64,000 nucleotides of DNA, from the NCBI GenBank assembly GCA_038503065.1, contig JBCAMK010000013.1, forward strand, positions 868,001-932,000, given 5' to 3'. Origin of the DNA: Paragyromitra xinjiangensis. Lineage: Eukaryota; Ascomycota; Pezizomycetes; Pezizales; Discinaceae. Shown piece after piece: positions 1 to 64,000 of this stretch. Position numbers and translations under genes: made by a program. How positions within the stretch are numbered: position 1 is the first letter of the stretch; every line of letters begins with the position of its first letter. The notes under the pieces are model-generated. The model was not told the origin of the DNA. It was given only the letters and a program-made list of their open reading frames with translations, and made no database searches.

Positions 1-29
1 GTCAAGACTTTCCCGAAGACCAAGACAGT

Positions 30-296
30 ATGCGATACTGTCGAAGGTGCCTACAATGGGTCCAAGATAAGGACCACGAAGACGACTGCCTCCTACCATT
101 AACCCAAGAGGAGGAGCACGCATTGCTACATTGGACGGTATGCTACAACGACCAATGTTTGATTCACGAAGCCGAGAAGGTAGCAGAAAACCACTGGCCC
201 CGAAGACCCACACGACGACAAGCTCGAAGACGAAGGGGACATCAACCCCTTACGAACGAACAAATGGAACGGTGGGGAGTCGGATACGGGTGGTAA
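30..296 (+). CDS. Short Cys/His-rich ORF at the 3' end of Gypsy-1
   Basis: An 88-residue ORF with a CxxC pair near its start, a following His and Cys (CRRC...H...C), then a WTVCYNDQC..H block, and a very basic Arg-rich tail (PRRPTRRQARRRRG). The pattern of an aromatic-Cys-Tyr-Asp-x-Cys-x-x-His block followed by a Lys/Arg stretch resembles the small zinc-binding module I associate with LTR elements of filamentous ascomycetes; this is recollection, not a search. The frame may be open further upstream, since the window starts 29 bases before the first ATG. It probably binds nucleic acid as part of a Gag or terminal ORF, but its function is not established. Confidence 0.45.
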   Translation: MRYCRRCLQWVQDKDHEDDCLLPLTQEEEHALLHWTVCYNDQCLIHEAEKVAENHWPRRPTRRQARRRRGHQPLTNEQMERWGVGYGW

Positions 297-445
297 TCAA
301 GTCATGAAAAGATTATCGAACCCTATTGTCGAATCATTCCAGAATGTTTTCAAGTTATATTTTCAAGTCATTCAAGTCATGTTATATTTCGAGTCATGAG
401 AAATTGTCAAGTCAAGAATTAAGAGTCGTTGTGGAAAACGACTTT

Positions 446-461
446 GGAAGGAGGGAACTAA
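446..461 (+). promoter_or_regulatory. Polypurine tract of Gypsy-1
   Basis: The purine-rich GGAAGGAGGGAACTAA lies directly against the LTR start and fits the plus-strand primer of an LTR retrotransposon. Two similar words (GGAGGGAGAAACTA) recur inside the LTR at about 521-534 and 541-554. Confidence 0.65.
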
Positions 462-985
462 TGTCACGGATCCTGATTTAGTATTCTTGTTTTGTCTATT
501 ATGTCATGGAAGAAACTAATGGAGGGAGAAACTACCTAACGGAGGGAGAAACTAGGTCATGTATTGCGTCATGAAGATCATGACGAGGGGACACGCAGTG
601 TATTACGCAGTTGGATTTCTTATGACATCATGTACTGAGTCATGACTACGCAAGAGCTTGCGTAGGCATAGAGTCATAGCTAAATGAACGCGTCAGAGAC
701 TACGCAATGGTATTGCGTAGAAGGGATACAAAGGTCATGTATCGACCTCTATATAAGAGAGGTCGAGTAGATAGTTAGTTTAGTTCTGTACGCAATCTTC
801 TAAGTTATAAATCGAAGCCTCTTCTCAACTATAACAACACTTGTATAATGTCTACACTAAAGACAACGACGAAGTGAGTTGAAACACGAGTTCGATTGAC
901 GCTTGAGTAACAAATACCATGTTACGGAACTGTCATATTCTTGACTTAATGTCGTGCAACAATCGTGAGTGGCACGGTCGTTACA
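462..985 (+). repeat. 3' LTR of Gypsy-1 (524 bp)
   Basis: Starts TGTCACGG and ends GTTACA, giving TGT..ACA ends. It directly follows a polypurine tract. The next bases (ACATC, 986-990) continue in the sequence of half-LINE copy A, whose uninterrupted relatives read GGATACATCAATAAGG, so the LTR element went into a half-LINE with ACATC as the probable 5-bp target duplication; its left copy lies outside the window. The LTR carries a TATA box inside a palindrome near 742-766. Confidence 0.75.
742..766 (+). promoter_or_regulatory. TATA box within a perfect inverted repeat, LTR promoter
   Basis: Arms TCGACCTCT (742-750) and AGAGGTCGA (758-766) are perfect reverse complements and enclose ATATAAG. 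The TATA element sits in the 7-base loop, so this is the likely core promoter of Gypsy-1. Confidence 0.6.
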
Positions 986-3005
986 ACATCAATAAGGGTG
1001 GGGTGTAACTTAAGTTACCATGCGATCCTGACGTTCGCTGGCAGTAAGTCTGGCTTGGGTGAGTTTGAGGCAACCAGAGAAGTTACCACGATGCGGTTCG
1101 TTACAGTTCTTGCAACGGATGATGGTGTGGAGGCAGGGAGCTCCCTTGATGGTGCAAGAGGAGGTTGTGCATGAGTGGGAGGATGCTGTATGAGGCCCAG
1201 CACAGATGTTGCAGAAGGGTGTTTTGCTGGTACAGCGTTGTTGTGGGTGGCCAAAGGCCAGGCAGGTAGTGCATTGGGTGTCTGGCCCAAAGCGAAGGTA
1301 TTTGGTGACTTTGTGGCGAAGTCCAAACATGGAGAGCCCTCTCTCAAGGGCAGTGGTGGCAGGCTGCTTCCCCACAATGGTAAGAACCATGGAGGATGCC
1401 TGTTTCAAGTTCCCCTCTCTCTGCTCAGGTCTGGTGAGCCAGCGGGGGTCGCGGAGTAGGGTGGTGCCTGGGTTAAACTGCTCAACCTCAGATCTGATTT
1501 GCTGGAAGCCCTCTTCGCCAGAGGGAATGGAGGTGGGAATGTTATGCACAACAACTTGGGTCAGGACTGCTTCCTTCTCCATGCTGTTGGCATTGGGGAT
1601 GGTGTTGCGAACAACTTCCTCAAGCTTTTGTCTTTACTTAAGGAGGGAGTCAGAGGTAGTGGAGGTGACAGCAATGAGCTGCACATGGTGAGCTGGTGTG
1701 AATCGCACCTCTGCAATCAATGGCCTTTCCAGGGCAGCATTGACTGCATTGCGAATGAGGAGTGGGGTGATGTCATCAGGAATGGGTAGACCATTCCTGG
1801 TGATGATGAGTGTACGGTCGCGTTTTGGGGGGTTTGGAGGTGTTTTGGTAGGCTTGGAGGCCTTGCTGGCGGGTCTAGGAGCCCTTTTAGAGGCAACCTG
1901 AGCCCAGGAGGTGGTGGCTGGCGGGGGAGGTGGGGGGAGGTTGGCAGAGGTCAGAATGGTTGTGAGAGTCCGTTTCTGTTCCAGGTCTGCAACCTTGGAG
2001 GTGAGGGTAGCCATCTTTTCCACTAGAGCTGGGTCATTGTGGAAGGTAGGGGCTGGTGGGGGTGTATTGATGGCTTTTTCAAGCTGTTTGACGCGTTTGG
2101 TGAGTGCTTTGATGAGCCTGTTCTGCTCATCCATCACTGCGAAGAGGGAGGGGTTGTAGTTCTCCCCAGTGCCAATGGCACCAAGGCGATCCAAATTGCT
2201 GTTAGAATCATCCATCTGGATGACTGGAGGTAGGGTGGTAGAGAAGGTGAGGGATCCCTCAGTGTCTGTCATGTCAGAGTCAGACTCTTCCAGGAGGACA
2301 GAGCCACTCTCTGTGGGCTCTGTGGCGGGCAGGGAGGCATAGTGAGGTAGGGGGACTGCTGGGCGAAGTGGCAGGGCTTGGGTAGGTGTTTGCTCTGGGT
2401 CACCATGGAGCAGAGGCGAAAAACGGGTGTTTGGAGGTGTTGTAGGGGCGCCAAACGGCGTTTGGAGCGAGTTTTGAGGTGAGCTAGTCACAGAAGAGGG
2501 AGACCTGAAGCCTCTGCCTCTGCCTCTGCCTCTAGACGAAAAGGAAGACATAGAGAAGGATCCTGAACCGACAGGAGGAGGTAGGGTATGTTGGGATGTG
2601 TAGGGGGGTGGTGCTGGGCCCTGGAGGGGGTCCCTGGCGGAGGGGGGTGGGAAATCGAGCAGAACTTCTGCAGTTCTGGTCGGATCCGAACGAACGAGAG
2701 GGCGATCGAACGGGTGCGCTGAGGCGGTTCCAAAAAGCCCGTGGTCGAGCTAATCGGACGAAAACTGGTGGAGTTATGACAAAATGCAGATTGCCAAAGT
2801 TTGGTGAGGTTTTTGTTGTTGGGGGGAAAGAGGGGTAAAACAGCGAATTCGACAACAACTTTTGCAAATCGAGAGCGATCTCGACGTACAATAGCAGGAT
2901 CGAACGAGGGCAGCGAGCTGATTCCGAATCTTCAAAAATCTCGTTAATCGGAGTAGTATTGGTGGAGTTGTGACCAAAAAGTCACTTTGGCGTTGTTGTT
3001 GTCGG
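986..3005 (-). mobile_element. Half-LINE copy A (ORF1-only non-LTR element), 3' part displaced by Gypsy-1
   Basis: Minus-strand copy of the 2.3-kb ORF1-only family, 5'-complete: it ends at 3005 with the conserved terminus (on the minus strand CCGACAACAACAACGCCAAAG). The 3' UTR and TAAATA tail are missing here because the Gypsy-1 LTR is joined at 986. The copy lies at the break point of the Plavaka-like gene (3006-3857). Its ORF1 has one stop codon and a 6-base insertion relative to copies B, D and E. Confidence 0.85.
1010..2551 (-). pseudogene. ORF1 (Gag-like CCHC protein) of half-LINE copy A, one nonsense codon
   Basis: Start ATG at 2551 with the family N-terminus (SSRGRGRGRG), then a Pro/Ser/Thr-rich part, an acidic stretch and a short coiled-coil-like segment. 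The first block ends at a TAA (1634-1636) where copies B, D and E have CAA, a single C-to-T change; the same frame then continues to 1010. The distal half has three Cys/His knuckles (CTTCLAFGHPQQRC, CNICAGPH..HSC, CKNCNEPHRGNFSGC). A 6-base insertion adds Asn-Leu near the REGKQ block. RNA-binding ORF1 protein of a non-LTR element by family resemblance; not functional in this copy unless the stop is read through. Confidence 0.85.
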
Positions 3006-3101
3006 TTTGTGGATAGCATTGTTTTGTCGCTACCGATAATAATCAGCGCAATCATTGCCCCCTGGGGATCATTCTCCTAGTTCGAAGAAGTCAATATAAA
3101 C

Positions 3102-3136
3102 GTCAGTGTCAGTGTCAGTGTCAGTGTCAGAGTTGG
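3102..3136 (+). repeat. GTCAGT microsatellite inside the Plavaka-like intron
   Basis: GTCAGT hexamers within the 104-bp intron 3077-3180 (minus-strand donor GTAAAA at 3180, acceptor CTAG at 3077). Read on the coding strand this is CTGACACTGACA, the same word found in introns of the helicase and DUF6532-type genes. Confidence 0.8.
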
Positions 3137-3660
3137 TGTCAGGGTCGGAGTCAGAGAGCCGAGACTGGAAGGGCTTTTACCTGTTGCCGCCACCACCAGT
3201 TGCCTGTCCACATCTTAGAATATAATCGTTTGCCATCGGAACCATAATCCTTTATTGGAGAATAAGTCAAGTGGTCTTTGAAAGGTAGGTGGCCGAAAAG
3301 ATATCTCAGGATTGCCATTGGATCTCGATACCAGTATTCCACCTCTTCACCTTCGATATTAATCGTACCCTCCATCCATTCGCAGTCAAGTCCGTCGTCC
3401 ATAGCATGTATCAACTCACGGGAATGATCGGCACTTTTAATATTGATCTTGTCATTGAATATTCCACGACGTATCATGCGATCCAGGGTGGCCTTTCCCG
3501 TATTCTCCTCTACATGGGTATGGCAGAAGTCCCATTGTAGTTTTGATTCGAAAGGAAACAAAGGATGCCAATCGGGGCTATCGCATGGATGGGTTGCTGG
3601 TGGGCATGGTAGAGCAATGCCCGCATCAGGAAAAGTATCCGGTCTTTGGGGCGCACCCCC

Positions 3661-3702
3661 CCCTCCTCCTCCTCCTCCTCCTCCTCCTCCTCCTCCTCCT
3701 CC
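3661..3702 (+). repeat. (CCT/GAG)n trinucleotide run inside the transposase gene
   Basis: Fourteen consecutive CCT units on the plus strand (GAG, poly-Glu, on the coding minus strand) next to a run of eight C. Replication slippage here accounts for the frameshift in the Plavaka-like gene. Confidence 0.85.
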
Positions 3703-3927
3703 TGTCCAGGGCAGCCATTGTCCGCGTCGACTTCATTGAACCTTACGTGATCTCGGGACTGCTTATTGTGAGTTCGACGATGGTGGACAGTCAAGCCACC
3801 TGGGCTAACAAAGGACTTTCCACAGATTCCACAAAGAAAATCCAGTCCAGAGGGCATTGAAAGGACGGCGAGATCGCTGCTTAAAGTTAGACAATCGAAC
3901 AAACGAAGCAAAAACCAAGGGTTCTAG

Positions 3928-3965
3928 CTCTGACACTGACACTGACACTGACACTGACACTGACA
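3928..3965 (+). repeat. CTGACACTGACA microsatellite upstream of the Plavaka-like gene
   Basis: Five TGACAC units followed by GACACCAACC. On the minus strand the array ends in AG, so it may be the end of a 5'-UTR intron of the transposase gene; no donor was fixed. Confidence 0.7.
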
Positions 3966-4415
3966 CCAACCAATTCTAACTCTGACGTGGCGAGATTTGG
4001 GTGGACGTATTAGGTCAGATTCGTTGGGGCTGTTGACTGCCTTTGTTTGCTTGTTAAAGGGATACTGGAAGTTGGAGCCGGATCGGGAAACGAGGCTGCA
4101 GCCGGAAGCACCTAACCTGGCTAGACCAGCCGCCAACGTCATTGAACAAACACAACAACCTCAACCTCCGCTTCCGCCTCACCACCACCACCCACCACCA
4201 CCACCACCACAACCACCATCACCCTTGCAGTCTCGGGAAGCAGCATTTGGGCATCGAAGACATCGAACAATCAACGTCAGAGGACTATACCCCGCTATGT
4301 ATATAAAGAGACCACTCGCTTGGCTAGCTACAGGTCTATACTCGCCTATCCGAGTACTCCACCCAAGCGACTCCTTTGACAGTACTAGCATACCTATTCC
4401 GATAGCGACTTGACA
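3966..4415. promoter_or_regulatory. Divergent intergenic region with TATA box for the helicase gene
   Basis: The region between the Plavaka-like gene (minus) and the helicase gene (plus) has a CAC/CCA-rich pyrimidine stretch (4143-4225) and a good TATA box, TATATAAA at 4300-4307, about 110 bases before the helicase ATG. Open frames across it are low-complexity Pro/His or Gly runs and are not taken as genes. Confidence 0.55.
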
Positions 4416-6072
4416 ATGGCACAAGCAGGTGATACTATCCGAGAGTGGCCGATAGCCGCATTTAATTATACCGTCGAAAATGTGAGAACCGCCTTTAAGT
4501 TGGACAAGTCGGAGACGCAAGATTTCCTCAGCTCAAATGCTCTTACCGATGCCGTTTCGGAGCTAGTAGCATGGAAGACGAAGTATACCACTGCTCAGTC
4601 GCCTTCACTAGCGCAAGTTACCACCAGGAATATTGTTCCCGCCGGCCAGCAACCTGTGGGAAAACTTCAGGTATATCGATCCAAACACCCACTCTGACAT
4701 CATGTACTCTGACATCGTACACTCTGACATCTCTTGATATAGATAGGAATATATGACCATACTCGAGGGCCTAGTCGATAGTGCTCGGGTTTATTTTGCT
4801 CTTGGTCCCAATGATCCCGTAGTTCTCAACGATATTTGCGATGCCCATCGGGTCCTAGGCTGCACTGCTCGGCAGGCCGTACGCAGTGGCGGCACCCTGG
4901 CTGCCACCCCGAGGTGGCCAGCGGCTCCAGCTCCGGCTTCTGTAGCTACTACTCCAAGGGCATCTCGACGACCAGCAGCCACAGGCACTTCTTCTTTGTC
5001 TGCCACTCCTTCGACCGCCACTCGTTCGACCGTCACCTCAAGCGCGAGACAGCCAGCAACCCGGGCCCCTTCTACCTCTTAAGGCTCTCCTTCGGCCCAG
5101 GCCGGTGCTAGAAGAAGCACTGGTGCTAGGAGTACTTCTCAGTCTCGAACTTTGGCAAGGCGCGATGCCGTCCCTGCAGCCCTTACAGCTCCATCCCAGC
5201 GAGACTCTGGGAGCCCACCACGCAGCAGGATTCGAGTGGAAGACCGTGGAGATCCGGAACCCGTGATTGAGAAACGAGTCGACCTTCAAATGGTATGGGA
5301 TCATTACCCACTGGAAGTGCCGAAAAGGAGCACCCTAAAGTTTCAGGCAAACATCCAACGCCGCCTGCAGTACGGGGGTGACTTTGAGCGCTGGGTAGAG
5401 ACCGAATATGGCCTGGCTTTCCTTGGGTTACAGGTCGCTCAGTACTTGGCCAGCACCACGCCATCGCCGCAACCGAAGTTTGATCTGGACGAATATGAGC
5501 TTACTGAGGCGGATTGGGAGTTCGTTGTATCCAATGCCAGCCGCATGGGGATCTTAATGGTATCATTCACGACCGCTCCACAAGCTCCAGCTCCAGCTCC
5601 CCCCCATGTGTCAGTGTCAGAGTCTGAAGCGCAGGACAAAAACAATGATACCGCAGACAACGAGGAGGAAAGGGCAAGGGCAAGGGAGAGGGAGAGGACC
5701 GACCAAAGCCTCCGGTGATCCACCAGCAGAGTGGCAAACCTTCGCATTGGCAACGAAGCTCCTGAAGATCAAGATGTTGAAATGCCTGACCGGCCCCAGG
5801 AGACGCTATCCCCCGCGCGCAATCCGGTTAGGCAATCAGGCCTGGCTGCTCGAACGCCCACACCCATTGAAGAGCAGGACCCAATGGAGGATGAAACAGA
5901 AGATCAGGGCGCAGCTGAGGGGAAGGGAAAGCAGAGGGAGGAGGGGAGGGGAGGGGAGGACTCGGATCAGGGCGCAGCTAGAGGGAAGGGGAAGCAGAGG
6001 GAGGAGGGGAGGGAAGGGGAGGATCAGGGCGCAGCTGGAGGGAAGGGGAAGCAGAAGGAGGGGAGCGGGGGG

Positions 6073-8387
6073 TATTTATTTATTTATTTATTTATTTATT
6101 GTTCATACTCGCATGCATCCGAAACGGATATGGCGTACAGCAGAAGAAAACCCAACAGGAACATAAAAGAAAACAAAACAAAACTAACTAATCCTCCACC
6201 AGTTCCAACTCAGCCTCTTCTAGGCTCGTCATCAGTGAATGTGTTAATACCCCGATCTAGTGACTCCCTCTCACAGTGTCAAGACTACCCTGGGCATTCT
6301 TCCTTTACCATCGCTTGCTTTGTGCCTATAGCACTCCTTCCACCAGGTCCAAGGACCCCTGAAGGTTGGATACATCAATAAGGGTGGGGTGTAACTTAAG
6401 TTACCATGCGATCCTGACGTTCGCTGGCACTAAGTCTGGCTTGGGTGAGTTTGAGGCAACCAGAGAAGTTACCACGATGCGGTTCGTTACAGTTCTTGCA
6501 ACGGATGATGGTGTGGAGGCAGGGAGCTCCCTTGATGGTGCAAGAGGAGTTTGCGCAGGAGTGGGAGGATGCTGTATGAGGCCCAGCACAGATGTTGCAG
6601 AAGGGTGTTTTGCTGGTACAGCGTTGTTGTGGGTGGCCAAAGGCCAGGCAGGTAGTGCATTGGGTGTCTGGCCCAAAGCGAAGGTATTTGGTGACTTTGT
6701 GACGAAGTCCAAACATGGAGAGCCCTCTCTCAAGGGCGGTGGTGGCAGGCTGCTTCCCCACAATGGTAAGAACCATGGAGGATGCCTGTTTCCCCTCTCT
6801 CTGCTCAGGTCTGGTGAGCCAGCGGGGGTCGCGGAGTAGGGTGGTGCCTGGGTTGAACTGCTCAACCTCAGATCTGATTTGCTGGAAGCCCTCTTCGCCA
6901 GAGGGGATGGAGGTGGGAATGTTGTGCACAACAACCTGGGTCAGGACTGCTTCCTTCTCCATGCTGTTGGCATTGGGAATGGTGTTGCGAACAACTTCCT
7001 CAAGTTTCTGTCTTTGCTTAAGGAGGGAGTCAGAGGTGGTGGAGGTGACAGCAATGAGCTGCACATGGTGGGCTTGTGTGAATCGCACCTCTGCAATCAA
7101 TGGCCTTTCCAGGGCAGCATTGACTGCATTGCGAATGAGGAGTGGGGTGATGTCATCAGGGATGGGTAGACCATTCCTGGTGATGATGAGAGTACGGTCG
7201 CGTTTTGGGGGGTTTGCTGGTGTTTTGGTAGGCTTGGATGCCTTGCTGGCGGGTCTAGGAGCCCTTTTAGAGGCAACCTGAGCCCAGGAGGTGGTGGCTG
7301 GTGGGGGAGCTGTTGCTGGAGGTAGGGGAAGGTTGGCAGAGGTCAGAATGGTTGTGAGGGTCCGTTTCTGTTCCAAGTCTGCAACCTTGGAGGTGAGGGT
7401 AGCCACCTTTTCCACTAGAGCAGGGTCGTTGTGGAAGGTAGGGGCTGGTGGGGGTGTATTGATGGCTTTTTCAAGCTGTTTGACGCGTTTTGTGAGTGCT
7501 TTGATGAGCCTGTTCTGCTCATCCATCACTGCGAAGAGGGAGGGGTTGTAGTTCTCCCCAGTACCAATGGCACCAAGGCGATCCAAATTGCTGTTAGAAT
7601 CATCCATCTGGATGACTGGAGGTAGGGTGGTGGAAAAGGTGAGGGGTCCCTCAGTGTCCGTCATGTCAGAGTCAGACTCTTCCAGGAGGACAGAGCCACT
7701 CTCTGTGGGCTCTGTGGCGGGCAGGGAGGCATAGTGAGGTAGGGGGACTGCTGGGCGAAGTGGCAGGGCTTGAGTGGGTGTTTGCTCTGGGTCTCCATGG
7801 AGCAGAGGCGAAAATCGGGTGTTTGGGGGTGTTGTAGGGGCGCCAAAGGGCGTTTGGAGCGAGTTTTGGGGTGAGCTGGTCACAGAAGAGGGAGACCTGA
7901 AGCCTCTGCCTCTCCCTCTGCCTCTAGATGAAGAGGAAGACATAGAGAAGGGTCCTGAACCGACAGGAGGTGGGGGGAGGTGTTGCTGGGCCCTGGGGGG
8001 GTCCCTGGCGGGTGGGGGAGGGTGGGAGCAGAAAGTGTCAACAACTTTTGCAAATCGGCTCCGATCCGGACGAACGAGAGGGCGATCGAACGGGCACAGT
8101 GAGGGGACTCCAAAAAGCCCGGGGTCGAGTCAATCGGAGTAGTATTGGTGGAGATATGAGGTTTTGCAAATTCTCAAAATTTGAGGTGTAGGGGGGAAAA
8201 GAGGGGTAAAACAGCGAATTCGACAACAACTATTGCAAATCGAGAGCGATTTCGACGTACAATAGCAGGATCGAACGGGGGCAGCGAGCTGATTCCGAAT
8301 AATCAAAAATCTCGTTAATCGGAGTAGTATTGGTGGAGTTGTGACCAAAAAGTCACTTTGGTGTTGTTGTTGTCGGTTTTTGCGTTT
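6073..8387 (-). mobile_element. Half-LINE copy B, full length, inside the helicase exon
   Basis: Flanked by a 13-bp target duplication, GGGGAGCGGGGGG, at 6060-6072 and 8388-8400. The plus strand starts with TATTTATTTATT (the TAAATA tail of a minus-strand element). Then come a 0.3-kb 3' UTR, ORF1 (6396-7943) and a 0.43-kb 5' UTR ending in the family terminus near 8376. A further 10 bases (8377-8387) may be untemplated. There is no reverse transcriptase, endonuclease or RNase H. Removing 2,328 bp (a multiple of 3) restores the helicase frame. Confidence 0.92.
6396..7943 (-). CDS. ORF1 Gag-like CCHC protein of half-LINE copy B, intact
   Basis: 515 residues, ATG at 7943, the same start as in all copies. 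Layout: RG-rich start (1-15), Pro/Ser/Thr-rich region (about 15-90), acidic patch with DSDMTDTEG, a coiled-coil-like helix (MDEQNRLIKALTKRVKQLEK, about residues 140-160), a second heptad-rich stretch, a Pro-rich linker, a globular central part, and three C-terminal zinc knuckles, CTTC..GH....C, CNIC..PH....HSC and CKNC..PH.....C. This is the usual build of Tad/LINE-type ORF1 proteins, which coat their RNA and reach the nucleus with it. It shares the knuckle arrangement with LINE-C ORF1 (53004-54608). Being open in three of five copies argues that the protein matters for the element's own spread. Confidence 0.85.
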   Translation of the reverse strand: MSSSSSRGRGRGRGFRSPSSVTSSPQNSLQTPFGAPTTPPNTRFSPLLHGDPEQTPTQALPLRPAVPLPHYASLPATEPTESGSVLLEESDSDMTDTEGPLTFSTTLPPVIQMDDSNSNLDRLGAIGTGENYNPSLFAVMDEQNRLIKALTKRVKQLEKAINTPPPAPTFHNDPALVEKVATLTSKVADLEQKRTLTTILTSANLPLPPATAPPPATTSWAQVASKRAPRPASKASKPTKTPANPPKRDRTLIITRNGLPIPDDITPLLIRNAVNAALERPLIAEVRFTQAHHVQLIAVTSTTSDSLLKQRQKLEEVVRNTIPNANSMEKEAVLTQVVVHNIPTSIPSGEEGFQQIRSEVEQFNPGTTLLRDPRWLTRPEQREGKQASSMVLTIVGKQPATTALERGLSMFGLRHKVTKYLRFGPDTQCTTCLAFGHPQQRCTSKTPFCNICAGPHTASSHSCANSSCTIKGAPCLHTIIRCKNCNEPHRGNFSGCLKLTQARLSASERQDRMVT

Positions 8388-8699
8388 GGGGAGCGGGGGG
8401 GAGGAAGGGGGGGAGGGCCGGGATAACCCAGTGGCGGATAGTAGCGAAGATTCGGCCAGCTCGCAGTCAGAACCAGATATCGGTGAAATAGTGAAACCTA
8501 CGCGGCGTCTTACCGGCATTGGCCGGGGCGGGTCTGACAGCCAGGTTAAACCCAGGCCAAAGGTTCTGATCAACACAGATGCCGACTTTGATCTAATTGC
8601 TGGGGCTCCATTCAATAAAATAGTTCTTGGTGAGACTGGAGATGATTCTCGGAAGGAAGGGCCCGATGACGCCGACGGAGATACAGCTAGTGTTGAATG

Positions 8700-8762
8700 G
8701 TACGAGTCATACTCTGACAACCCACTCTGACAGTACACTCTGACAGTCGGCGCTTAATTTAG
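8700..8762 (+). other. Helicase intron carrying CTCTGACA words
   Basis: A 63-bp intron (GTACGAG...TTTAG) with three ACTCTGACA words. The other helicase introns are 4671-4746 (three words), 8980-9047 (one degenerate word, branch point ACTAAC), 9248-9313 (three words) and 10707-10905. Confidence 0.75.
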
Positions 8763-10706
8763 GTTGCACAGAATCCTGGATAACGAGATCTTCCAAAGGG
8801 AGAATCTCCAAGAGTCGTTCACTGCCTTGGGCATAGACCCGGCGACACAGGCTTTTCCATTGATCAAACCTCCATTCAAATTTATGGACCACCAGATAAT
8901 CGGCATCAATTGGATGAAGGAAAAGGAAGAGGGTTTAGCATGTGGGGGACTCCTCGCTGACGACTGCGGCACGGGTAAAGTAAGTGTTAAATCAAACCGT
9001 TCGACATCACTCTGATATTATTCTTATTACTAACTTGGACCAACCAGACAATGACACTACTGGGACTACTGTGTATTCAAGCTCATGAGTACGAAGCACA
9101 TCGGGTCCAGCAAAACTTGACTACGGAATTCTACCAACAGGCTCTCGGGACCTACGAACGATCCAAAAGGGAAGGGACACTCAAGGAGGGAGATATGAAG
9201 CCCTGGAACCCGGATAAGGTCTTCATGGGACCGACATTGATAATCTGGTACCAAATCACTCTGACATTCACTCTGACACTGTCAGTCCTGACTCTGACGT
9301 TTGTGATCTTTAGTCCGGTTCCAATGATTTCGGAATGGCAAGAGGCGATTCGTAGCAACACTCTACTCACTCCGATTCTCCACTACGGCAACGCTTTTTT
9401 CGATAGGAGGGCCTGGCACCAAATCAACTCTGCCAGCAAATTCCCATGGCGCCATGTCATCATTACCACAAAGGAAACGTTGATGAAACGTTGGGCCAAC
9501 AAGGACTTCCGGGGCCAGAGATTTTGGGGTACTGAAGACTTGCTTCTTCAGCGTTTAGTACTCGATGAAGCTCATCGCTTCCGAGTGTCTGGCGCCCCCC
9601 CAGCAGGCGTCATTAGCCCCACCACAGGACTACTTTCCCGCAGCGACCCAAACAATGCCATGGCAATGTGGGCAAAACATTTGGACTCGCTAAATCCAGA
9701 GGCCAAATGGATGTTGACAGCCACCCCTCTAGTAAGTACCATGTCAGACCTCCAGTGGGTATGTCGGTTCCTACAGCGGTCTGAGTGGCTATTGGACAAC
9801 CTGCCCCCAGATACGTTTGCCAATAAACACGACATCGAGTTAGGAGCGTGGTTCCAAAACCCTGATCGACCCAGCGAGGACGGTACCAATCTGGATGCAG
9901 TCTTTACTCCTGTCGCAGATCCGTTCCGGGATTATAAGGCACATGGCTCCTATGTCCACTGCACAATAAAAGCCTGGAATGCCTTTGTCTGGGGCAATCT
10001 CAATAACGCGTCGAAGTTGCAGCACCTCCAGCGCACAGGAATGATCACCCCGAACCAGCGGCAACATTTGTCAGACTCCCTGCGGGTAGTGGGAGGATAT
10101 GCACAAGAGATTTTGCGTACTGTGATACTCCGCCGCTTGATGGTCAGCAGGATTCCGTTTCGGGTGGGTAAGCCGATTATCAATATACCCGTCATGAAGA
10201 CTGTCACCACTCGCCTGCAGTTTGCAGATGACGGATCCAAGGATGTTTATTCCTCCCTAGTCGACAATTATGCCCAAATGTGCGCTTCTTTTGGCAGGTC
10301 AACAGAAGTAGGGCAGCAAGCACCAATTCCAGGCCATAAATTTGGCCCCCGCTGGCGTTATATTCGTTTGGTTTCATTGTCCCCTTTGCTTGGCTATGCT
10401 TCCTTTGCCGAGGAGTTTTCCACGGCGAACTTATTCAGCAAGGACCAAGCAGATAAAGGCCATCCACACCGTTTGAAGGTGAAATCTCTGCTGACGAAGT
10501 TCCGCGAGCAAATGCCGGATAGAGGAACAGATTTCTATCCGGAATCTATGACCAACATGAGCGATGAGGATATGGTCCGGGCAATGGAATTCTGCAGTCC
10601 AAAATTGGGTCGACTCAAAGATCGATTGCACGAATTGGTCACGTTGGGCGGGAAGAAGGTTATATTGTTGGTCTATTGGCCTCTACTGCAATGGCTAATT
10701 CAAGAA

Positions 10707-10905
10707 GTAAGTAGCCTTCTATCAGTGTCAGTGTCAGTGTCAGTGTCAGTGTTGGCGTTGGCGTCAGTGTCAGTGTTGGCGTTGGCATTGGCGTCAGTGT
10801 TGGCATTGGCGTTGGCGTTGGCGTCAGTGTTGGCGTTGGCGTTGGCGTTGGCGTCAGCCCCACTTGATCTCTTAATCGCTCGATCATGTTCTAACATAAA
10901 ACTAG
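10707..10905 (+). repeat. Helicase intron filled with a GTCAGT/GTTGGC array
   Basis: A 199-bp intron, donor GTAAGT at 10707, acceptor TAG at 10905. Positions 10723-10857 are hexamers of GTCAGT, then GTTGGC and ATTGGC, so one microsatellite has turned into a related one. Translating it gives a spurious VSVSVLALA tail. Confidence 0.85.
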
Positions 10906-11364
10906 TACGTTTGGCTACTCGGGATTACCTGCTTTGCTGTCTATAGCAGTCTAAGCAATAAGAATTGTGACAAAATAAAGGATTCATTCAATAAAACCAA
11001 GGAAATCGACGTTCTGGTCCTCTCCTATCTCTGCAGCAACGAGGGCATCAATCTTCACTATCAGTGCTCGGATACCATCATGGTAGAGCAAGGTCTTTCC
11101 TATGCATCGGAGCATCAGGCATGGAGTCGGGTCCGCTGCATCGAGCAAAAGGAGGAGCAAAACACCGAGTGTCTAGTTAATCTCCAAACGATCGATACAT
11201 TGATCGAGAAGGCCCAGCGGGAACGCCAGAGCCCTATGCTATATGCATGGGGAATTATGGAGAGCCTCGGGGGAATAGCAGACACAGACAAGGTCTTTGA
11301 CACGTTGATCGGCAAGATACCTCCAGCGGTTTTAAGAGACCAGATTATTGGACGTGGGGGCACA

Positions 11365-11740
11365 GATGAGCTCGAAATAGAGGACTGACTCGGCACTCGT
11401 CAGACTTCTATTCTGTCAGAGTTGCGCCGTTTAGGATATGGGTATTGGTTTTCTTTCTTGTTTTGTTCGGATATTACTATAGGTACGGGATGGGTATCGG
11501 GGGACAGAGTATTGGCCTTCTTTTGTTTTGTCTAGGTGCTGCTGCGGGCACAGATATGGGTATTCGTTTTCTTACTAGTTTTTGTCTGGAGCCTGATGAG
11601 CTCGAAACAGGCGGCTGACTCGATATTTGTCAGACCTCCTATTTTGTCAGACTTGCGCCGTCGGGGGTATCAGTTTCCCTTGTTTTGTCAGGATATTACT
11701 ATGGGTATGGGACGGGTATAGGGGGTTTTCTTTATTTCGT
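11365..11740 (+). repeat. Diverged tandem duplication of the helicase 3' end
   Basis: The segment from GATGAGCTCGAAA (11365) to about 11505 recurs from 11595 to about 11735: same order of GATGAGCTCGAAA, CTGACTCG, GTCAGAC, TTGCGCCGT, GGATATTACTAT, GGGTAT. It covers the last codons and 3' UTR of the helicase gene. The rest of 11389-12088 shows no gene. Confidence 0.7.
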
Positions 11741-12088
11741 TTCTGTTTTTTCCATGGGTTATCTTTATTATGTGGCGGAGGGTTTACTTTTACTATGGCG
11801 ACGGGCTCGGAGTACTGCAAATTTGTATTTATTGGGAGGAATAGGAAGGTTTTTTTCGAGTGAGAAGACATGATATTCAACTTGAGCCTAGCGTCGCAGA
11901 TCCTTCCAGCTCCGCGGGTCTCAGGCCTCCCAGTACCGTGGATCCCCCTTCATCTATCCCCCTTTCTTCTTACGATCCCTCTCCCTCTTCTACAAACCAT
12001 CATAGCCTTGCATTTCTGCCTTCACTCCCCTGTTTCGTCCCATCACCCTTGTTTCCCCCCTGATTGTATTAATACAAACATCCTCGCC

Positions 12089-14090
12089 ATGCCTCCAAAA
12101 AATCAAGCAATATACCCTGATACGCAGCAAGAGACGCGTAATTCAGCTGCATCGTCGTCTACAAACACTGACAGCAGACGTGGCAGAGTTTCGAGAAAAC
12201 CCTCAAGTGGTCATGCGTCGACGCAGTTCTCACAGCCATCGCGTCGAAGTGCCACCACTACCCTGACACTACCAGACAGCCAGACAGCCAGCCAGTCAGA
12301 GTACAACTCTGACACGGCTACGGGGGCAGATGTTCTCGCAGGTTCCAACATTTTGGTGCCAGCTACTCCTTTCGAACCTTCTACTATGCCACCACCATCT
12401 CTCCCTACTCCTCCTCCCCCCCCTACTCCTCCTCCTTTGCAGGCACCCCAAGCCAAGCCCTTCAGCATACTATCATCTCCTTCAGTCGCTGCCACCGCTA
12501 CCCAACACCCGCCTTGTGCTCAGCGGAGTCCGGGAGAGCTAGACTTGACTCCCCAGACCCCGCTCCCCAGTATTCAGCAAAGCCCAGATCTAGGAGATTC
12601 TGAAGACTTGGGGGCAACTAGAAGTGATGATGATTCTTCCGGGCCGTATTTGCTATACTCTTCCAATAGAACTCCAACCCCATTTCAACCACCTGTGAGG
12701 AAGTCTATTGGACCTGGTGTAAGCTATCCCCTTCTATATCAAATAGGATATATATCCCGCACCGGCTTCAACTCTGACGACTCCAACTTTGACGCTCACT
12801 CTGACATTGGCTTACTCATACTGATAGTCCTCTGTTTCCAATCTGTCTTCGAGCAGTGGATATGATAGTAAAGGGAGCGGTAGCTATGCCAGCAGCAATT
12901 TCCCAAAAAGGAGGTCGGCCTCGACGCTGTCGGACTCGGTCCCACCTAGTGAAGCAAGATCACGGGACAAGAGAAAAATAGGCCCACTGAGGGATAGAGG
13001 TGAGCTTAATCCCAACTGGTCAATCGCAAGAGACATATTCGTACTACGAATACAGACGGAAAACCCCTACCCCCGACCAGACGTGCAGGAGATGATGGCT
13101 GTTTCTGTGTTTCGAGAGGTGTATGGGGAATCGGGCGATTGATTTGACCTCAGTGAGATCGGCGATACTGAAATTCACATGGTATAAACCTTCCTTTCCT
13201 GTACGCAGTTAGTGCAGGCTGACACTGAGGCCCTGGCATAAAGTTGGCAGACCGTATATCAACCTCCCAAGGGTACTTTGCCGAAGCGGCTAGGGAATGT
13301 GTTTGTAAGGTGTACGGCCTTGATACATTGAAGGGAGATGACCTCCTTAATCGCGTTCGTAGGCTTATACGTGATAACAGTCACCATTTCCACTTTTTGG
13401 ATGAGAAGAAAAAGGCGAGTTACCACTTACTAGTAGTTCCCTTAGCCACTTGTCCTCCAGATCACGGTAGAGTGCTAACCCGAACACAGGTCCCGAAGAA
13501 AATGTTTTGCCATCTCGCAATCGCTAATGTAATTCACGGTGCTTGGTATGGCAAAAAAACATATGCACGCCGACCTCACACCCGAAAATATAGCGAGGAG
13601 ATTAGTCCAGTGGCCTTGGTTTTGGCGACAGTAGCTATCCGGTATGCTCTTGACAATTGGTCTTCGGGGGAGTATCTTAGGAAAAACTTTAAAGGAGGGA
13701 CGTTTAAAGGTGAGTCCGTGTGTATATCGTGTCTATGTCAGAGTCGGCACGTCAGAGTCGGCACGTCAGAGTCGGCACGTCAGAGTCGGCACGTCAGAGT
13801 CGGCACGTCAGAGTCGGCACGTCAGAGCTGGCATGTCAGGGTCAGCACGATGGGGGATATTATACAATTATCAGAGCTAATTGCAAGGCGAAGGGGTGTA
13901 CGATGAGTATACCAATCAGTGGAACACAATACCGAAAGAATCGCAGCGAATTATCCTCGGCATCCAATTAACAGAGGTAAAAAGGTTATCGGGATGGGAG
14001 ACTGGCAATGGAGGGAAACCGGCAGTGGTGTGGAACCCGGAGGTGGATTTGCTTGCGGACGATAGTGATGATTCTAGTGACGATTGTTAA
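12089..14090 (+). pseudogene. DUF6532-type protein gene (module 1), one nonsense codon
   Basis: Exons 12089-12718, 12838-13181, 13244-13414, 13490-13709, 13888-14090 keep one frame of about 520 codons. The first exon is Ser/Thr/Pro-rich low complexity. The conserved part begins near NWSIARDIF (exon 2) and runs through LADRISTSQGYFAEAARE (exon 3), VPKKMFCHLAIANVIHGAW and SPVALVLATVAIRYAL (exon 4), and ends in an acidic tail. This pattern resembles the fungal family catalogued as DUF6532, of unknown function; I judge this from memory. An in-frame TGA lies at 13140-13142 (CGA to TGA would explain it). The intron 13415-13489 has GC instead of GT in an otherwise perfect donor (AAG/GCGAGT). The second copy at 35398-37183 has introns at the same two places, supporting the model. 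Confidence 0.72.
13737..13848 (+). repeat. Intronic array of eight 14-bp units
   Basis: Eight units of GTCAGAGTCGGCAC (six exact, two diverged) within intron 13710-13887 of the DUF6532-type gene. No spacers separate them, so it is a minisatellite and not a CRISPR. The core TCAGAGT is the reverse complement of the ACTCTGA word seen in the other introns. Confidence 0.9.
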
Positions 14091-14154
14091 CGGGAATGGG
14101 ATTTGGAGAGGTATTTTACAGCGTAAGATATAATATAATATAATAGCATCGATT

Positions 14155-14212
14155 AGCGTAGCATAGCATAGCATAGCATAGCATAGCATAGCATAGAATA
14201 GCAGAGAATAGA
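14155..14212 (+). repeat. (GCATA)n microsatellite
   Basis: About nine GCATA units decaying into GAATA at the right end, just after the DUF6532-type gene. Upstream 14120-14150 is TATAATATAATA. Confidence 0.85.
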
Positions 14213-14293
14213 AGAAATAAATATAATCTTCAGGCACAATGTATCACTCTGACAGCGTCAGAGTAGTATACGAAATGACAACTTGAGAGATTT

Positions 14294-14528
14294 GAGAACA
14301 CTCCCAGAAGACTATCGTCGCGTACACGAAGCCTCCTAAAACACGCTCCGTAGCGTATACAAAGCTTCCCGAACTCAATCTGACAGTGTACGAGAACGCT
14401 CCCAAAAGACTATTATCACGTACACGAGGCCTCCCAAAACACGCTCCGAAGCGTACACAAAACTTCCCGAATTCACTCTGACAGTGTACAAGAATGCTCC
14501 CAGAGAACTATCATCGCGTATAGGGAAT
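14294..14528 (+). repeat. 98-bp tandem repeat, about 2.4 copies
   Basis: Units 14294-14391, 14392-14489 and 14490-14528. Each begins GAGAAyrCTCCCA and ends TCTGACAGTGTAC; the end again carries the TCTGACA word. After it come four near-copies of GTGAAAGCACG (14616-14655). No gene is seen between 14091 and 14824. Confidence 0.8.
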
Positions 14529-14747
14529 CTACAGAATGACTTCGAGGAGTCACGCAAGTTACATTTCCAAAGGTCTCGATAGTTTACCCATCGGCTATCA
14601 AAGCTTACAGAAAGCATGGTGAAAGCACGGTGAAAGCACGGTGAAAGCACGGTCAAAGCAAATGAAAAACACGGCATATGCTTCTAGTTGTCTCTCAGCA
14701 GACATTAAAAAGCTCGATTGGTCGTTTTCGCCTATTTCGCCTATTTC

Positions 14748-14780
14748 TGTTACCATAGCGTGTCAAAGGCTATGGTAACA
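14748..14780 (+). repeat. Perfect inverted repeat (hairpin)
   Basis: Arms TGTTACCATAGC (14748-14759) and GCTATGGTAACA (14769-14780), loop GTGTCAAAG. It lies about 45 bases left of a truncated LINE-X and is followed by a further partial copy, GGTGGTAAC. Confidence 0.75.
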
Positions 14781-14824
14781 CGCAAAAGGCGGGTGGTAAC
14801 AAATCAAGCTTTTCGCGACGCAAC

Positions 14825-15584
14825 ATTCCTGGCAACGAAATAGCTGATTCCATGGCCAAGTCAGGCCTGCTGCTCACACCATGCCGACACACCTGTACAA
14901 CCCTAGGCTGGCTTCGTCTACAACCTAAACTCCTCCTTCTCAAAAAATGGCAGGAAACAACTGAAACACCGGTTGCCCTCCATCCTCCTACTGTCCTGCG
15001 CTTCCTTCGACGAACCCAGGCTAAAGCTATTTCACTACTCCGCACTCAACAAACCAAAGCAGACCCAAATCCTCTTTCCCCCCCATCAATATGCCATTGC
15101 GGCACACTAAATTCTTCACCTCACCTTGCCCTCGATTGCACCCTAAATGACACAACACGCCCAAATTGGGGCAACAATTGGTACCAGGCTATTCTCCTCA
15201 ACACCAATCATCTTGATCTCTTGCATTTCATCAGCGAGAATCAATTAGCGACACTTTCATCGAATGACTATCTTAACATGGTGTCTAACACCAACTTGCT
15301 TGATATGAATTGATTCTTTGGTAAACTGGGCGGAGGAAGTTTTTCTTTTGTTTCCAGTTGGTTTAGGATTATTTCATTTATTTCGGTTAGGAGATTATGT
15401 TGTGGGTTTTTCGGTTTGGATATTTAGTTTTGTATTTCTTTGGTTATAGGTTGTTTTATAAAGGGGATGATGAGGTTGGCGGTGGATGAGGCCATGTATT
15501 TTGTATACCCGCGTCATTCAGTAGCTAGTTAGGTTAGCGATTGTCTAAAATTAAATGAAATTGGAAATTTGAAATTGGACACCA
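14825..15584 (+). mobile_element. LINE-X fragment 1 (5'-truncated; RNase H end and 3' UTR)
   Basis: Carries only the end of ORF2 and the 3' UTR with the LINE-X tail (AAATTAAATGAAATTGGAAAT). LINE-X copy 2 begins at once after the tail, so two elements stand head to tail. 5' truncation is what incomplete reverse transcription of LINEs leaves. Confidence 0.85.
14826..15313 (+). pseudogene. ORF2 C-terminal end of LINE-X fragment 1
   Basis: Begins within the RNase H domain (PGNEIADSMAKSG, the final Asp of the active site) and continues through the conserved C-terminal segment with RFLRRTQAKAISLLRT and a CHCG...HLALDC zinc-like cluster, ending TAA at 15311-15313. It is about 80% similar by eye to the end of the intact ORF2 at 28353-32075. 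Not able to work alone. Confidence 0.85.
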
Positions 15585-15895
15585 TCCTGCACAAGTAAAA
15601 AGATCCCTGCAAAACACCAGTTCTACGTTGCAATGGCGTTACACACTGCAAAAAGTCTTTCACTCTTCGGCTTCATTTATCACCACTTCCCCGCATTCAA
15701 ACACTTTCATCAGGCGCACTGCCCCATTTTATCCTGGATTGGCCCTCAACTCCTCCCAGGAGATCCCGCACCCCATCCCCATCTCCTGTGAAGCTGGTGA
15801 CCTTTGGCACCAACTTCACCCTCCCCCTCATCGGCAAGAAAAGAACCCTTTCAAACCCTTCACCAGCACCCGCACGCTCAGGCTCACCCACAAAG

Positions 15896-17308
15896 ATGGC
15901 TGAATCCTCCACTGCACAATCTCTTTTTGACACTGCTGGCCCTGCCGGCCTCACCACCAACTCCCAGTACATCGACGAGGAGCACATGCAAGAGCTCCCG
16001 AGCGACTCTACCCCAAACTGGCTGAAAGACTTCAGCAAACATGAAGATTACATGCCAGATGTGGACCATGAAGATTCCACCGAACAATACCTTGCCTGGC
16101 TCTCAAAGTCCAGCTTCGCCAGACTTCACTCTCAAGTGGAGGAAAATAACACCCACCTCCTTGCCAAGGTGGCAATGCAGGAGAACGACATTCTCAGACT
16201 CACAGATCAAACCAAGATCCTCCAAGAAATGGTTGGAAAGCTTTCAACCACCCTCAACAATATTGCTGGAGTTCTTCGCACCATCGACAAGAACACGAGC
16301 CAACCCACTCGCACACCAGCACAAGCAAACATTCAACAACAGAAACCCCAACAACCAGCGCAAAAACCCCAAGTCCCCCTCCTCAACAATGGTAAACCAA
16401 TGACCTACACAGAGGCCGCAAACGCCCCCACTGCCCCATTTACCAAGGTCAACAAGGGAAAAAAGAAGAAGGCCCTCCCCCCCAAACTCTTCCAACCCCA
16501 ATTTACCACCATAAACCGCCAAATCATCTTGGAAACCTCCGCCGATGTCCCAGCTTCAATTGACAATTCCACCCTCCTCGCAGCAATCAACAAAGAGCTT
16601 TCCCCCCACAACACTTCCATCCTCATGTGCACAAAGACCGCCAGACACAACTTTGTCCTCACCACCCAACCTGACGAATCCGCCAAGCAAATCTGCCAGG
16701 CATACCTAAAGGAAATCAAAACGGCATGCACCCTTCTCAACATCCCCCTCGGTGAAGCCAGACCAAATTCTAAATGGTCCAAGTTCATCATTCATGGCAT
16801 CCCCACCAAGGCAACAATGGCCGAAGTCGCGGAACAAATGTGCATCTCTGTCCCCACTTTCACTCTCGCGCAAACCCCTAGATGGCTCACTACCCCAGAG
16901 GCAAGAGCCAACAAAACTCACTCCGCCATTGTCATTGCTCTTCCACAGAAATTCACAATGGAAACCCTCGGACTTTCTCAAATCCCACTCTTCAACTCCT
17001 TTTGCAGAGTACAAGAATACATCGCAGTCTCCCCAACCACTCAATGCAGGAAATGCCAGGCCTATGGACATCACCAACAGACCTGCAAAAATGAACTTAA
17101 ATGCGCCGTCTGTGCCGAGGCACACAAAACCTTCAAACACCTGTGCACCACCTCTGGATGCCCTGCAGGCACCAAGTGCACTCACCCCCCAATCCGCTGC
17201 GCCAATTGCAGCAAAGGTCACAAGGCCTATGAACGCAAAGTTTGCATCACCTACACCAAGCTCACTGAGAGCCTCAAATCCTCCCGAATTACCACCACCA
17301 CTGCTTAA
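15896..17308 (+). CDS. ORF1 (CCHC RNA-binding protein) of LINE-X copy 2
   Basis: Open frame to TAA at 17306-17308. I start at the ATG after the GSPTK block (15896) because all three LINE-X copies with this region have an ATG exactly there. However, the frame is open and conserved further upstream (LVTFGTNFTLPLIGKKR from 15788), so an upstream non-ATG start is possible. About 470 residues: acidic N-terminal part (DSTPNWLKDFSKHEDYMPDVDHED), a coiled-coil-like stretch (ENDILRLTDQTKILQEMV), Gln/Pro-rich linker, basic KGKKKKALPPK, central domain, then CRKCQAYGHHQQTC, CAVC...C, and CANCSKGHKAYERKVC knuckles. The stop codon overlaps the ORF2 start as TAATG. Confidence 0.83.
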   Translation: MAESSTAQSLFDTAGPAGLTTNSQYIDEEHMQELPSDSTPNWLKDFSKHEDYMPDVDHEDSTEQYLAWLSKSSFARLHSQVEENNTHLLAKVAMQENDILRLTDQTKILQEMVGKLSTTLNNIAGVLRTIDKNTSQPTRTPAQANIQQQKPQQPAQKPQVPLLNNGKPMTYTEAANAPTAPFTKVNKGKKKKALPPKLFQPQFTTINRQIILETSADVPASIDNSTLLAAINKELSPHNTSILMCTKTARHNFVLTTQPDESAKQICQAYLKEIKTACTLLNIPLGEARPNSKWSKFIIHGIPTKATMAEVAEQMCISVPTFTLAQTPRWLTTPEARANKTHSAIVIALPQKFTMETLGLSQIPLFNSFCRVQEYIAVSPTTQCRKCQAYGHHQQTCKNELKCAVCAEAHKTFKHLCTTSGCPAGTKCTHPPIRCANCSKGHKAYERKVCITYTKLTESLKSSRITTTTA

Positions 17309-18430
17309 TGCAGCCACACCCGATTCCACTAGGCATAGCCACGGTGCAGCAGCTGAACTGCGCCAAAGGACAGGCCTCTACCTTATCAGCAATCTTGGAC
17401 TTTGATCGCTCACAACACTCCCTAATCCTCATGCTCCAAGAACCCTGGCTTGATCATGACAAACTTCCTCCAAATTCACGAAGCTCCGACGCATACTTTC
17501 CTTTTCCTTCACCAAAAGTAGTTACGTATATCAAGAAAAATTTAAAAGACACAAAAATAACCACCACCTTATCACCCAATCCGAATATCATCTCGGTACT
17601 CGTCAAACTTCCCCACATTACAATGGAACTCTGCAATGTGTACATTCAACCATGCATGAGTGACAATCACCTCCCACTTTTCACACATCATTTTCATCGT
17701 AACACCATATTGGCAGGAGATTTCAATCTACACCACCCATGGTGGTATGGCCCTAAAGCTGACACACACCAATATTTATTTTCTAAACGAATTTCCATAA
17801 CCAGTTCAATTACGGAATGGCTAGAGGACAATGACTTCCGCCTTCTAAACAAACCTGGAACATGTACCCACTTTCCCAGAAACGGCAACCAACCCTCTAT
17901 TCTTGATTTAACACTTGCCCGGGGCCTATCTGACACCTATGGCCCATGGTCTGCACCTTCGACCTGCCCCCACAACTCCGATCATGTATCATTATACACC
18001 ACACTCTACATCCAACCACCCAAATACACTAGCCAACGCTTATATTCCAAAGCAGATTTGCCACAGTTTCATCAAATTATCAGGGATGCGGCTATCCCCC
18101 TTGGTTATCAAAACATAACAACAACCAACCATTCCCTACTTAACATTGTCAACGTTATCAATCAAGTTGTGGAATGCGCCATTCTCTTATCAAAACCCAG
18201 GACTTATGCTAAATCCTGGTGGACACCAAATCTTCGCAAATTAAAAAGAAAACTCTCCTGGCTTGAATCAGAAGCCAGAAGACAAAATGCTCTACCACAT
18301 TTCAGAACACAAGCCAATTCCATCCGCAAAATCTACAAAACTGAAATAACCCTCGCCAAATGGGACCACTGGCACAGATCCATTTAAGATATCAGTCCCA
18401 GTTCCACCTGGAATCTGTTAAATGGCACCT
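17308..18430 (+). pseudogene. ORF2 N-terminal part (endonuclease) of LINE-X copy 2
   Basis: ATG at 17308 overlaps the ORF1 stop. It encodes an apurinic-like endonuclease/exonuclease/phosphatase domain: QLNCAKGQAS, LQEPWLDH, AGDFNLHHPWWYG, and DHVSL near the end, all expected for LINE endonucleases that nick the target. A TAA at 18385-18387 replaces a Lys codon of the intact copy; the frame goes on to the LTR at 18434. Reverse transcriptase and RNase H are lost. Confidence 0.85.
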
Positions 18431-18433
18431 CAG

Positions 18434-19136
18434 TGTAACGGGTACGCCGTTACTGCCTCTAGTATGTGTAGTAGACCAGGGCCGGACTGATGGGACTGTA
18501 GGAGCCTGCATCGGTGGGGTTGCTCCCACATGCAGAGAGCTACCGCATCCCACTGATCTGGTTGATACAGAGGAACCGTATGTGCGTAAGCTGACGAGCT
18601 GACGGCACATAGACGGCTGCATCTACCACTCCGAGGAAGTGGTAGAGTTCTGAATCAACCTGTGCAGTATGCATCAGCGGAAGCTGATAGGCAACGCACT
18701 GGCAGCGCTATCTACAAGTAATACACATGCGGATTAGACTGAACTGCGCCGTGCATGTAGGACTGCAGTGTGCAGGACTATGCCGGGGGTTCATAAAGTC
18801 TAGAGTGGTCAGATTGCTAATGGAGGTGCGGCAGCTCTAGGAGCATAGCCCCCGGAAGTACGGAAGGTCTTCCGGAGTAGAACACCAGTCCATTTGGCAA
18901 TGGGACTCCGGGTCAAACCCAGTCCCCCACTAGAGCACGGCAGAGCGAGGACTGCGGAACGCAGGTGTTTAAATACATCGCGAATGCTCCACCCTGCTGC
19001 TCTTTCTTCAGCGATAGTTGAGCCCTTAAGATTCTTGAGTAGTTTGCACGAAAAGAATCGGATTCTGAACTTGATCTATATCCATTTCGCAACGGCCGTA
19101 CACCTAGCCTATCTACCTAGGCCTACCCCCGTTACA
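18434..19136 (+). repeat. 5' LTR of Gypsy-2 (703 bp)
   Basis: TGTAACGG...CCGTTACA. The first 20 bases also form GTAACGG/CCGTTAC. Candidate TATA: TTTAAATA at about 18968-18975. The block CCCTTAAGATTCTTGAGTA..TGCACGAAAA (19024-19055) is also conserved in the otherwise diverged Gypsy-3 LTR. Confidence 0.93.
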
Positions 19137-19138
19137 GT

Positions 19139-19147
19139 AGAATCTTA
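19139..19147 (+). promoter_or_regulatory. Candidate self-priming primer binding site
   Basis: AGAATCTTA, two bases after the LTR, is the reverse complement of TAAGATTCT at 19027-19035 inside the LTR. I see no match to a tRNA 3' end (no TGG start). This is the arrangement of self-primed (Tf1/sushi-type) chromoviruses, where the 5' end of the RNA folds back onto the binding site. Confidence 0.5.
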
Positions 19148-20739
19148 TCTCTCTACTTCACCTTCAGAATCACTTCCTGTAGCCCACCGGTACATGAGTT
19201 GGCTTTCGATCCTCTTCAGCTGTTTGAAGAGGAAACCTTCGATTCCTGACCACGTCTATTGGCAGGAGACCTACCCTGAGTGGCTGGACGAGCAGTATCT
19301 GCGAGATCACTGTTCCAGCACCAGTACAATCGAATTACCAGAAAAAGCACTCCTATACCCCAAGCTACGGCAATGGCATCACGTTCTGGACGATCCTCCA
19401 GCCGCAACACCCCAGCGTTAGGAGCACCCGCTCCTCCCCTTCAGATTCAATGGGAAAAGAAGATGCTGGCGGTTGGAGACGGAGAAGATGCACAGCTAGT
19501 CAAAGCCCCAAAGACAACCCTCGAGAAATACATCCCAGGTGTCCAGACCAACTGGACAGACCGGTCCAAGGTCACCATCGCTGAGTTCTTTGAGCACTAC
19601 CAAGAGCACATGAAGAGCTACATCAACAGCACGGTTGCCCAGGCAGGACATGCCTTACGGATGCTAGAGGAACGGCAGTCAGCTGAGCAGACCCTCATGA
19701 AGGATGCCATGAACTACCTGAACGATCAGGCCCAACACCTACAGCAGCGAGTGCAACACCTGCTGCTGTCAAGAGACGAACTAAGCGGAACAGAACCTAT
19801 GGACCTAGATCTACCGGAGCAGGCTGCTCCACCGGACTACCTAACCATTGTGCAGGAAGCTATCCGGAGTGGACAGCTACACATCAAGGCTCCGGAAGAA
19901 AGGGTAGGAAGACCCAGGTCTAACACTACGTTCCCTTTAGAGTCCTTTCCCCTACCACTTGCACCCCCACCTCCAGCACCACAACCACGACGAAGAGCAC
20001 GATCCCAGGCTCCTATAGACGAGTCCTGGATGCCCCTCGGCCTTTCTGGCGAATCCAGAACACCCCTACCCCCTTCACGCGGCTATGGTTCGAGTACCTG
20101 GGGACTCGGAGGATCTCAGCGCTCTGGTGGTGGTGGTTTGCCTCCTGTAACCCCTCAGGGTACATCAGGACGGGCACCACAGAGAACACCACCTGCTAAT
20201 TCACCTCCGCCCCCCTTCGACCGGCCGGCAACACCAAGGGAGGAGAATAGAGGAGAAGGAGAAGCAGCGGGCAATGGAGGAGATAATGGTGGAGGAGGAG
20301 GCAGAAGGGTAGGAGGAGGTGGTGGTAGGGACCCGGATTCCAGTGATAGTGACTCTGAACCTGAGGGTGCAGATCCTAAAGCCTGGAAGAGGTACTACCA
20401 TCGCAAGATGAGGAAGCAGGAGAAGAGGATGATGGAGATGATGGCCACGATGATGGGAGCAGGCGGTGGCATGTCCAACGCTGCCAGCAGGACCCGAGAA
20501 CCCAAGGCACCACAGCCTACTAAGTTCAAGGGAGAAGCCCATGATGTCAACCGTTTCCTACGCCAGTGTGAGAACGTCTTCTCGATAGAGGCATCCTCCT
20601 TTCAACAGGATGTCATGAAGATCCATTACACTGGTAATCTCCTGGAAGGCAACGCAGTGCTCAACTGGTATGAGGCCTACTATAACCTCATCGACCAAGG
20701 AGCAGCTGATAGGGCCGCAGGGCGTCCAGTAGTCTTGGA

Positions 20740-23032
20740 ACCGACAACAACAACGCCAAAGTGACTTTTTGGTCACAACTCCACCAGTTTTACTCCGATT
20801 GCTCTACTTTTTGATTATTCGGACTCGCCTCACTGCCCCCGTTCGATCCTGCTATTGTACGTCTGGTTTGCACCGGATTTGCAAAAGTTGTTGTCGAATT
20901 CGCTGTTTTACCCCTCTTTTCCCCCCCTACAACAAAAACCTCACCAAACTTTGGCAATCTGCATTTTGTCATAACTCCACCAGTTTTCGTCCGATTAGCT
21001 CGACCCCGGGCTTTTTGGAACCGCCTCAGCGCGCCCGTTCGATCGCCCTCTCGTTCGTTCGGATCCGACCAGAACTGCAGAAGTTCTGCTCGATTTCCCT
21101 CCCCCCTCCGCCAGGGACCCCTTCCAGGGCCCAGCACCACCCCTCCCACCTCTTCCTGTCGGTTCAGGACCCTTCTCTATGTCTTCCTCTTCGTCTAGAG
21201 GCAGAGGGAGAGGCAGAGGCTTCAGGTCTCCCTCTTCTGTGACCAGCTCACCCCAAAACCCGCTCCAAACGCCCTTTGGCGCCCCTACAACACCCCCAAA
21301 CACCCGATTTTCGCCTCTGCTCCATGGGGACCCAGAGCAAACACCCACCCAAGCCCTGCCACTTCGCCCAGCAGTCCCCCTACCTCACTATGCCTCCTTG
21401 CCCGCCACAGAGCCTACAGACAGTGGCTCTGTCCTCCTGGAAGAGTCTGACTCGGACATGACGGACACTGAGGGACCCCTCACCTTCTCCACCACCCTAC
21501 CACCAGTCATCCAGATGGACGACTCCAACAGCAATCTAGATCGCCTTGGTGCCATTGGTACTGGGGAGAACTACAACCCCTCCCTCTTCGCAGTGATGGA
21601 TGAGCAGAACAGGCTGATCAAGGCACTCACCAAACGCGTTAAACAGCTTGAAAAAGCTATCCTCACTCCACCACCAGCCCCTACCTTCCACAATGACCCA
21701 GCTCTAGTGGAAAAGGTGGCCACCCTCACCTCCAAGGTTGCAGACTTGGAACAGAAACGGACCCTCACAACGATTCTGACCTCTGCCAACCTCCCACCAC
21801 CTCCAGCATCTGCTCCCCCACCTGCCACCACCTCCTGGGCTCAGGTTGCCTCCAAAAGGCTTCCAGACCCGCCAGCAAGGCCTCCAAGCCTCCCAAACAA
21901 CCCACAGCGCCCCCCAAACGTGACAGAACACTCATCATCACCAGGAATGGTTTACCCATTCCTGACGACATCACCCCACTGCTCATTCGCAATGCAGTCA
22001 ATGCTGCCCTGGAAAGGCCATTGATTGCAGAGGTGCGATTCACTCCTGCCCACCATGTACAGCTTATTGCTGTCACCTCCACCACCTCCGACTCCCTCCT
22101 CAAGCAAAGACAGAAGCTTGAGGAAGTCGTTCGCACTACCATTCCCAATGCCACCAGCATGGAGAAGGAAGCAGTCCTGACCCAAGTTGTTGTGCACAAC
22201 GTTCCCACCTCCATTCCCTCCGGCGAAGAGGGATTCCAGCAGATCAGGTCTGAGGTTGAGCAGTTCAACCCAGGCACCACCCTACTTCGCGACCCTCGCT
22301 GGCTCACTAGACCTGAGCAGAGAGAGGGGAAACAGGCATCCTCCATGGTTCTTACCATTGTGGGGAAGCAGCCTGCCACCATTGCCCTTGAGAGAGGGCT
22401 CTCCATGTTTGGACTTCGTCACAAAGTCACCAAATACCTTCGCTTTGGGCCAGACACTCAATGCACCACCTGCCTGGCCTTTGGCCACCCACAACAACGC
22501 TGTACCAGCAAAACCCCTTACTGCAACATCTGTGCTGGGCCACATACAGCATCCTCTCACTCCTGCGCAACCTCCTCTTGCACCATCAAGGGAGCTCCTT
22601 GCCTCCACACCATCATCCGTTGCAAGAATTGTAACGAATCGCATCGTGGTAACTTTTCTGGTTGCCTCACACTCACTCAAGCAAGACTTAGAGCCAGCGA
22701 ACGTCAGGACCGCATGGTTGTTTAAGTTTTCCCCTACCTGTTATGATTTAACCAGCCTTCAGGGGTCTTAGGATTCAGTGGAAGGAGTGCTATAGGCACA
22801 AAACATGCGATGGTGAAGGAAAAAGGAACAGGTTGAGATCTTCGGGTAGTCACTTGTCTTTCCTTAACATATCAACTGACGATGAGCCTGAGAGAGGCTG
22901 AGATGGAACTGGCGGAGGATTTAGTTAGTTTGTTTTGTTTTCTTTTCGTTCCTGTTGGGTTTTCTCTTATTGTACGCCATATCCGATTCGGATGCATGCG
23001 AGTATGAACAATAAATAAATAAATAAAATAAT
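20740..23032 (+). mobile_element. Half-LINE copy C, plus strand, in Gypsy-2 gag
   Basis: Flanked by the 14-bp duplication CCAGTAGTCTTGGA at 20726-20739 and 23033-23046. Begins ACCGACAACAACAACGCCAAAG and ends in CAATAAATAAATAAATAAAATAAT. The 5' UTR (20740-21178) contains a two-fold repeat of about 206 bp. ORF1 has one frameshift. No ORF2. Confidence 0.93.
21179..22725 (+). pseudogene. ORF1 of half-LINE copy C, one frameshift
   Basis: Same layout as copy B. A one-base deletion near 21850 (AAAAGGCTTCC where the other copies have AAAAGGGCTCCT) shifts the frame after VASKR; the correct frame resumes and runs to TAA at 22723-22725 with all three zinc knuckles (CTTC..GH...C; CNIC; CKNC). Otherwise near-identical to copies B, D and E. 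Confidence 0.88.
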
Positions 23033-26000
23033 CCAGTAGTCTTGGATGCCCACTGGTTCTCTTGGGCCACCTTCACGCTTTCGTTCCGGTCTTCGTTTGG
23101 GGATAGAGTCACCAGGGAAGAAGCGGTAGCTAAGTGGGATAAGCTCTCACAGACCGCCAGTATCGATGCCTTCTTGGACCAGATTGTGCAGTTGATGTGG
23201 AAGACAGGCTATAGCGGCGAGGTAGTGGATGATAAGATATCCCAAGGCCTCAACGCAGAATTAGCCCTCGATTGGGCTAAGGTAGCTGTTAAACCTGCCT
23301 CTCTTCATGAGAGGATTCAACTAGTCCGGCACATGGGTCATGTTCTTGAGAGATACAAGAAGACAAGGCCCCTGGAACGGAAGGAAGAGAAGAAGGGTGG
23401 TGGCGAGAGTAGTGGAAAGAAGAGGGGTGAGCAGAAGGGTCAGAGTACCGCTGCTACCTCTGATAGAAAGGCCGCTGGTGAGAATAAGACTCCGCCAGCG
23501 AAGAAGGATAAAGCTGTGGAGCTAAAAGGTATGTCTGAGTACTACCTTCCTTTAAGACAAGTACCTGACTGACCCATCCGCATTCACAGGAATACCAGAG
23601 AGTATCCTGGCAGAGAGGCGTAAGGCCGACGTCTGTTTAAAGTGCGGAAAGAAGGGCCATTCATGGGGAAAGTGTTGGACTCAGGTTCCTGTGGTAGCTA
23701 GAGTAGCAGCCACGAGGAAGAGGAAGAGAGCAGAAGAGCTAGAAGCCTCTGCTGTTCCACCGGAGTCTAAGAAGGGAAAAGCAGCCGCAGTAGCGGCAGT
23801 CCATAGTCCTGTTCCTCTCAAGGCAGAGCCTGAGAGATTGTTTGTAGTAGATGAGGATAGTGATCCTGAGATCTACTAGATAGCCATTCATTAGTCTTAA
23901 TATCATTTCGTTCTTACATCAGTTGTACTGAGGAGGCCTGATAGGCCGAAATCGCTGGATCGATATGCAACTTCTCCTAGCTAACACCCAGCTCAAACCA
24001 TCATCGATACCTGCACAGAAACCTGCTCAACGATCATTGACATCGTTGGTTGCGCTGGTATCACAGTACAACAGTCATGTCTACAGGCTACACCCCATAC
24101 AATGACGGCATGCGTAAGACCTTGTCCGAGAGACAAAAGGCAAAGCGTCAGCGAAGCCATAGCCCTAGTGGAAACCCACCATCGAAGAGAAGACTAGAAG
24201 AACCGCCAGCACAGCCAGTACATGGTCAGAGGCCTATACTGAAGGCTGAGTTGAACTGGAAGGTGCGGAAGCATATCAACAGGTGCCATGGTAAGTTCCT
24301 GTTTGATACTGGCTGCACCGGACCTATCCTCAGCGAGGAGTTTGTGAGGAAGGAAGGGATACCAACGGAGAAGCGTGAGGTTCCCATCCAGATGCTTGAT
24401 GCCCAGGGTGACCTGATGATGGGAGCTGGCGAGTATTTTACTGCCCCCCTAGACATGGTCATGGGCAAGCATGAGGAACTGATCCGTTGGGAGGTTGGAC
24501 CTCTAGAGGGAGGCATCTCCGGGTATCTGCCTATCTCATGGGCACAGAAGCACAACCCAGACATCGATTGGCATACCGGCCGCATCCATTGGCGTTCCGA
24601 TTACTGCCACAAGAACTGCATCCCCACCGATGTCCACATAGAGGTGTGCGAAGACTGGGAGATGATGGCAGAGGACCGGGCCAATGTCCACCAGATAGGA
24701 GCGGCGGTTTGGCATGATGATAGCGGAGGAGACGTGAGCCTGAGGCTACCAGCGGAGTATAGGGAATGGGCGGATGTCTTCAGCAATGAGAAGAGCTCAA
24801 AGCTGCCGGAGCATGGTGCTTTCGATCACCACATCAACCTACAACCAGGAACGAAGCCACCGTTTGGGCCCTTGTATGCTTGCTCGGAATCAGAGCTCAA
24901 GGCCCTCCGGGAGTTCCTGAACAAGGCCCTGCCATCTGGAAAGATATCAAGGTCCAATTCCCCCGCCGCTGCGCCTATCCTGTTCGTTCCTAAGCCTAAT
25001 GGTACTCTCCGCATTTGCGTTGACTACCGCGGTCTTAACAGGATCACAGTGAAGGACAAATACCTGCTACCATTGATGTCTGAGTTGAGGGACAGGCTGA
25101 GAACCGCTAAGGTCTTTACCAAGATTGACCTGAAGGATGGGTTCAACCTGTTGAGGATAGCCAAAGGGGATGAGTGGAAGACAGCGTTCAGGACCCGGTA
25201 TGGCTTGTATGAGTACAATGTCATGCCCTTCGGCCTCTGCAACGCCCCTTCGTCGTTCCAGGCTATGATCAATGAGGTGTTGCATGACCTATTGGATCTG
25301 GGCGTGATAGTATACTTAGATGATATACTTATCTACACAGAGACAATTGGGGAGCATCAACGCCTTGTTCAGAAGGTGCTGCAGAGGCTTCGAGAGGCAA
25401 GTCTGCATGCACACATTGACAAGACCTTCTTCCACTTGAAGGAGGTTGAGTACTTGGGATACCAGATCTCTGAGCGTGGCATCTCTATGTCTAAAGAGAA
25501 GGTCAACGCCGTGAAGGACTGGCCAGTCCCTAGGAATGTGAAGGATGTGCAAGCCTTCCTAGGCTTTGCCAACTTCTACCGCAGGTTCATCGCCGGGTTT
25601 AGCAAGGTGTGCAAACCATTGACTGACCTGCTGAGGAAAGAAGGGAAGTGGCACTGGACCGCTGCCTGTGACAGGGCTTTCGAGGAACTCAAGCAGCTGT
25701 TCACCAGCGAGCCTATCTTGGTCCACTTCCATCCACAGAGACGCACAGTTGTAGAGACTGATGCTTCTGACTTTGCGAAGGGAGCTGTGATGTCCCAGTA
25801 TGGCGAGGATGGCAAGCTACATCCTGTTGCTTTCTATAGCAAGAAGCACTCGCCAGCTGAGATCAACTATGACATCCATGACAAAGAGATGGGTGCCATA
25901 GTAGCTGCGTTCCGGGAATGGGAGCACCTTCTTAAGTCCGTTGAGGGAGAGGTTGTGGTCTTCACCGATCACAAGAACCTAGAGTACTTCAACAGTACTA

Positions 26001-26943
26001 AGGTTTTGACCCGCCGGCAGGCCAGATGGGCTGAGGACCTGGCGGGGTTTGATTTCAAGGTCATCTACAGACCCGGTGAACGGAATGGCAAGCCTGATGT
26101 TCTATCTAGACGTTGGGATCACCGTCTGGGAGAGGGAGGTGAACCTGCTGCCCCACAGCCGCAGTTGTTTTTCCGTCCTGGACAGCTTGTCATGAACTCA
26201 GCCAGACTCAGTGCTGTGAGAGTTCACCAGCTGCAATCGCCGTTCCTGCAGAAGCTGAAAGATGCGTCGTTGGGAGATGAGCAGTGGCAAGGGATCCGTA
26301 AGGCTTTGGAGGAGAAGAAGACTGGACTCGACCAGGCGTTGTCCCTTTCAGAGGGACTGGTGTTCTTCAAGAACCGCTGGTATGTCCCGGAAGGCAGAGA
26401 CCTCCGGCAAGAGATCTTCTCTGAGAACCATGATAGCAGGATTGCTGGGCACTTTGGGCAGTACAAGACCGCTGAGAGGATCAAGGCGAACTTCTACTGG
26501 CCCAACATGGACAAGGACATAGAGGAATACGTCCGCAGCTGCGATAGCTGTCAGAGGAATAAGACAGCTCGCCATAAGAAGTATGGAGAGCTGCTTCCCT
26601 TGGAGATTCCCTATCGCCCTTGGGCCTCATCCTGCACGCGAAAAAGATCCCTGCAAAACTCCAAAAGCTACGTTGCAACGGCGTTACACACTGCAAAAAG
26701 TCTCTAAATCTTCGGCTTCATTTCTCACCACTTCCCCGCTCTCGCAACCTTTCATCGGGCGCATTGCCCCAACTCATCCTGGATCCGCCCCAAACTCCTC
26801 CCAGGAGATCCCGCACACCCTCCCCATCTCCTGTAAAGTTGGTGACCTTTGGCACCAACTTCACCCTCCCCCTCATCGGCAAGAAGCGCACCCTCTCCAA
26901 CCCTTCACCAGCCCCCGCTCGCTCAGGATCCCCAACCAAACAA

Positions 26944-28353
26944 ATGGCGGCTCCTGGTCCCTCCACCGGTCAATCCCTCTTCGACTCAGCTCATGCTGGC
27001 CCCTCCACCGATTCCCAATACATCGACGAAGCCCTCATGCAAGAACTTCCCGATGATTCTACCCCCAACTGGCTCAAAGACTTCAGTAAACACGAAGACT
27101 ACATGCCCGACGTTGACCACGAGGACTCCACTGAGCAGTACCTCGCCTGGCTATCGAAATCAAGCTTTGCCAGACTCCACTCGCAAGTGGAAGAAAACAA
27201 CACCCACCTCCTCGCCAAAGTAGCCATGCAGGAGAATGACATCCTTAGGCTCACGGATCAAACTAAGATCCTGCAAGAAATGGTTGGAAAACTTTCCACC
27301 ACCCTCAACAACATGGCTAGGTCCCTTCAAACCATCGACAAGAACACCAGCCAACCCACTCGCACCCCGGCACCAGCCAGCAATCAGCAGCAAAAACCAC
27401 CTGCACAAAAACCCCAAACCCCCCTCCTCAATGACGGAAAGCCCATGACATATGCACAAGCTGCAAATGCACCCGCAGCTCCCTTCACCAAAGTCAACAA
27501 GGGCAAAAAGAAGAAGGCCCTCCCTCCCAAGCTCTTCCAACCCCAATTTACCGCCATCAACCGTCAAATCATCCTGGAAACCTCCGCCGACATCCCAACA
27601 TCAGTTGAAACTTCCTCCCTCCTAACCGCAATAAACAAGGAGCTCGCCCCACGTAACACCTCCATCCTCATGTGCACCAAAACCGCCAGGCACAACTTCG
27701 TTCTAACCACCCGCCCTGATGAATCTGCCGAACAAATTTGCCAAGCTTATCAGAAGGAAATCGAAATGGCATGTGCCCTCCTCAAAGTCCCCCTCGGCGA
27801 AGCCAGACCAAACTCCAAGTGGTCTAAATTCATTATTCACGGCATCCCTACCAAAGCAACAATGGCAGAAGTCACAGAACAAATGGCCATCTCCGTACCA
27901 ACTTTCACCCTTGCCCAGACTCCCCGCTGGCTCACTACTCCAGAAGCCAGAGCCAACAAAACCCATTCAGCAATCGTCATCGCCTTACCACAGAAATTCA
28001 CCATGGAAACACTCGGTCTCTCACAAATCCCCCTCTTCAACGCCTTCTGTCGAGTACAGGAATACATTGCTGTTTCCCCCACCACACAATGCAGAAGGTG
28101 CCAAGAATATGGCCACCACCAACAAACATGCAAAAAGGACTTCAAATGCGCAGTATGTGCGGAAGCCCACGAAACACTCAAGCACCCCTGCACCACCTCT
28201 GGATGCCCAGCAGGCACCAAATGCACTCACCCCCCAATCCGCTGCGCCAACTGCAATCAAGGACACAAAGCCTATGAACGCAAAGTTTGCATTGCCTACA
28301 CCAAGCTCACTGAGAGCCTTAAATCCTCCCGAACTAACACCAACACTGCTTAA
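26944..28353 (+). CDS. ORF1 of LINE-X copy 3, intact
   Basis: About 470 residues from the ATG after GSPTK; the frame is open upstream to 26620. It has the same features as copy 2: acidic N-terminal block with NWLKDFSKHEDYMPDVDHED, a coiled-coil-like segment (NDILRLTDQTKILQEMVGK), Gln/Pro linker, KGKKKKALPPKLFQPQ, and C-terminal knuckles CRRCQEYGHHQQTC, CAVC...C and CANCNQGHKAYERKVC. It probably coats the LINE RNA. The stop overlaps the ORF2 start (TAATG), pointing to termination-reinitiation. Confidence 0.87.
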   Translation: MAAPGPSTGQSLFDSAHAGPSTDSQYIDEALMQELPDDSTPNWLKDFSKHEDYMPDVDHEDSTEQYLAWLSKSSFARLHSQVEENNTHLLAKVAMQENDILRLTDQTKILQEMVGKLSTTLNNMARSLQTIDKNTSQPTRTPAPASNQQQKPPAQKPQTPLLNDGKPMTYAQAANAPAAPFTKVNKGKKKKALPPKLFQPQFTAINRQIILETSADIPTSVETSSLLTAINKELAPRNTSILMCTKTARHNFVLTTRPDESAEQICQAYQKEIEMACALLKVPLGEARPNSKWSKFIIHGIPTKATMAEVTEQMAISVPTFTLAQTPRWLTTPEARANKTHSAIVIALPQKFTMETLGLSQIPLFNAFCRVQEYIAVSPTTQCRRCQEYGHHQQTCKKDFKCAVCAEAHETLKHPCTTSGCPAGTKCTHPPIRCANCNQGHKAYERKVCIAYTKLTESLKSSRTNTNTA

Positions 28354-31300
28354 TGCAGCCACACCCAACTTCATCAGGCATAGCCATAGTGCAGCAACTG
28401 AACTGCGCCAAAGGACAGGCCTCTACTCTTTCAGTAATTCGGGACATTGATTCATCAAACAACATTCTTATCCAAATGCTACAGGAACCTTGGGTAGACC
28501 ATAATGGCCTACCTCCAGCAGCAAGCAACTTCGACATATATTTTCCTTGTGTTTTTCCTAAAGTCGTTATTTATATTCGAAAGAACCTTAACATAAAAAC
28601 GATCGTCACATTTAAACCGAATCCAAACATGATTGCGGTCACCCTTCAAACTGCACACACCAAATTGGAAGTTTGCAACTTATATCTTCAACCTCGCACC
28701 AATGATAATCATTATCTTCCACTACTATCACACTCCTTTCATACAAATTCTATTTTAGCTGGAGACTTCAATCTACACCACCCGTGGTGGTACGGAAAAG
28801 AAGCTGAAACCTCCCACCGATACTTCTCCAGGCATTTACATCTTACAGAAACAGTAACAGAATGGCTAGAGGAAAATAACTTCAGACTCCTCAATAAACC
28901 AGGCACATTCACACATTTCCCGCGAAATGGAAATTCCCCCTCTATCATTGATTTAACCTTCGCCAGAGGCCTCACAGATATACTAGGCCCATGGTCAGCA
29001 CCTGCCACAGACGGCCATAATTCTGACCATATCACATTGAAAACCGTTTTATACCTACATCCCCCTTCCTATATATCCCGACTCCTCTACTCCAAAACCA
29101 ATTGGCCTATTTTTCACAAGACCATACAAGATGGAATCATCCCCTTCGATTATAGCAACATACAGGCAACTGAAACCACTCTTGATCACATCGAAAACTT
29201 AATCAACAAAGCCATTCAAAACGCAGTCCCCCTCTCCAAACCCAAAATACAAGCCAAAGCCTGGTGGACACCTCACCTTTCCACTCTCAAGCGCAAATTA
29301 ACCTGGCTAGAAAAACAACGACGAAAACCAAATTCTTCACCCATCATCCGACACCAAGCAAATGAAACGAGACGCATCTGGAGAGCCGAAATCATCCAAG
29401 CAAAATGGAATCACTGGCACCTCACTCTCAAAGGCATGAACCCAAGCGCGGCATGGAACTTATTAAACAAATCCTCCGCCCGCAACAAATCCACAATCCC
29501 AGCCATACAAGGCAACACAACCAATGAAGACATCGGGGCATCCTTCCGCCAAACCTTCTTCCCTCCCCAAAATGAACCTCCACCCCTCCCAATTGACTTC
29601 CTACCTCCCCCCCTCACAGACACCAGCGAACATACGCACATCATCACAGCCCAGGAAATAGAAAACCTACTCCAACATTCCAACATGCGCACAGCAGTGG
29701 GAGCGGACGGCTTCAACTACCTCACCCTCAGGGAGGTACACAGAGCCCGACCAGCACTCCTTGTTGCCCTATTCAATAACCTCCTACAGTCAGGCCACAT
29801 GCCCGACAGATGGAAAATCACACACTGCGTCCCCATCCCTAAATCGAACAAGGCAGACTACTCGGATCCCAAGAGCTATCGCCCGGTATCTTTACTATCC
29901 TGCCTAGGCAAGCTTCTTGAAAAAATAGTAGCAAAAAGCCTGGAACGGTATGCCACCCTTAACGGAGCTATCCGACAACATCACACAGGAGCCAGAACAG
30001 GCGTATCTGCCATCGATTCACTCCATCTGATACTCACCCCTGCACAAAAACAACTCCTCATACCAATCACCAACAATGATCGAAAAACCCAGCGCCTACC
30101 TCCCCGACCCACCCTCCTAGCAACAGATATAGATGGAGCTTTCAATTGCGTTTCCCATCCCCATCTAATTCAAATCCTCCAACATTATCGATTTCCAAAC
30201 TGGTGCATCAAATGGATGTCCAGCTTCACTTCCAATCGCACCCTCGCCTTCAGAATAAATGGCAACCTGGAACCACCTCTCCCGCTCAAAATCGGCCTTC
30301 CCCAAGGATCACCACTTTCATCAATTACATTTGTTATCTACGCAGCCGCACTGGATTCCCCAAATGCCCCCACCAATGAACTGTCCACCATATACATTGA
30401 TGACGACACCGCACTACAACTCGCAAAAACCCCGCTATATGCCACGAAGAGGCTAACCGAAAGGCACAAAGCCAAAACCCAAAGGGCAAACTTCCTCAAC
30501 ATATCTTTCTCTGAGCCCAAAACCGAGCTGCTCCACCTAATTCCCTCCAGCAGCAGCCTGTCAATAAAACAAAGCATACATCTCTTCAACAAAACCATCG
30601 ACCCATCTCCTCAAATCAAGGTCCTAGGCATTACACTGGACCAAAGATTGAACTTTCACACACACTGCCAGAAAGCAGCCTCCAGACTACGAACATCGTT
30701 ATATTTAGTCAACAACCTCGTCAAGAGCAAGGGCCCAACACCACACCTCCTACATCAATTAGCCCTCACCATTATCCTCCCAGCAGCCCTGTTTGGCTCA
30801 GAGGTATGGTGGACTGGCACTTCAGACATTCTCAATCGACTCAACCCCCCATACCATAGGGTTGCCCGACTCATAACCGGCCTCCCCAAATTCACCCCCA
30901 TCAACAAACTCCTGCCAGAGGCAGGACTGCCCCCCCTCAACTTATTACTGGACATGCGCACACAACTTTACGCAATACGTATCCTACGCAGCCCCAACAA
31001 CCCCCTTCATCACATTTTACAACAACACTTACAACACAACAAATTCGTAGGCACAGGCCTACAAAGAGTTGGCAACGTTCTCTCTAAACTCCTTCAGGGA
31101 TCCCCACTTGAAGCCCTTTCCCTCCCCGCACATCCATATCTCCCTCATAACAACATCCACATAGTGGGCACCAAACAATCGGCGACCCTATCCCACAAAG
31201 ATTGGATAAATTCCCTTTCCAATGCCTGGGTAGTCTATTCAGACGGATCCAAATCCGAAACAGGCACCACCGCAGCAGGCTGGAACATACAACATATCTT

Positions 31301-32075
31301 TGCCGGAACAACCCTCCAGTCACACTCAGGCAACTGCAACCTCGGACATCAATGTGAAAACGAAGATGCCGAACTCCATGGTATACAGGAAGCCACTTCA
31401 TATCTCATCCAAAACCTACCAATAGACAATGCCGACATTTACCTTTGCATTGACAATCAAAATGCAATCAGAGCCTTAACTGGAGGACCCACATCCAACA
31501 GACAATTTTTGAACGATACTTTATCGCACATCAAAACCCTCCATAATCTAAACTGTTCGATCACCGCACGCTGGACCCCATCTCACATGGGCATAGCAGG
31601 CAACGAGATAGCAGATCGACTGGCCAAGGAAGGGCTAACAAAACATCCATGCAAACACACCTGCACAACATTGGGCTGGCTTTGCCTACAACCCAAATTA
31701 CAACTCCTAAGAGAATGGCAGCGGAATGCTCCCACTCCAGTTTCTTTACATCCTCCTCACGTTATCAGATTCCTCCGACGATCACAAGCACGAGCTATTT
31801 CCCTACTACGCACGAATCAAACCAAAGCGGACCCAAACCCACTGACTCCTCCAACAACATGTGCATGCGGAGAAATATCATCATCAGTACACTTAGCCTT
31901 ACACTGCCCGCTAAACCTTTCTTCACGCCCACAATGGGGAAGTAATTGGCACACAGCAATATTGAACAACACCAACGCAACTGATTTACTTTACTTTATT
32001 CGTATGAATAATTTGGTTCAACTTTCTTCAAATTCATATTTGGATGCAATCTCCAATTGTAACTTGCTTGATTAA
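28353..32075 (+). CDS. ORF2 of LINE-X copy 3: endonuclease, reverse transcriptase, RNase H
   Basis: 1,240 residues, all open. N-terminal endonuclease: QLNCAKGQAS, LQEPWVDH, AGDFNLHHPWWYG, DHITL. RT from about residue 500: SYRPVSLLSCLGKLLEK, HHTGARTGVSAIDS, ATDIDGAFNCVSHP, GLPQGSPLSS and the catalytic YIDDD. RNase H from about residue 960: YSDGSKSETGT, EDAELHGIQEA, CIDNQNAIRAL, GNEIADRLAKEG. C-terminal Cys/His cluster CACGEISSSVHLALHC. This domain order (endonuclease-RT-RNase H with a preceding CCHC ORF1) is that of the Tad/I-like LINE groups of fungi. It nicks the target and reverse-transcribes the RNA in place (target-primed reverse transcription). Confidence 0.92.
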   Translation: MQPHPTSSGIAIVQQLNCAKGQASTLSVIRDIDSSNNILIQMLQEPWVDHNGLPPAASNFDIYFPCVFPKVVIYIRKNLNIKTIVTFKPNPNMIAVTLQTAHTKLEVCNLYLQPRTNDNHYLPLLSHSFHTNSILAGDFNLHHPWWYGKEAETSHRYFSRHLHLTETVTEWLEENNFRLLNKPGTFTHFPRNGNSPSIIDLTFARGLTDILGPWSAPATDGHNSDHITLKTVLYLHPPSYISRLLYSKTNWPIFHKTIQDGIIPFDYSNIQATETTLDHIENLINKAIQNAVPLSKPKIQAKAWWTPHLSTLKRKLTWLEKQRRKPNSSPIIRHQANETRRIWRAEIIQAKWNHWHLTLKGMNPSAAWNLLNKSSARNKSTIPAIQGNTTNEDIGASFRQTFFPPQNEPPPLPIDFLPPPLTDTSEHTHIITAQEIENLLQHSNMRTAVGADGFNYLTLREVHRARPALLVALFNNLLQSGHMPDRWKITHCVPIPKSNKADYSDPKSYRPVSLLSCLGKLLEKIVAKSLERYATLNGAIRQHHTGARTGVSAIDSLHLILTPAQKQLLIPITNNDRKTQRLPPRPTLLATDIDGAFNCVSHPHLIQILQHYRFPNWCIKWMSSFTSNRTLAFRINGNLEPPLPLKIGLPQGSPLSSITFVIYAAALDSPNAPTNELSTIYIDDDTALQLAKTPLYATKRLTERHKAKTQRANFLNISFSEPKTELLHLIPSSSSLSIKQSIHLFNKTIDPSPQIKVLGITLDQRLNFHTHCQKAASRLRTSLYLVNNLVKSKGPTPHLLHQLALTIILPAALFGSEVWWTGTSDILNRLNPPYHRVARLITGLPKFTPINKLLPEAGLPPLNLLLDMRTQLYAIRILRSPNNPLHHILQQHLQHNKFVGTGLQRVGNVLSKLLQGSPLEALSLPAHPYLPHNNIHIVGTKQSATLSHKDWINSLSNAWVVYSDGSKSETGTTAAGWNIQHIFAGTTLQSHSGNCNLGHQCENEDAELHGIQEATSYLIQNLPIDNADIYLCIDNQNAIRALTGGPTSNRQFLNDTLSHIKTLHNLNCSITARWTPSHMGIAGNEIADRLAKEGLTKHPCKHTCTTLGWLCLQPKLQLLREWQRNAPTPVSLHPPHVIRFLRRSQARAISLLRTNQTKADPNPLTPPTTCACGEISSSVHLALHCPLNLSSRPQWGSNWHTAILNNTNATDLLYFIRMNNLVQLSSNSYLDAISNCNLLD

Positions 32076-33632
32076 AGAATGAAAACTGGTAATCCGGGCG
32101 GGGGAAGCTTTTCTTTTGTTTCCGGTTATTGGGGATATTTCATTTATTATATTTTTTGATTTGATTTAAAGTCGTTTAAGTGTGATTGTTTGTTATGTTT
32201 CGTTTTGAGTTTTCTTTATTATGTATGATGTTTTTCTTTTTAACGGGGAAGAAGAGGTTGGCGGTGGATGAGGTCATGTATTCTTATACGCGTACCATTC
32301 GGTAGCTAGTTAGGTTAGCGATCGTCTAAAATTAAATGAAATTGGAAAATTGGAAATTGGGCCTCAATTTCTATGGACTTCATTGTGGGACTACCTGAGT
32401 CCAATGGGTACACCAAGGTGTGGGTCATAGTTGACCGCTTCTCCAAGATGGCTCACTTTATTCCGCTGCCAACGCTGAATAAGACTGAGGACATGGCGAA
32501 GCTCTTCCTTACTGAGGTATGGAAGCACCACGGGCTCCCTGAGGACATAGTCTCAGATAGAGACAGCAAGTTCCTGTCCCACTTCTGGCAATCATTGATG
32601 GACCTCCTCTCAGTTAAGCTGAACCTATCGACGGCCTTCCACCCACAGACAGATGGCCAAACGGAACGGGTTAATCAGACGCTAGAGCAGTACATGCGTA
32701 CGTACTGTTCCTATCAACAGGACGACTGGGCAGAGTCACTACCTCTTGCGGAGTATGCCTACAACTCTGCCATCTCCGAGGCCACAAAGTACTCGTCGTT
32801 CTGCGCCAACTATGGGTTTGAACCTAGAACCAACTGGCCCAAACCGAAGCCGTCTACTGAGTGGAGCAATCCAGCGAGCGAGGTGATCATTTCACAGTGG
32901 GAGACTATCTGGGGACACATGAACGCAAACCTGGCAAAGGCAAGACTCCGGATGGCCTGGTGGTATGATAAACACCACATGAAGGCGCCAGAGGTAAAGC
33001 CTGGGGATGAAGTGATGCTTGACCGCCGCAATGTGCAAACAAAGCGGCCGATGAACAAGCTGGACCGCAAGAAGCTCGGTCCCTTCAAGGTTGTGAAGGC
33101 TGTAGGCAAGCGTGCTTACCAGCTAGACCTACCCCCGCAGATGAAGATTCATCCTGTGTTCCATGTCAGCCTACTGGAGCCATACAAGACTCCTGAAGAC
33201 CCGCTGAGAAGAGTGCCCCCGCCGGAGCCAGAGGAGATAGAAGGCCAGGAGAACTGGGTGGTCAACGAGGTGGTGGATTCGAGGGTGAACAGGCAGGTGA
33301 AGAGGGTGGAATACCTAGTGCTCTGGGAAGGATTCGAGCAGGAGGACGCTACTTGGGAACCATGGGAAAACCTGAAGAGGACTGCGGAGGATGCACTCCT
33401 GGACTTCCACAAACGCTACCCCAAGAAGCCTAGGGAGGCTCGAGTGAAGGGGCTATCGTAGCCATGCTTCTTTTGTCTTTATTTCCTATCAACGATACAA
33501 GCTATCTTTCCTGCATCTCAATCATTTCCTATCGGCGGTATTCTCTCTTCAATTATTTCATTTGTACAACACCATCATAGACCTAGACCTAGACATAGAA
33601 CGAGTATTGTAACTAGACCCTGAGGGCAGGTT

Positions 33633-33649
33633 CTTGGAGAGGGAGGTAC
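33633..33649 (+). promoter_or_regulatory. Polypurine tract of Gypsy-2
   Basis: TTGGAGAGGGAGGTAC lies directly before the 3' LTR. The same AGGAGAGGGAGGTAC precedes the Gypsy-3 LTR at 55450-55466. Between the pol stop (33461) and this tract is 170 bp of non-coding sequence. Confidence 0.8.
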
Positions 33650-34352
33650 TGTAACGGGTACGCCGTTACTGCCTCTAGTATGTGTAGTAGACCAGGGCCG
33701 GACTGATGGGACTGTAGGAGCCTGCATCGGTGGGGTTGCTCCCACATGCAGAGAGCTACCGCATCCCACTGATCTGGTTGATACAGAGGAACCGTATGTG
33801 CGTAAGCTGACGAGCTGACGGCACATAGACGGCTGCATCTACCACTCCGAGGAAGTGGTAGAGTTCTGAATCAACCTGTGCAGTATGCATCAGCGGAAGC
33901 TGATAGGCAACGCACTGGCAGCGCTATCTACAAGTAATACACATGCGGATTAGACTGAACTGCGCCGTGTATGTAGGACTGCAGTGTGCAGGACTATGCC
34001 GGGGGTTCATAAAGTCTAGAGTGGTCAGATTGCTAATGGAGGTGCGGCAGCTCTAGGAGCATAGCCCCCGGAAGTACGGAAGGTCTTCCGGAGTAGAACA
34101 CCAGTCCATTTGGCAATGGGACTCCGGGTCAAACCCAGTCCCCCACTAGAGCACGGCAGAGCGAGGACTGCGGAACGCAGGTGTTTAAATACATCGCGAA
34201 TGCTCCACCCTGCTGCTCTTTCTTCAGCGATAGTTGAGCCCTTAAGATTCTTGAGTAGTTTGCACGAAAAGAATCGGATTCTGAACTTGATCTATATCCA
34301 TTTCGCAACGGCCGTACACCTAGCCTATCTACCTAGGCCTACCCCCGTTACA
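33650..34352 (+). repeat. 3' LTR of Gypsy-2 (703 bp)
   Basis: By eye identical to the 5' LTR except for one C-to-T change. On its right the sequence enters the second helicase gene in mid-exon, without a copy of the left flank. Confidence 0.93.
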
Positions 34353-35075
34353 CTTTCGATGGCTTAAGAATGACTTGATTCCTTTGCTTACGGCAGCGGG
34401 AGAATCAGACCCTCCACACAAAGCTGTCCTGTTTGCCCCCTTGCCAGCTCAAACATACTTGGTAAACTGGGTAAGCCCCAGCCTTCCAATCCTACGCCAT
34501 CCGTTACCATACTCCTACTTTTATCTATTGTGAAGCTAAGGGCGTTTTAGTGGTTCAAGACCTACTTCTCCGAGATCGAATGCTACCACTTCAAAGCGAC
34601 ACTCAACGGTGGAGAGCGAGTGCAACTCCTTGAAGCTTTCGATGTTTCTAAAAAGCCGGGGGTCCTCATAATCACTCCGGCCCTAGGTGGTAACGGCATC
34701 AATCTTATTTGCGCCGACCACCTCGTAATCTTACAGAAATTTTGGAACATGAATGAACAGAAGCAAGCTATGGCCCGTATCCACCGGATTGGACAGAAGC
34801 GTAAGCCCAAGGCCTTTATTCTCCATACTAAAGGCGGAATCGACGACCGCATCACGGAGCTTCAGATGGCGAATGGTCGTTTTGAAGTGAGGGTTATGCA
34901 TGGGCTCATGGGAAAGGATCTTACCTACGAGCAGATCCTGAACACGCGGACTACCAGGCAGGGGGAGCCCCTCAAAACGCAACCGAATAGCATCTCGGAA
35001 AGCAAGGAGGGAGAGGACAGTAGCAGCGAGGATAAACTGAACGAGGATGCGAGGACCCTCTTTAACATTATTTGA
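34353..35075 (+). pseudogene. SNF2-family helicase, C-terminal lobe (module 2), cut by Gypsy-2
   Basis: Right of the LTR the frame reads RWLKNDLIPLLTAAGE...KAVLFAPLPAQTYLVNW, then a probable intron (donor GTAAGC near 34467, acceptor before LRAF at about 34537). It continues through VLIITPALGGNGINLI and the motif VI block QAMARIHRIGQKRKPKAF, ending with an acidic tail and TGA at 35073-35075. A TAG interrupts LRAF-WF near 34550. Motif VI is the canonical SNF2 form here, unlike module 1. The ATPase N-lobe is missing, lost at the LTR junction. A DUF6532-type gene follows about 300 bp downstream on the same strand, repeating the module 1 order. Confidence 0.8.
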
Positions 35076-35397
35076 TCCTGTCAGCGGCCATTTTTCCCCA
35101 TCACATATTTTCTTTTGGAAACGCTCTCTATGGGGCCACATATAAGTATTTTATTTCTTTAGGCGTTATGCAGGTATGAGGCGCTAGGTGTCTCATTTTG
35201 GTATTTGGGTTGAGACGGGTCTGCGGAGGGTCTTAGAGGCTATTTTGTGTGTATACTCGATTTCAACTTATACTCTCTGCTATCTATATTTTCCCCTATA
35301 TCAAGCAGTCTTTTGATTCAAAGACATGTAGTTTTAGGCTTAGCTCGCAATTCTATGAGTCAATCAATTTCTCATTCAGCTTTGACCAGCTCTAGTA

Positions 35398-37183
35398 ATG
35401 ACCAAAACAGATAACTTACAGATCCCACCATCTCCCCTGCAGCTCCTACTTCTCAAACAGCTCCCACTTTTTCCAAGCATAGGTACCGCGTTATCGCACT
35501 TCTATAATCATTCCACTTCAAATTCAACACGGTCATGTTTACAGATGACTCGGACGGTCTGGAGACCGATCAAGAGGCCTCATTTTTAGGTGTGTACGGT
35601 CCGATGGACCTTCCACCCGCGTAACGTTGACACCAACCAAAAACATAACTAACGCGTGGTGCTGGAGATCACGGACGAACAAGATCTAGGCATCTATCAC
35701 GGGAGGTGGAGTGTTTAGCAAAGAATACGCCGCGGCAAAGAAGCTATTCGAGCACCCCTGACACCGATCCGGGACATAGAATGGCACGAAGCCAACAGGT
35801 AACATAGTCACCCATACAAGTAAGCTTTTGCTTACACAAGATAGGGACGAGTGCGTTGGGAAAGTGGCGTAACCCGACCAGATAAAACCCCAAAACGCGT
35901 AACATCTACGAGCAAAAAGCGTCTGGGTGTGTTCGTCGAAGGCTTACAACCTAATAAACGGCTATCTCAAGTTAGGTCTTCAGACAGTCTACGTCAAAGT
36001 GATAACACGCCCACTTTCGCCAACCACAACAAACACCCGGGTAATGGGAGTGAACATGGTAGCGAAGGTGGTGGTGTCGAGAACAGTGTCATAAATGCAC
36101 CCCGACGATTCCACCAGCGCGATATGATACCACTCGAAAATATAGGAACATTCAACATAACCAATACACGCATACAGGGCCCCGTTCTTGCTGAAGCCCC
36201 TTGGCCTAATACGAGGTCTCGTGATGATATGATTGGTCAATGCTGGAAAGACTCGATTGCGTTTTTGACAAAATCTCCGGTCCGAAGAATGTCCCAGGAT
36301 CCTGACGCAATATCGTTGCCGCTGGTATGTGTTCTGTACCTGACAGCCTGCATCAGCCTGGACTCTCCGTGTTTGCTCAAGGATATTTAGCTACGAAAAA
36401 GAATCTCGAATGTGCGTGGCTATCTGGTAAACTCCATGAGGAAGTCGGTAGCCGTTGATTACAAATTAAAACTCCGCAGACCTAATGAATGCAAGGAGCA
36501 AGTGAGAAGCTTGCTGTTGAACGACGCATTTGCCGGAAGGTCGGTGGATATGGTACGTCGGACCGAACGAGGGCCGTCCGGGAAATGATCAGCCTGACAC
36601 ATGATAGGACGGTGTACCAGTATTAGCATACTTTAGTAGCCAGGCACTACGTGCGGCAGTAATCAGGTATTTCTTCAAGGAAGGCGGTTTAGCTTACCAA
36701 AAAGAATTACAAGACTACTTCTATCCACTGAGGTGGACTACAATTCTAATCACAGCAACGGCAGTTTCGTGCGCTCTCCAGGACTATTCGGAGACTGGGG
36801 TTAAGGCTAGTATAGTGACTGAGTTCAGTCAGGAGAACTTCTCTAGTAAGGATCCCACAGCATAGGTAATTCAAATGCTAATGGAGCTAGCGGTATATTA
36901 CCGGCTACAGAACACGGCCAAAGGACTAACGGAGGCACGCCGCTCAAAATTGCTAGCCTGGTACAACAAAGAGGCCGAGAAGGAAGTCAAGAGTAGAAAA
37001 GGTCTCCCTGCAAACCAAACAAAGGGTCACAAGGACCAAATGGGCGATTATTGTGGCGACCTCGATGAGAGTGGGGAAGAGAGTGACGAAAGCGCCGGCA
37101 GCACTGGAGGGGACCACGGGGAGGACGACGGGGAGGACGGCGAGGACGGCGAGGAGAACGATGGGGATGATGGAGAGGACTAA
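35398..37183 (+). pseudogene. DUF6532-type gene (module 2), decayed
   Basis: The first 450 bases are broken low-complexity frames (DDSDGLETDQEASF and similar). The recognisable part is 35851-36324 (ending DAISLPL), intron 36325-36390, exon 36391-36552 (LRKRISNVRGYLVNSMRKSV), intron 36553-36607, exon 36608-37183 (DGVPVLAYFSSQALRAAV...TTILITATAVSCAL), with an in-frame TAG at 36863-36865 and a long acidic C-terminal tail (GEDGEDGEENDGDDGED). It aligns by eye block for block with the module 1 gene, including two intron positions. The family function is unknown. The start is not fixed. Confidence 0.65.
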
Positions 37184-37479
37184 GAGAAATAGCAGACTAT
37201 GGGAAGATTAGGTTGAGGGCCCGCGGGCAATTAGTAGCAAGATATAGAGGCTCAAGCAACACCCACGACATCACCAATAGTAGAAAAGTAGAACGGAATA
37301 GATTATTTTAAATCGCGACAAAGTTGATCAAAACGTTAGGTCCCAAGGACCGTCCGCAAATACACCAGGACCGTCCGCAGCTTCCTAGGAGCAAACCAGA
37401 CTGTCCACCATATTCCCAGATATATTCACGCGCGATCCCACAGGCAAACCACGAGCTTCCCAGGGAAACAAAGCTTAGT

Positions 37480-37612
37480 TCCAAGGACTCCTAGGGACTA
37501 GTGCCAACGTCTCCCGGGATACCATCTCGTCCCTCGGGATCGGGTAGTGTCTCAGCTATCCCAGCTATCCCCGGGACCCCCAGGGACCCCCAGGGACTAT
37601 TTTTAACTTTTT
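37480..37612. repeat. GGGAC/GTCCC-rich quasi-palindromic stretch
   Basis: Repeated words AGGGACTAG, CCCGGGA, TCCCTCGGGA, CCCCCAGGGACCCCCAGGGAC. Upstream, 37190-37480 has three copies of GGACCGTCCGC/GGACTGTCC. No gene is seen in 37184-37626. Confidence 0.55.
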
Positions 37613-37626
37613 CTGATGCTGCGGTG

Positions 37627-38057
37627 TAATAGTGGAACTGAGAGCAGGGGAGAGACTACCAACTGTTGCATTTCCCACTTTTGAAGGTATTCGGGTAAGT
37701 AATCTTATGAGGTGGAGCTTTGATTCAAAGAAACTAACAACCACCTGTGGTTAGATGGTAGAACTACAGCCAGAAACTGTATACTTTCGCAGCAATGGCA
37801 TTCCATACTCCAGAACACAACTTCCGATTCAAAACGCCTTTGCACTTACCATTCACAAAACTCAAGGCCTTTCTCTGAGACGCATATGCTTGGCATTAGA
37901 CTCCACGATATTTAGTGTTGGCCAAGCATACACTGCACTTAGTCGCGCAAGCAAGTTGGAGGATGTTTCTATCACGGATTTTGATATTGCTGCTGTAAAG
38001 GTAGATGAAGAGGCAAGGCTTGAGTATCAGCGTTTGGAGAAATTAGTCAGTTAGGAT
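37627..38057 (+). pseudogene. Pif1/Helitron-type helicase, C-terminal fragment
   Basis: First piece GVIVELRAGERLPTVAFPTFEGIR, then about 59 bases starting GTAAGTAATC and ending GTGGTTAG (a likely intron, 37695-37754), then VELQPETVYF..NGIPYSRTQLPIQNAFALTIHKTQGLSLRRI and QAYTALSRASKLEDVSITDFD to TAG near 38055. The HKTQG and ALSRA boxes are the last helicase motifs of Pif1-like enzymes; Helitrons carry such a helicase behind a Rep domain. Neither Rep nor the Walker A box is in the window. I read it as a Helitron relic. Confidence 0.72.
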
Positions 38058-38069
38058 ACAAATAAGACT

Positions 38070-38545
38070 ATCAAACTCGTCAGACTGGTGAGACTGGTAG
38101 GACTGGTAGAAGAAGTGGAACTTATGGCAGCAGTCGGAGGTGTGGGACTTGTGAGACTCATGGGTGTAACGGAACTGGTTGGGCCTGTGGGACTGGTGTA
38201 AATCGTAGAACTGGTGAGAGCAGTGGGACTTGTAAGACTTGGGGGACTCTGGAGACTTGTGAGACTCATGGAACTCATGGCAGGAGTAGAACCAGTGGCA
38301 ATCGTGGGAGTGGTTCAAGTTGAAGCAGTGGGATTGGTGGGACTCGTGAGACTCATGGCAGCAGTAGAACCATTGGGACTCGTGGGAGTGGTAGGACTTG
38401 TGAGATTTGTGGAAGTAGTGGGACCGGTGAGCTTGTGGAAGTGGTGGGACTCGGGGGATTGGTTGAAGGTGTGGAAGTTGTGGATGCTGTGGAACTCGTG
38501 AGACTTTTGAGGCTGATAAGACTAGTGGAACATGTAGGATCTGTG
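38070..38545 (+). repeat. Degenerate minisatellite of GTGGGACTCGTGAGACT-type units
   Basis: Units of 12-18 bases (GTGGGACTGGTGAGACTCATGG and variants) fill about 475 bases right after the helicase fragment. It makes open frames rich in Ser/His on the minus strand and Gly/Val on the plus strand, which I take as by-products. Confidence 0.75.
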
Positions 38546-38842
38546 GGACTGGCTGGTGACTAATTGAACCAGGCAATCGACAAAGCTTGGGCATGCACTT
38601 GTACGTTAGGATGTGACATTGTTGGATGAATGTAAGCTGTAAAATATCAGTGGTATTAAAGACGGGTGTAAAATACTTTTAAATGATGTGGGTTATATCC
38701 GATTCCAATAAGATAGAAATAGGTTGATGTAAACAAAAGTAGAAGAACAAACATAGAATGAAGAAAACTTCAAGAGAGCATAACATACTACTGAGGGGAG
38801 TCATTGACATAAATGGTAAGAAACAACGAAAACTCAATACAC
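38546..38842. other. Intergenic, no feature seen
   Basis: A/T-rich spacer between the minisatellite and the end of the dioxygenase-like gene. It likely holds the 3' UTR of that minus-strand gene. Confidence 0.5.
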
Positions 38843-40081
38843 TCAATTATTACACTTTCCACCAGACATCTTCTCACCCTTCTGTCTCTCCTTCTTCTCT
38901 GCTCGCAACACTGCCCTATGCTGTTTCCTCTCCTTATTCTTTTTCTTCTGTTTTTCTTCCATTCTCTTCTTGCCTTCCTTCTTTTCGTACTGTGGCTTAC
39001 CTCTGCTTTGGTCTGTCCTATTCATGTTGTCAAACGTACTCTTGTGACAAAACAAATCAATACTGTTCCGGAGACCAGAAGTAATCTCTGTCACCTTGTG
39101 CGCAATCAGTGCCCCCATAAACATAAACCCCTCTCCGATTGACAGTTCAACCCTCATCTTCAACTGCCACAACACCAAATCACCTCCAGTAAACCCATCC
39201 CCGTATGGAGCCACACAGTTGTAGGAGTTAGGCACATCCATCCAATCCTGATGTGATTTAGACACATCTCCACTCTGATTCCTGTTGATACATACCCCAT
39301 GCCAGGCTCCTGCAACAGGTCTAACTGGTGTCCCCCGTTTGGTATTGACTCTTCCAATGTGCTTGACGATTGTACCTGTTAGCCTCACATACTGCTCAGG
39401 ATTCTGCATCCTCAACTCATGACTCAATGCATCAAATAACTCCTGGTTCGCAGCCAGCCATTCATCAGCAACAGGTTGATCCTCCTCCATCTCCTTGCTC
39501 TCCCGAATTGCTCCATAGTCAGCCCATGCTGCATAATGCCTGCTGTCAAACACTCCCCGTGCCTCAGGATCTCCACCACCTCCTTGCCTCCTTGCTGCCC
39601 TGTCAGGTAACATGGCATCTGCCTCTCTCAACCTCTCCATAAGTCTCTGCTCGATCTTGAACCTGTAGCCCAAAAGAACCCCTTTGCTGTCCTTGATCTC
39701 CAATGGCCCCAATGACGATGGAAAAAAAGTAAAAGCACGTACTGCCTCTGGATGCTCTGCAATCTCTGGCAACAATCCCACTTGCCCTTTAGATTTATTC
39801 AATAAATCTGTGAAGGTTTTGTTGGTTGTAGCCACATGTTTCTTCCTATTTTTGTCTATCCATGAGTCCAAAATTGTTTGTACCTCTACCTCCAAAGAAC
39901 TCCCCTTTGGCATTCCCCCAGGAAGAGATTGCCTGGTAAAGGCTCCAGTAGTAATAAGGTGTTTGGCTCTCTTTGAATAATGAGTTGTTGTGGTTGCAGG
40001 TGTGGGTGCAGGAGTGAATGCGGGAGTGGATGCAGACGCAGAAGCTGAGGCAGAGGCTGATGAAGAGGTGGAGAAAGTCAT
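38843..40081 (-). CDS. 2-oxoglutarate/Fe(II) dioxygenase-like protein, candidate TET/JBP relative
   Basis: Intronless, 412 residues, ATG at 40081 followed by a Ser/Ala/Thr/Pro-rich start. The second half has the pattern of a double-stranded beta-helix dioxygenase: HQDWMD (HxD, about residues 278-280), GDGFTGGDLVLWQLKMRVEL, then GEGFMFMGALIAHKV (distal His about 327) and SGLRNSIDLF (Arg about 337, the 2-oxoglutarate-binding position). The very charged C-terminus (KKEGKKRMEEKQKKKNKE) suggests nucleic-acid contact. The HxD..GG.L..L..G..H..G.R.S spacing fits TET/JBP-type enzymes, which are expanded in some fungi and oxidise 5-methylcytosine or thymine; that assignment is inference. No stops or frameshifts, so probably a working gene among relics. 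Confidence 0.68.
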   Translation of the reverse strand: MTFSTSSSASASASASASTPAFTPAPTPATTTTHYSKRAKHLITTGAFTRQSLPGGMPKGSSLEVEVQTILDSWIDKNRKKHVATTNKTFTDLLNKSKGQVGLLPEIAEHPEAVRAFTFFPSSLGPLEIKDSKGVLLGYRFKIEQRLMERLREADAMLPDRAARRQGGGGDPEARGVFDSRHYAAWADYGAIRESKEMEEDQPVADEWLAANQELFDALSHELRMQNPEQYVRLTGTIVKHIGRVNTKRGTPVRPVAGAWHGVCINRNQSGDVSKSHQDWMDVPNSYNCVAPYGDGFTGGDLVLWQLKMRVELSIGEGFMFMGALIAHKVTEITSGLRNSIDLFCHKSTFDNMNRTDQSRGKPQYEKKEGKKRMEEKQKKKNKERKQHRAVLRAEKKERQKGEKMSGGKCNN

Positions 40082-40740
40082 TGCTTGATGGAAATCTGGA
40101 TAGAACCTCTGTCAGTCTATGCCTTATGAACACCCCCGACAGTAATAGTTGTAGTAGTAGTAGCAGTAGAAGTGGCAGGTGTATGATTTCCACATACGGG
40201 AGCTTTTAAAACCTCAGCATGAGGGTACTTGTCTTTATCGTCTACATCATTGACGTGAGCTTAAAGTCCTGCTAGACGGCCACCAACCTCTAAAGGTACA
40301 ACTGCCAGCTTTAACCTCCTGAGGAGGGCAGTTATCCTCAAGCTGAGTTGCAGTTATTCTCAAGCTGAGCGTGTTTGCCTTCACAAAGGTTCAGCATAGG
40401 GCCGAAGCCGTACACTGCTAGCTAAAATGCCACACTCCACCACCAACAAGTTGGCAGCGTGTCCACCAAACTCCCTCATCAACTGTATGTATACAGTCAA
40501 CGTAGCCATAGGAGTTGACTTTCACATGGAGCGAGTGGGGGTGTGTTGCCAAACACATAAACACAAGAACAAACGAACATAAGAACACACAAACACATGA
40601 ACACACAAACACACAAACACACAAGCAATAGGAACTGACAGAGGAGTGTTGCGTACCAACCTTATGGAACACAAGTGGAGGAGGACAAGCAAAGGGCAGG
40701 CAGAGGAAGACGAGCTGAGGAGGTCGGGTGGAAGACAAGA
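40082..40740. other. Upstream region of the dioxygenase-like gene with short repeats
   Basis: Holds GTAGTAGTAGTAGCAG (40150-40170), a duplicated CAGTTATyCTCAAGCTGAG (40328-40365) and an (ACACAA/ACACAAAC)n microsatellite at 40558-40625. No convincing gene is seen. Confidence 0.5.
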
Positions 40741-41590
40741 GCGGGTGGAGGATAAAGATGAGGATGAGCGAGTCTACCAGGGAGGTCTGAAGTTGCTGCA
40801 CAAGCAGAGGACAGGAAGCGGACACAAGGGAGACTGGAGGTCGATCAGGGAGGTTGGCAACTGCGGAAGAAGCTTGGGATAGGTGGCGGATGAGGGGGAG
40901 ACTGCGGGTGGACCAGTGAGTTGACTAGGGAGGTTGGCAACTGTGGAGGAAGCTACAGATAGGCGGCAGATGTGGGGGAGACTGCAGGTAGACGGAGTGT
41001 CAACCAGAGATGTTTGTAGGTGCGGGAGAATCTCAGGAGAGGCGGGGGCGGCGGGGGAGGCTGGGAGACGAGCTCAGGAGTAATAGAGGATGCGCGGGAG
41101 ACTGCGGGTTGACTGGGGAGTTGACCAGGGAGGTTTTCAACGGCGGGAGAAGCTAGAGATAGGTGGCGGATGTGGGGGAGACTGGGGGGAGACTGAGAGT
41201 TGACCAGAGGTGTCTGCAGGTGCGGGAGAAGCTTAGGAGACAGGGAGACGAGCTCGGGAGAGCTGGGGGACGCAGTGGAGACTGGGGATCGGCCAGGGAG
41301 GTCTGCAGCTGCGAGACAAGCTCAGGAGTGATAGAGGATGTGCGGGAGACTGCGGGTTGACTAGGGAGTCGACCAGGGAGGTTTGCAACTGCGGGCGAAG
41401 CTAGAGATAGGTGGCGGATGTGGGGGAGACTGTGGAGAGACTGGGGGGAGACTGAGAGTCAACCAGAGATGTCCACAGGTGCGGGAAAGGTTCAGGAGAG
41501 AGGGAGGATGCACAGGAGACTGCGGGTTGCCCAGGGAGTAAACCAATGAGGTCTGCAACTGCAGGACAAACTCAGTAACAGCAGTAGACG
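40740..41590. repeat. G-rich minisatellite with a higher-order repeat of about 248 bp
   Basis: Recurring blocks: GGGAGACTGCGGGTTGACTrGGGAGT, GACCAGGGAGGTTTkCAACkGCGG, AAGCTAGAGATAGGTGGCGGATGTGGGG, GAGACTGAGAGTyrACCAGAG. The run starting at about 41105 recurs at about 41352 in the same order, so smaller units have been duplicated as a block. Open frames here are repeat translations. Confidence 0.75.
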
Positions 41591-41744
41591 TGCAGGAGAT
41601 TGGGAGTAGACAAAGTGATATGATAGCTGGAGGAAGTCGAGCTATGAAGAAGCTAACAGTGGGGCGGTGTTGGAATTGTATGATGTGTGCTGTGGGGTAT
41701 TGGCATGCGGATGAGGTCACTAAAGTAATCCTCAACTGCTCTCA

Positions 41745-44518
41745 AAGTAAGAGGCCCTGTTGCTTACCCAGACAACCAGAACCTTGTGCTCCCAGCAAGA
41801 CTACCGATTTCCTAGTTGAAGGATGTAAATTTGCTAGGAGGAGAGTGTGTAGGGGGTTTTGTGGATTCCTCAGCACCCGAATGCCATATTGTTGGGAGCG
41901 AAGATTGAGAAGAAGATGTAATGGGAGAAAGCCCGCTTCGGGGAAGAGTTTGCTTATTGGAGTCCAGCGGGGAAGGCCTGTAATTAGGCGTGCGAGTCGA
42001 TGGTAAGCGGGATTGAGGCGATCTAAAATCGTCTGACTGCCAGTCCACCAGACTTCCGCTCCATATAGAGCGCCAGGAAGGGAAATTGAATTTGCCAATT
42101 GGTGAATGAGGTTGGGAGTTGGACCTTTGTTTCGAACTAATTTTCGGATTAGTTCAGTGGTGTGACGGAGGGAACTTGCTGCTTTGGCTGCATGTTTGTG
42201 GAAGAGTAGGCGTTGATCAACGATTATGCCTAGGGTTTTGATGTGTGTTGTTGGATGCACGAGGTTTCCTTGGATGTTGATGGGGGTGTTTAGTCCCGCC
42301 TGTTGCAATTTGGCCTGGACCGGGATTATGTGCATAAGTTCGGTCTTGGGAGGGAAAAAGGTGATGTTGAGGTGAGTGGCCCTGTTCATTTTAGTTGTGA
42401 ACATCTCCTCTAATCTTTTAATTGAAAAGGGACGAGTGCGTGCGTTTTGCAGCATTGTATCATCGTCGATGTAAATGGTGGAAAGTTCGGTGTCACTCTG
42501 TTGCGAAAGAGGAGAATCCAAGGCGCCTGCATATATTGTGAAGGCTATGGAGGATATGGGAGAGCCTTGTGGGAGGCCTGTTGCTAGGGTGTTGATAGGA
42601 CCCATTTCGCCATTAATTCGAAAGGCGATGGAACGATTGGAAGTGAAGGAAGTGAACCAATGTATGCACCAGTTTGGAAAAGTGTAATGTTTAAGGATGT
42701 CTAAGAATCTGGGATAGGAGACGCAATTGAAGGCGCCTTCTATGTCCGTGGCAAGTAAAGTAGGACGAAGAGGTTGGCCATGTTGGACTTGAAATCTGTG
42801 TGGAATTGCAAGCTGGTTACGTGCGTTGGATAATAATAGCAGGAGAGAATCAGAGGCGGAAATGCCTGATCTAGCTCCTGTGTGGTGGTTCTGCAGAGCT
42901 CCATTTAGGGAGGCTATTCGTTCGAGTCGTTTCGCCATGAGCTTTTCAAGGAGTTTGCCCAGGCATGATAAGAGGGATACCGGCCTATAACTTTTGGCCT
43001 GGGTGTAGTTGGGTTTGTTGGCTTTGGGTATGGGAACACAGTAAGCTAGTTTCCATTCCTCTGGCATGATGCCGTGGGTGAGAAGCGCCATGAAGAGTAG
43101 GGTGAGAAGTTCTGGTCTAGCTCGGTGGAGTTCTCTGAGTGAGAGGTAGTTTATTCCATCCGGTCCTACTGCAGTCGAAAGGTTGGCTTTTTGAAGTAGC
43201 TTCTCAATTCGCTTGCCGAGATGTCTAACGGGACATCATGAGTGTTTATTTTGGGAGGTGGTAGGAAATCTGGTGGGAAAGGGGGAGGATCAGATGTCTT
43301 GGGTGGGAAGAAGGTTGAATGAAAAATTTGGGCAATGCCGGTGGTAGTGGTTTGACCTTCGATGTTGTGTAGGGTGGGTTTATTTCTTGCTTGGGAGCCT
43401 TTAACGAGGTTATAGGCTGAGCTTGCAGTAGTATTTTGGAGGGAAATGTGCCAGTGGTTCCATTGTGCAAGTTTGATCTCCTGTTTCCACAGGGAGCGAA
43501 GGGAGTTGGCTCGGCTCCTCCAATGCGAGGGAGCGTTGGGCTTTCTTGACTGTCTGAGTAGCCATGCTAGTTTGCGCTTGATGTTGGTGAGGGTGGGTGT
43601 CCACCAGTTCTTGGTGTGGGTTTTTGGCTGGGACATGGGGACTGCGGTGTGAATGGCTTGTTGAAGGCATTTTGTGATTGAATTGAGTGATGACAGTGTG
43701 GTTTCGGGTGTGCCAAAGTGAAGAGGTATGATAGCGTCTTGGATGGACTTGTGAAAGGCAGGCCTGTCTGTTTTGGAAAAGAGGGGTCGTGATATGTATG
43801 AAGGAGGTTGCAGGTTGATGATGGTCTGGGTGAGGAGGTGATCAGAGTTATGTTGGTTGTTTGCTAGAGCCGCCCAGTATCCTAGGTGGGCGTCTAGCCC
43901 CCTGGCAAAGGTAAGATCTATTGCTGTGGGGGAAGAACCGTTTCTGGGGAAATGAGTCAGAGTGCCTGGCTTGTTGAGGAGGGAAAAATGATTGTCTTCG
44001 AGGAAATCAATGAGGCGTGTGGTTACATTGTTGTATTTGGGAAAAAGGTGCTGATATGAATCTGCTTTGGATCCATACCACCAGGGGTGGTGAAGGTTGA
44101 AGTCCCCTGTGAGGATGGTGCTGCGATGGAAGGGATGAGTGAAAATTGGAAGGTGTAGATCTTTCGTGGGCTGCAGATAAAGGTTGCATTGATCTATGGT
44201 TGTGAAATCGAGGGTGCAGCGGGTTGTAATGACATTCGAATTTGGTTGCATAGTGACTAGGGTTTTGATGCCCAAGTGTTTGCGAACGTAGGTTACTACT
44301 TTAGGAGGGAAATTTGTGTTCGAAGGAAAGAAAGCATCAAACTGATGTGCAAAGGGAGGAAGATTGTTGTGGTCTAACCAAGGTTCTTGTAACAGTAGGA
44401 AAATTATAGAAGAATTATTATTCGCGTCTAAGATTGCTGAAAGGGTGGAGGCTTGCCCTTTGGCGCAGTTCAGTTGCTGTGCCAGGGTTACGCCGGGTGC
44501 ATTCGGTTGTGGATTCAT
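41745..44518 (-). pseudogene. ORF2 (endonuclease and RT) of LINE-X copy D, frameshifted and truncated
   Basis: ATG 44518 overlaps the ORF1 stop (TAATG). Endonuclease boxes QLNCAKGQAS, LQEPWLDHN and GDFNLHHPWWYG are present. A one-base indel near 43215 shifts the frame before the AVGPDGINYLSL block; it resumes with SYRPVSLLSCLGKLLEK, HHTGARSGISASDS, ATDIEGAFNCVSYP, GLPQGSPISS and YIDDD. The reading ends after LLANLHPSTRK where homology stops. RNase H is missing. Confidence 0.85.
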
Positions 44519-45924
44519 TAAACGGTGGGGGTTTCTTTATTGCTTGAGCGGATGTTGGCAATGATCTTGGCGTAGTGAGTGCAGGAATTGCGCTCAAATG
44601 CCTTGTGGGATTGGTTGCAGTTGACACAGCGGATTGGGGGGTGAGAGCATTTTGTGCCCATGGGGCAGTTGGGGGTGCTGCAAGGGTGTTTGGAGGTTTC
44701 GTGAAGTTCAGCACAAATGGCACAGACAGAGTCCTTTTTGCAGGTTTGCTGATGGTGTCCATAGGCCTGACATTTGCAACATTGGGTGGTGGGAGTGACC
44801 GAAAAGTATTCTTGGATTCAGCACATTGCATTAAAGAGGGGAATTTGGGAGAAACCAAGGGTTTCGGAGGTGAATTTCTGTGGGAGGGCAATGACGACTG
44901 CGGAATGGGTTTTCTTGGTCCTGGCCTCTGGGGTGGTTAGCCATCTAGGGACTTGGGCAAGAACAATGGTTGGGATTGCTGTAGTGAGAGCCTCAGTGAC
45001 GTTCTCCATGGTTACAGTGGTGGGGATATTGTGAATGATAAATTTTGAGCAGCGGGAGTTGGGGCCTGCCTCGGTGACGGGTACTTTAAGGAGGTTGCAA
45101 GCTGCCTCGATTTCCTTGGAGAAGGCAGAGCAGATTTGCTCTGCGGATTCATCAGGTCTGGTGGTGAGGACAAGGTTTTGTCTTGCTGTCTTCGTGCAGA
45201 TGAGGAGGGAGGTGTTGTGAGGGGCGAGTTCTTTGTTGATTGCAGTGAGGATTGCACTGTTGGTGAGTGTTTCAGGGATGTCCCCAGAGGTTTCTACGAT
45301 GATCTGACGATTGATGGTGGTGAATTGGGGTTGAAAGAGTTTGGGAACGGGTGTTTTCTTCTTCCGCCCATTGCCTTTGGTCAGTGGTGCCGCAGGCTTC
45401 TGGGCTGCTTGGGCATAGGTGATGGGCTTGCCGTTGTTGACAAGAGGGAAGTCGCATGCTGGGGGAGGGTTGGTGTGGGTGTTGGAAGTTTGGGGGGAGG
45501 GGGCGGTTCCGAATCTCTTGTCCATTTTGTGTAGGAGGGAGGACATGCCATTCATTGCTGTGGAAAGAGAAGCAACCATTTTTTGAAGGTGTTGGGTCTC
45601 TTTTTTGAGTGCGTCGATGTTGTCCCTTTGATCAGAGACTTTTTGGAGGAGGAATTGGTTGTCTTCAACCATTTTGGCGTCGATGCGGGCGAAGCTGCTT
45701 TTCATGAGCCAGGACTGATATTGGCCACAGTCTTCTCCAGATGAAAGTTCAGGCATGTAGTTTTCGGCAGAGTCGAAGTCCTTAAGCCAGTTGGGGGTGG
45801 AGTCAGCCGGGATTTCTCCCATGTGCTCCTCGTCGATGTATTGAGCATCAGTGGTGAGGCCGGCTGGGCCTGCGGTGGCAGGGTCGGCGAACATGGAAAG
45901 GCCAGTGGATCCGGGGAGGGACAT
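44518..45924 (-). pseudogene. ORF1 of LINE-X copy D, one nonsense codon
   Basis: ATG 45924 follows SPTK as in copies 2 and 3; the frame is open from 46191. It has an acidic N-terminal block (NWLKDFDSAENYMPE), a coiled-coil-like part (NIDALKKETQHLQKMVASL) and a basic GRKKKTPVPKLFQPQ. A TGA at 44818-44820 stands where copy 3 has an Arg codon. The same frame then reads through the knuckles (CCKCQAYGHHQQTC and following) to the TAA at 44518-44520. Confidence 0.82.
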
Positions 45925-47751
45925 TTTGGTGGGTGAGCCAGAGCGGGCTGGAGCAGGTGAGGGGTTTGAGAGTTCTCTTTTGCGGCCGATGATGGGGAGG
46001 GTGAAGCTGGGGCCAAGGCCTACAAGCTTCACGGGAGATGGGCATGGGGTTCTGGAATGCCTCGGTGGAGTTTGAGGAGAATCCAGTGTGTTGTGGGGCG
46101 ATGCGCCCGTGCTTTGTGAAAGCGGGGTAAGGGTGGTGATGAATGAAGCGCGAGAGTTAAAGACTTTTGGGTGTGTGTAACGCCATTGCAACGTAGATTT
46201 TGGAGATTTGCAGGGATTATTTTAGTCGCGAGGACAGTGCTTTGGGAGTTATTTATTTATTTATTGCTCATATTGCATAAATCCGTAACGGATATGGCAT
46301 ACAGTGAAAGGAAACCCCATGACCGCACAATAACTAACAAAGGAAAATCCTCCGCGAACATGAACCAACTAATTAGTAGATTTCCACATCAGATATCCCT
46401 TTGCGAAAAAAACAGAAGAAACATAAATCAAAACAAAATAACAAAAGGAAAATAACAAAAGAAGAAATAACAATTTTTATCTCAAAGTTCTACCGAAAAG
46501 TAGAAACAAACGGAATATCAATCGACAGGGTAAAATCATAGGGAAATACTCAAACAGTTTTTATAATCAGAAATCCTCCACACGGTCATGTTCCATCTCA
46601 CCCCACTTTCAGGGTATTCATCAGTTTTCTATCGTCCTTCACCATCGCATGCTATGGGCCTATAGCCCGTTCTTTACTAGCCGTTCTCTCTTTCTTCTTC
46701 GCTCTCTTCCTCTTCGTTGTTGTAGAGGTATATTCCTTGGTGGGAGTACCTGTTGTCTTCTTGTCGTTCCAGGGTCCAATTTCTGGTAGCGATTTGGGTT
46801 GGTGTGAGAAATGTTTCAATGGTGGCAGCCAGGCCAGCATTGGTATGCATCGCAGTTCTCCATGTGAGTGGCATTGGTTTAAGGGCTGCTTTGAGTGCTT
46901 TGCGATGGGTAGGAAGTGGTTCCTGGCCACACTCTAGCAGTAGGTGTTGTGGTGTTTGGTTATCGAAGCCACATTTGCATTTAGTGTCTTCAATGTTGTT
47001 GGTAGGGATTCTGGCGAGGTAGGATTTGGTGTATCCATGTCCGGTTCTCATTTGAGTGATGGTGGAGGCTGTTCTTCTGGGGATGTTTCCCCTCAGCGGG
47101 GCACTTGGTTTCAGTGCTGGTTGTCCATAGTAGCTGCGGCCTTTCTTTGCCTGCTTCCATTTGGCTTTCCATGTCGTCAGGGAGTGTTCCATGATGTTTC
47201 TCTTGAGGTATGTAATGGAGGTGAGGACATCTGATTCTATCCTGGTTCCTTGGGCTCCTATCATGGCGAGCTTATCAGCTAGCTCGTTGCCAGCAACGTT
47301 GACATGTCCTGGTACCCAATAAACATGGGTTTTGATGCCACTGTCTTCGAGTTGAAGCAAGTTGTTGCGGGCTTCAATGACCAGGTGTTGGCCTGGCATA
47401 GGGAGGGGTGTTGTCATTCGTTGTACTGCTGCTTGGTTGTCACAGTAGATGTAGACATCGTTTGTCAGGTGAGGTGATCGCCGTACTTGTAGGATTGCAT
47501 GCTTAGTGGCTTTTGCAATACCATAAAGTTCTGCGTCAAAGACTTCATTTTCTTTGCCGAGGTGGTAGGATTTGTTGACCACAGCGTGACCTCTGCGGAA
47601 ACCAGCAACTCCAGCTCCTGTTTTGCCTTCCAGGAGGGAGCCATCAGTGAAGAATACTAGGCGATCAGTCCTAGTACTGTCTCCAGCTGTGTGGTTCCGA
47701 TGATTTTCTGCTGCTGCGTCTTTGTCTGCAGGGTCAATGTAGATGTCTATG

Positions 47752-50063
47752 TTATTTATTTTTATTTATTTATTGTTCATATTCGCATGCATCCGAAACG
47801 GATATGGCGTACAGCAGAAGAAAACCCAACAGGAACATAAAAGAAAACAAAACAAAACTAACTAATCCTCCACCAGTTCCAACTCAGCCTCTTCTAGGCT
47901 CGTCATCAGTGAATGTGTTAATACCCCGATCTCCTGACTCCCTCTCACAGTGTCAAGACTACCCTGGGCATTCTTCCTTTACCATCGCTTGCTTTGTGCC
48001 TATAGCACTCCTTCCACCAGGTCGGAAGACCCCTGAAGGTTGGATACATCAATAAGGGTGGGGTGTAACTTAAGTTACCATGCGATCCTGACGTTCGCTG
48101 GCACTAAGTTTGGCTTGGGTGAGTTTGAGGCAACCAGAGAAGTTACCACGATGCGGTTCGTTACAGTTCTTGCAACGGATGATGGTGTGGAGGCAGGGAG
48201 CTCCCTTGATGGTGCAAGAGGAGGTTGCGCAGGAGTGGGAGGATGCTGTATGAGGCCCAGCACAGATGTTGCAGAAGGGGGTCTTGCTGGTACAGCGTTG
48301 TTGTGGGTGGCCAAAGGCCAGACAGGTGGTGCATTGGGTGTCTGGCCCAAAGCGAAGGTATTTGGTGACTTTGTGATGAAGTCCAAACATGGAGAGCCCT
48401 CTCTCAAGGGCAGTGGTGGCAGGCTGCTTCCCCACAATGGTAAGAACCATGGAGGATGCCTGTTTCCCCTCTCTCTGCTCAGGTCTGGTGAGCCAGCGGG
48501 GGTCGCGGAGTAGGGTGGTGCCTGGATTGAACTGCTCAACCTCAGATCTGATTTGCTGGAAGCCCTCTTCGCCAGAGGGGATGGAGGTGGGAATGTTGTG
48601 CACAACAACCTGGGTCAGGACTGCTTCCTTCTCCATGCTGTTGGCATTGGGAATTGTGTTGCGAACAACTTCCTCAAGCTTCTGTCTTTGCTTAAGGAGG
48701 GAGTCAGAGGTAGTGGAGGTGACAGCAATGAGCTGCACATGGTGAGCTGGTGTGAATCGCACCTCTGCAATCAATGGCCTTTCCAGGGCAGCATTGACTG
48801 CATTGCAAATGAGGAGTGGAGTGATGTCATCAGGAATGGGTAGACCATTCCTGGTGATGATGAGTGTACGGTCGCGTTTTGGGGGGTTTGCTGGTGTTTT
48901 GGTAGGCTTGGAGGCCTTGCTGGCGGGTCTAGGAGCCCTTTTAGAGGCAACCTGAGCCCAGGAGGTGGTGGCTGGCGGGGGAGGTGGGGGGAGTTTGGCA
49001 GAGGTCAGAATGGTTGTAAGGGTCCGTTTCTGTTCCAGGTCTGCTACCTTGGAGGTGAGGGTAGCCACCTTTTCCACTAGAGCTGGGTCATTGTGGAAGG
49101 TAGGGGCTGGTGGGGGTGTATTGATGGCTTTTTCAAGCTGTTTGACGCGTTTGGTGAGTGCTTTGATGAGCCTGTTCTGCTCATCCATCACTGCGAAGAG
49201 GGAGGGGTTGTAGTTCTCCCCAGTGCCAATGGCACCAAGGCGATCCAAATTGCTGTTAGAATCATCCATCTGGATGACTGGAGGTAGGGTGGTAGAGAAG
49301 GTGAGGGGTCCCTCAGTGTCCGTCATGTCAGAGTCAGACTCTTCCAGGAGGACAGAGCCACTGTCTGTGGGCTCTGTGGTGGGCAGGGAGGCATAGTGAG
49401 GTAAAGGGACTACTGGGCGAAGTGGCAGGGCTTGGGTAGGTGTTTGCTCTGGGTCTCCATGAGGCAGAGGCGAAAAACGGGTGTTTGGAGGTGTTGTAGG
49501 GGCGCCAAACGGCGTTTGGAGCGAGTTTTGGGGTGAGCTGGTCACAGAAGAGGGAGACCTGAAGCCTCTGCCTCTCCCTCTGCCTCTAGACGAAGAGGAA
49601 GACATAGAGAAGGGTCCTGAACCGACAGGAGGAGGTAGGGTGTGTTGGGATGTGTAGGGGGGTGGTGCTGGGCCCTAGAGGGGGTCCCTGGCGGAGGGGG
49701 GTGGGAAATCGAGCAGAACTTCTGCAGTTCTGGTCGGATCCGAACGAACGAGAGGGCGATCGAACGGGCGCGCTGAGGCGGTTCCAAAAAGCCCGGGGTC
49801 GAGCTAATCGGACGAAAACTGGTGGAGTTATGACAAAATGCAGATTGCCAAAATTTGGTGAGGTTTTTGTTGTTGGGGGGGAAAAGAGGGGTAAAACAGC
49901 GAATTCGACAACAACTTTTGCAAATCGAGGGCGGCCTCGACGTACAATAGCAGGATCGAACGAGGGCAGCGAGCTGATTCCGAATCTTCAAAAATCTCGT
50001 CGATCGGAGTAGTATTGGTGGAGTTGTGACCAAAAAGTCACTTTGGCGTTGTTGTTGTCAGTT
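47752..50063 (-). mobile_element. Half-LINE copy D, full length, inside LINE-C ORF2
   Basis: Target duplication TGTAGATGTCTATG (14 bp) at 47738-47751 and 50064-50077. Tail TTATTTATTTTTATTTATTTATT on the left, family 5' end GTTGTTGTTGTCAG on the right (near 50060). It has landed in what I take to be its own partner element. Confidence 0.93.
48070..49605 (-). CDS. ORF1 Gag-like CCHC protein of half-LINE copy D, intact
   Basis: 511 residues, ATG 49605. Differs from copy B by a few substitutions and a four-residue deletion in the Pro-rich linker. RG-rich start, coiled-coil-like helix, and the three knuckles CTTC..GH...C, CNIC..PH..HSC and CKNC..PH....C are all present. One of three open copies in the window. 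Confidence 0.87.
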   Translation of the reverse strand: MSSSSSRGRGRGRGFRSPSSVTSSPQNSLQTPFGAPTTPPNTRFSPLPHGDPEQTPTQALPLRPVVPLPHYASLPTTEPTDSGSVLLEESDSDMTDTEGPLTFSTTLPPVIQMDDSNSNLDRLGAIGTGENYNPSLFAVMDEQNRLIKALTKRVKQLEKAINTPPPAPTFHNDPALVEKVATLTSKVADLEQKRTLTTILTSAKLPPPPPPATTSWAQVASKRAPRPASKASKPTKTPANPPKRDRTLIITRNGLPIPDDITPLLICNAVNAALERPLIAEVRFTPAHHVQLIAVTSTTSDSLLKQRQKLEEVVRNTIPNANSMEKEAVLTQVVVHNIPTSIPSGEEGFQQIRSEVEQFNPGTTLLRDPRWLTRPEQREGKQASSMVLTIVGKQPATTALERGLSMFGLHHKVTKYLRFGPDTQCTTCLAFGHPQQRCTSKTPFCNICAGPHTASSHSCATSSCTIKGAPCLHTIIRCKNCNEPHRGNFSGCLKLTQAKLSASERQDRMVT

Positions 50064-53003
50064 TGTAGATGTCTATGGTGTTTTGGTGCCATGGTGGACA
50101 TGCCAGATTGTCTACGCATTCAATTTCTGATTGTGGCTGGACCCATTTGTTGGTAGATGCCAGTATCCTATGTAGTCTTGTTTTGTATTTGGGGGAGGTG
50201 GTGGTTTGGTGCCATGGAGTGTTGTTGAAGCTATCTGGGTTGTCGTTTTCCTGGGTTGAAGGCCAGGAGTCAGGGCAGAGGGAGGTGATGGGATGGGTGT
50301 TGGGTAGGGAAAGGACTCGGAGTGCATATTTCCTTTGCAACTCGTCCAATCTGATTGGGGTAGGGAGAAGTCCTGTCTCTGCTTCCAGGGCATGGACAGG
50401 TGAGGTTCTGAAGGCTCCAGCAATCTTGCGCATTGCTTGATTTTGGACTTTCTGGATGGTGTTGCTGAGTCCAATCTGCCCGTTCCACCATACTTCAGCT
50501 CCGAAGTCACTGATGGTGGCTACACAGGTTTGGTAGAGTTGGCGGAGTGCTTTGTAACTCAGTCCTTTTTCTGTGCTTGCGAGACGGGAGATAGCCATGA
50601 AGGCTCGAAGTGCGGAGGCAGCTTTGGTCTTCACATGATGCTTGAATGTGAGTTTGCGGTCAAACCAGACACCCAGCCATCGCTGGACATCTGCAGCCTC
50701 AATCACGTTGCCATCAGGCATTGTAACTTTGGCTTCATCAGAGGTGTCAGTTGTTCGTCTGGAGTGGAAGTGAGTGAGTTCTGTCTTTGGATTGTCAAAG
50801 TACAAGGCATTTTTCTCACCCCATTCGGAGGAGGTGAGTGCCATTGCTTCCAGTGTTTGAGAGTTTTCTGCTTCAGACTTTCCTGTAACCAGAAGGCCCA
50901 CATCATCAACATAGCTGGGGCAGGTGGAATCAGGATATTTTTCTTCTAGCTCGTTGAACAACGGAGCCAGGTAGAGGAGGAAGAGGATAGGGGAGGTGGG
51001 GGATCCTTGTGGGATGCCAGTTTGAATGGGTGCCATGGATTCAATTTCACCGTCGAATGCCATGCAGGCTGTTCGATTGCTGAGGAAGGAGTCCACCCAT
51101 TGGCAGATGGGAAGTGGGAGGTCCAGTTCTATCATGGTCTTGATCAGTCGTCGTTTGAATACAAAATCATATGCACCTTTCACGTCCATACAAAGTGCAG
51201 AGAGTGTTAGGCCTTTCTTTTTGGCTGCATCGGCAAGCGTGCTGATAAGCATGCAAGCATCCACAGCTGATCTTTTTGGTCGACCTCCAATTTGCCATCT
51301 ATGGAGAAGGTGATATCTTTCTGCCATAAATGCTAATCGGGTTGCTATGATCTTTTCTGAGACTTTGCCAAGGCAGTTGAGGAGTGATACTGGTCTGTAG
51401 GCTTTTGCTATCGTATAGTCAGGTTTATTGGCCTTTCTGATGATTGCAATTGTAGCTTCACGCCATATGGTTGGGTGGTATCCTGCTTTCATGGTGGCTT
51501 TGTAGAAGGAATTGAACTGCGTTGGGTCAACTTGGTATGCTTTTTGAATGCATAGGAAGCCAATTCCGTCAGGTCCAGGGGCTTTCTTTGGTGCTGAGGT
51601 CATGATTGCTTTCCGAATCTCATCGTTGGTGAGGTCTTTCCATGGGATCTTGTGTTTTCCTGCTGGAACAGGTTCATCAAGTTCCACTGAGGGAGGGGGA
51701 GGGAATAGAGTTGCTCGGAAGAGATTGGCTTTCTCTTCAAAGGTTTTGGACTCTTGGAGGGTGGTGGGATTGTGTAGGGTGGGGGTGCGTTCACATCTGC
51801 GAGGCTTGGTGTACCTCATTGCTGTGAAGACATCTTTTCTGTGAGCTTCTTCTAGGAATGTATTCCAGTGTTCACTTTTTGCTGTTCTGATTCGTCTGAA
51901 GTAGGATGTTCGCAGGTTTTTGAATCTTCGCCACATGGCTGGAGTCTGATCTGTTCTCCAGTCCCTTAGGGCTGTCTTCATATGTCTGCGTCCTTCTTTG
52001 ATGTCTTCATTCCACCAAGGTTTGGCGAAGGGCGATGGTTTTCGTTTGGGCACATGGATGTTAGCAGCTGCTATGATTGAATCTCGTAGGTGTTGAGCTG
52101 CTTCATCTAGGTTTGAATGGGTTGGGTGGGAGTGTAGGAACTCCCAGGTGTCTTTAGTAGTGATGGAGGAAAGGGTGAAAGTTTGTTGGAAGCCGTCCCA
52201 GTCCGCCTTGGCCCAATTAAATTGTTCCGTTGATGGTGGGGGGGCACATTCCAAAGAGTCGGAAGCAATTTCAAACTGAACCACTTCATGGTCGGATCCT
52301 GTTGCAAGGTCTTCCATGACTGCCCAGTTCATAATCAAGTCTGTCATCGGTGAGGAGGAGAAGGCAAGATCCAAAACGGATCTGCCAGTGCCTGTTGGGT
52401 AGTTGTAGGTATAAATGTCAGGTTCGTTAATGAGGGTGTAATTGAATTCTTCTAGTATAGCTAGAAGAGCTTCATGTCATTTTGGTGAACGGACTCGTGA
52501 GTCCCAGAGAGGATGGTGGGCATTGAAGTCACCTGCCATGATACAGCGTTCTGGTAGCTTTAGTCCCACAAGCACTCGTTCAACTGTGTATTGGGGGTGG
52601 CTGTCAGGAGATCGTTGTGATGCTGCAGGTTGTTCATTGTAGATGTTGAGGAGGGTAAAGGAAGGAATGGAGGGGGTTGACAGCTCTATGGCCTGTACAT
52701 CTTCGTTATTGATGATGTCGGGCCTTGGCTGATATTTCAGGAAGAGGTTGGATTTTGATATAAAGGTCATGGTTCGAGGGCGGTTAATACAGCTCGGAAT
52801 CATTCTTGCAAATGACCCATGAGATATTGATGTCCAGGAGTTTGGTGGTGCGTCAGGGGAAGTATCGGGCATAACAAAGGGTTCTTGAATAATAACTATA
52901 TCAGCCGTTTCTGAGGCTGAGTCGAGGAGGGATAACATAACATTTTGGTTTCTTCGGCAGTTGTGTTGCATCAGGCGAATCTTGTGTGGGTTTGGTTGCA
53001 CAA

Positions 53004-54608
53004 TCATTGTTCCACCATGATGTCTTTTTCAGTTCGGGAGAGGTCTGGGCGTGCAACACAGGATCTGTCAGTGGCTTTATGTGTGCCACCACAGTTGATG
53101 CATTTAGGAGGCATGTGGGCGCAGGAGTCAGTGGCTCTGCAAGTCCCACAGAAGTGCTTGTTGGTAGCATGGTCGTGTCCACAGTAGGCACAGGCTGGCT
53201 TGGTGGAGGGGCATCTCTGGAACTTGTGTCCGAACTTTTGACAGTTAGAACATTGGTCCCCAGGGCGCGCAGTCAAGTAGGCTCCGGTCCTGTGTCTTTG
53301 GCCGAAGATGAGGATTCCGTTTTTGATCAGTTTGTTGTACATGCTTTTGCTGGTGATGGCAATCATCACCGAGCTGTGGGACTTTCCGTTTCTCTTGTCG
53401 GGGTGGGTCATGTAGCGAGGAGGTGCTGCCAGTTTGAGATCACTGTTTTGGTATTCCAGTTCATTTTGCAGGTCGCTCATGCCGGTACGATTGTCGGGGT
53501 ATTCCATGATTGGGACTCCGTGGATGGCAACCTTGTGCCAGGATTCCTGTTTGGAGAGAAAGAGAGCTTTCTCATCGCTTTCCTTCACAACTTTCTCAAT
53601 GGTGGCCTTGTGCAGGTCAAAGTCAGTGCTGGTGAATCCATTGCGAGTGTAGAGCAGGAGATTTGCTTTCAGGTTCCAGGAGATTCCTGAGATCTGGAGG
53701 CTTTCTGGTGCTTTGGCAGTCAGGAGTTCTTTGTTGATGGTGTTGCGCAGGACAAGGAGATTGAGGCTTTCTTCTTTCTGATCACCACTGCGTTGGACAA
53801 TCATGTTCTTGGTGAGTTCTGGGGTTGGAGTTGTGGGGGTGTTAGTGTTGGCCTTCGCAGGCTTTCCATCTTTCGCCACAGTGGCCCAAGTCTTTGGTGC
53901 AGGAGGTGGAGGAGGGGGAGGAGGTGCTGGCGCGTTTTCAGTTGCTTTTCCCTTTCCCTTGTTCTTCTTGGGTTGTTGGGGAGCGGTGGGGATTGTTGTT
54001 GCTGTGATTGCTGGTACGACAGGAGTTGCTTTCAGGGTGCGGTGGATTGAATCCACTTTCCCGATCACAGTGTGGCTCATGGAGCCCAGGGAGGTTGAGA
54101 TTTGGGTGGTGAGGTTGCTAACCATCATCTTGAGCTCAGCGATTTCCTTATTCAGGTGTTCATTCTGTGCCATAAGGTGTTGGTTGACATCGTTTTGACT
54201 CATTGGGAGTGCAAAGTAGCTGGGAGTGCGTTTGGGAGGGGGAGCAGATTGCTGTTGGTTGCCAAAGGTTCTCTTTGACGGGCCAGCTGCGGATCTGGTC
54301 CTGGTCATTGGTTCTGGCTCGTAGGTGAGGTCAATTCCTCCCAAAGTGTTTCTAAATGATCGAGGATGTGTGGGGGAGTTGCCAGCTGAGGAGAAGAATG
54401 GTGGTGGGAGTGTAATCTTGCGAGCAAATGGTGCCGGGAGAGGTTTGGTGGTGGAGGAAATAGGGTCGCTGCTCATGATGTCTGGAGCATGCTGGCTGAC
54501 GTTCAAGAATCGGTTGGTGGCCGTCATGGTAGGGCTGGAGGGAGGTGAAGATGGAGGTACGACAGGAAGTTCCGTGTCGTCTTGCATTTCATCCCCGTGG
54601 GCCGACAT
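53004..54608 (-). CDS. ORF1 of LINE-C, intact
   Basis: 534 residues, ATG 54608. Acidic start (HGDEMQDDTELP), Pro/Ser-rich part, a coiled-coil-like segment (LMAQNEHLNKEIAELKMMVSNL), a KNKGKGK basic patch, a Pro-rich linker, a central domain, and knuckles CSNCQKFGHKFQRC, CAYCGHDHATNKHFC and CINCGGTHKATDRSC. The C-terminal half parallels the half-LINE ORF1 in order and spacing (PPRYMTHPDKRNGKSHSSVMI against DPRWLTRPEQREGKQASSMVL), so the two proteins are related. ORF2 starts within the stop (ATGA). Confidence 0.87.
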   Translation of the reverse strand: MSAHGDEMQDDTELPVVPPSSPPSSPTMTATNRFLNVSQHAPDIMSSDPISSTTKPLPAPFARKITLPPPFFSSAGNSPTHPRSFRNTLGGIDLTYEPEPMTRTRSAAGPSKRTFGNQQQSAPPPKRTPSYFALPMSQNDVNQHLMAQNEHLNKEIAELKMMVSNLTTQISTSLGSMSHTVIGKVDSIHRTLKATPVVPAITATTIPTAPQQPKKNKGKGKATENAPAPPPPPPPPAPKTWATVAKDGKPAKANTNTPTTPTPELTKNMIVQRSGDQKEESLNLLVLRNTINKELLTAKAPESLQISGISWNLKANLLLYTRNGFTSTDFDLHKATIEKVVKESDEKALFLSKQESWHKVAIHGVPIMEYPDNRTGMSDLQNELEYQNSDLKLAAPPRYMTHPDKRNGKSHSSVMIAITSKSMYNKLIKNGILIFGQRHRTGAYLTARPGDQCSNCQKFGHKFQRCPSTKPACAYCGHDHATNKHFCGTCRATDSCAHMPPKCINCGGTHKATDRSCVARPDLSRTEKDIMVEQ

Positions 54609-55151
54609 GGTTCCGGAAATTTTCGGAAATTTTCGTGTAACAGAAACTAAAAATAAATTGCCGAGACAAAAGTTGATTGGACGTTGAAGACCGGAGGCTG
54701 ATTGGGTTCCACCGATGGAATGTTCCAGAAGGTAGCAGGTGATGTGCTGTCAGTCAGAATTGCAATATTCCGAGATTTCTGGTGATTTTCGGCGATAAAA
54801 TGAGTACTACTCGGGCGCCTGTGGGCCGATTTGGCTGAAACTAAAAATCCTGGGCCGTAGTATGTAGGCGGCGTGGATGTGCAAGTTTCAAGTCAATCGG
54901 ACAAGAACTGGTTGACTGGCGACGATTTTGAGGGGGGGCTCGGCGGGTTTTTTGGTGGGGTGAGCCCCAAAGAGGGGAAATGAAGGGGAAAATCACAACA
55001 ACTTCTGCAATAGAAGAGATGGATTTCCTAGGAGGTGTAGAAGGGGGTAAAAGGGGGCGCTGATTCCGAATATGAAGTCGGTTTGATGATATCTCTGTTG
55101 GTTGTGGAGTTATTTTCGAAAATTCGTCCTGGTAGAATGGTTGTCGCTTCG
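54609..55151 (-). promoter_or_regulatory. 5' UTR / internal promoter region of LINE-C
   Basis: 540 bp without coding capacity. It contains (minus strand) CCAGTTCTTGTCCGATTGACTTGA near 54890-54913, GCAGAAGTTGTTGTGATTTTCCCC near 54980-55005 and ATTCGGAATCAGCGC near 55060; close versions occur in the half-LINE 5' UTRs. LINE 5' UTRs usually hold an internal promoter. Confidence 0.55.
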
Positions 55152-55295
55152 GTGCTTTGGGAGGGTTATGACCTGGAAGAGGCTACATGGGAACCATGGG
55201 AACATCTTAGGAATAGTGCCGAAGAGGCCCTTTCAGATTTCCACAAGAGGTACCCTAAGAAGCCCCGAGACAGGAGGATTGCGGGGCCAGAGTAG
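55152..55295 (+). pseudogene. Gypsy-3 pol C-terminus (chromodomain end)
   Basis: Reads VLWEGYDLEEATWEPWEHL, then NSAEEALSDFHKRYPKKPRDRR and stop TAG at 55293-55295; the same order as in Gypsy-2 at 33320-33461. Everything upstream in pol is absent. Confidence 0.85.
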
Positions 55296-55466
55296 CCCAT
55301 TTCCTTATAGTCCTTGTTTTCCTTTGTCAAATCATTTCCGCTGTGCACACGAGAATTTCCTATTGCAGTACTAGAGTAGTAGACCTAGAAGTTTAGAAGA
55401 ATAGACTAGACTATAGAACTCAAGCAGTAAAAGATCCCGAAGACAGGATCTAGGAGAGGGAGGTAC

Positions 55467-56199
55467 TGTAACGGACCCACAAGGCTGTTACATGCGAAAG
55501 GTAGAATAGACCCGGGCAGACGGAGAGGTACAAGGACCAGCATGAGTGGAGTAGCTACCACATGCTAGGGAACACCAGTACCCCGCTGACCTGGTGGTTA
55601 GGAACATCCGGAGGTGCTAAGGCTGACGGGCCTGTAGCAGATCTCCGATGACATCAAGCACATAGAAATGCGGTTGAGTTCCTAATCCACCTGTGCATGC
55701 CCCACCAGCTATGGCTGATAGGCGGCGCAACTGGGAGAACTATTCTAGCGGACACCTGACGCAACTATGGACTGATCAGCGCCATGCAAGTAGTCCTGTA
55801 GGACTAGGCTGGCGGATCATTGAGTCCTGACTGGTAGAGCAGTGCATGAGGAGCGGTTGCACATGAGGTGCAGAACTCCAGCGGAATGTAAAAGAACACT
55901 TCCGAAGAGACCCGCCCATGATCATTGACTGGATTCAGGGTTAACTGGATCCCCCAGCTGAGTAGAACTGAGTAGAGGCGGCGAGCATGCAGTACTACAA
56001 GTACTGGCGAGCCCCGCCACCAGTTGCTCTTCTCCATCTTCAACAAGGGACCTAGAGACGAGAATTACCGAGTTCCGCCCTTAAGATTATTGAGTATACT
56101 GCACGAAAATACTTTAAGATCTCAGCCTGACTTTAGTATAAGCAACTGCCGTTTTCCTACCTAGCCTTAGTAGTTGTCTAGAGGACCACCCCCGTTACA
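55467..56199 (+). repeat. 3' LTR of Gypsy-3 (733 bp)
   Basis: TGTAACGGACC...CCCCCGTTACA. It shares with the Gypsy-2 LTR the ends and the block CCCTTAAGATTATTGAGTATACTGCACGAAAA (about 56090-56121). The right flank is LINE-X copy E in mid-ORF2. Confidence 0.87.
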
Positions 56200-57962
56200 G
56201 TGCCAGTCCACCATATTTCGGAGCCATATAATGCAGCAGGTAATATGATGGTGAGAGTGAGTTGATGGATCAGATTGGGGGTGGGGCCTTTGTCCTTGAT
56301 GAGATTATTAACTAAGTAGAGGGAAGTTCTTAGTCGGGAGGCAGCTTGTTGACAATGGGTGTGGAAATTCATCCTTTGATCGAGGAGGATGCCCAAGGTT
56401 TTGTTACATGGGGAGGGAGAAATGGTTGTATTGAAAAGATTGATGGATTGTGAAGGTGGGTAGGTGGTGCTTGTGGTTATCAAATGTATCAATTCCGTTT
56501 TTGATTGGGAGAGGGTTATGTTTAGATAAGAGGTTCGTAAGGTTTTAGCTGCGTGTCTTTCAGCTAACCGTTTGGTCGCGAGGGCCGGGGATTTGGCTAA
56601 TTGTAACGCTTTGTCGTCATCGATGTAGATGGTGGAAATTTCAGCTGGGTTGGGACTATGTGGAGGGTCCACTGCAGCGGCGTAAATGACAAAGGCAATT
56701 GAAGAGAGTGGGGATCCCTGCGGGAGTCCAACTAGTAGGGGTTGAGGGGTTTCTAGTTCCTTGTTTATGCGGAAGGCTAAGGTTCGATTGGTTGTGAAGC
56801 TTGTCATCCATTTGATACACCAAGAAGGGAAGGTGTAATGCTTGAGGATTTTTATGAGGTGTGGATGGGAAACACAGTTGAAGGCTCCATCGATGTCTGT
56901 TGCTAGGATTGATGGGTGGGGGGGTATCCGTGATGCTTTTCTATCATTCCCAAGAATGGGAATCAATACTTGCCTTTGTGCGGTGGTGAGGATGTAGTGT
57001 AGAGAATCAGTAGCGGAAACTCCTGTTCTTGCTCATGTGTGGTGTGGTTGGATTCATCAGCAAGAACAAAAAATGACCTATTTGAAATTAGGATCATGTT
57101 CTTACCACTGTGACCTATTTGGCTCCTATTTGGACCTCTGTGGCCTCTGTGGCCTCTGCAGAGGAATATATCAAAACTTCCTCGGAAACCTCCACAGAGG
57201 AATGTTGACCTCTGCAGAGGCCACAGAGGCCAAATAGGAGCCAAATAGGCTACAGAGGTCAAATAGGCCACAGAGGAATGTCGTTTGTTTTTGCTGATGT
57301 TGCGCCGTTCAAGGTGGCACATGTTTCGAGTTTTTTGGTGACTATTTTCTCCAGTAGTTTGCCGAAGCAGGAAAGCAGGGAAACCGGGCGGTAACTCTTA
57401 GGAGAAGAATAATCGGCTTTGTTCGATTTGGGGATTGGAACGCAGTGAGTTATTTTCCAAACTTTGGGCATGTATCCTAGGTGCAAGAGGTTGTTGAATA
57501 GGCTGGTTAAAATGGAGGGACGGGCTCGATGTGTTTCGTGTAGGGTTATGTAATTGATTCCATCAGGTCCGACTGCTGTGCGCATGTTGGACTTTTGAAG
57601 AAGGAGGTCAATCTCTTCCGCTGTGATGAAGTGTGAAAAGGTGCTGGTATTTGAAATGGGGGGGGGTAAGAAGGATGGGGGAAAATCAGGTGGGGTGTTC
57701 TGGGGAGGGAAGAAAGTCTGGCGAAAAGCTTTGCCGATTTCTTCGTTACTTTCTTGTTGATTAATGGGGGGGATATTGGGTTTATTTCGGGCTGAATTAC
57801 TGTTGAGTAAGTTCCAGGCCGAGCTGGGGCTGATATCTTTAAGAGATCTATGCCAGTGATCCCATTTGGCGAGGGTGATTTCTGTTTTGTAGATTTTGCA
57901 GATGGAAATGGCTTGCGTTCTGAAGTGAGGTGGGGAATTAGGTTTCCTGGCTTTGGATTCAA
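56200..57962 (-). pseudogene. ORF2 (RT part) of LINE-X copy E
   Basis: Fragments of the RT region: WKITHCVPIPKSNKADYSSPKSYRPVSLLSC, then beyond the MITE ARTGVSATDS, ATDIDGAFNCVSHP, GLPQGSPLSS, YIDDD and LYGSEIWWTGT. Frameshifts occur near 57590 and 57880. Beyond half-LINE E the piece 60327-60417 reads KSWWTNNLRK. Very similar to copy F (62621-64000). Confidence 0.83.
57055..57299. mobile_element. 245-bp MITE-like foldback element
   Basis: Ends CATCAGCAAGAACAAA (57055) and the reverse complement of CATCAGCAAAAACAAA (ending 57299): 16-bp terminal inverted repeats with one mismatch. Deleting it and one TT restores the length of the LINE-X sequence, so the duplication is TT/AA. Inside are perfect 19-bp arms CTATTTGGCTCCTATTTGG (57115-57133) and its reverse complement (57230-57248), and repeats of CCTCTGTGG/CCACAGAGG. 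Confidence 0.75.
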
Positions 57963-57996
57963 GCCAGGAAAGTTTCCTTTTTAATTTTCGGAGGTT

Positions 57997-60314
57997 ATTT
58001 ATTTATTTATTTATTGTTCATACTCGCATGCATCTGAATCGGATATGGCGTACAGCAGAAGAAAACCCAACAGGAACACAAAAGAAAACAAAACAAAACT
58101 AACTAATCCTCCACCAGTTCCAACTCAGCCTCTTCTAGGCTCATCATCAGTGAATGTGTTAATACCCCGATCTAGTGACTCCCTCTCACAGTGTCAAGAC
58201 TACCCTGGGCATTCTTCCTTTACCATCGCTTGCTTTGTGCCTATAGCACTCCTTCCACCAGGTCCAAAGACCCCTGAAGGTTGGATACATCAATAAGGGT
58301 GGGGTGTAACTTAAGTTACCATGCGATCCCGACGTTCGCTGGCACTAAGTCTGGCTTGCGTGAGTTTGAGGCAACCAGAAAGGTTACCACGATGTGGTTC
58401 GTTACAGTTCTTGCAACGGATGAGGGTGTGGAGGCAGGGAGCTCCTTTGATGGTGCAAGAGGAGGTTGCGCAGGAGTGGGAGGATGCTGTATGAGGCCCA
58501 GCACAAATGTTGCAGAAGGGTATCTTGCTGGTACAGCGTTGTTGTGGGTGGCCAAAGGCCAGGCAGGTAGTACATTGGGTGTCTGGCCCAAAGCGAAGGT
58601 ATTTGGTGACTTTGTGGCGAAGTCCAAACATGGAGAGCCCTCTCTCAAGGGCAGTGGTGGCAGGCTGCTTCCCCACAATGGTAAGAACCATGGAGGATGC
58701 CTGTTTCCCCTCTCTCTGCTCAGGTCTGGTGAGCCAGCGGGGGTCGCGGAGTAGGGTGGTGCCTGGGTTAAACTGCTCAACCTGAGATCTGATTTGCTGG
58801 AAGCCCTCTTCGCCAGAGGGAATGGAGGTGGGAATGTTGTGCACAACAACTTGGGTCAGGACTGCTTCCTTTTCCATGCTGTTGGCATTGGGGATGGTGT
58901 TGCGAACAACTTCCTCAAGCTTTTGTCTTTGCTTGAGGAGGGAGTCAGAGGTAGTGGAGGTGACAGCAATGAGCTGCACATGGTGAGCTGGTGTGAATCG
59001 CACCTCTGCAATCAATGGCCTTTCCAGGGCAGCATTGACTGCATTGCGAATGAGGAGTGGGGTGATGTCATCAGGAATGGGTAGACCATTCCTGGTGATG
59101 ATGAGTGTGCGGTCGCGTTTTGGGGGGTTTGCTGGTGTTTTGGTAGGCTTGGAGGCCTTGCTGGTGGGTCTAGGAGCCCTTTTAGAGGCAACCTGAGCCC
59201 AGGAGGTGGTGGCTGGTGGGGGAGCAGTTGCTGGAGGTAGGGGAAGGTTGGCAGAGGTCAGAATGGTTGTGAGGGTCCGTTTCTGTTCCAAGTCTGCAAC
59301 CTTGGAGGTGAGGGTAGCCACCTTTTCCACTAGAGCAGGGTCGTTGTGGAAGGTAGGGGCTGGTGGAGGTGTATTGATGGCTTTTTCAAGCGGTTTGACG
59401 CGTTTTGTGAGTGCTTTGATGAGCCTGTTCTGCTCATCCATCACTGTGAAGAGGGAGGGGTTGTAGTTCTCCCCAGTACCAATGGCACCAAGGCGATCCA
59501 AATTGCTGTTAGAATCATCCATCTGGATGACTGGAGGTAGGGTGGTGGAAAAGGTGAGGGGTCCCTCTGTGTCTGTCATGTCAGAGTCAGACTCTTGCAA
59601 GAGAACAGAGCCACTGTCTGTACCAGTGGGGTCTGTGGCGGGCAGGGAGGCATAGTGAGGTAGGGGGACTGCTGGGCGAAGTGGCAGGGCTTGTGTAGGT
59701 GTCTGCTCTGGGTCACCATGGAGCAGAGACGAAAAACGGTTGTTTGGGGGTGTTGTAGGGGTGCCAAAGGGCGTTTGGAGCGGGTTTTGAGGTGAGCTAG
59801 CCACAGAAGAGGGAGACCTGAAGCCTCTGCCTCTCCCTCTGCCTCTGGACGAAGAGGAAGACATAGAGAATGGTCCTGAACCGACAGGAGGAGGTGGGGT
59901 GTATGGGGGGATGCTGTGGGGCCCTGGGGGGGTCCCTGGCGGGTGGGGGAGAGTGGGAGCAGGAAGTGTCAACAACTTCTGCAAATCTGCTCCGATCCGA
60001 ACGAACGAGAAGGCGATCGAACGGACGCGTTGTAGGGAGTCTAAAAAGCCCGGGGTCGAGCTAATCGGACGTAAACTGGTGGAGTTATGAGGTTTTGCAG
60101 TATCTCAAGATTTGGTGTGGTTTTGGGGAAAAGAGGGGTAAAACAGCGAATTCGACAACAACTTTTGCAAATCCGATGCAAACCAGACGTACAATAGCAG
60201 GATCGAACGGGGGCAGCGAGCTGATTCCGAATCTTCAAGAATCTCGTCGATCGGAGTAGTATTGGTGGAGTTGTGACCAAAAAGTCACTTTGGCGTTGTT
60301 GTTGTCGGTAATTT
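57997..60314 (-). mobile_element. Half-LINE copy E, full length, inside LINE-X copy E
   Basis: Target duplication TTTTCGGAGGTT at 57985-57996 and 60315-60326. Tail ATTTATTTATTTATTTATTG left, 5' terminus GTTGTTGTTGTCGG near 60308, then a few bases (TAATTT) that may be untemplated. The 5' UTR has the same two-part structure as copies B and C. Confidence 0.93.
58311..59864 (-). CDS. ORF1 Gag-like CCHC protein of half-LINE copy E, intact
   Basis: I start at ATG 59864 (MSSSSSRGRG) as in the other copies; the frame happens to be open 40 codons further up (to 59984), but that segment lies in the 5' UTR of the relatives. About 517 residues with the RG-rich start, a coiled-coil-like helix and the CTTC..GH..C, CNIC and CKNC knuckles. 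A short insertion (GTDSGS) distinguishes it in the acidic patch. Confidence 0.87.
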   Translation of the reverse strand: MSSSSSRGRGRGRGFRSPSSVASSPQNPLQTPFGTPTTPPNNRFSSLLHGDPEQTPTQALPLRPAVPLPHYASLPATDPTGTDSGSVLLQESDSDMTDTEGPLTFSTTLPPVIQMDDSNSNLDRLGAIGTGENYNPSLFTVMDEQNRLIKALTKRVKPLEKAINTPPPAPTFHNDPALVEKVATLTSKVADLEQKRTLTTILTSANLPLPPATAPPPATTSWAQVASKRAPRPTSKASKPTKTPANPPKRDRTLIITRNGLPIPDDITPLLIRNAVNAALERPLIAEVRFTPAHHVQLIAVTSTTSDSLLKQRQKLEEVVRNTIPNANSMEKEAVLTQVVVHNIPTSIPSGEEGFQQIRSQVEQFNPGTTLLRDPRWLTRPEQREGKQASSMVLTIVGKQPATTALERGLSMFGLRHKVTKYLRFGPDTQCTTCLAFGHPQQRCTSKIPFCNICAGPHTASSHSCATSSCTIKGAPCLHTLIRCKNCNEPHRGNLSGCLKLTQARLSASERRDRMVT

Positions 60315-60417
60315 TTTTCGGAGGTTGTTTGTCCACCAGGATTTGGCATGGGTTCTGGGTTTGGATAGCGGGATGGCTTGTTCCACTGCTTGATTAATGA
60401 CAGTGAGAATGCGCGAG

Positions 60418-62620
60418 TGTAACGGGGGTAGGCCTAGGTAGATAGGCTAGGTGTACGGCCGTTGCGAAATGGATATAGATCAAGTTCAGAATCCGATTCT
60501 TTTCCTGCAAACTACTCAAGAATCTTAAGGGCTCAATTTTTTTTTTTTTTTTTTTTTCAATTAATATTGGTTTCCGCATTGATGTACTAAAATACATATG
60601 GCGTAAGACCCGAAGGTCACAAAACATAACCGAACATACATGGAGGAGAAAAGATAACACGGCCAAATGAAATCAAAACCTCCGACAAGCGTCAAACAGA
60701 TAACCTAACACCAGTAACTATGGTTTGCTACCAACCGCACATCTCGTCCAAGAGCAGGGCAAAGGAAATCCGCGCATTCAACTGGTTACCTACAAGAACT
60801 GGCGAGGTCGTAGGGATTTTCTAACGGGGTGAACTATCAAACTGCAATGACTATGGTATGTCATCAACTGCACTTCCTGTTGCAAGGCAGGCCGAAAGAA
60901 TAGTTCGAACAACGGGGTGTCTCCGAGGAGACGATCAAACTGGGTGAGAAGTGCAAGCACTTCTCGAGCAAAAGGGGGTGAGAGTCTGGCAAACGAAACT
61001 CTCGGTAGGCGGGTGATGATTCCTAGGAATCATCGTTCTTACTGGGTGTCTCCAAGGAGACAAAATAGGGTGAGGTTGAGCTAAACAGAACCTCGGTCAA
61101 TGGGGTGACGATCTGGCGGAACGTAATCGTCGGTTAAAGCTGGGTGACTCTGGGAGGAGTCATTCAGGCGGGGTGGTCTCTGGTTTATTGAACGGTCCCA
61201 GGCGTTGTCCTCTCTGACCGTGTAAAAGTTTAAGGGCTACTTGCGCCCGTGATTGATGGGTTGTACCTTGCGAGGTACGTCTCGGAGGGGGGTGGTTAGG
61301 CAACCACGGCCAAGAAGGAGAATGACGGAGGGAGATTGAAGATGCTAAATATGATCCCTAAGGTACGAGATAGACATCCAATATGTTCGCGTCGGTAGAA
61401 AGGTAGTTTAACACAATAGAAGCCCAGCACGATCCCTAAGGTACAGAAGGGAACGACTAAAGTGCAAACGAGGCGGAGCGGGGGGGGGAATTCGAACGGG
61501 TTGCCACACAAGCGAACAGGTGTGGCGCTGTATATGGGTGGGGAACCGATGTTCCCCGAAAAGCGGGGTTGCTACGCATGGCTCGGATGAGTTGCGCAAC
61601 AGGGTCAAACGGGGGCCCCAACCTCCAAAGGAGTTGGGGTATCGTGAAGTATGTGAGAGCAAGGACGCGAACGTTGCTCTCGTGTAGACGGGGGAGGAGT
61701 CAAGATATTAACTCCATTCAAACGGGGATGAATTCTCCAAGAGAATTCGGTTGTAATGGTGCCACTCAGGCGAAACGAAGTTTCATGAGTGGAGTTGACG
61801 AGGCGTTGTTGAGCTCGCTAAGCTCGGGTTCCGTAGAGTTTGATGGCGAACATGAACCAGCAGTGACCATAGGTGATACTGGGGTCGACAGAACGCTCGT
61901 ACGGGTGAAAGGAGTATGGATAGAGCGATATAGCACCGGCGAGGTACTTATCCATGATCGATGAAGTTGGAATTAAAGAAGGAAAACCCACGATGTCGCA
62001 AAACCCGAAGGTTAGGCGGTGGTTTCGAAGGCTCAACTATCGCTGAAGAAAGAGCAGCAGGGTGGAGCATTCGCGATGTATTTAAACACCTGCGTTCCGC
62101 AGTCCTCGCTCTGCCGTGCTCTAGTGGGGGACTGGGTTTGACCCGGAGTCCCATTGCCAAATGGACTGGTGTTCTACTCCGGAAGACCTTCCGTACTTCC
62201 GGGGGCTATGCTCCTAGAGCTGCCGCACCTCCATTAGCAATCTGACCACTCTAGACTTTATGAACCCCCGGCATAGTCCTGCACACTGCAGTCCTACATG
62301 CACGGCGCAGTTCAGTCTAATCCGCATGTGTATTACTTGTAGATAGCGCTGCCAGTGCGTTGCCTATCAGCTTCCGCTGATGCATACTGCACAGGTTGAT
62401 TCAGAACTCTACCACTTCCTCGGAGTGGTAGATGCAGCCGTCTATGTGCCGTCAGCTCGTCAGCTTACGCACATACGGTTCCTCTGTATCAACCAGATCA
62501 GTGGGATGCGGTAGCTCTCTGCATGTGGGAGCAACCCCACCGATGCAGGCTCCTACAGTCCCATCAGTCCGGCCCTGGTCTACTACACATACTAGAGGCA
62601 GTAACGGCGTACCCGTTACA
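60418..62620 (-). repeat. Solo LTR of the Gypsy-2 family, interrupted by the hairpin retroposon
   Basis: 60418-60536 plus 62037-62620 join to exactly 703 bp and match the Gypsy-2 LTRs almost base for base (with the 5' LTR's C at the one variable site). Minus orientation. The flanks are two different LINE-X copies and no 5-bp repeat is seen (GCGAG against CAGGA), so this too looks like a recombination product. Confidence 0.88.
60537..62029 (-). mobile_element. Hairpin-array retroposon: 1,493-bp non-coding, poly(A)-tailed insertion
   Basis: Target duplication GGCTCAA at 60530-60536 and 62030-62036. A run of 21 T at 60537-60557 is a poly(A) tail on the minus strand. From 60827 to about 61825 the sequence is a chain of short hairpins with different stems, most introduced by GGGTG or CGGGG. 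Examples: GAGAAGTGC/GCACTTCTC (60946-60965), GATGATTCC/GGAATCATC (61015-61034), GTCTCC/GGAGAC (60919-60932 and again 61048-61061), GGGGAAC/GTTCCCC (61540-61557), GAGAGCAA/TTGCTCTC (61655-61681), GAATTCTC/GAGAATTC (61730-61748). No ORF longer than 131 codons, and none with recognisable motifs. The host LTR is nearly identical to its relatives, so the insertion is young. Confidence 0.85.
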
Positions 62621-63884
62621 CAGGAGGTAGGAAATTTGGAGGAAAATCAATTGGAATGGGCTGTGGGGGGAAAAAGGTGCGACGAAAGGCTTTACTGATC
62701 TCTTCGTTGCTTTCCTGGTTCTGAATTGGGGGGATGTTAGGCTTATTGCGTGCAGTGCTCTTGTTCATGAGATTCCAGGCGGAGCTGGGGGTTATGTCCT
62801 TGAGGGTGTGGTGCCAGTGATCCCATTTGGCTAGCATGATTTCGGTTTAATATTCTTTTCTTGTGGAATTGGCGAGGGTTCGCCAGTGAGGAGGGGCATT
62901 GGGTTTCCGTGCTTGTGTTTCGGCCCATGAAAGTTTTCTTTTCAGGGATTTGAGGTTGGGTGTCCACCATGATTTGGAATATGGTCGGGGTTTGGACAGG
63001 GGTACTGTTGACTCTATGGCCAGGTTGATGGTGTTCGTGATGTTCGTGAGGGTGGAATTGGCTTTCTCTTTGTTGAGATAATTGAAGGGAATGGCCGCTT
63101 CCTGTATGATGCTGTGAAAGAGAGGCCAGTTCGTTTTGGAATATAATCGACGGCTGGAATATTCTGGAGGATGGATGTAGAGTGTGGTATGTAGGGAGAC
63201 GTGGTCGGAGTTGTGTGGGCAATTGGGGGGGGCTGACCAAGGTCCGCAGATGTCAGTCAGGCCTCTTGCCATTGTGAGGTCGACAATGCTGGGTCTTTGC
63301 CCATTTCTGGGGAAGTGGGTGAGGGTGCCTGGTTTGTTGAGTAGGCGAAAGTTGTTAGAATCCAGCCAGTTTGTGATTCGTTCTGTTAATGCTATGCGGT
63401 GCGAAAAAAGATGTTGGTAATTTTCGGCGATGGGGCCATACCACCAAGGGTGGTGTAGGTTAAAGTCCCCTGCTAGAATTGTGTTCTGATGAAAATGATG
63501 ATAGAAAAGCGGGAGGTGGTAGTCGTTAGCGCTGCTGCGAGGTTGAATATAGACATTGCAGATTTCAAATGTAAGATGAGGAATCTTTATGAGAATGGAA
63601 ATTATATTGGGGTTAGGTGAGAGTGTGGTGAATATTTTTGTGTTTTTTAGGTTTTTCTTGATATAAATAATGACTTTGGGTGACGGGGAAGGATAGTATG
63701 CATCCGCGGTTCTGGAATTAGGAGGAAGTGTGTTGTGGTCGAGCCATGGTTCCTGTAACATGAGAATGAGGGTGTGTTGAGAATGGTCGAAGTGTGAAAT
63801 GGCTGAGAGGGTAGAGGCTTGTCCTTTGGCGCAGTTCAGCTGCTGCACCGTGGCTATGCCTGTTGTGAGAGGTTGTGTCTCCAT
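62621..63884 (-). pseudogene. ORF2 N-terminal part (endonuclease) of LINE-X copy F
   Basis: ATG 63884 overlapping the ORF1 stop (TAATG). Contains QLNCAKGQAS, LQEPWLDHN, AGDFNLHHPWWYG, NSDHVSL, and SWWTPNLKSLKRKLSW. A frameshift near 62850 (after RTLANSTRK) moves to the frame with AKWDHWHHTLKDITPSSAWNL. It ends at the LTR after FLPPV. No RT remains. Confidence 0.83.
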
Positions 63885-64000
63885 TAAACGTTGGTGTTGA
63901 TGGTTCGGGAGGATTTAAGGCTCTCAGTGAGCTTAGTGTATGCGATGCGAACTTTCCGTTCGAAGGCTTTGTGTCCTTGATTGCAATTAGCGCAGCGGAT
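63884..64000 (-). CDS. ORF1 C-terminal end of LINE-X copy F (partial)
   Basis: Last 38 codons to the TAA at 63884-63886, reading the end of the last knuckle (RCANCNQGHKAFERKV) and the conserved YTKLTESLKSSR tail. The rest lies outside the window. Confidence 0.8.
   Translation of the reverse strand: MRCANCNQGHKAFERKVRIAYTKLTESLKSSRTINTNV

Follow-up and report, generated by a model that had tools for sequence, protein, structure and literature searches.

A poly(A)-tailed hairpin-array retroposon, probably mobilised by LINEs, in an LTR of Paragyromitra xinjiangensis

The insert and its host LTR

The sequence analysed here (the window) is a stretch of 64,000 nucleotides from the fungus Paragyromitra xinjiangensis, in which an LTR is split by a poly(A)-tailed insert. 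The features of this locus are listed in Table 1. Both termini of the element could be read directly, with the A tail at one end and TTCGAAACC at the other, and the same 7-bp sequence, GGCTCAA, stands on both sides. Outside the insert, the occupied LTR has 1 and 2 differences in ∼710 bases from two empty LTRs in the same window. Thus, with the duplication on both sides and the empty LTRs so close, the insertion is real and recent. An earlier note, made from this sequence alone, had described a 21-base poly(A) tail on the minus strand, a 7-bp target duplication, a nearly unmutated LTR and a recent move through RNA, and all of these were borne out, the duplication limiting the insert to exactly 60537–62029. 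The note had also seen no ORF. The longest frame of the window copy, which encodes 128 aa on the strand opposite the poly(A), takes this rank in two of the seven copies of its family (family A, see below). Longest ORFs vary by copy (105 or 128 aa, antisense, in family A; 48–121 aa in a related family, B), and a coding function was rejected because they are unlike between copies. The element is non-coding, without a conserved ORF in either family.

Table 1. Coordinates of the retroposon, its parts and the host LTRs in the window
Feature	Position	Strand	Remarks
Empty-site version of the host LTR, inverted	18434..19136	.	LTR comparison
Second empty-site version of the host LTR, inverted	33650..34352	.	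LTR comparison
Host LTR, TGTAACGG...CCCGTTACA, split by the retroposon	60418..62620	.	TGTAACGG at 60418, CCCGTTACA at 62620
Target duplication GGCTCAA (minus strand TTGAGCC), poly(A)-side (3') copy	60530..60536	.	Read directly and LTR comparison
Hairpin-array retroposon, family A	60537..62029	- (RNA sense = minus)	1493 bp with A tail
Poly(A) tail, 21 nt (T run on plus strand)	60537..60557	-	Read directly
LINE-type 3' stem-loop tail, 46 nt	60558..60603	-	38/46 identical to the LINE tail at locus L031, 40/46 to the ORF1-only tail at locus L030
3' two-hairpin module, second copy	60701..60764	-	
3' two-hairpin module, first copy	60834..60897	-	
Tandem units, variable stem-loop and constant CACCC linker	60914..61180	-	Eight hairpins in family A, three in family B, by eye
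Ten-hairpin block conserved between families A and B	61503..61883	-	
Hairpin h3 holding ACTTCGTTTCGCC, a motif also in LINE/ORF1-element 5' UTRs	61762..61792	-	
Target duplication GGCTCAA, copy at element 5' end	62030..62036	.	Read directly and LTR comparison

The right half of the host LTR has at least 40 further matches in the genome. This part (62030–62620) is itself rich in hairpins (7 perfect hairpins, 2.1 after shuffling; z −3.1). Elsewhere in the window, an LTR pair at 18434–34352, at least 99% identical to the host LTR and with the target empty, encloses ∼14.5 kb that hold a Ty3/gypsy-type reverse transcriptase ORF (24050–26707) and a LINE ORF with endonuclease, reverse transcriptase and RNase H (28353–32075); this is a young, nested element. 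The segments 57662–57961 and 62623–62922 are 71% alike, and the latter overlaps a LINE endonuclease ORF.

Copies, hairpins and compensatory changes

Beyond the single copy described in the earlier note, a DNA search of the whole genome (48.2 Mb in 22 contigs) identified seven near-full copies of family A including the window copy, to which the six others are 91–93% identical. Weaker matches of the same query (71–77% identity over ∼250–420 nt) led to family B, which has nine near-complete copies (over 1240 nt, query included; the other eight 91–95% like the query) and a further seven partial copies at 89–94%; the copy counts of both families are lower bounds. Family-A elements are 1465–1493 bp long and those of family B ∼1250 bp, and further, more diverged hairpin families may exist. 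Two family-A copies on contig C21 form a head-to-tail pair, whose junction (locus L012, ∼3030–3045) has almost no poly(A) (GGCTCAATTCAATTAATATTG), unlike the LINE junctions; a dimeric template or unequal exchange could be responsible. The hairpin-element loci (on C3, C10, C13, C15, C16, C19, C21 and others) lie in contig interiors beside many retrotransposons, in regions that may be centromeric.

The earlier note had counted about 20 consecutive hairpins, and their density is indeed far above expectation. In the 1005-nt hairpin region, we found 17 non-overlapping perfect hairpins (Watson–Crick pairs only, stem of at least 6, loop of 2–20), compared with 2.69 ± 1.32 and a maximum of 6 in 100 dinucleotide shuffles. 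The local-fold energy gave z = −7.1 on the minus (poly(A)) strand versus −2.3 on the plus strand, and 890 nt of family B contained 9 perfect hairpins (2.70 in shuffled sequence), with z values of −4.4 on the poly(A) strand and −2.8 on the other. Folding therefore favours the poly(A) strand, the minus strand that the note had proposed to fold. Among the controls, LINE ORF2 had z +0.8 with 2 hairpins and ORF1 z −1.1 with 5; the LTR half (z −3.1) and the neighbouring ORF region at 59101–60100 (z −4.1), with 7 perfect hairpins each, fell below their shuffles. Since two of four controls behaved in this way, fold energy alone is insufficient.

Part of the body is built of repeated units. On the plus strand, nine GGGTG leads begin at 60915, 60942, 60976, 61011, 61044, 61068, 61103, 61142 and 61171. 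Read as RNA, a unit begins with a short stem-loop, continues with CACCC and closes with ∼10 more bases, often ending in ACCG. The alternation of constant and variable parts that the earlier note had reported is thus present, but its constant lead is, in the RNA, a CACCC trailer with a ∼10-base linker after the hairpin, and its freely varying palindrome was not upheld, since the stems covary and pairing is kept through paired changes. Family A has eight units where family B has three (counted by eye), so units have been gained or lost while the stems drift.

Ten hairpins are present in both families, with weakened stems in single copies. To compare the families, we took the majority bases of 7 family-A and 12 family-B sequences at 75 stem pairs of these ten hairpins in the alignable stretch, the register of three indel-bearing hairpins being set by eye. 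Changes on both sides were found at 20 of the 75 pairs, 18 of which still pair, versus two of the six pairs changed on one side. When the 3' letters of the 20 pairs were redealt, the mean was 8.35 and 18 was reached in none of 100 000 shuffles. It should be noted that the automatic version of this test gave a weak result, with pairing kept in only 10 of 18 pairs changed on both sides and 893 of 20 000 shuffles doing as well, because MAFFT misaligned the hairpins with indels, and it stands as a result against structural conservation. In seven hairpins without register correction, 98.4% of 900 cells were paired and 14 broken, 13 pairs had changed on both sides, a number that none of 500 shuffles reached, and structures slid along the alignment gave 32–51% pairing. 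For the eight tandem units of family A, 98.0% of 350 cells were paired (96.7% in shuffles) with seven broken, and four pairs had changed on both sides, which 1 of 500 shuffles matched. Wider RNAalifold structures had 34 of 2744 and 76 of 3861 cells broken. Covariation score and paired cells exceeded all 500 shuffles in the tandem-unit and seven-hairpin counts and in that of the 3' module described below, and further pair types did not (500, 460 and 373 of 500 shuffles as high, respectively); all these shuffle statistics ignore the kinship of the copies. With compensatory changes above both shuffled and slid controls, selection on stem pairing is supported within and between the two families, as expected of a conserved structured RNA. 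The earlier note had asked whether the stems might be random, unconserved sequence, and the paired changes answer in the negative.

A two-hairpin module is present twice close to the 3' end of the element in both families. Across 33 module sequences, 98.5% of 264 cells pair. Seven of the eight pairs show changes on both sides (5.7 in shuffles, 88 of 500 of which reached seven), and 58 cells were changed on both sides versus 12.6 in shuffled data, a value attained by none of 500 shuffles. The genome contains the module core 72 times in exact form and its reversed control not at all; 48 of the 72 form 24 pairs spaced by 203–209 bp. At five loci (L043, L044, L045, L046 and L048), reading by eye also placed the module downstream of what looks like zinc-knuckle coding sequence of the ORF1 type. 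The LINE at locus L031 has no match to it, and thus the module is not simply a LINE copy signal. Single module copies occur at L047 (618–681), downstream of an unrelated-looking coding region, and at L046 (610–673). A match to the module in IMG/VR, inside a phage gene, was taken as chance.

A second shared motif is the 13-mer ACTTCGTTTCGCC, with 34 matches in the genome and none for the reversed pattern. Twelve of them fall in the fetched loci, five in hairpin h3 of family A (five of seven copies) and seven in the 5' UTRs of LINE and ORF1-only elements of both lineages. The complete motif was found in none of 14 family-B sequences, partial ones counted; its last nine bases alone are in 11 of the 14. 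On contig C4, ACTTCGTTTCGCC recurs at 969902, 972076 and 974247, in steps of ∼2.17 kb, which suggests a tandem array of ORF1-only elements.

LINE partners and target sites

At locus L031 (C15), the A tail of a hairpin element is followed by TTGAATTGAGCC and then by a LINE that encodes endonuclease and reverse transcriptase domains and whose ORF1 and ORF2 regions are each split over two frames. After the 3' end of this LINE come an A tail and TTGAGCC, where the same LTR resumes with its other side. Its alignment to the hairpin-element tail scored 28, and 1000 shuffles gave at most 13. At locus L030 (C19), an ORF1-only element takes the place of the LINE (the tail identities in Table 1 were counted over the 46 nt outside the A run), and elements with an ORF1-like frame and no reverse transcriptase are found in hairpin-element arrays at both L030 and L032. 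In family B, hairpin, ORF1-only and LINE elements also stand in tandem, and the terminus of these arrays is TTTCTT|ACTTTACTTC or a close variant of it. The family-B target repeat occurs in at least 41 places including the query, several pairs being ∼5.6 kb apart (C4, C5, C15 and C20), and at locus L039 it lies beside a Ty3/gypsy polyprotein; we infer that this repeat is an LTR. By reading, the variable pairs of the tail stem differ by lineage and still pair (AAGUA/UACUU, AUGUA/UACAU and AAGCA/UGCUU). Each family sits at the exact site used by its LINE in one LTR, that of family B being a presumed one, and its members often stand head-to-tail with this LINE or with an ORF1-only relative of it. 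A protein search with LINE ORF2 gave 13 matches, all at 26% identity or below; one with ORF1 found no relative, and the best Pfam value (0.013, below the cut-off) pointed to no convincing family. The 3' tail type and exact target shared with a site-specific LINE would explain how the hairpin element moved.

Proposed mechanism and alternative explanations

Overall, the locus is probably best explained as a non-autonomous, LINE-mobilised retroposon of ∼1.5 kb whose body is a selected hairpin-array RNA and to which a scaffold role may be assigned. The core of this reading, that is, a covarying RNA of ∼20 hairpins with the module and a LINE-type tail, at the exact LTR site of the LINE, with a second family that has another tail and target, and with mobilisation by LINEs, appears very likely from the sequence comparisons. 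The LINE endonuclease/reverse transcriptase would recognise the 3' tail of the hairpin RNA, which would then be inserted by target-primed reverse transcription. The hairpin array could act as a multivalent docking scaffold for a protein of the LINE RNP, most likely ORF1p, and such a scaffold might make the non-coding RNA a better competitor of the LINE mRNA. This scaffold role, suggested by the shared RNA motifs only, is tentative.

Three other explanations were weighed against LINE mobilisation of a selected RNA. The body could be a captured structured non-coding RNA of the host that keeps its host function and gained the LINE tail by template switching. Strong selection on structure would fit such an origin, and there is a precedent in WEIRD, a non-coding RNA of 1.1 kb that is joined to 3' parts of LINEs (PMC2104539). 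However, LINE tails and targets are found at or next to each of the seven family-A copies and the family-B copies of the fetched loci, the whole-genome DNA searches found no full-length tail-less copy (a source with diverged stems could be missed by them, and the fetched loci took in all but a few short matches), and the same body with two LINE lineages fits a mobile partner better. We consider this explanation unlikely. The suggestion of the earlier note that the insert could be a retroposed copy of a highly structured long RNA gained no positive support as regards a cellular RNA, since the DNA searches yielded no copy that lacks a LINE tail, although it may describe the origin of the body.

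That all seven family-A copies occupy the same LTR site could also mean that the LTR retrotransposon or segmental duplication multiplied a single old insertion. Two copies on C10 are 99.5% alike in both insert and flank and may be one event, and those on C21 are a tandem, so that few clearly independent events support site-specificity. On the other hand, the LTR of the window copy is 99.8–100% like the two empty LTRs, whereas its insert is 91.8–93.4% like the other inserts and its LTR flank 94.6–97.1% like the other flanks (one flank over 280 bases only). With near-identical empty LTRs and an insert that differs by 6.6–8.2% from the others, at least the window insertion arose independently and recently. 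At two other loci, that site also holds a LINE or ORF1-only element in tandem, with an identical or near-identical duplication, and family B is at an unrelated site, which makes a single old insertion improbable. The inverted repeats might instead act as DNA, through palindromes, cruciforms or replication fold-back, as many of the stems are perfect Watson–Crick repeats that are alike on both strands. Against this speak the stronger folding of the poly(A) strand in both families, the recurrence among accepted stem cells of G–U pairs on that strand (A–C mismatches on the opposite one) and the fixed orientation of linkers and tail; a role as DNA thus seems very improbable.

The element is a fast-evolving natural RNA inside a mobile element, with a structure plainly under selection and a stem sequence that is nearly free. 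It offers a direct test of which features of a parasite RNA, other than its 3' tail, a LINE RNP recognises, an open question for non-autonomous retroposons, and it adds LINEs that sit at one position inside another retrotransposon's LTRs with ORF1-only and hairpin-only passengers. Such elements may form a class of selfish RNAs in which covarying hairpins and constant linkers, with units duplicated or lost and stems drifting through compensatory change, make a multivalent RNP-recruiting scaffold with exchangeable LINE tails, served by at least two LINE lineages, each with its site in the LTR of a single LTR retrotransposon family, as a three-level parasite chain.

Comparison with known systems

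The elements have the properties of a non-autonomous non-LTR retroposon, with poly(A), target duplication and empty site in family A and no conserved coding frame in either family. A MITE or other DNA transposon was rejected, as there are no terminal inverted repeats and the ends are of the kinds given above. The head of a SINE comes from tRNA, 7SL or 5S RNA and contains pol III promoter boxes; SINEs are usually under ∼700 bp and may carry LINE-derived 3' tails. ARAGORN found 0 tRNAs in all four loci given to it, and an Rfam scan of the family-A locus (59900–62700, E up to 5) returned three sub-threshold matches, none of them tRNA, 7SL or 5S; the best, ST7-OT4_3 (22 bits, gathering score 50), was rejected as chance. 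With no such head found and too great a length, the element is not classed as a SINE. It resembles SINEs with LINE-derived tails in being non-coding, with a 3' tail common to the partner LINE, an A-rich end, target duplications and one body with different tails, but differs from them in its length, its covarying hairpin-array body and one exact target per family.

SART and Tx1 are target-specific non-LTR retrotransposons, and some of this group form head-to-tail arrays at one site. The exact target is likewise shared with R2, TRAS and Utopia, whereas the targets in the present case are LTRs, and the hairpin element is carried along as a non-coding passenger. HAL1 is an ORF1-only LINE derivative, comparable to the ORF1-like elements without reverse transcriptase at L030 and L032; the hairpin element itself, unlike HAL1, is without any conserved ORF.

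No equivalent was found in a narrow literature search. The new non-autonomous element that the earlier note had proposed is supported in so far as the insert is unusual, non-autonomous and non-coding, with poly(A) and a LINE-type tail. In the available part of a report on Magnaporthe grisea, Mg-SINE is said to mimic the MGL LINE, and WEIRD, in the MINE elements, is described as not a transposable element and as joined to 5'-truncated LINE parts (PMC2104539). That part of the report mentions neither a hairpin array nor a fixed target for WEIRD (PMC2104539). Nevertheless, WEIRD/MINE, as presented there, is the nearest described case that we found, since there too, likewise in a fungus, a non-coding RNA of ∼1 kb is joined to the 3' end of a LINE (PMC2104539).
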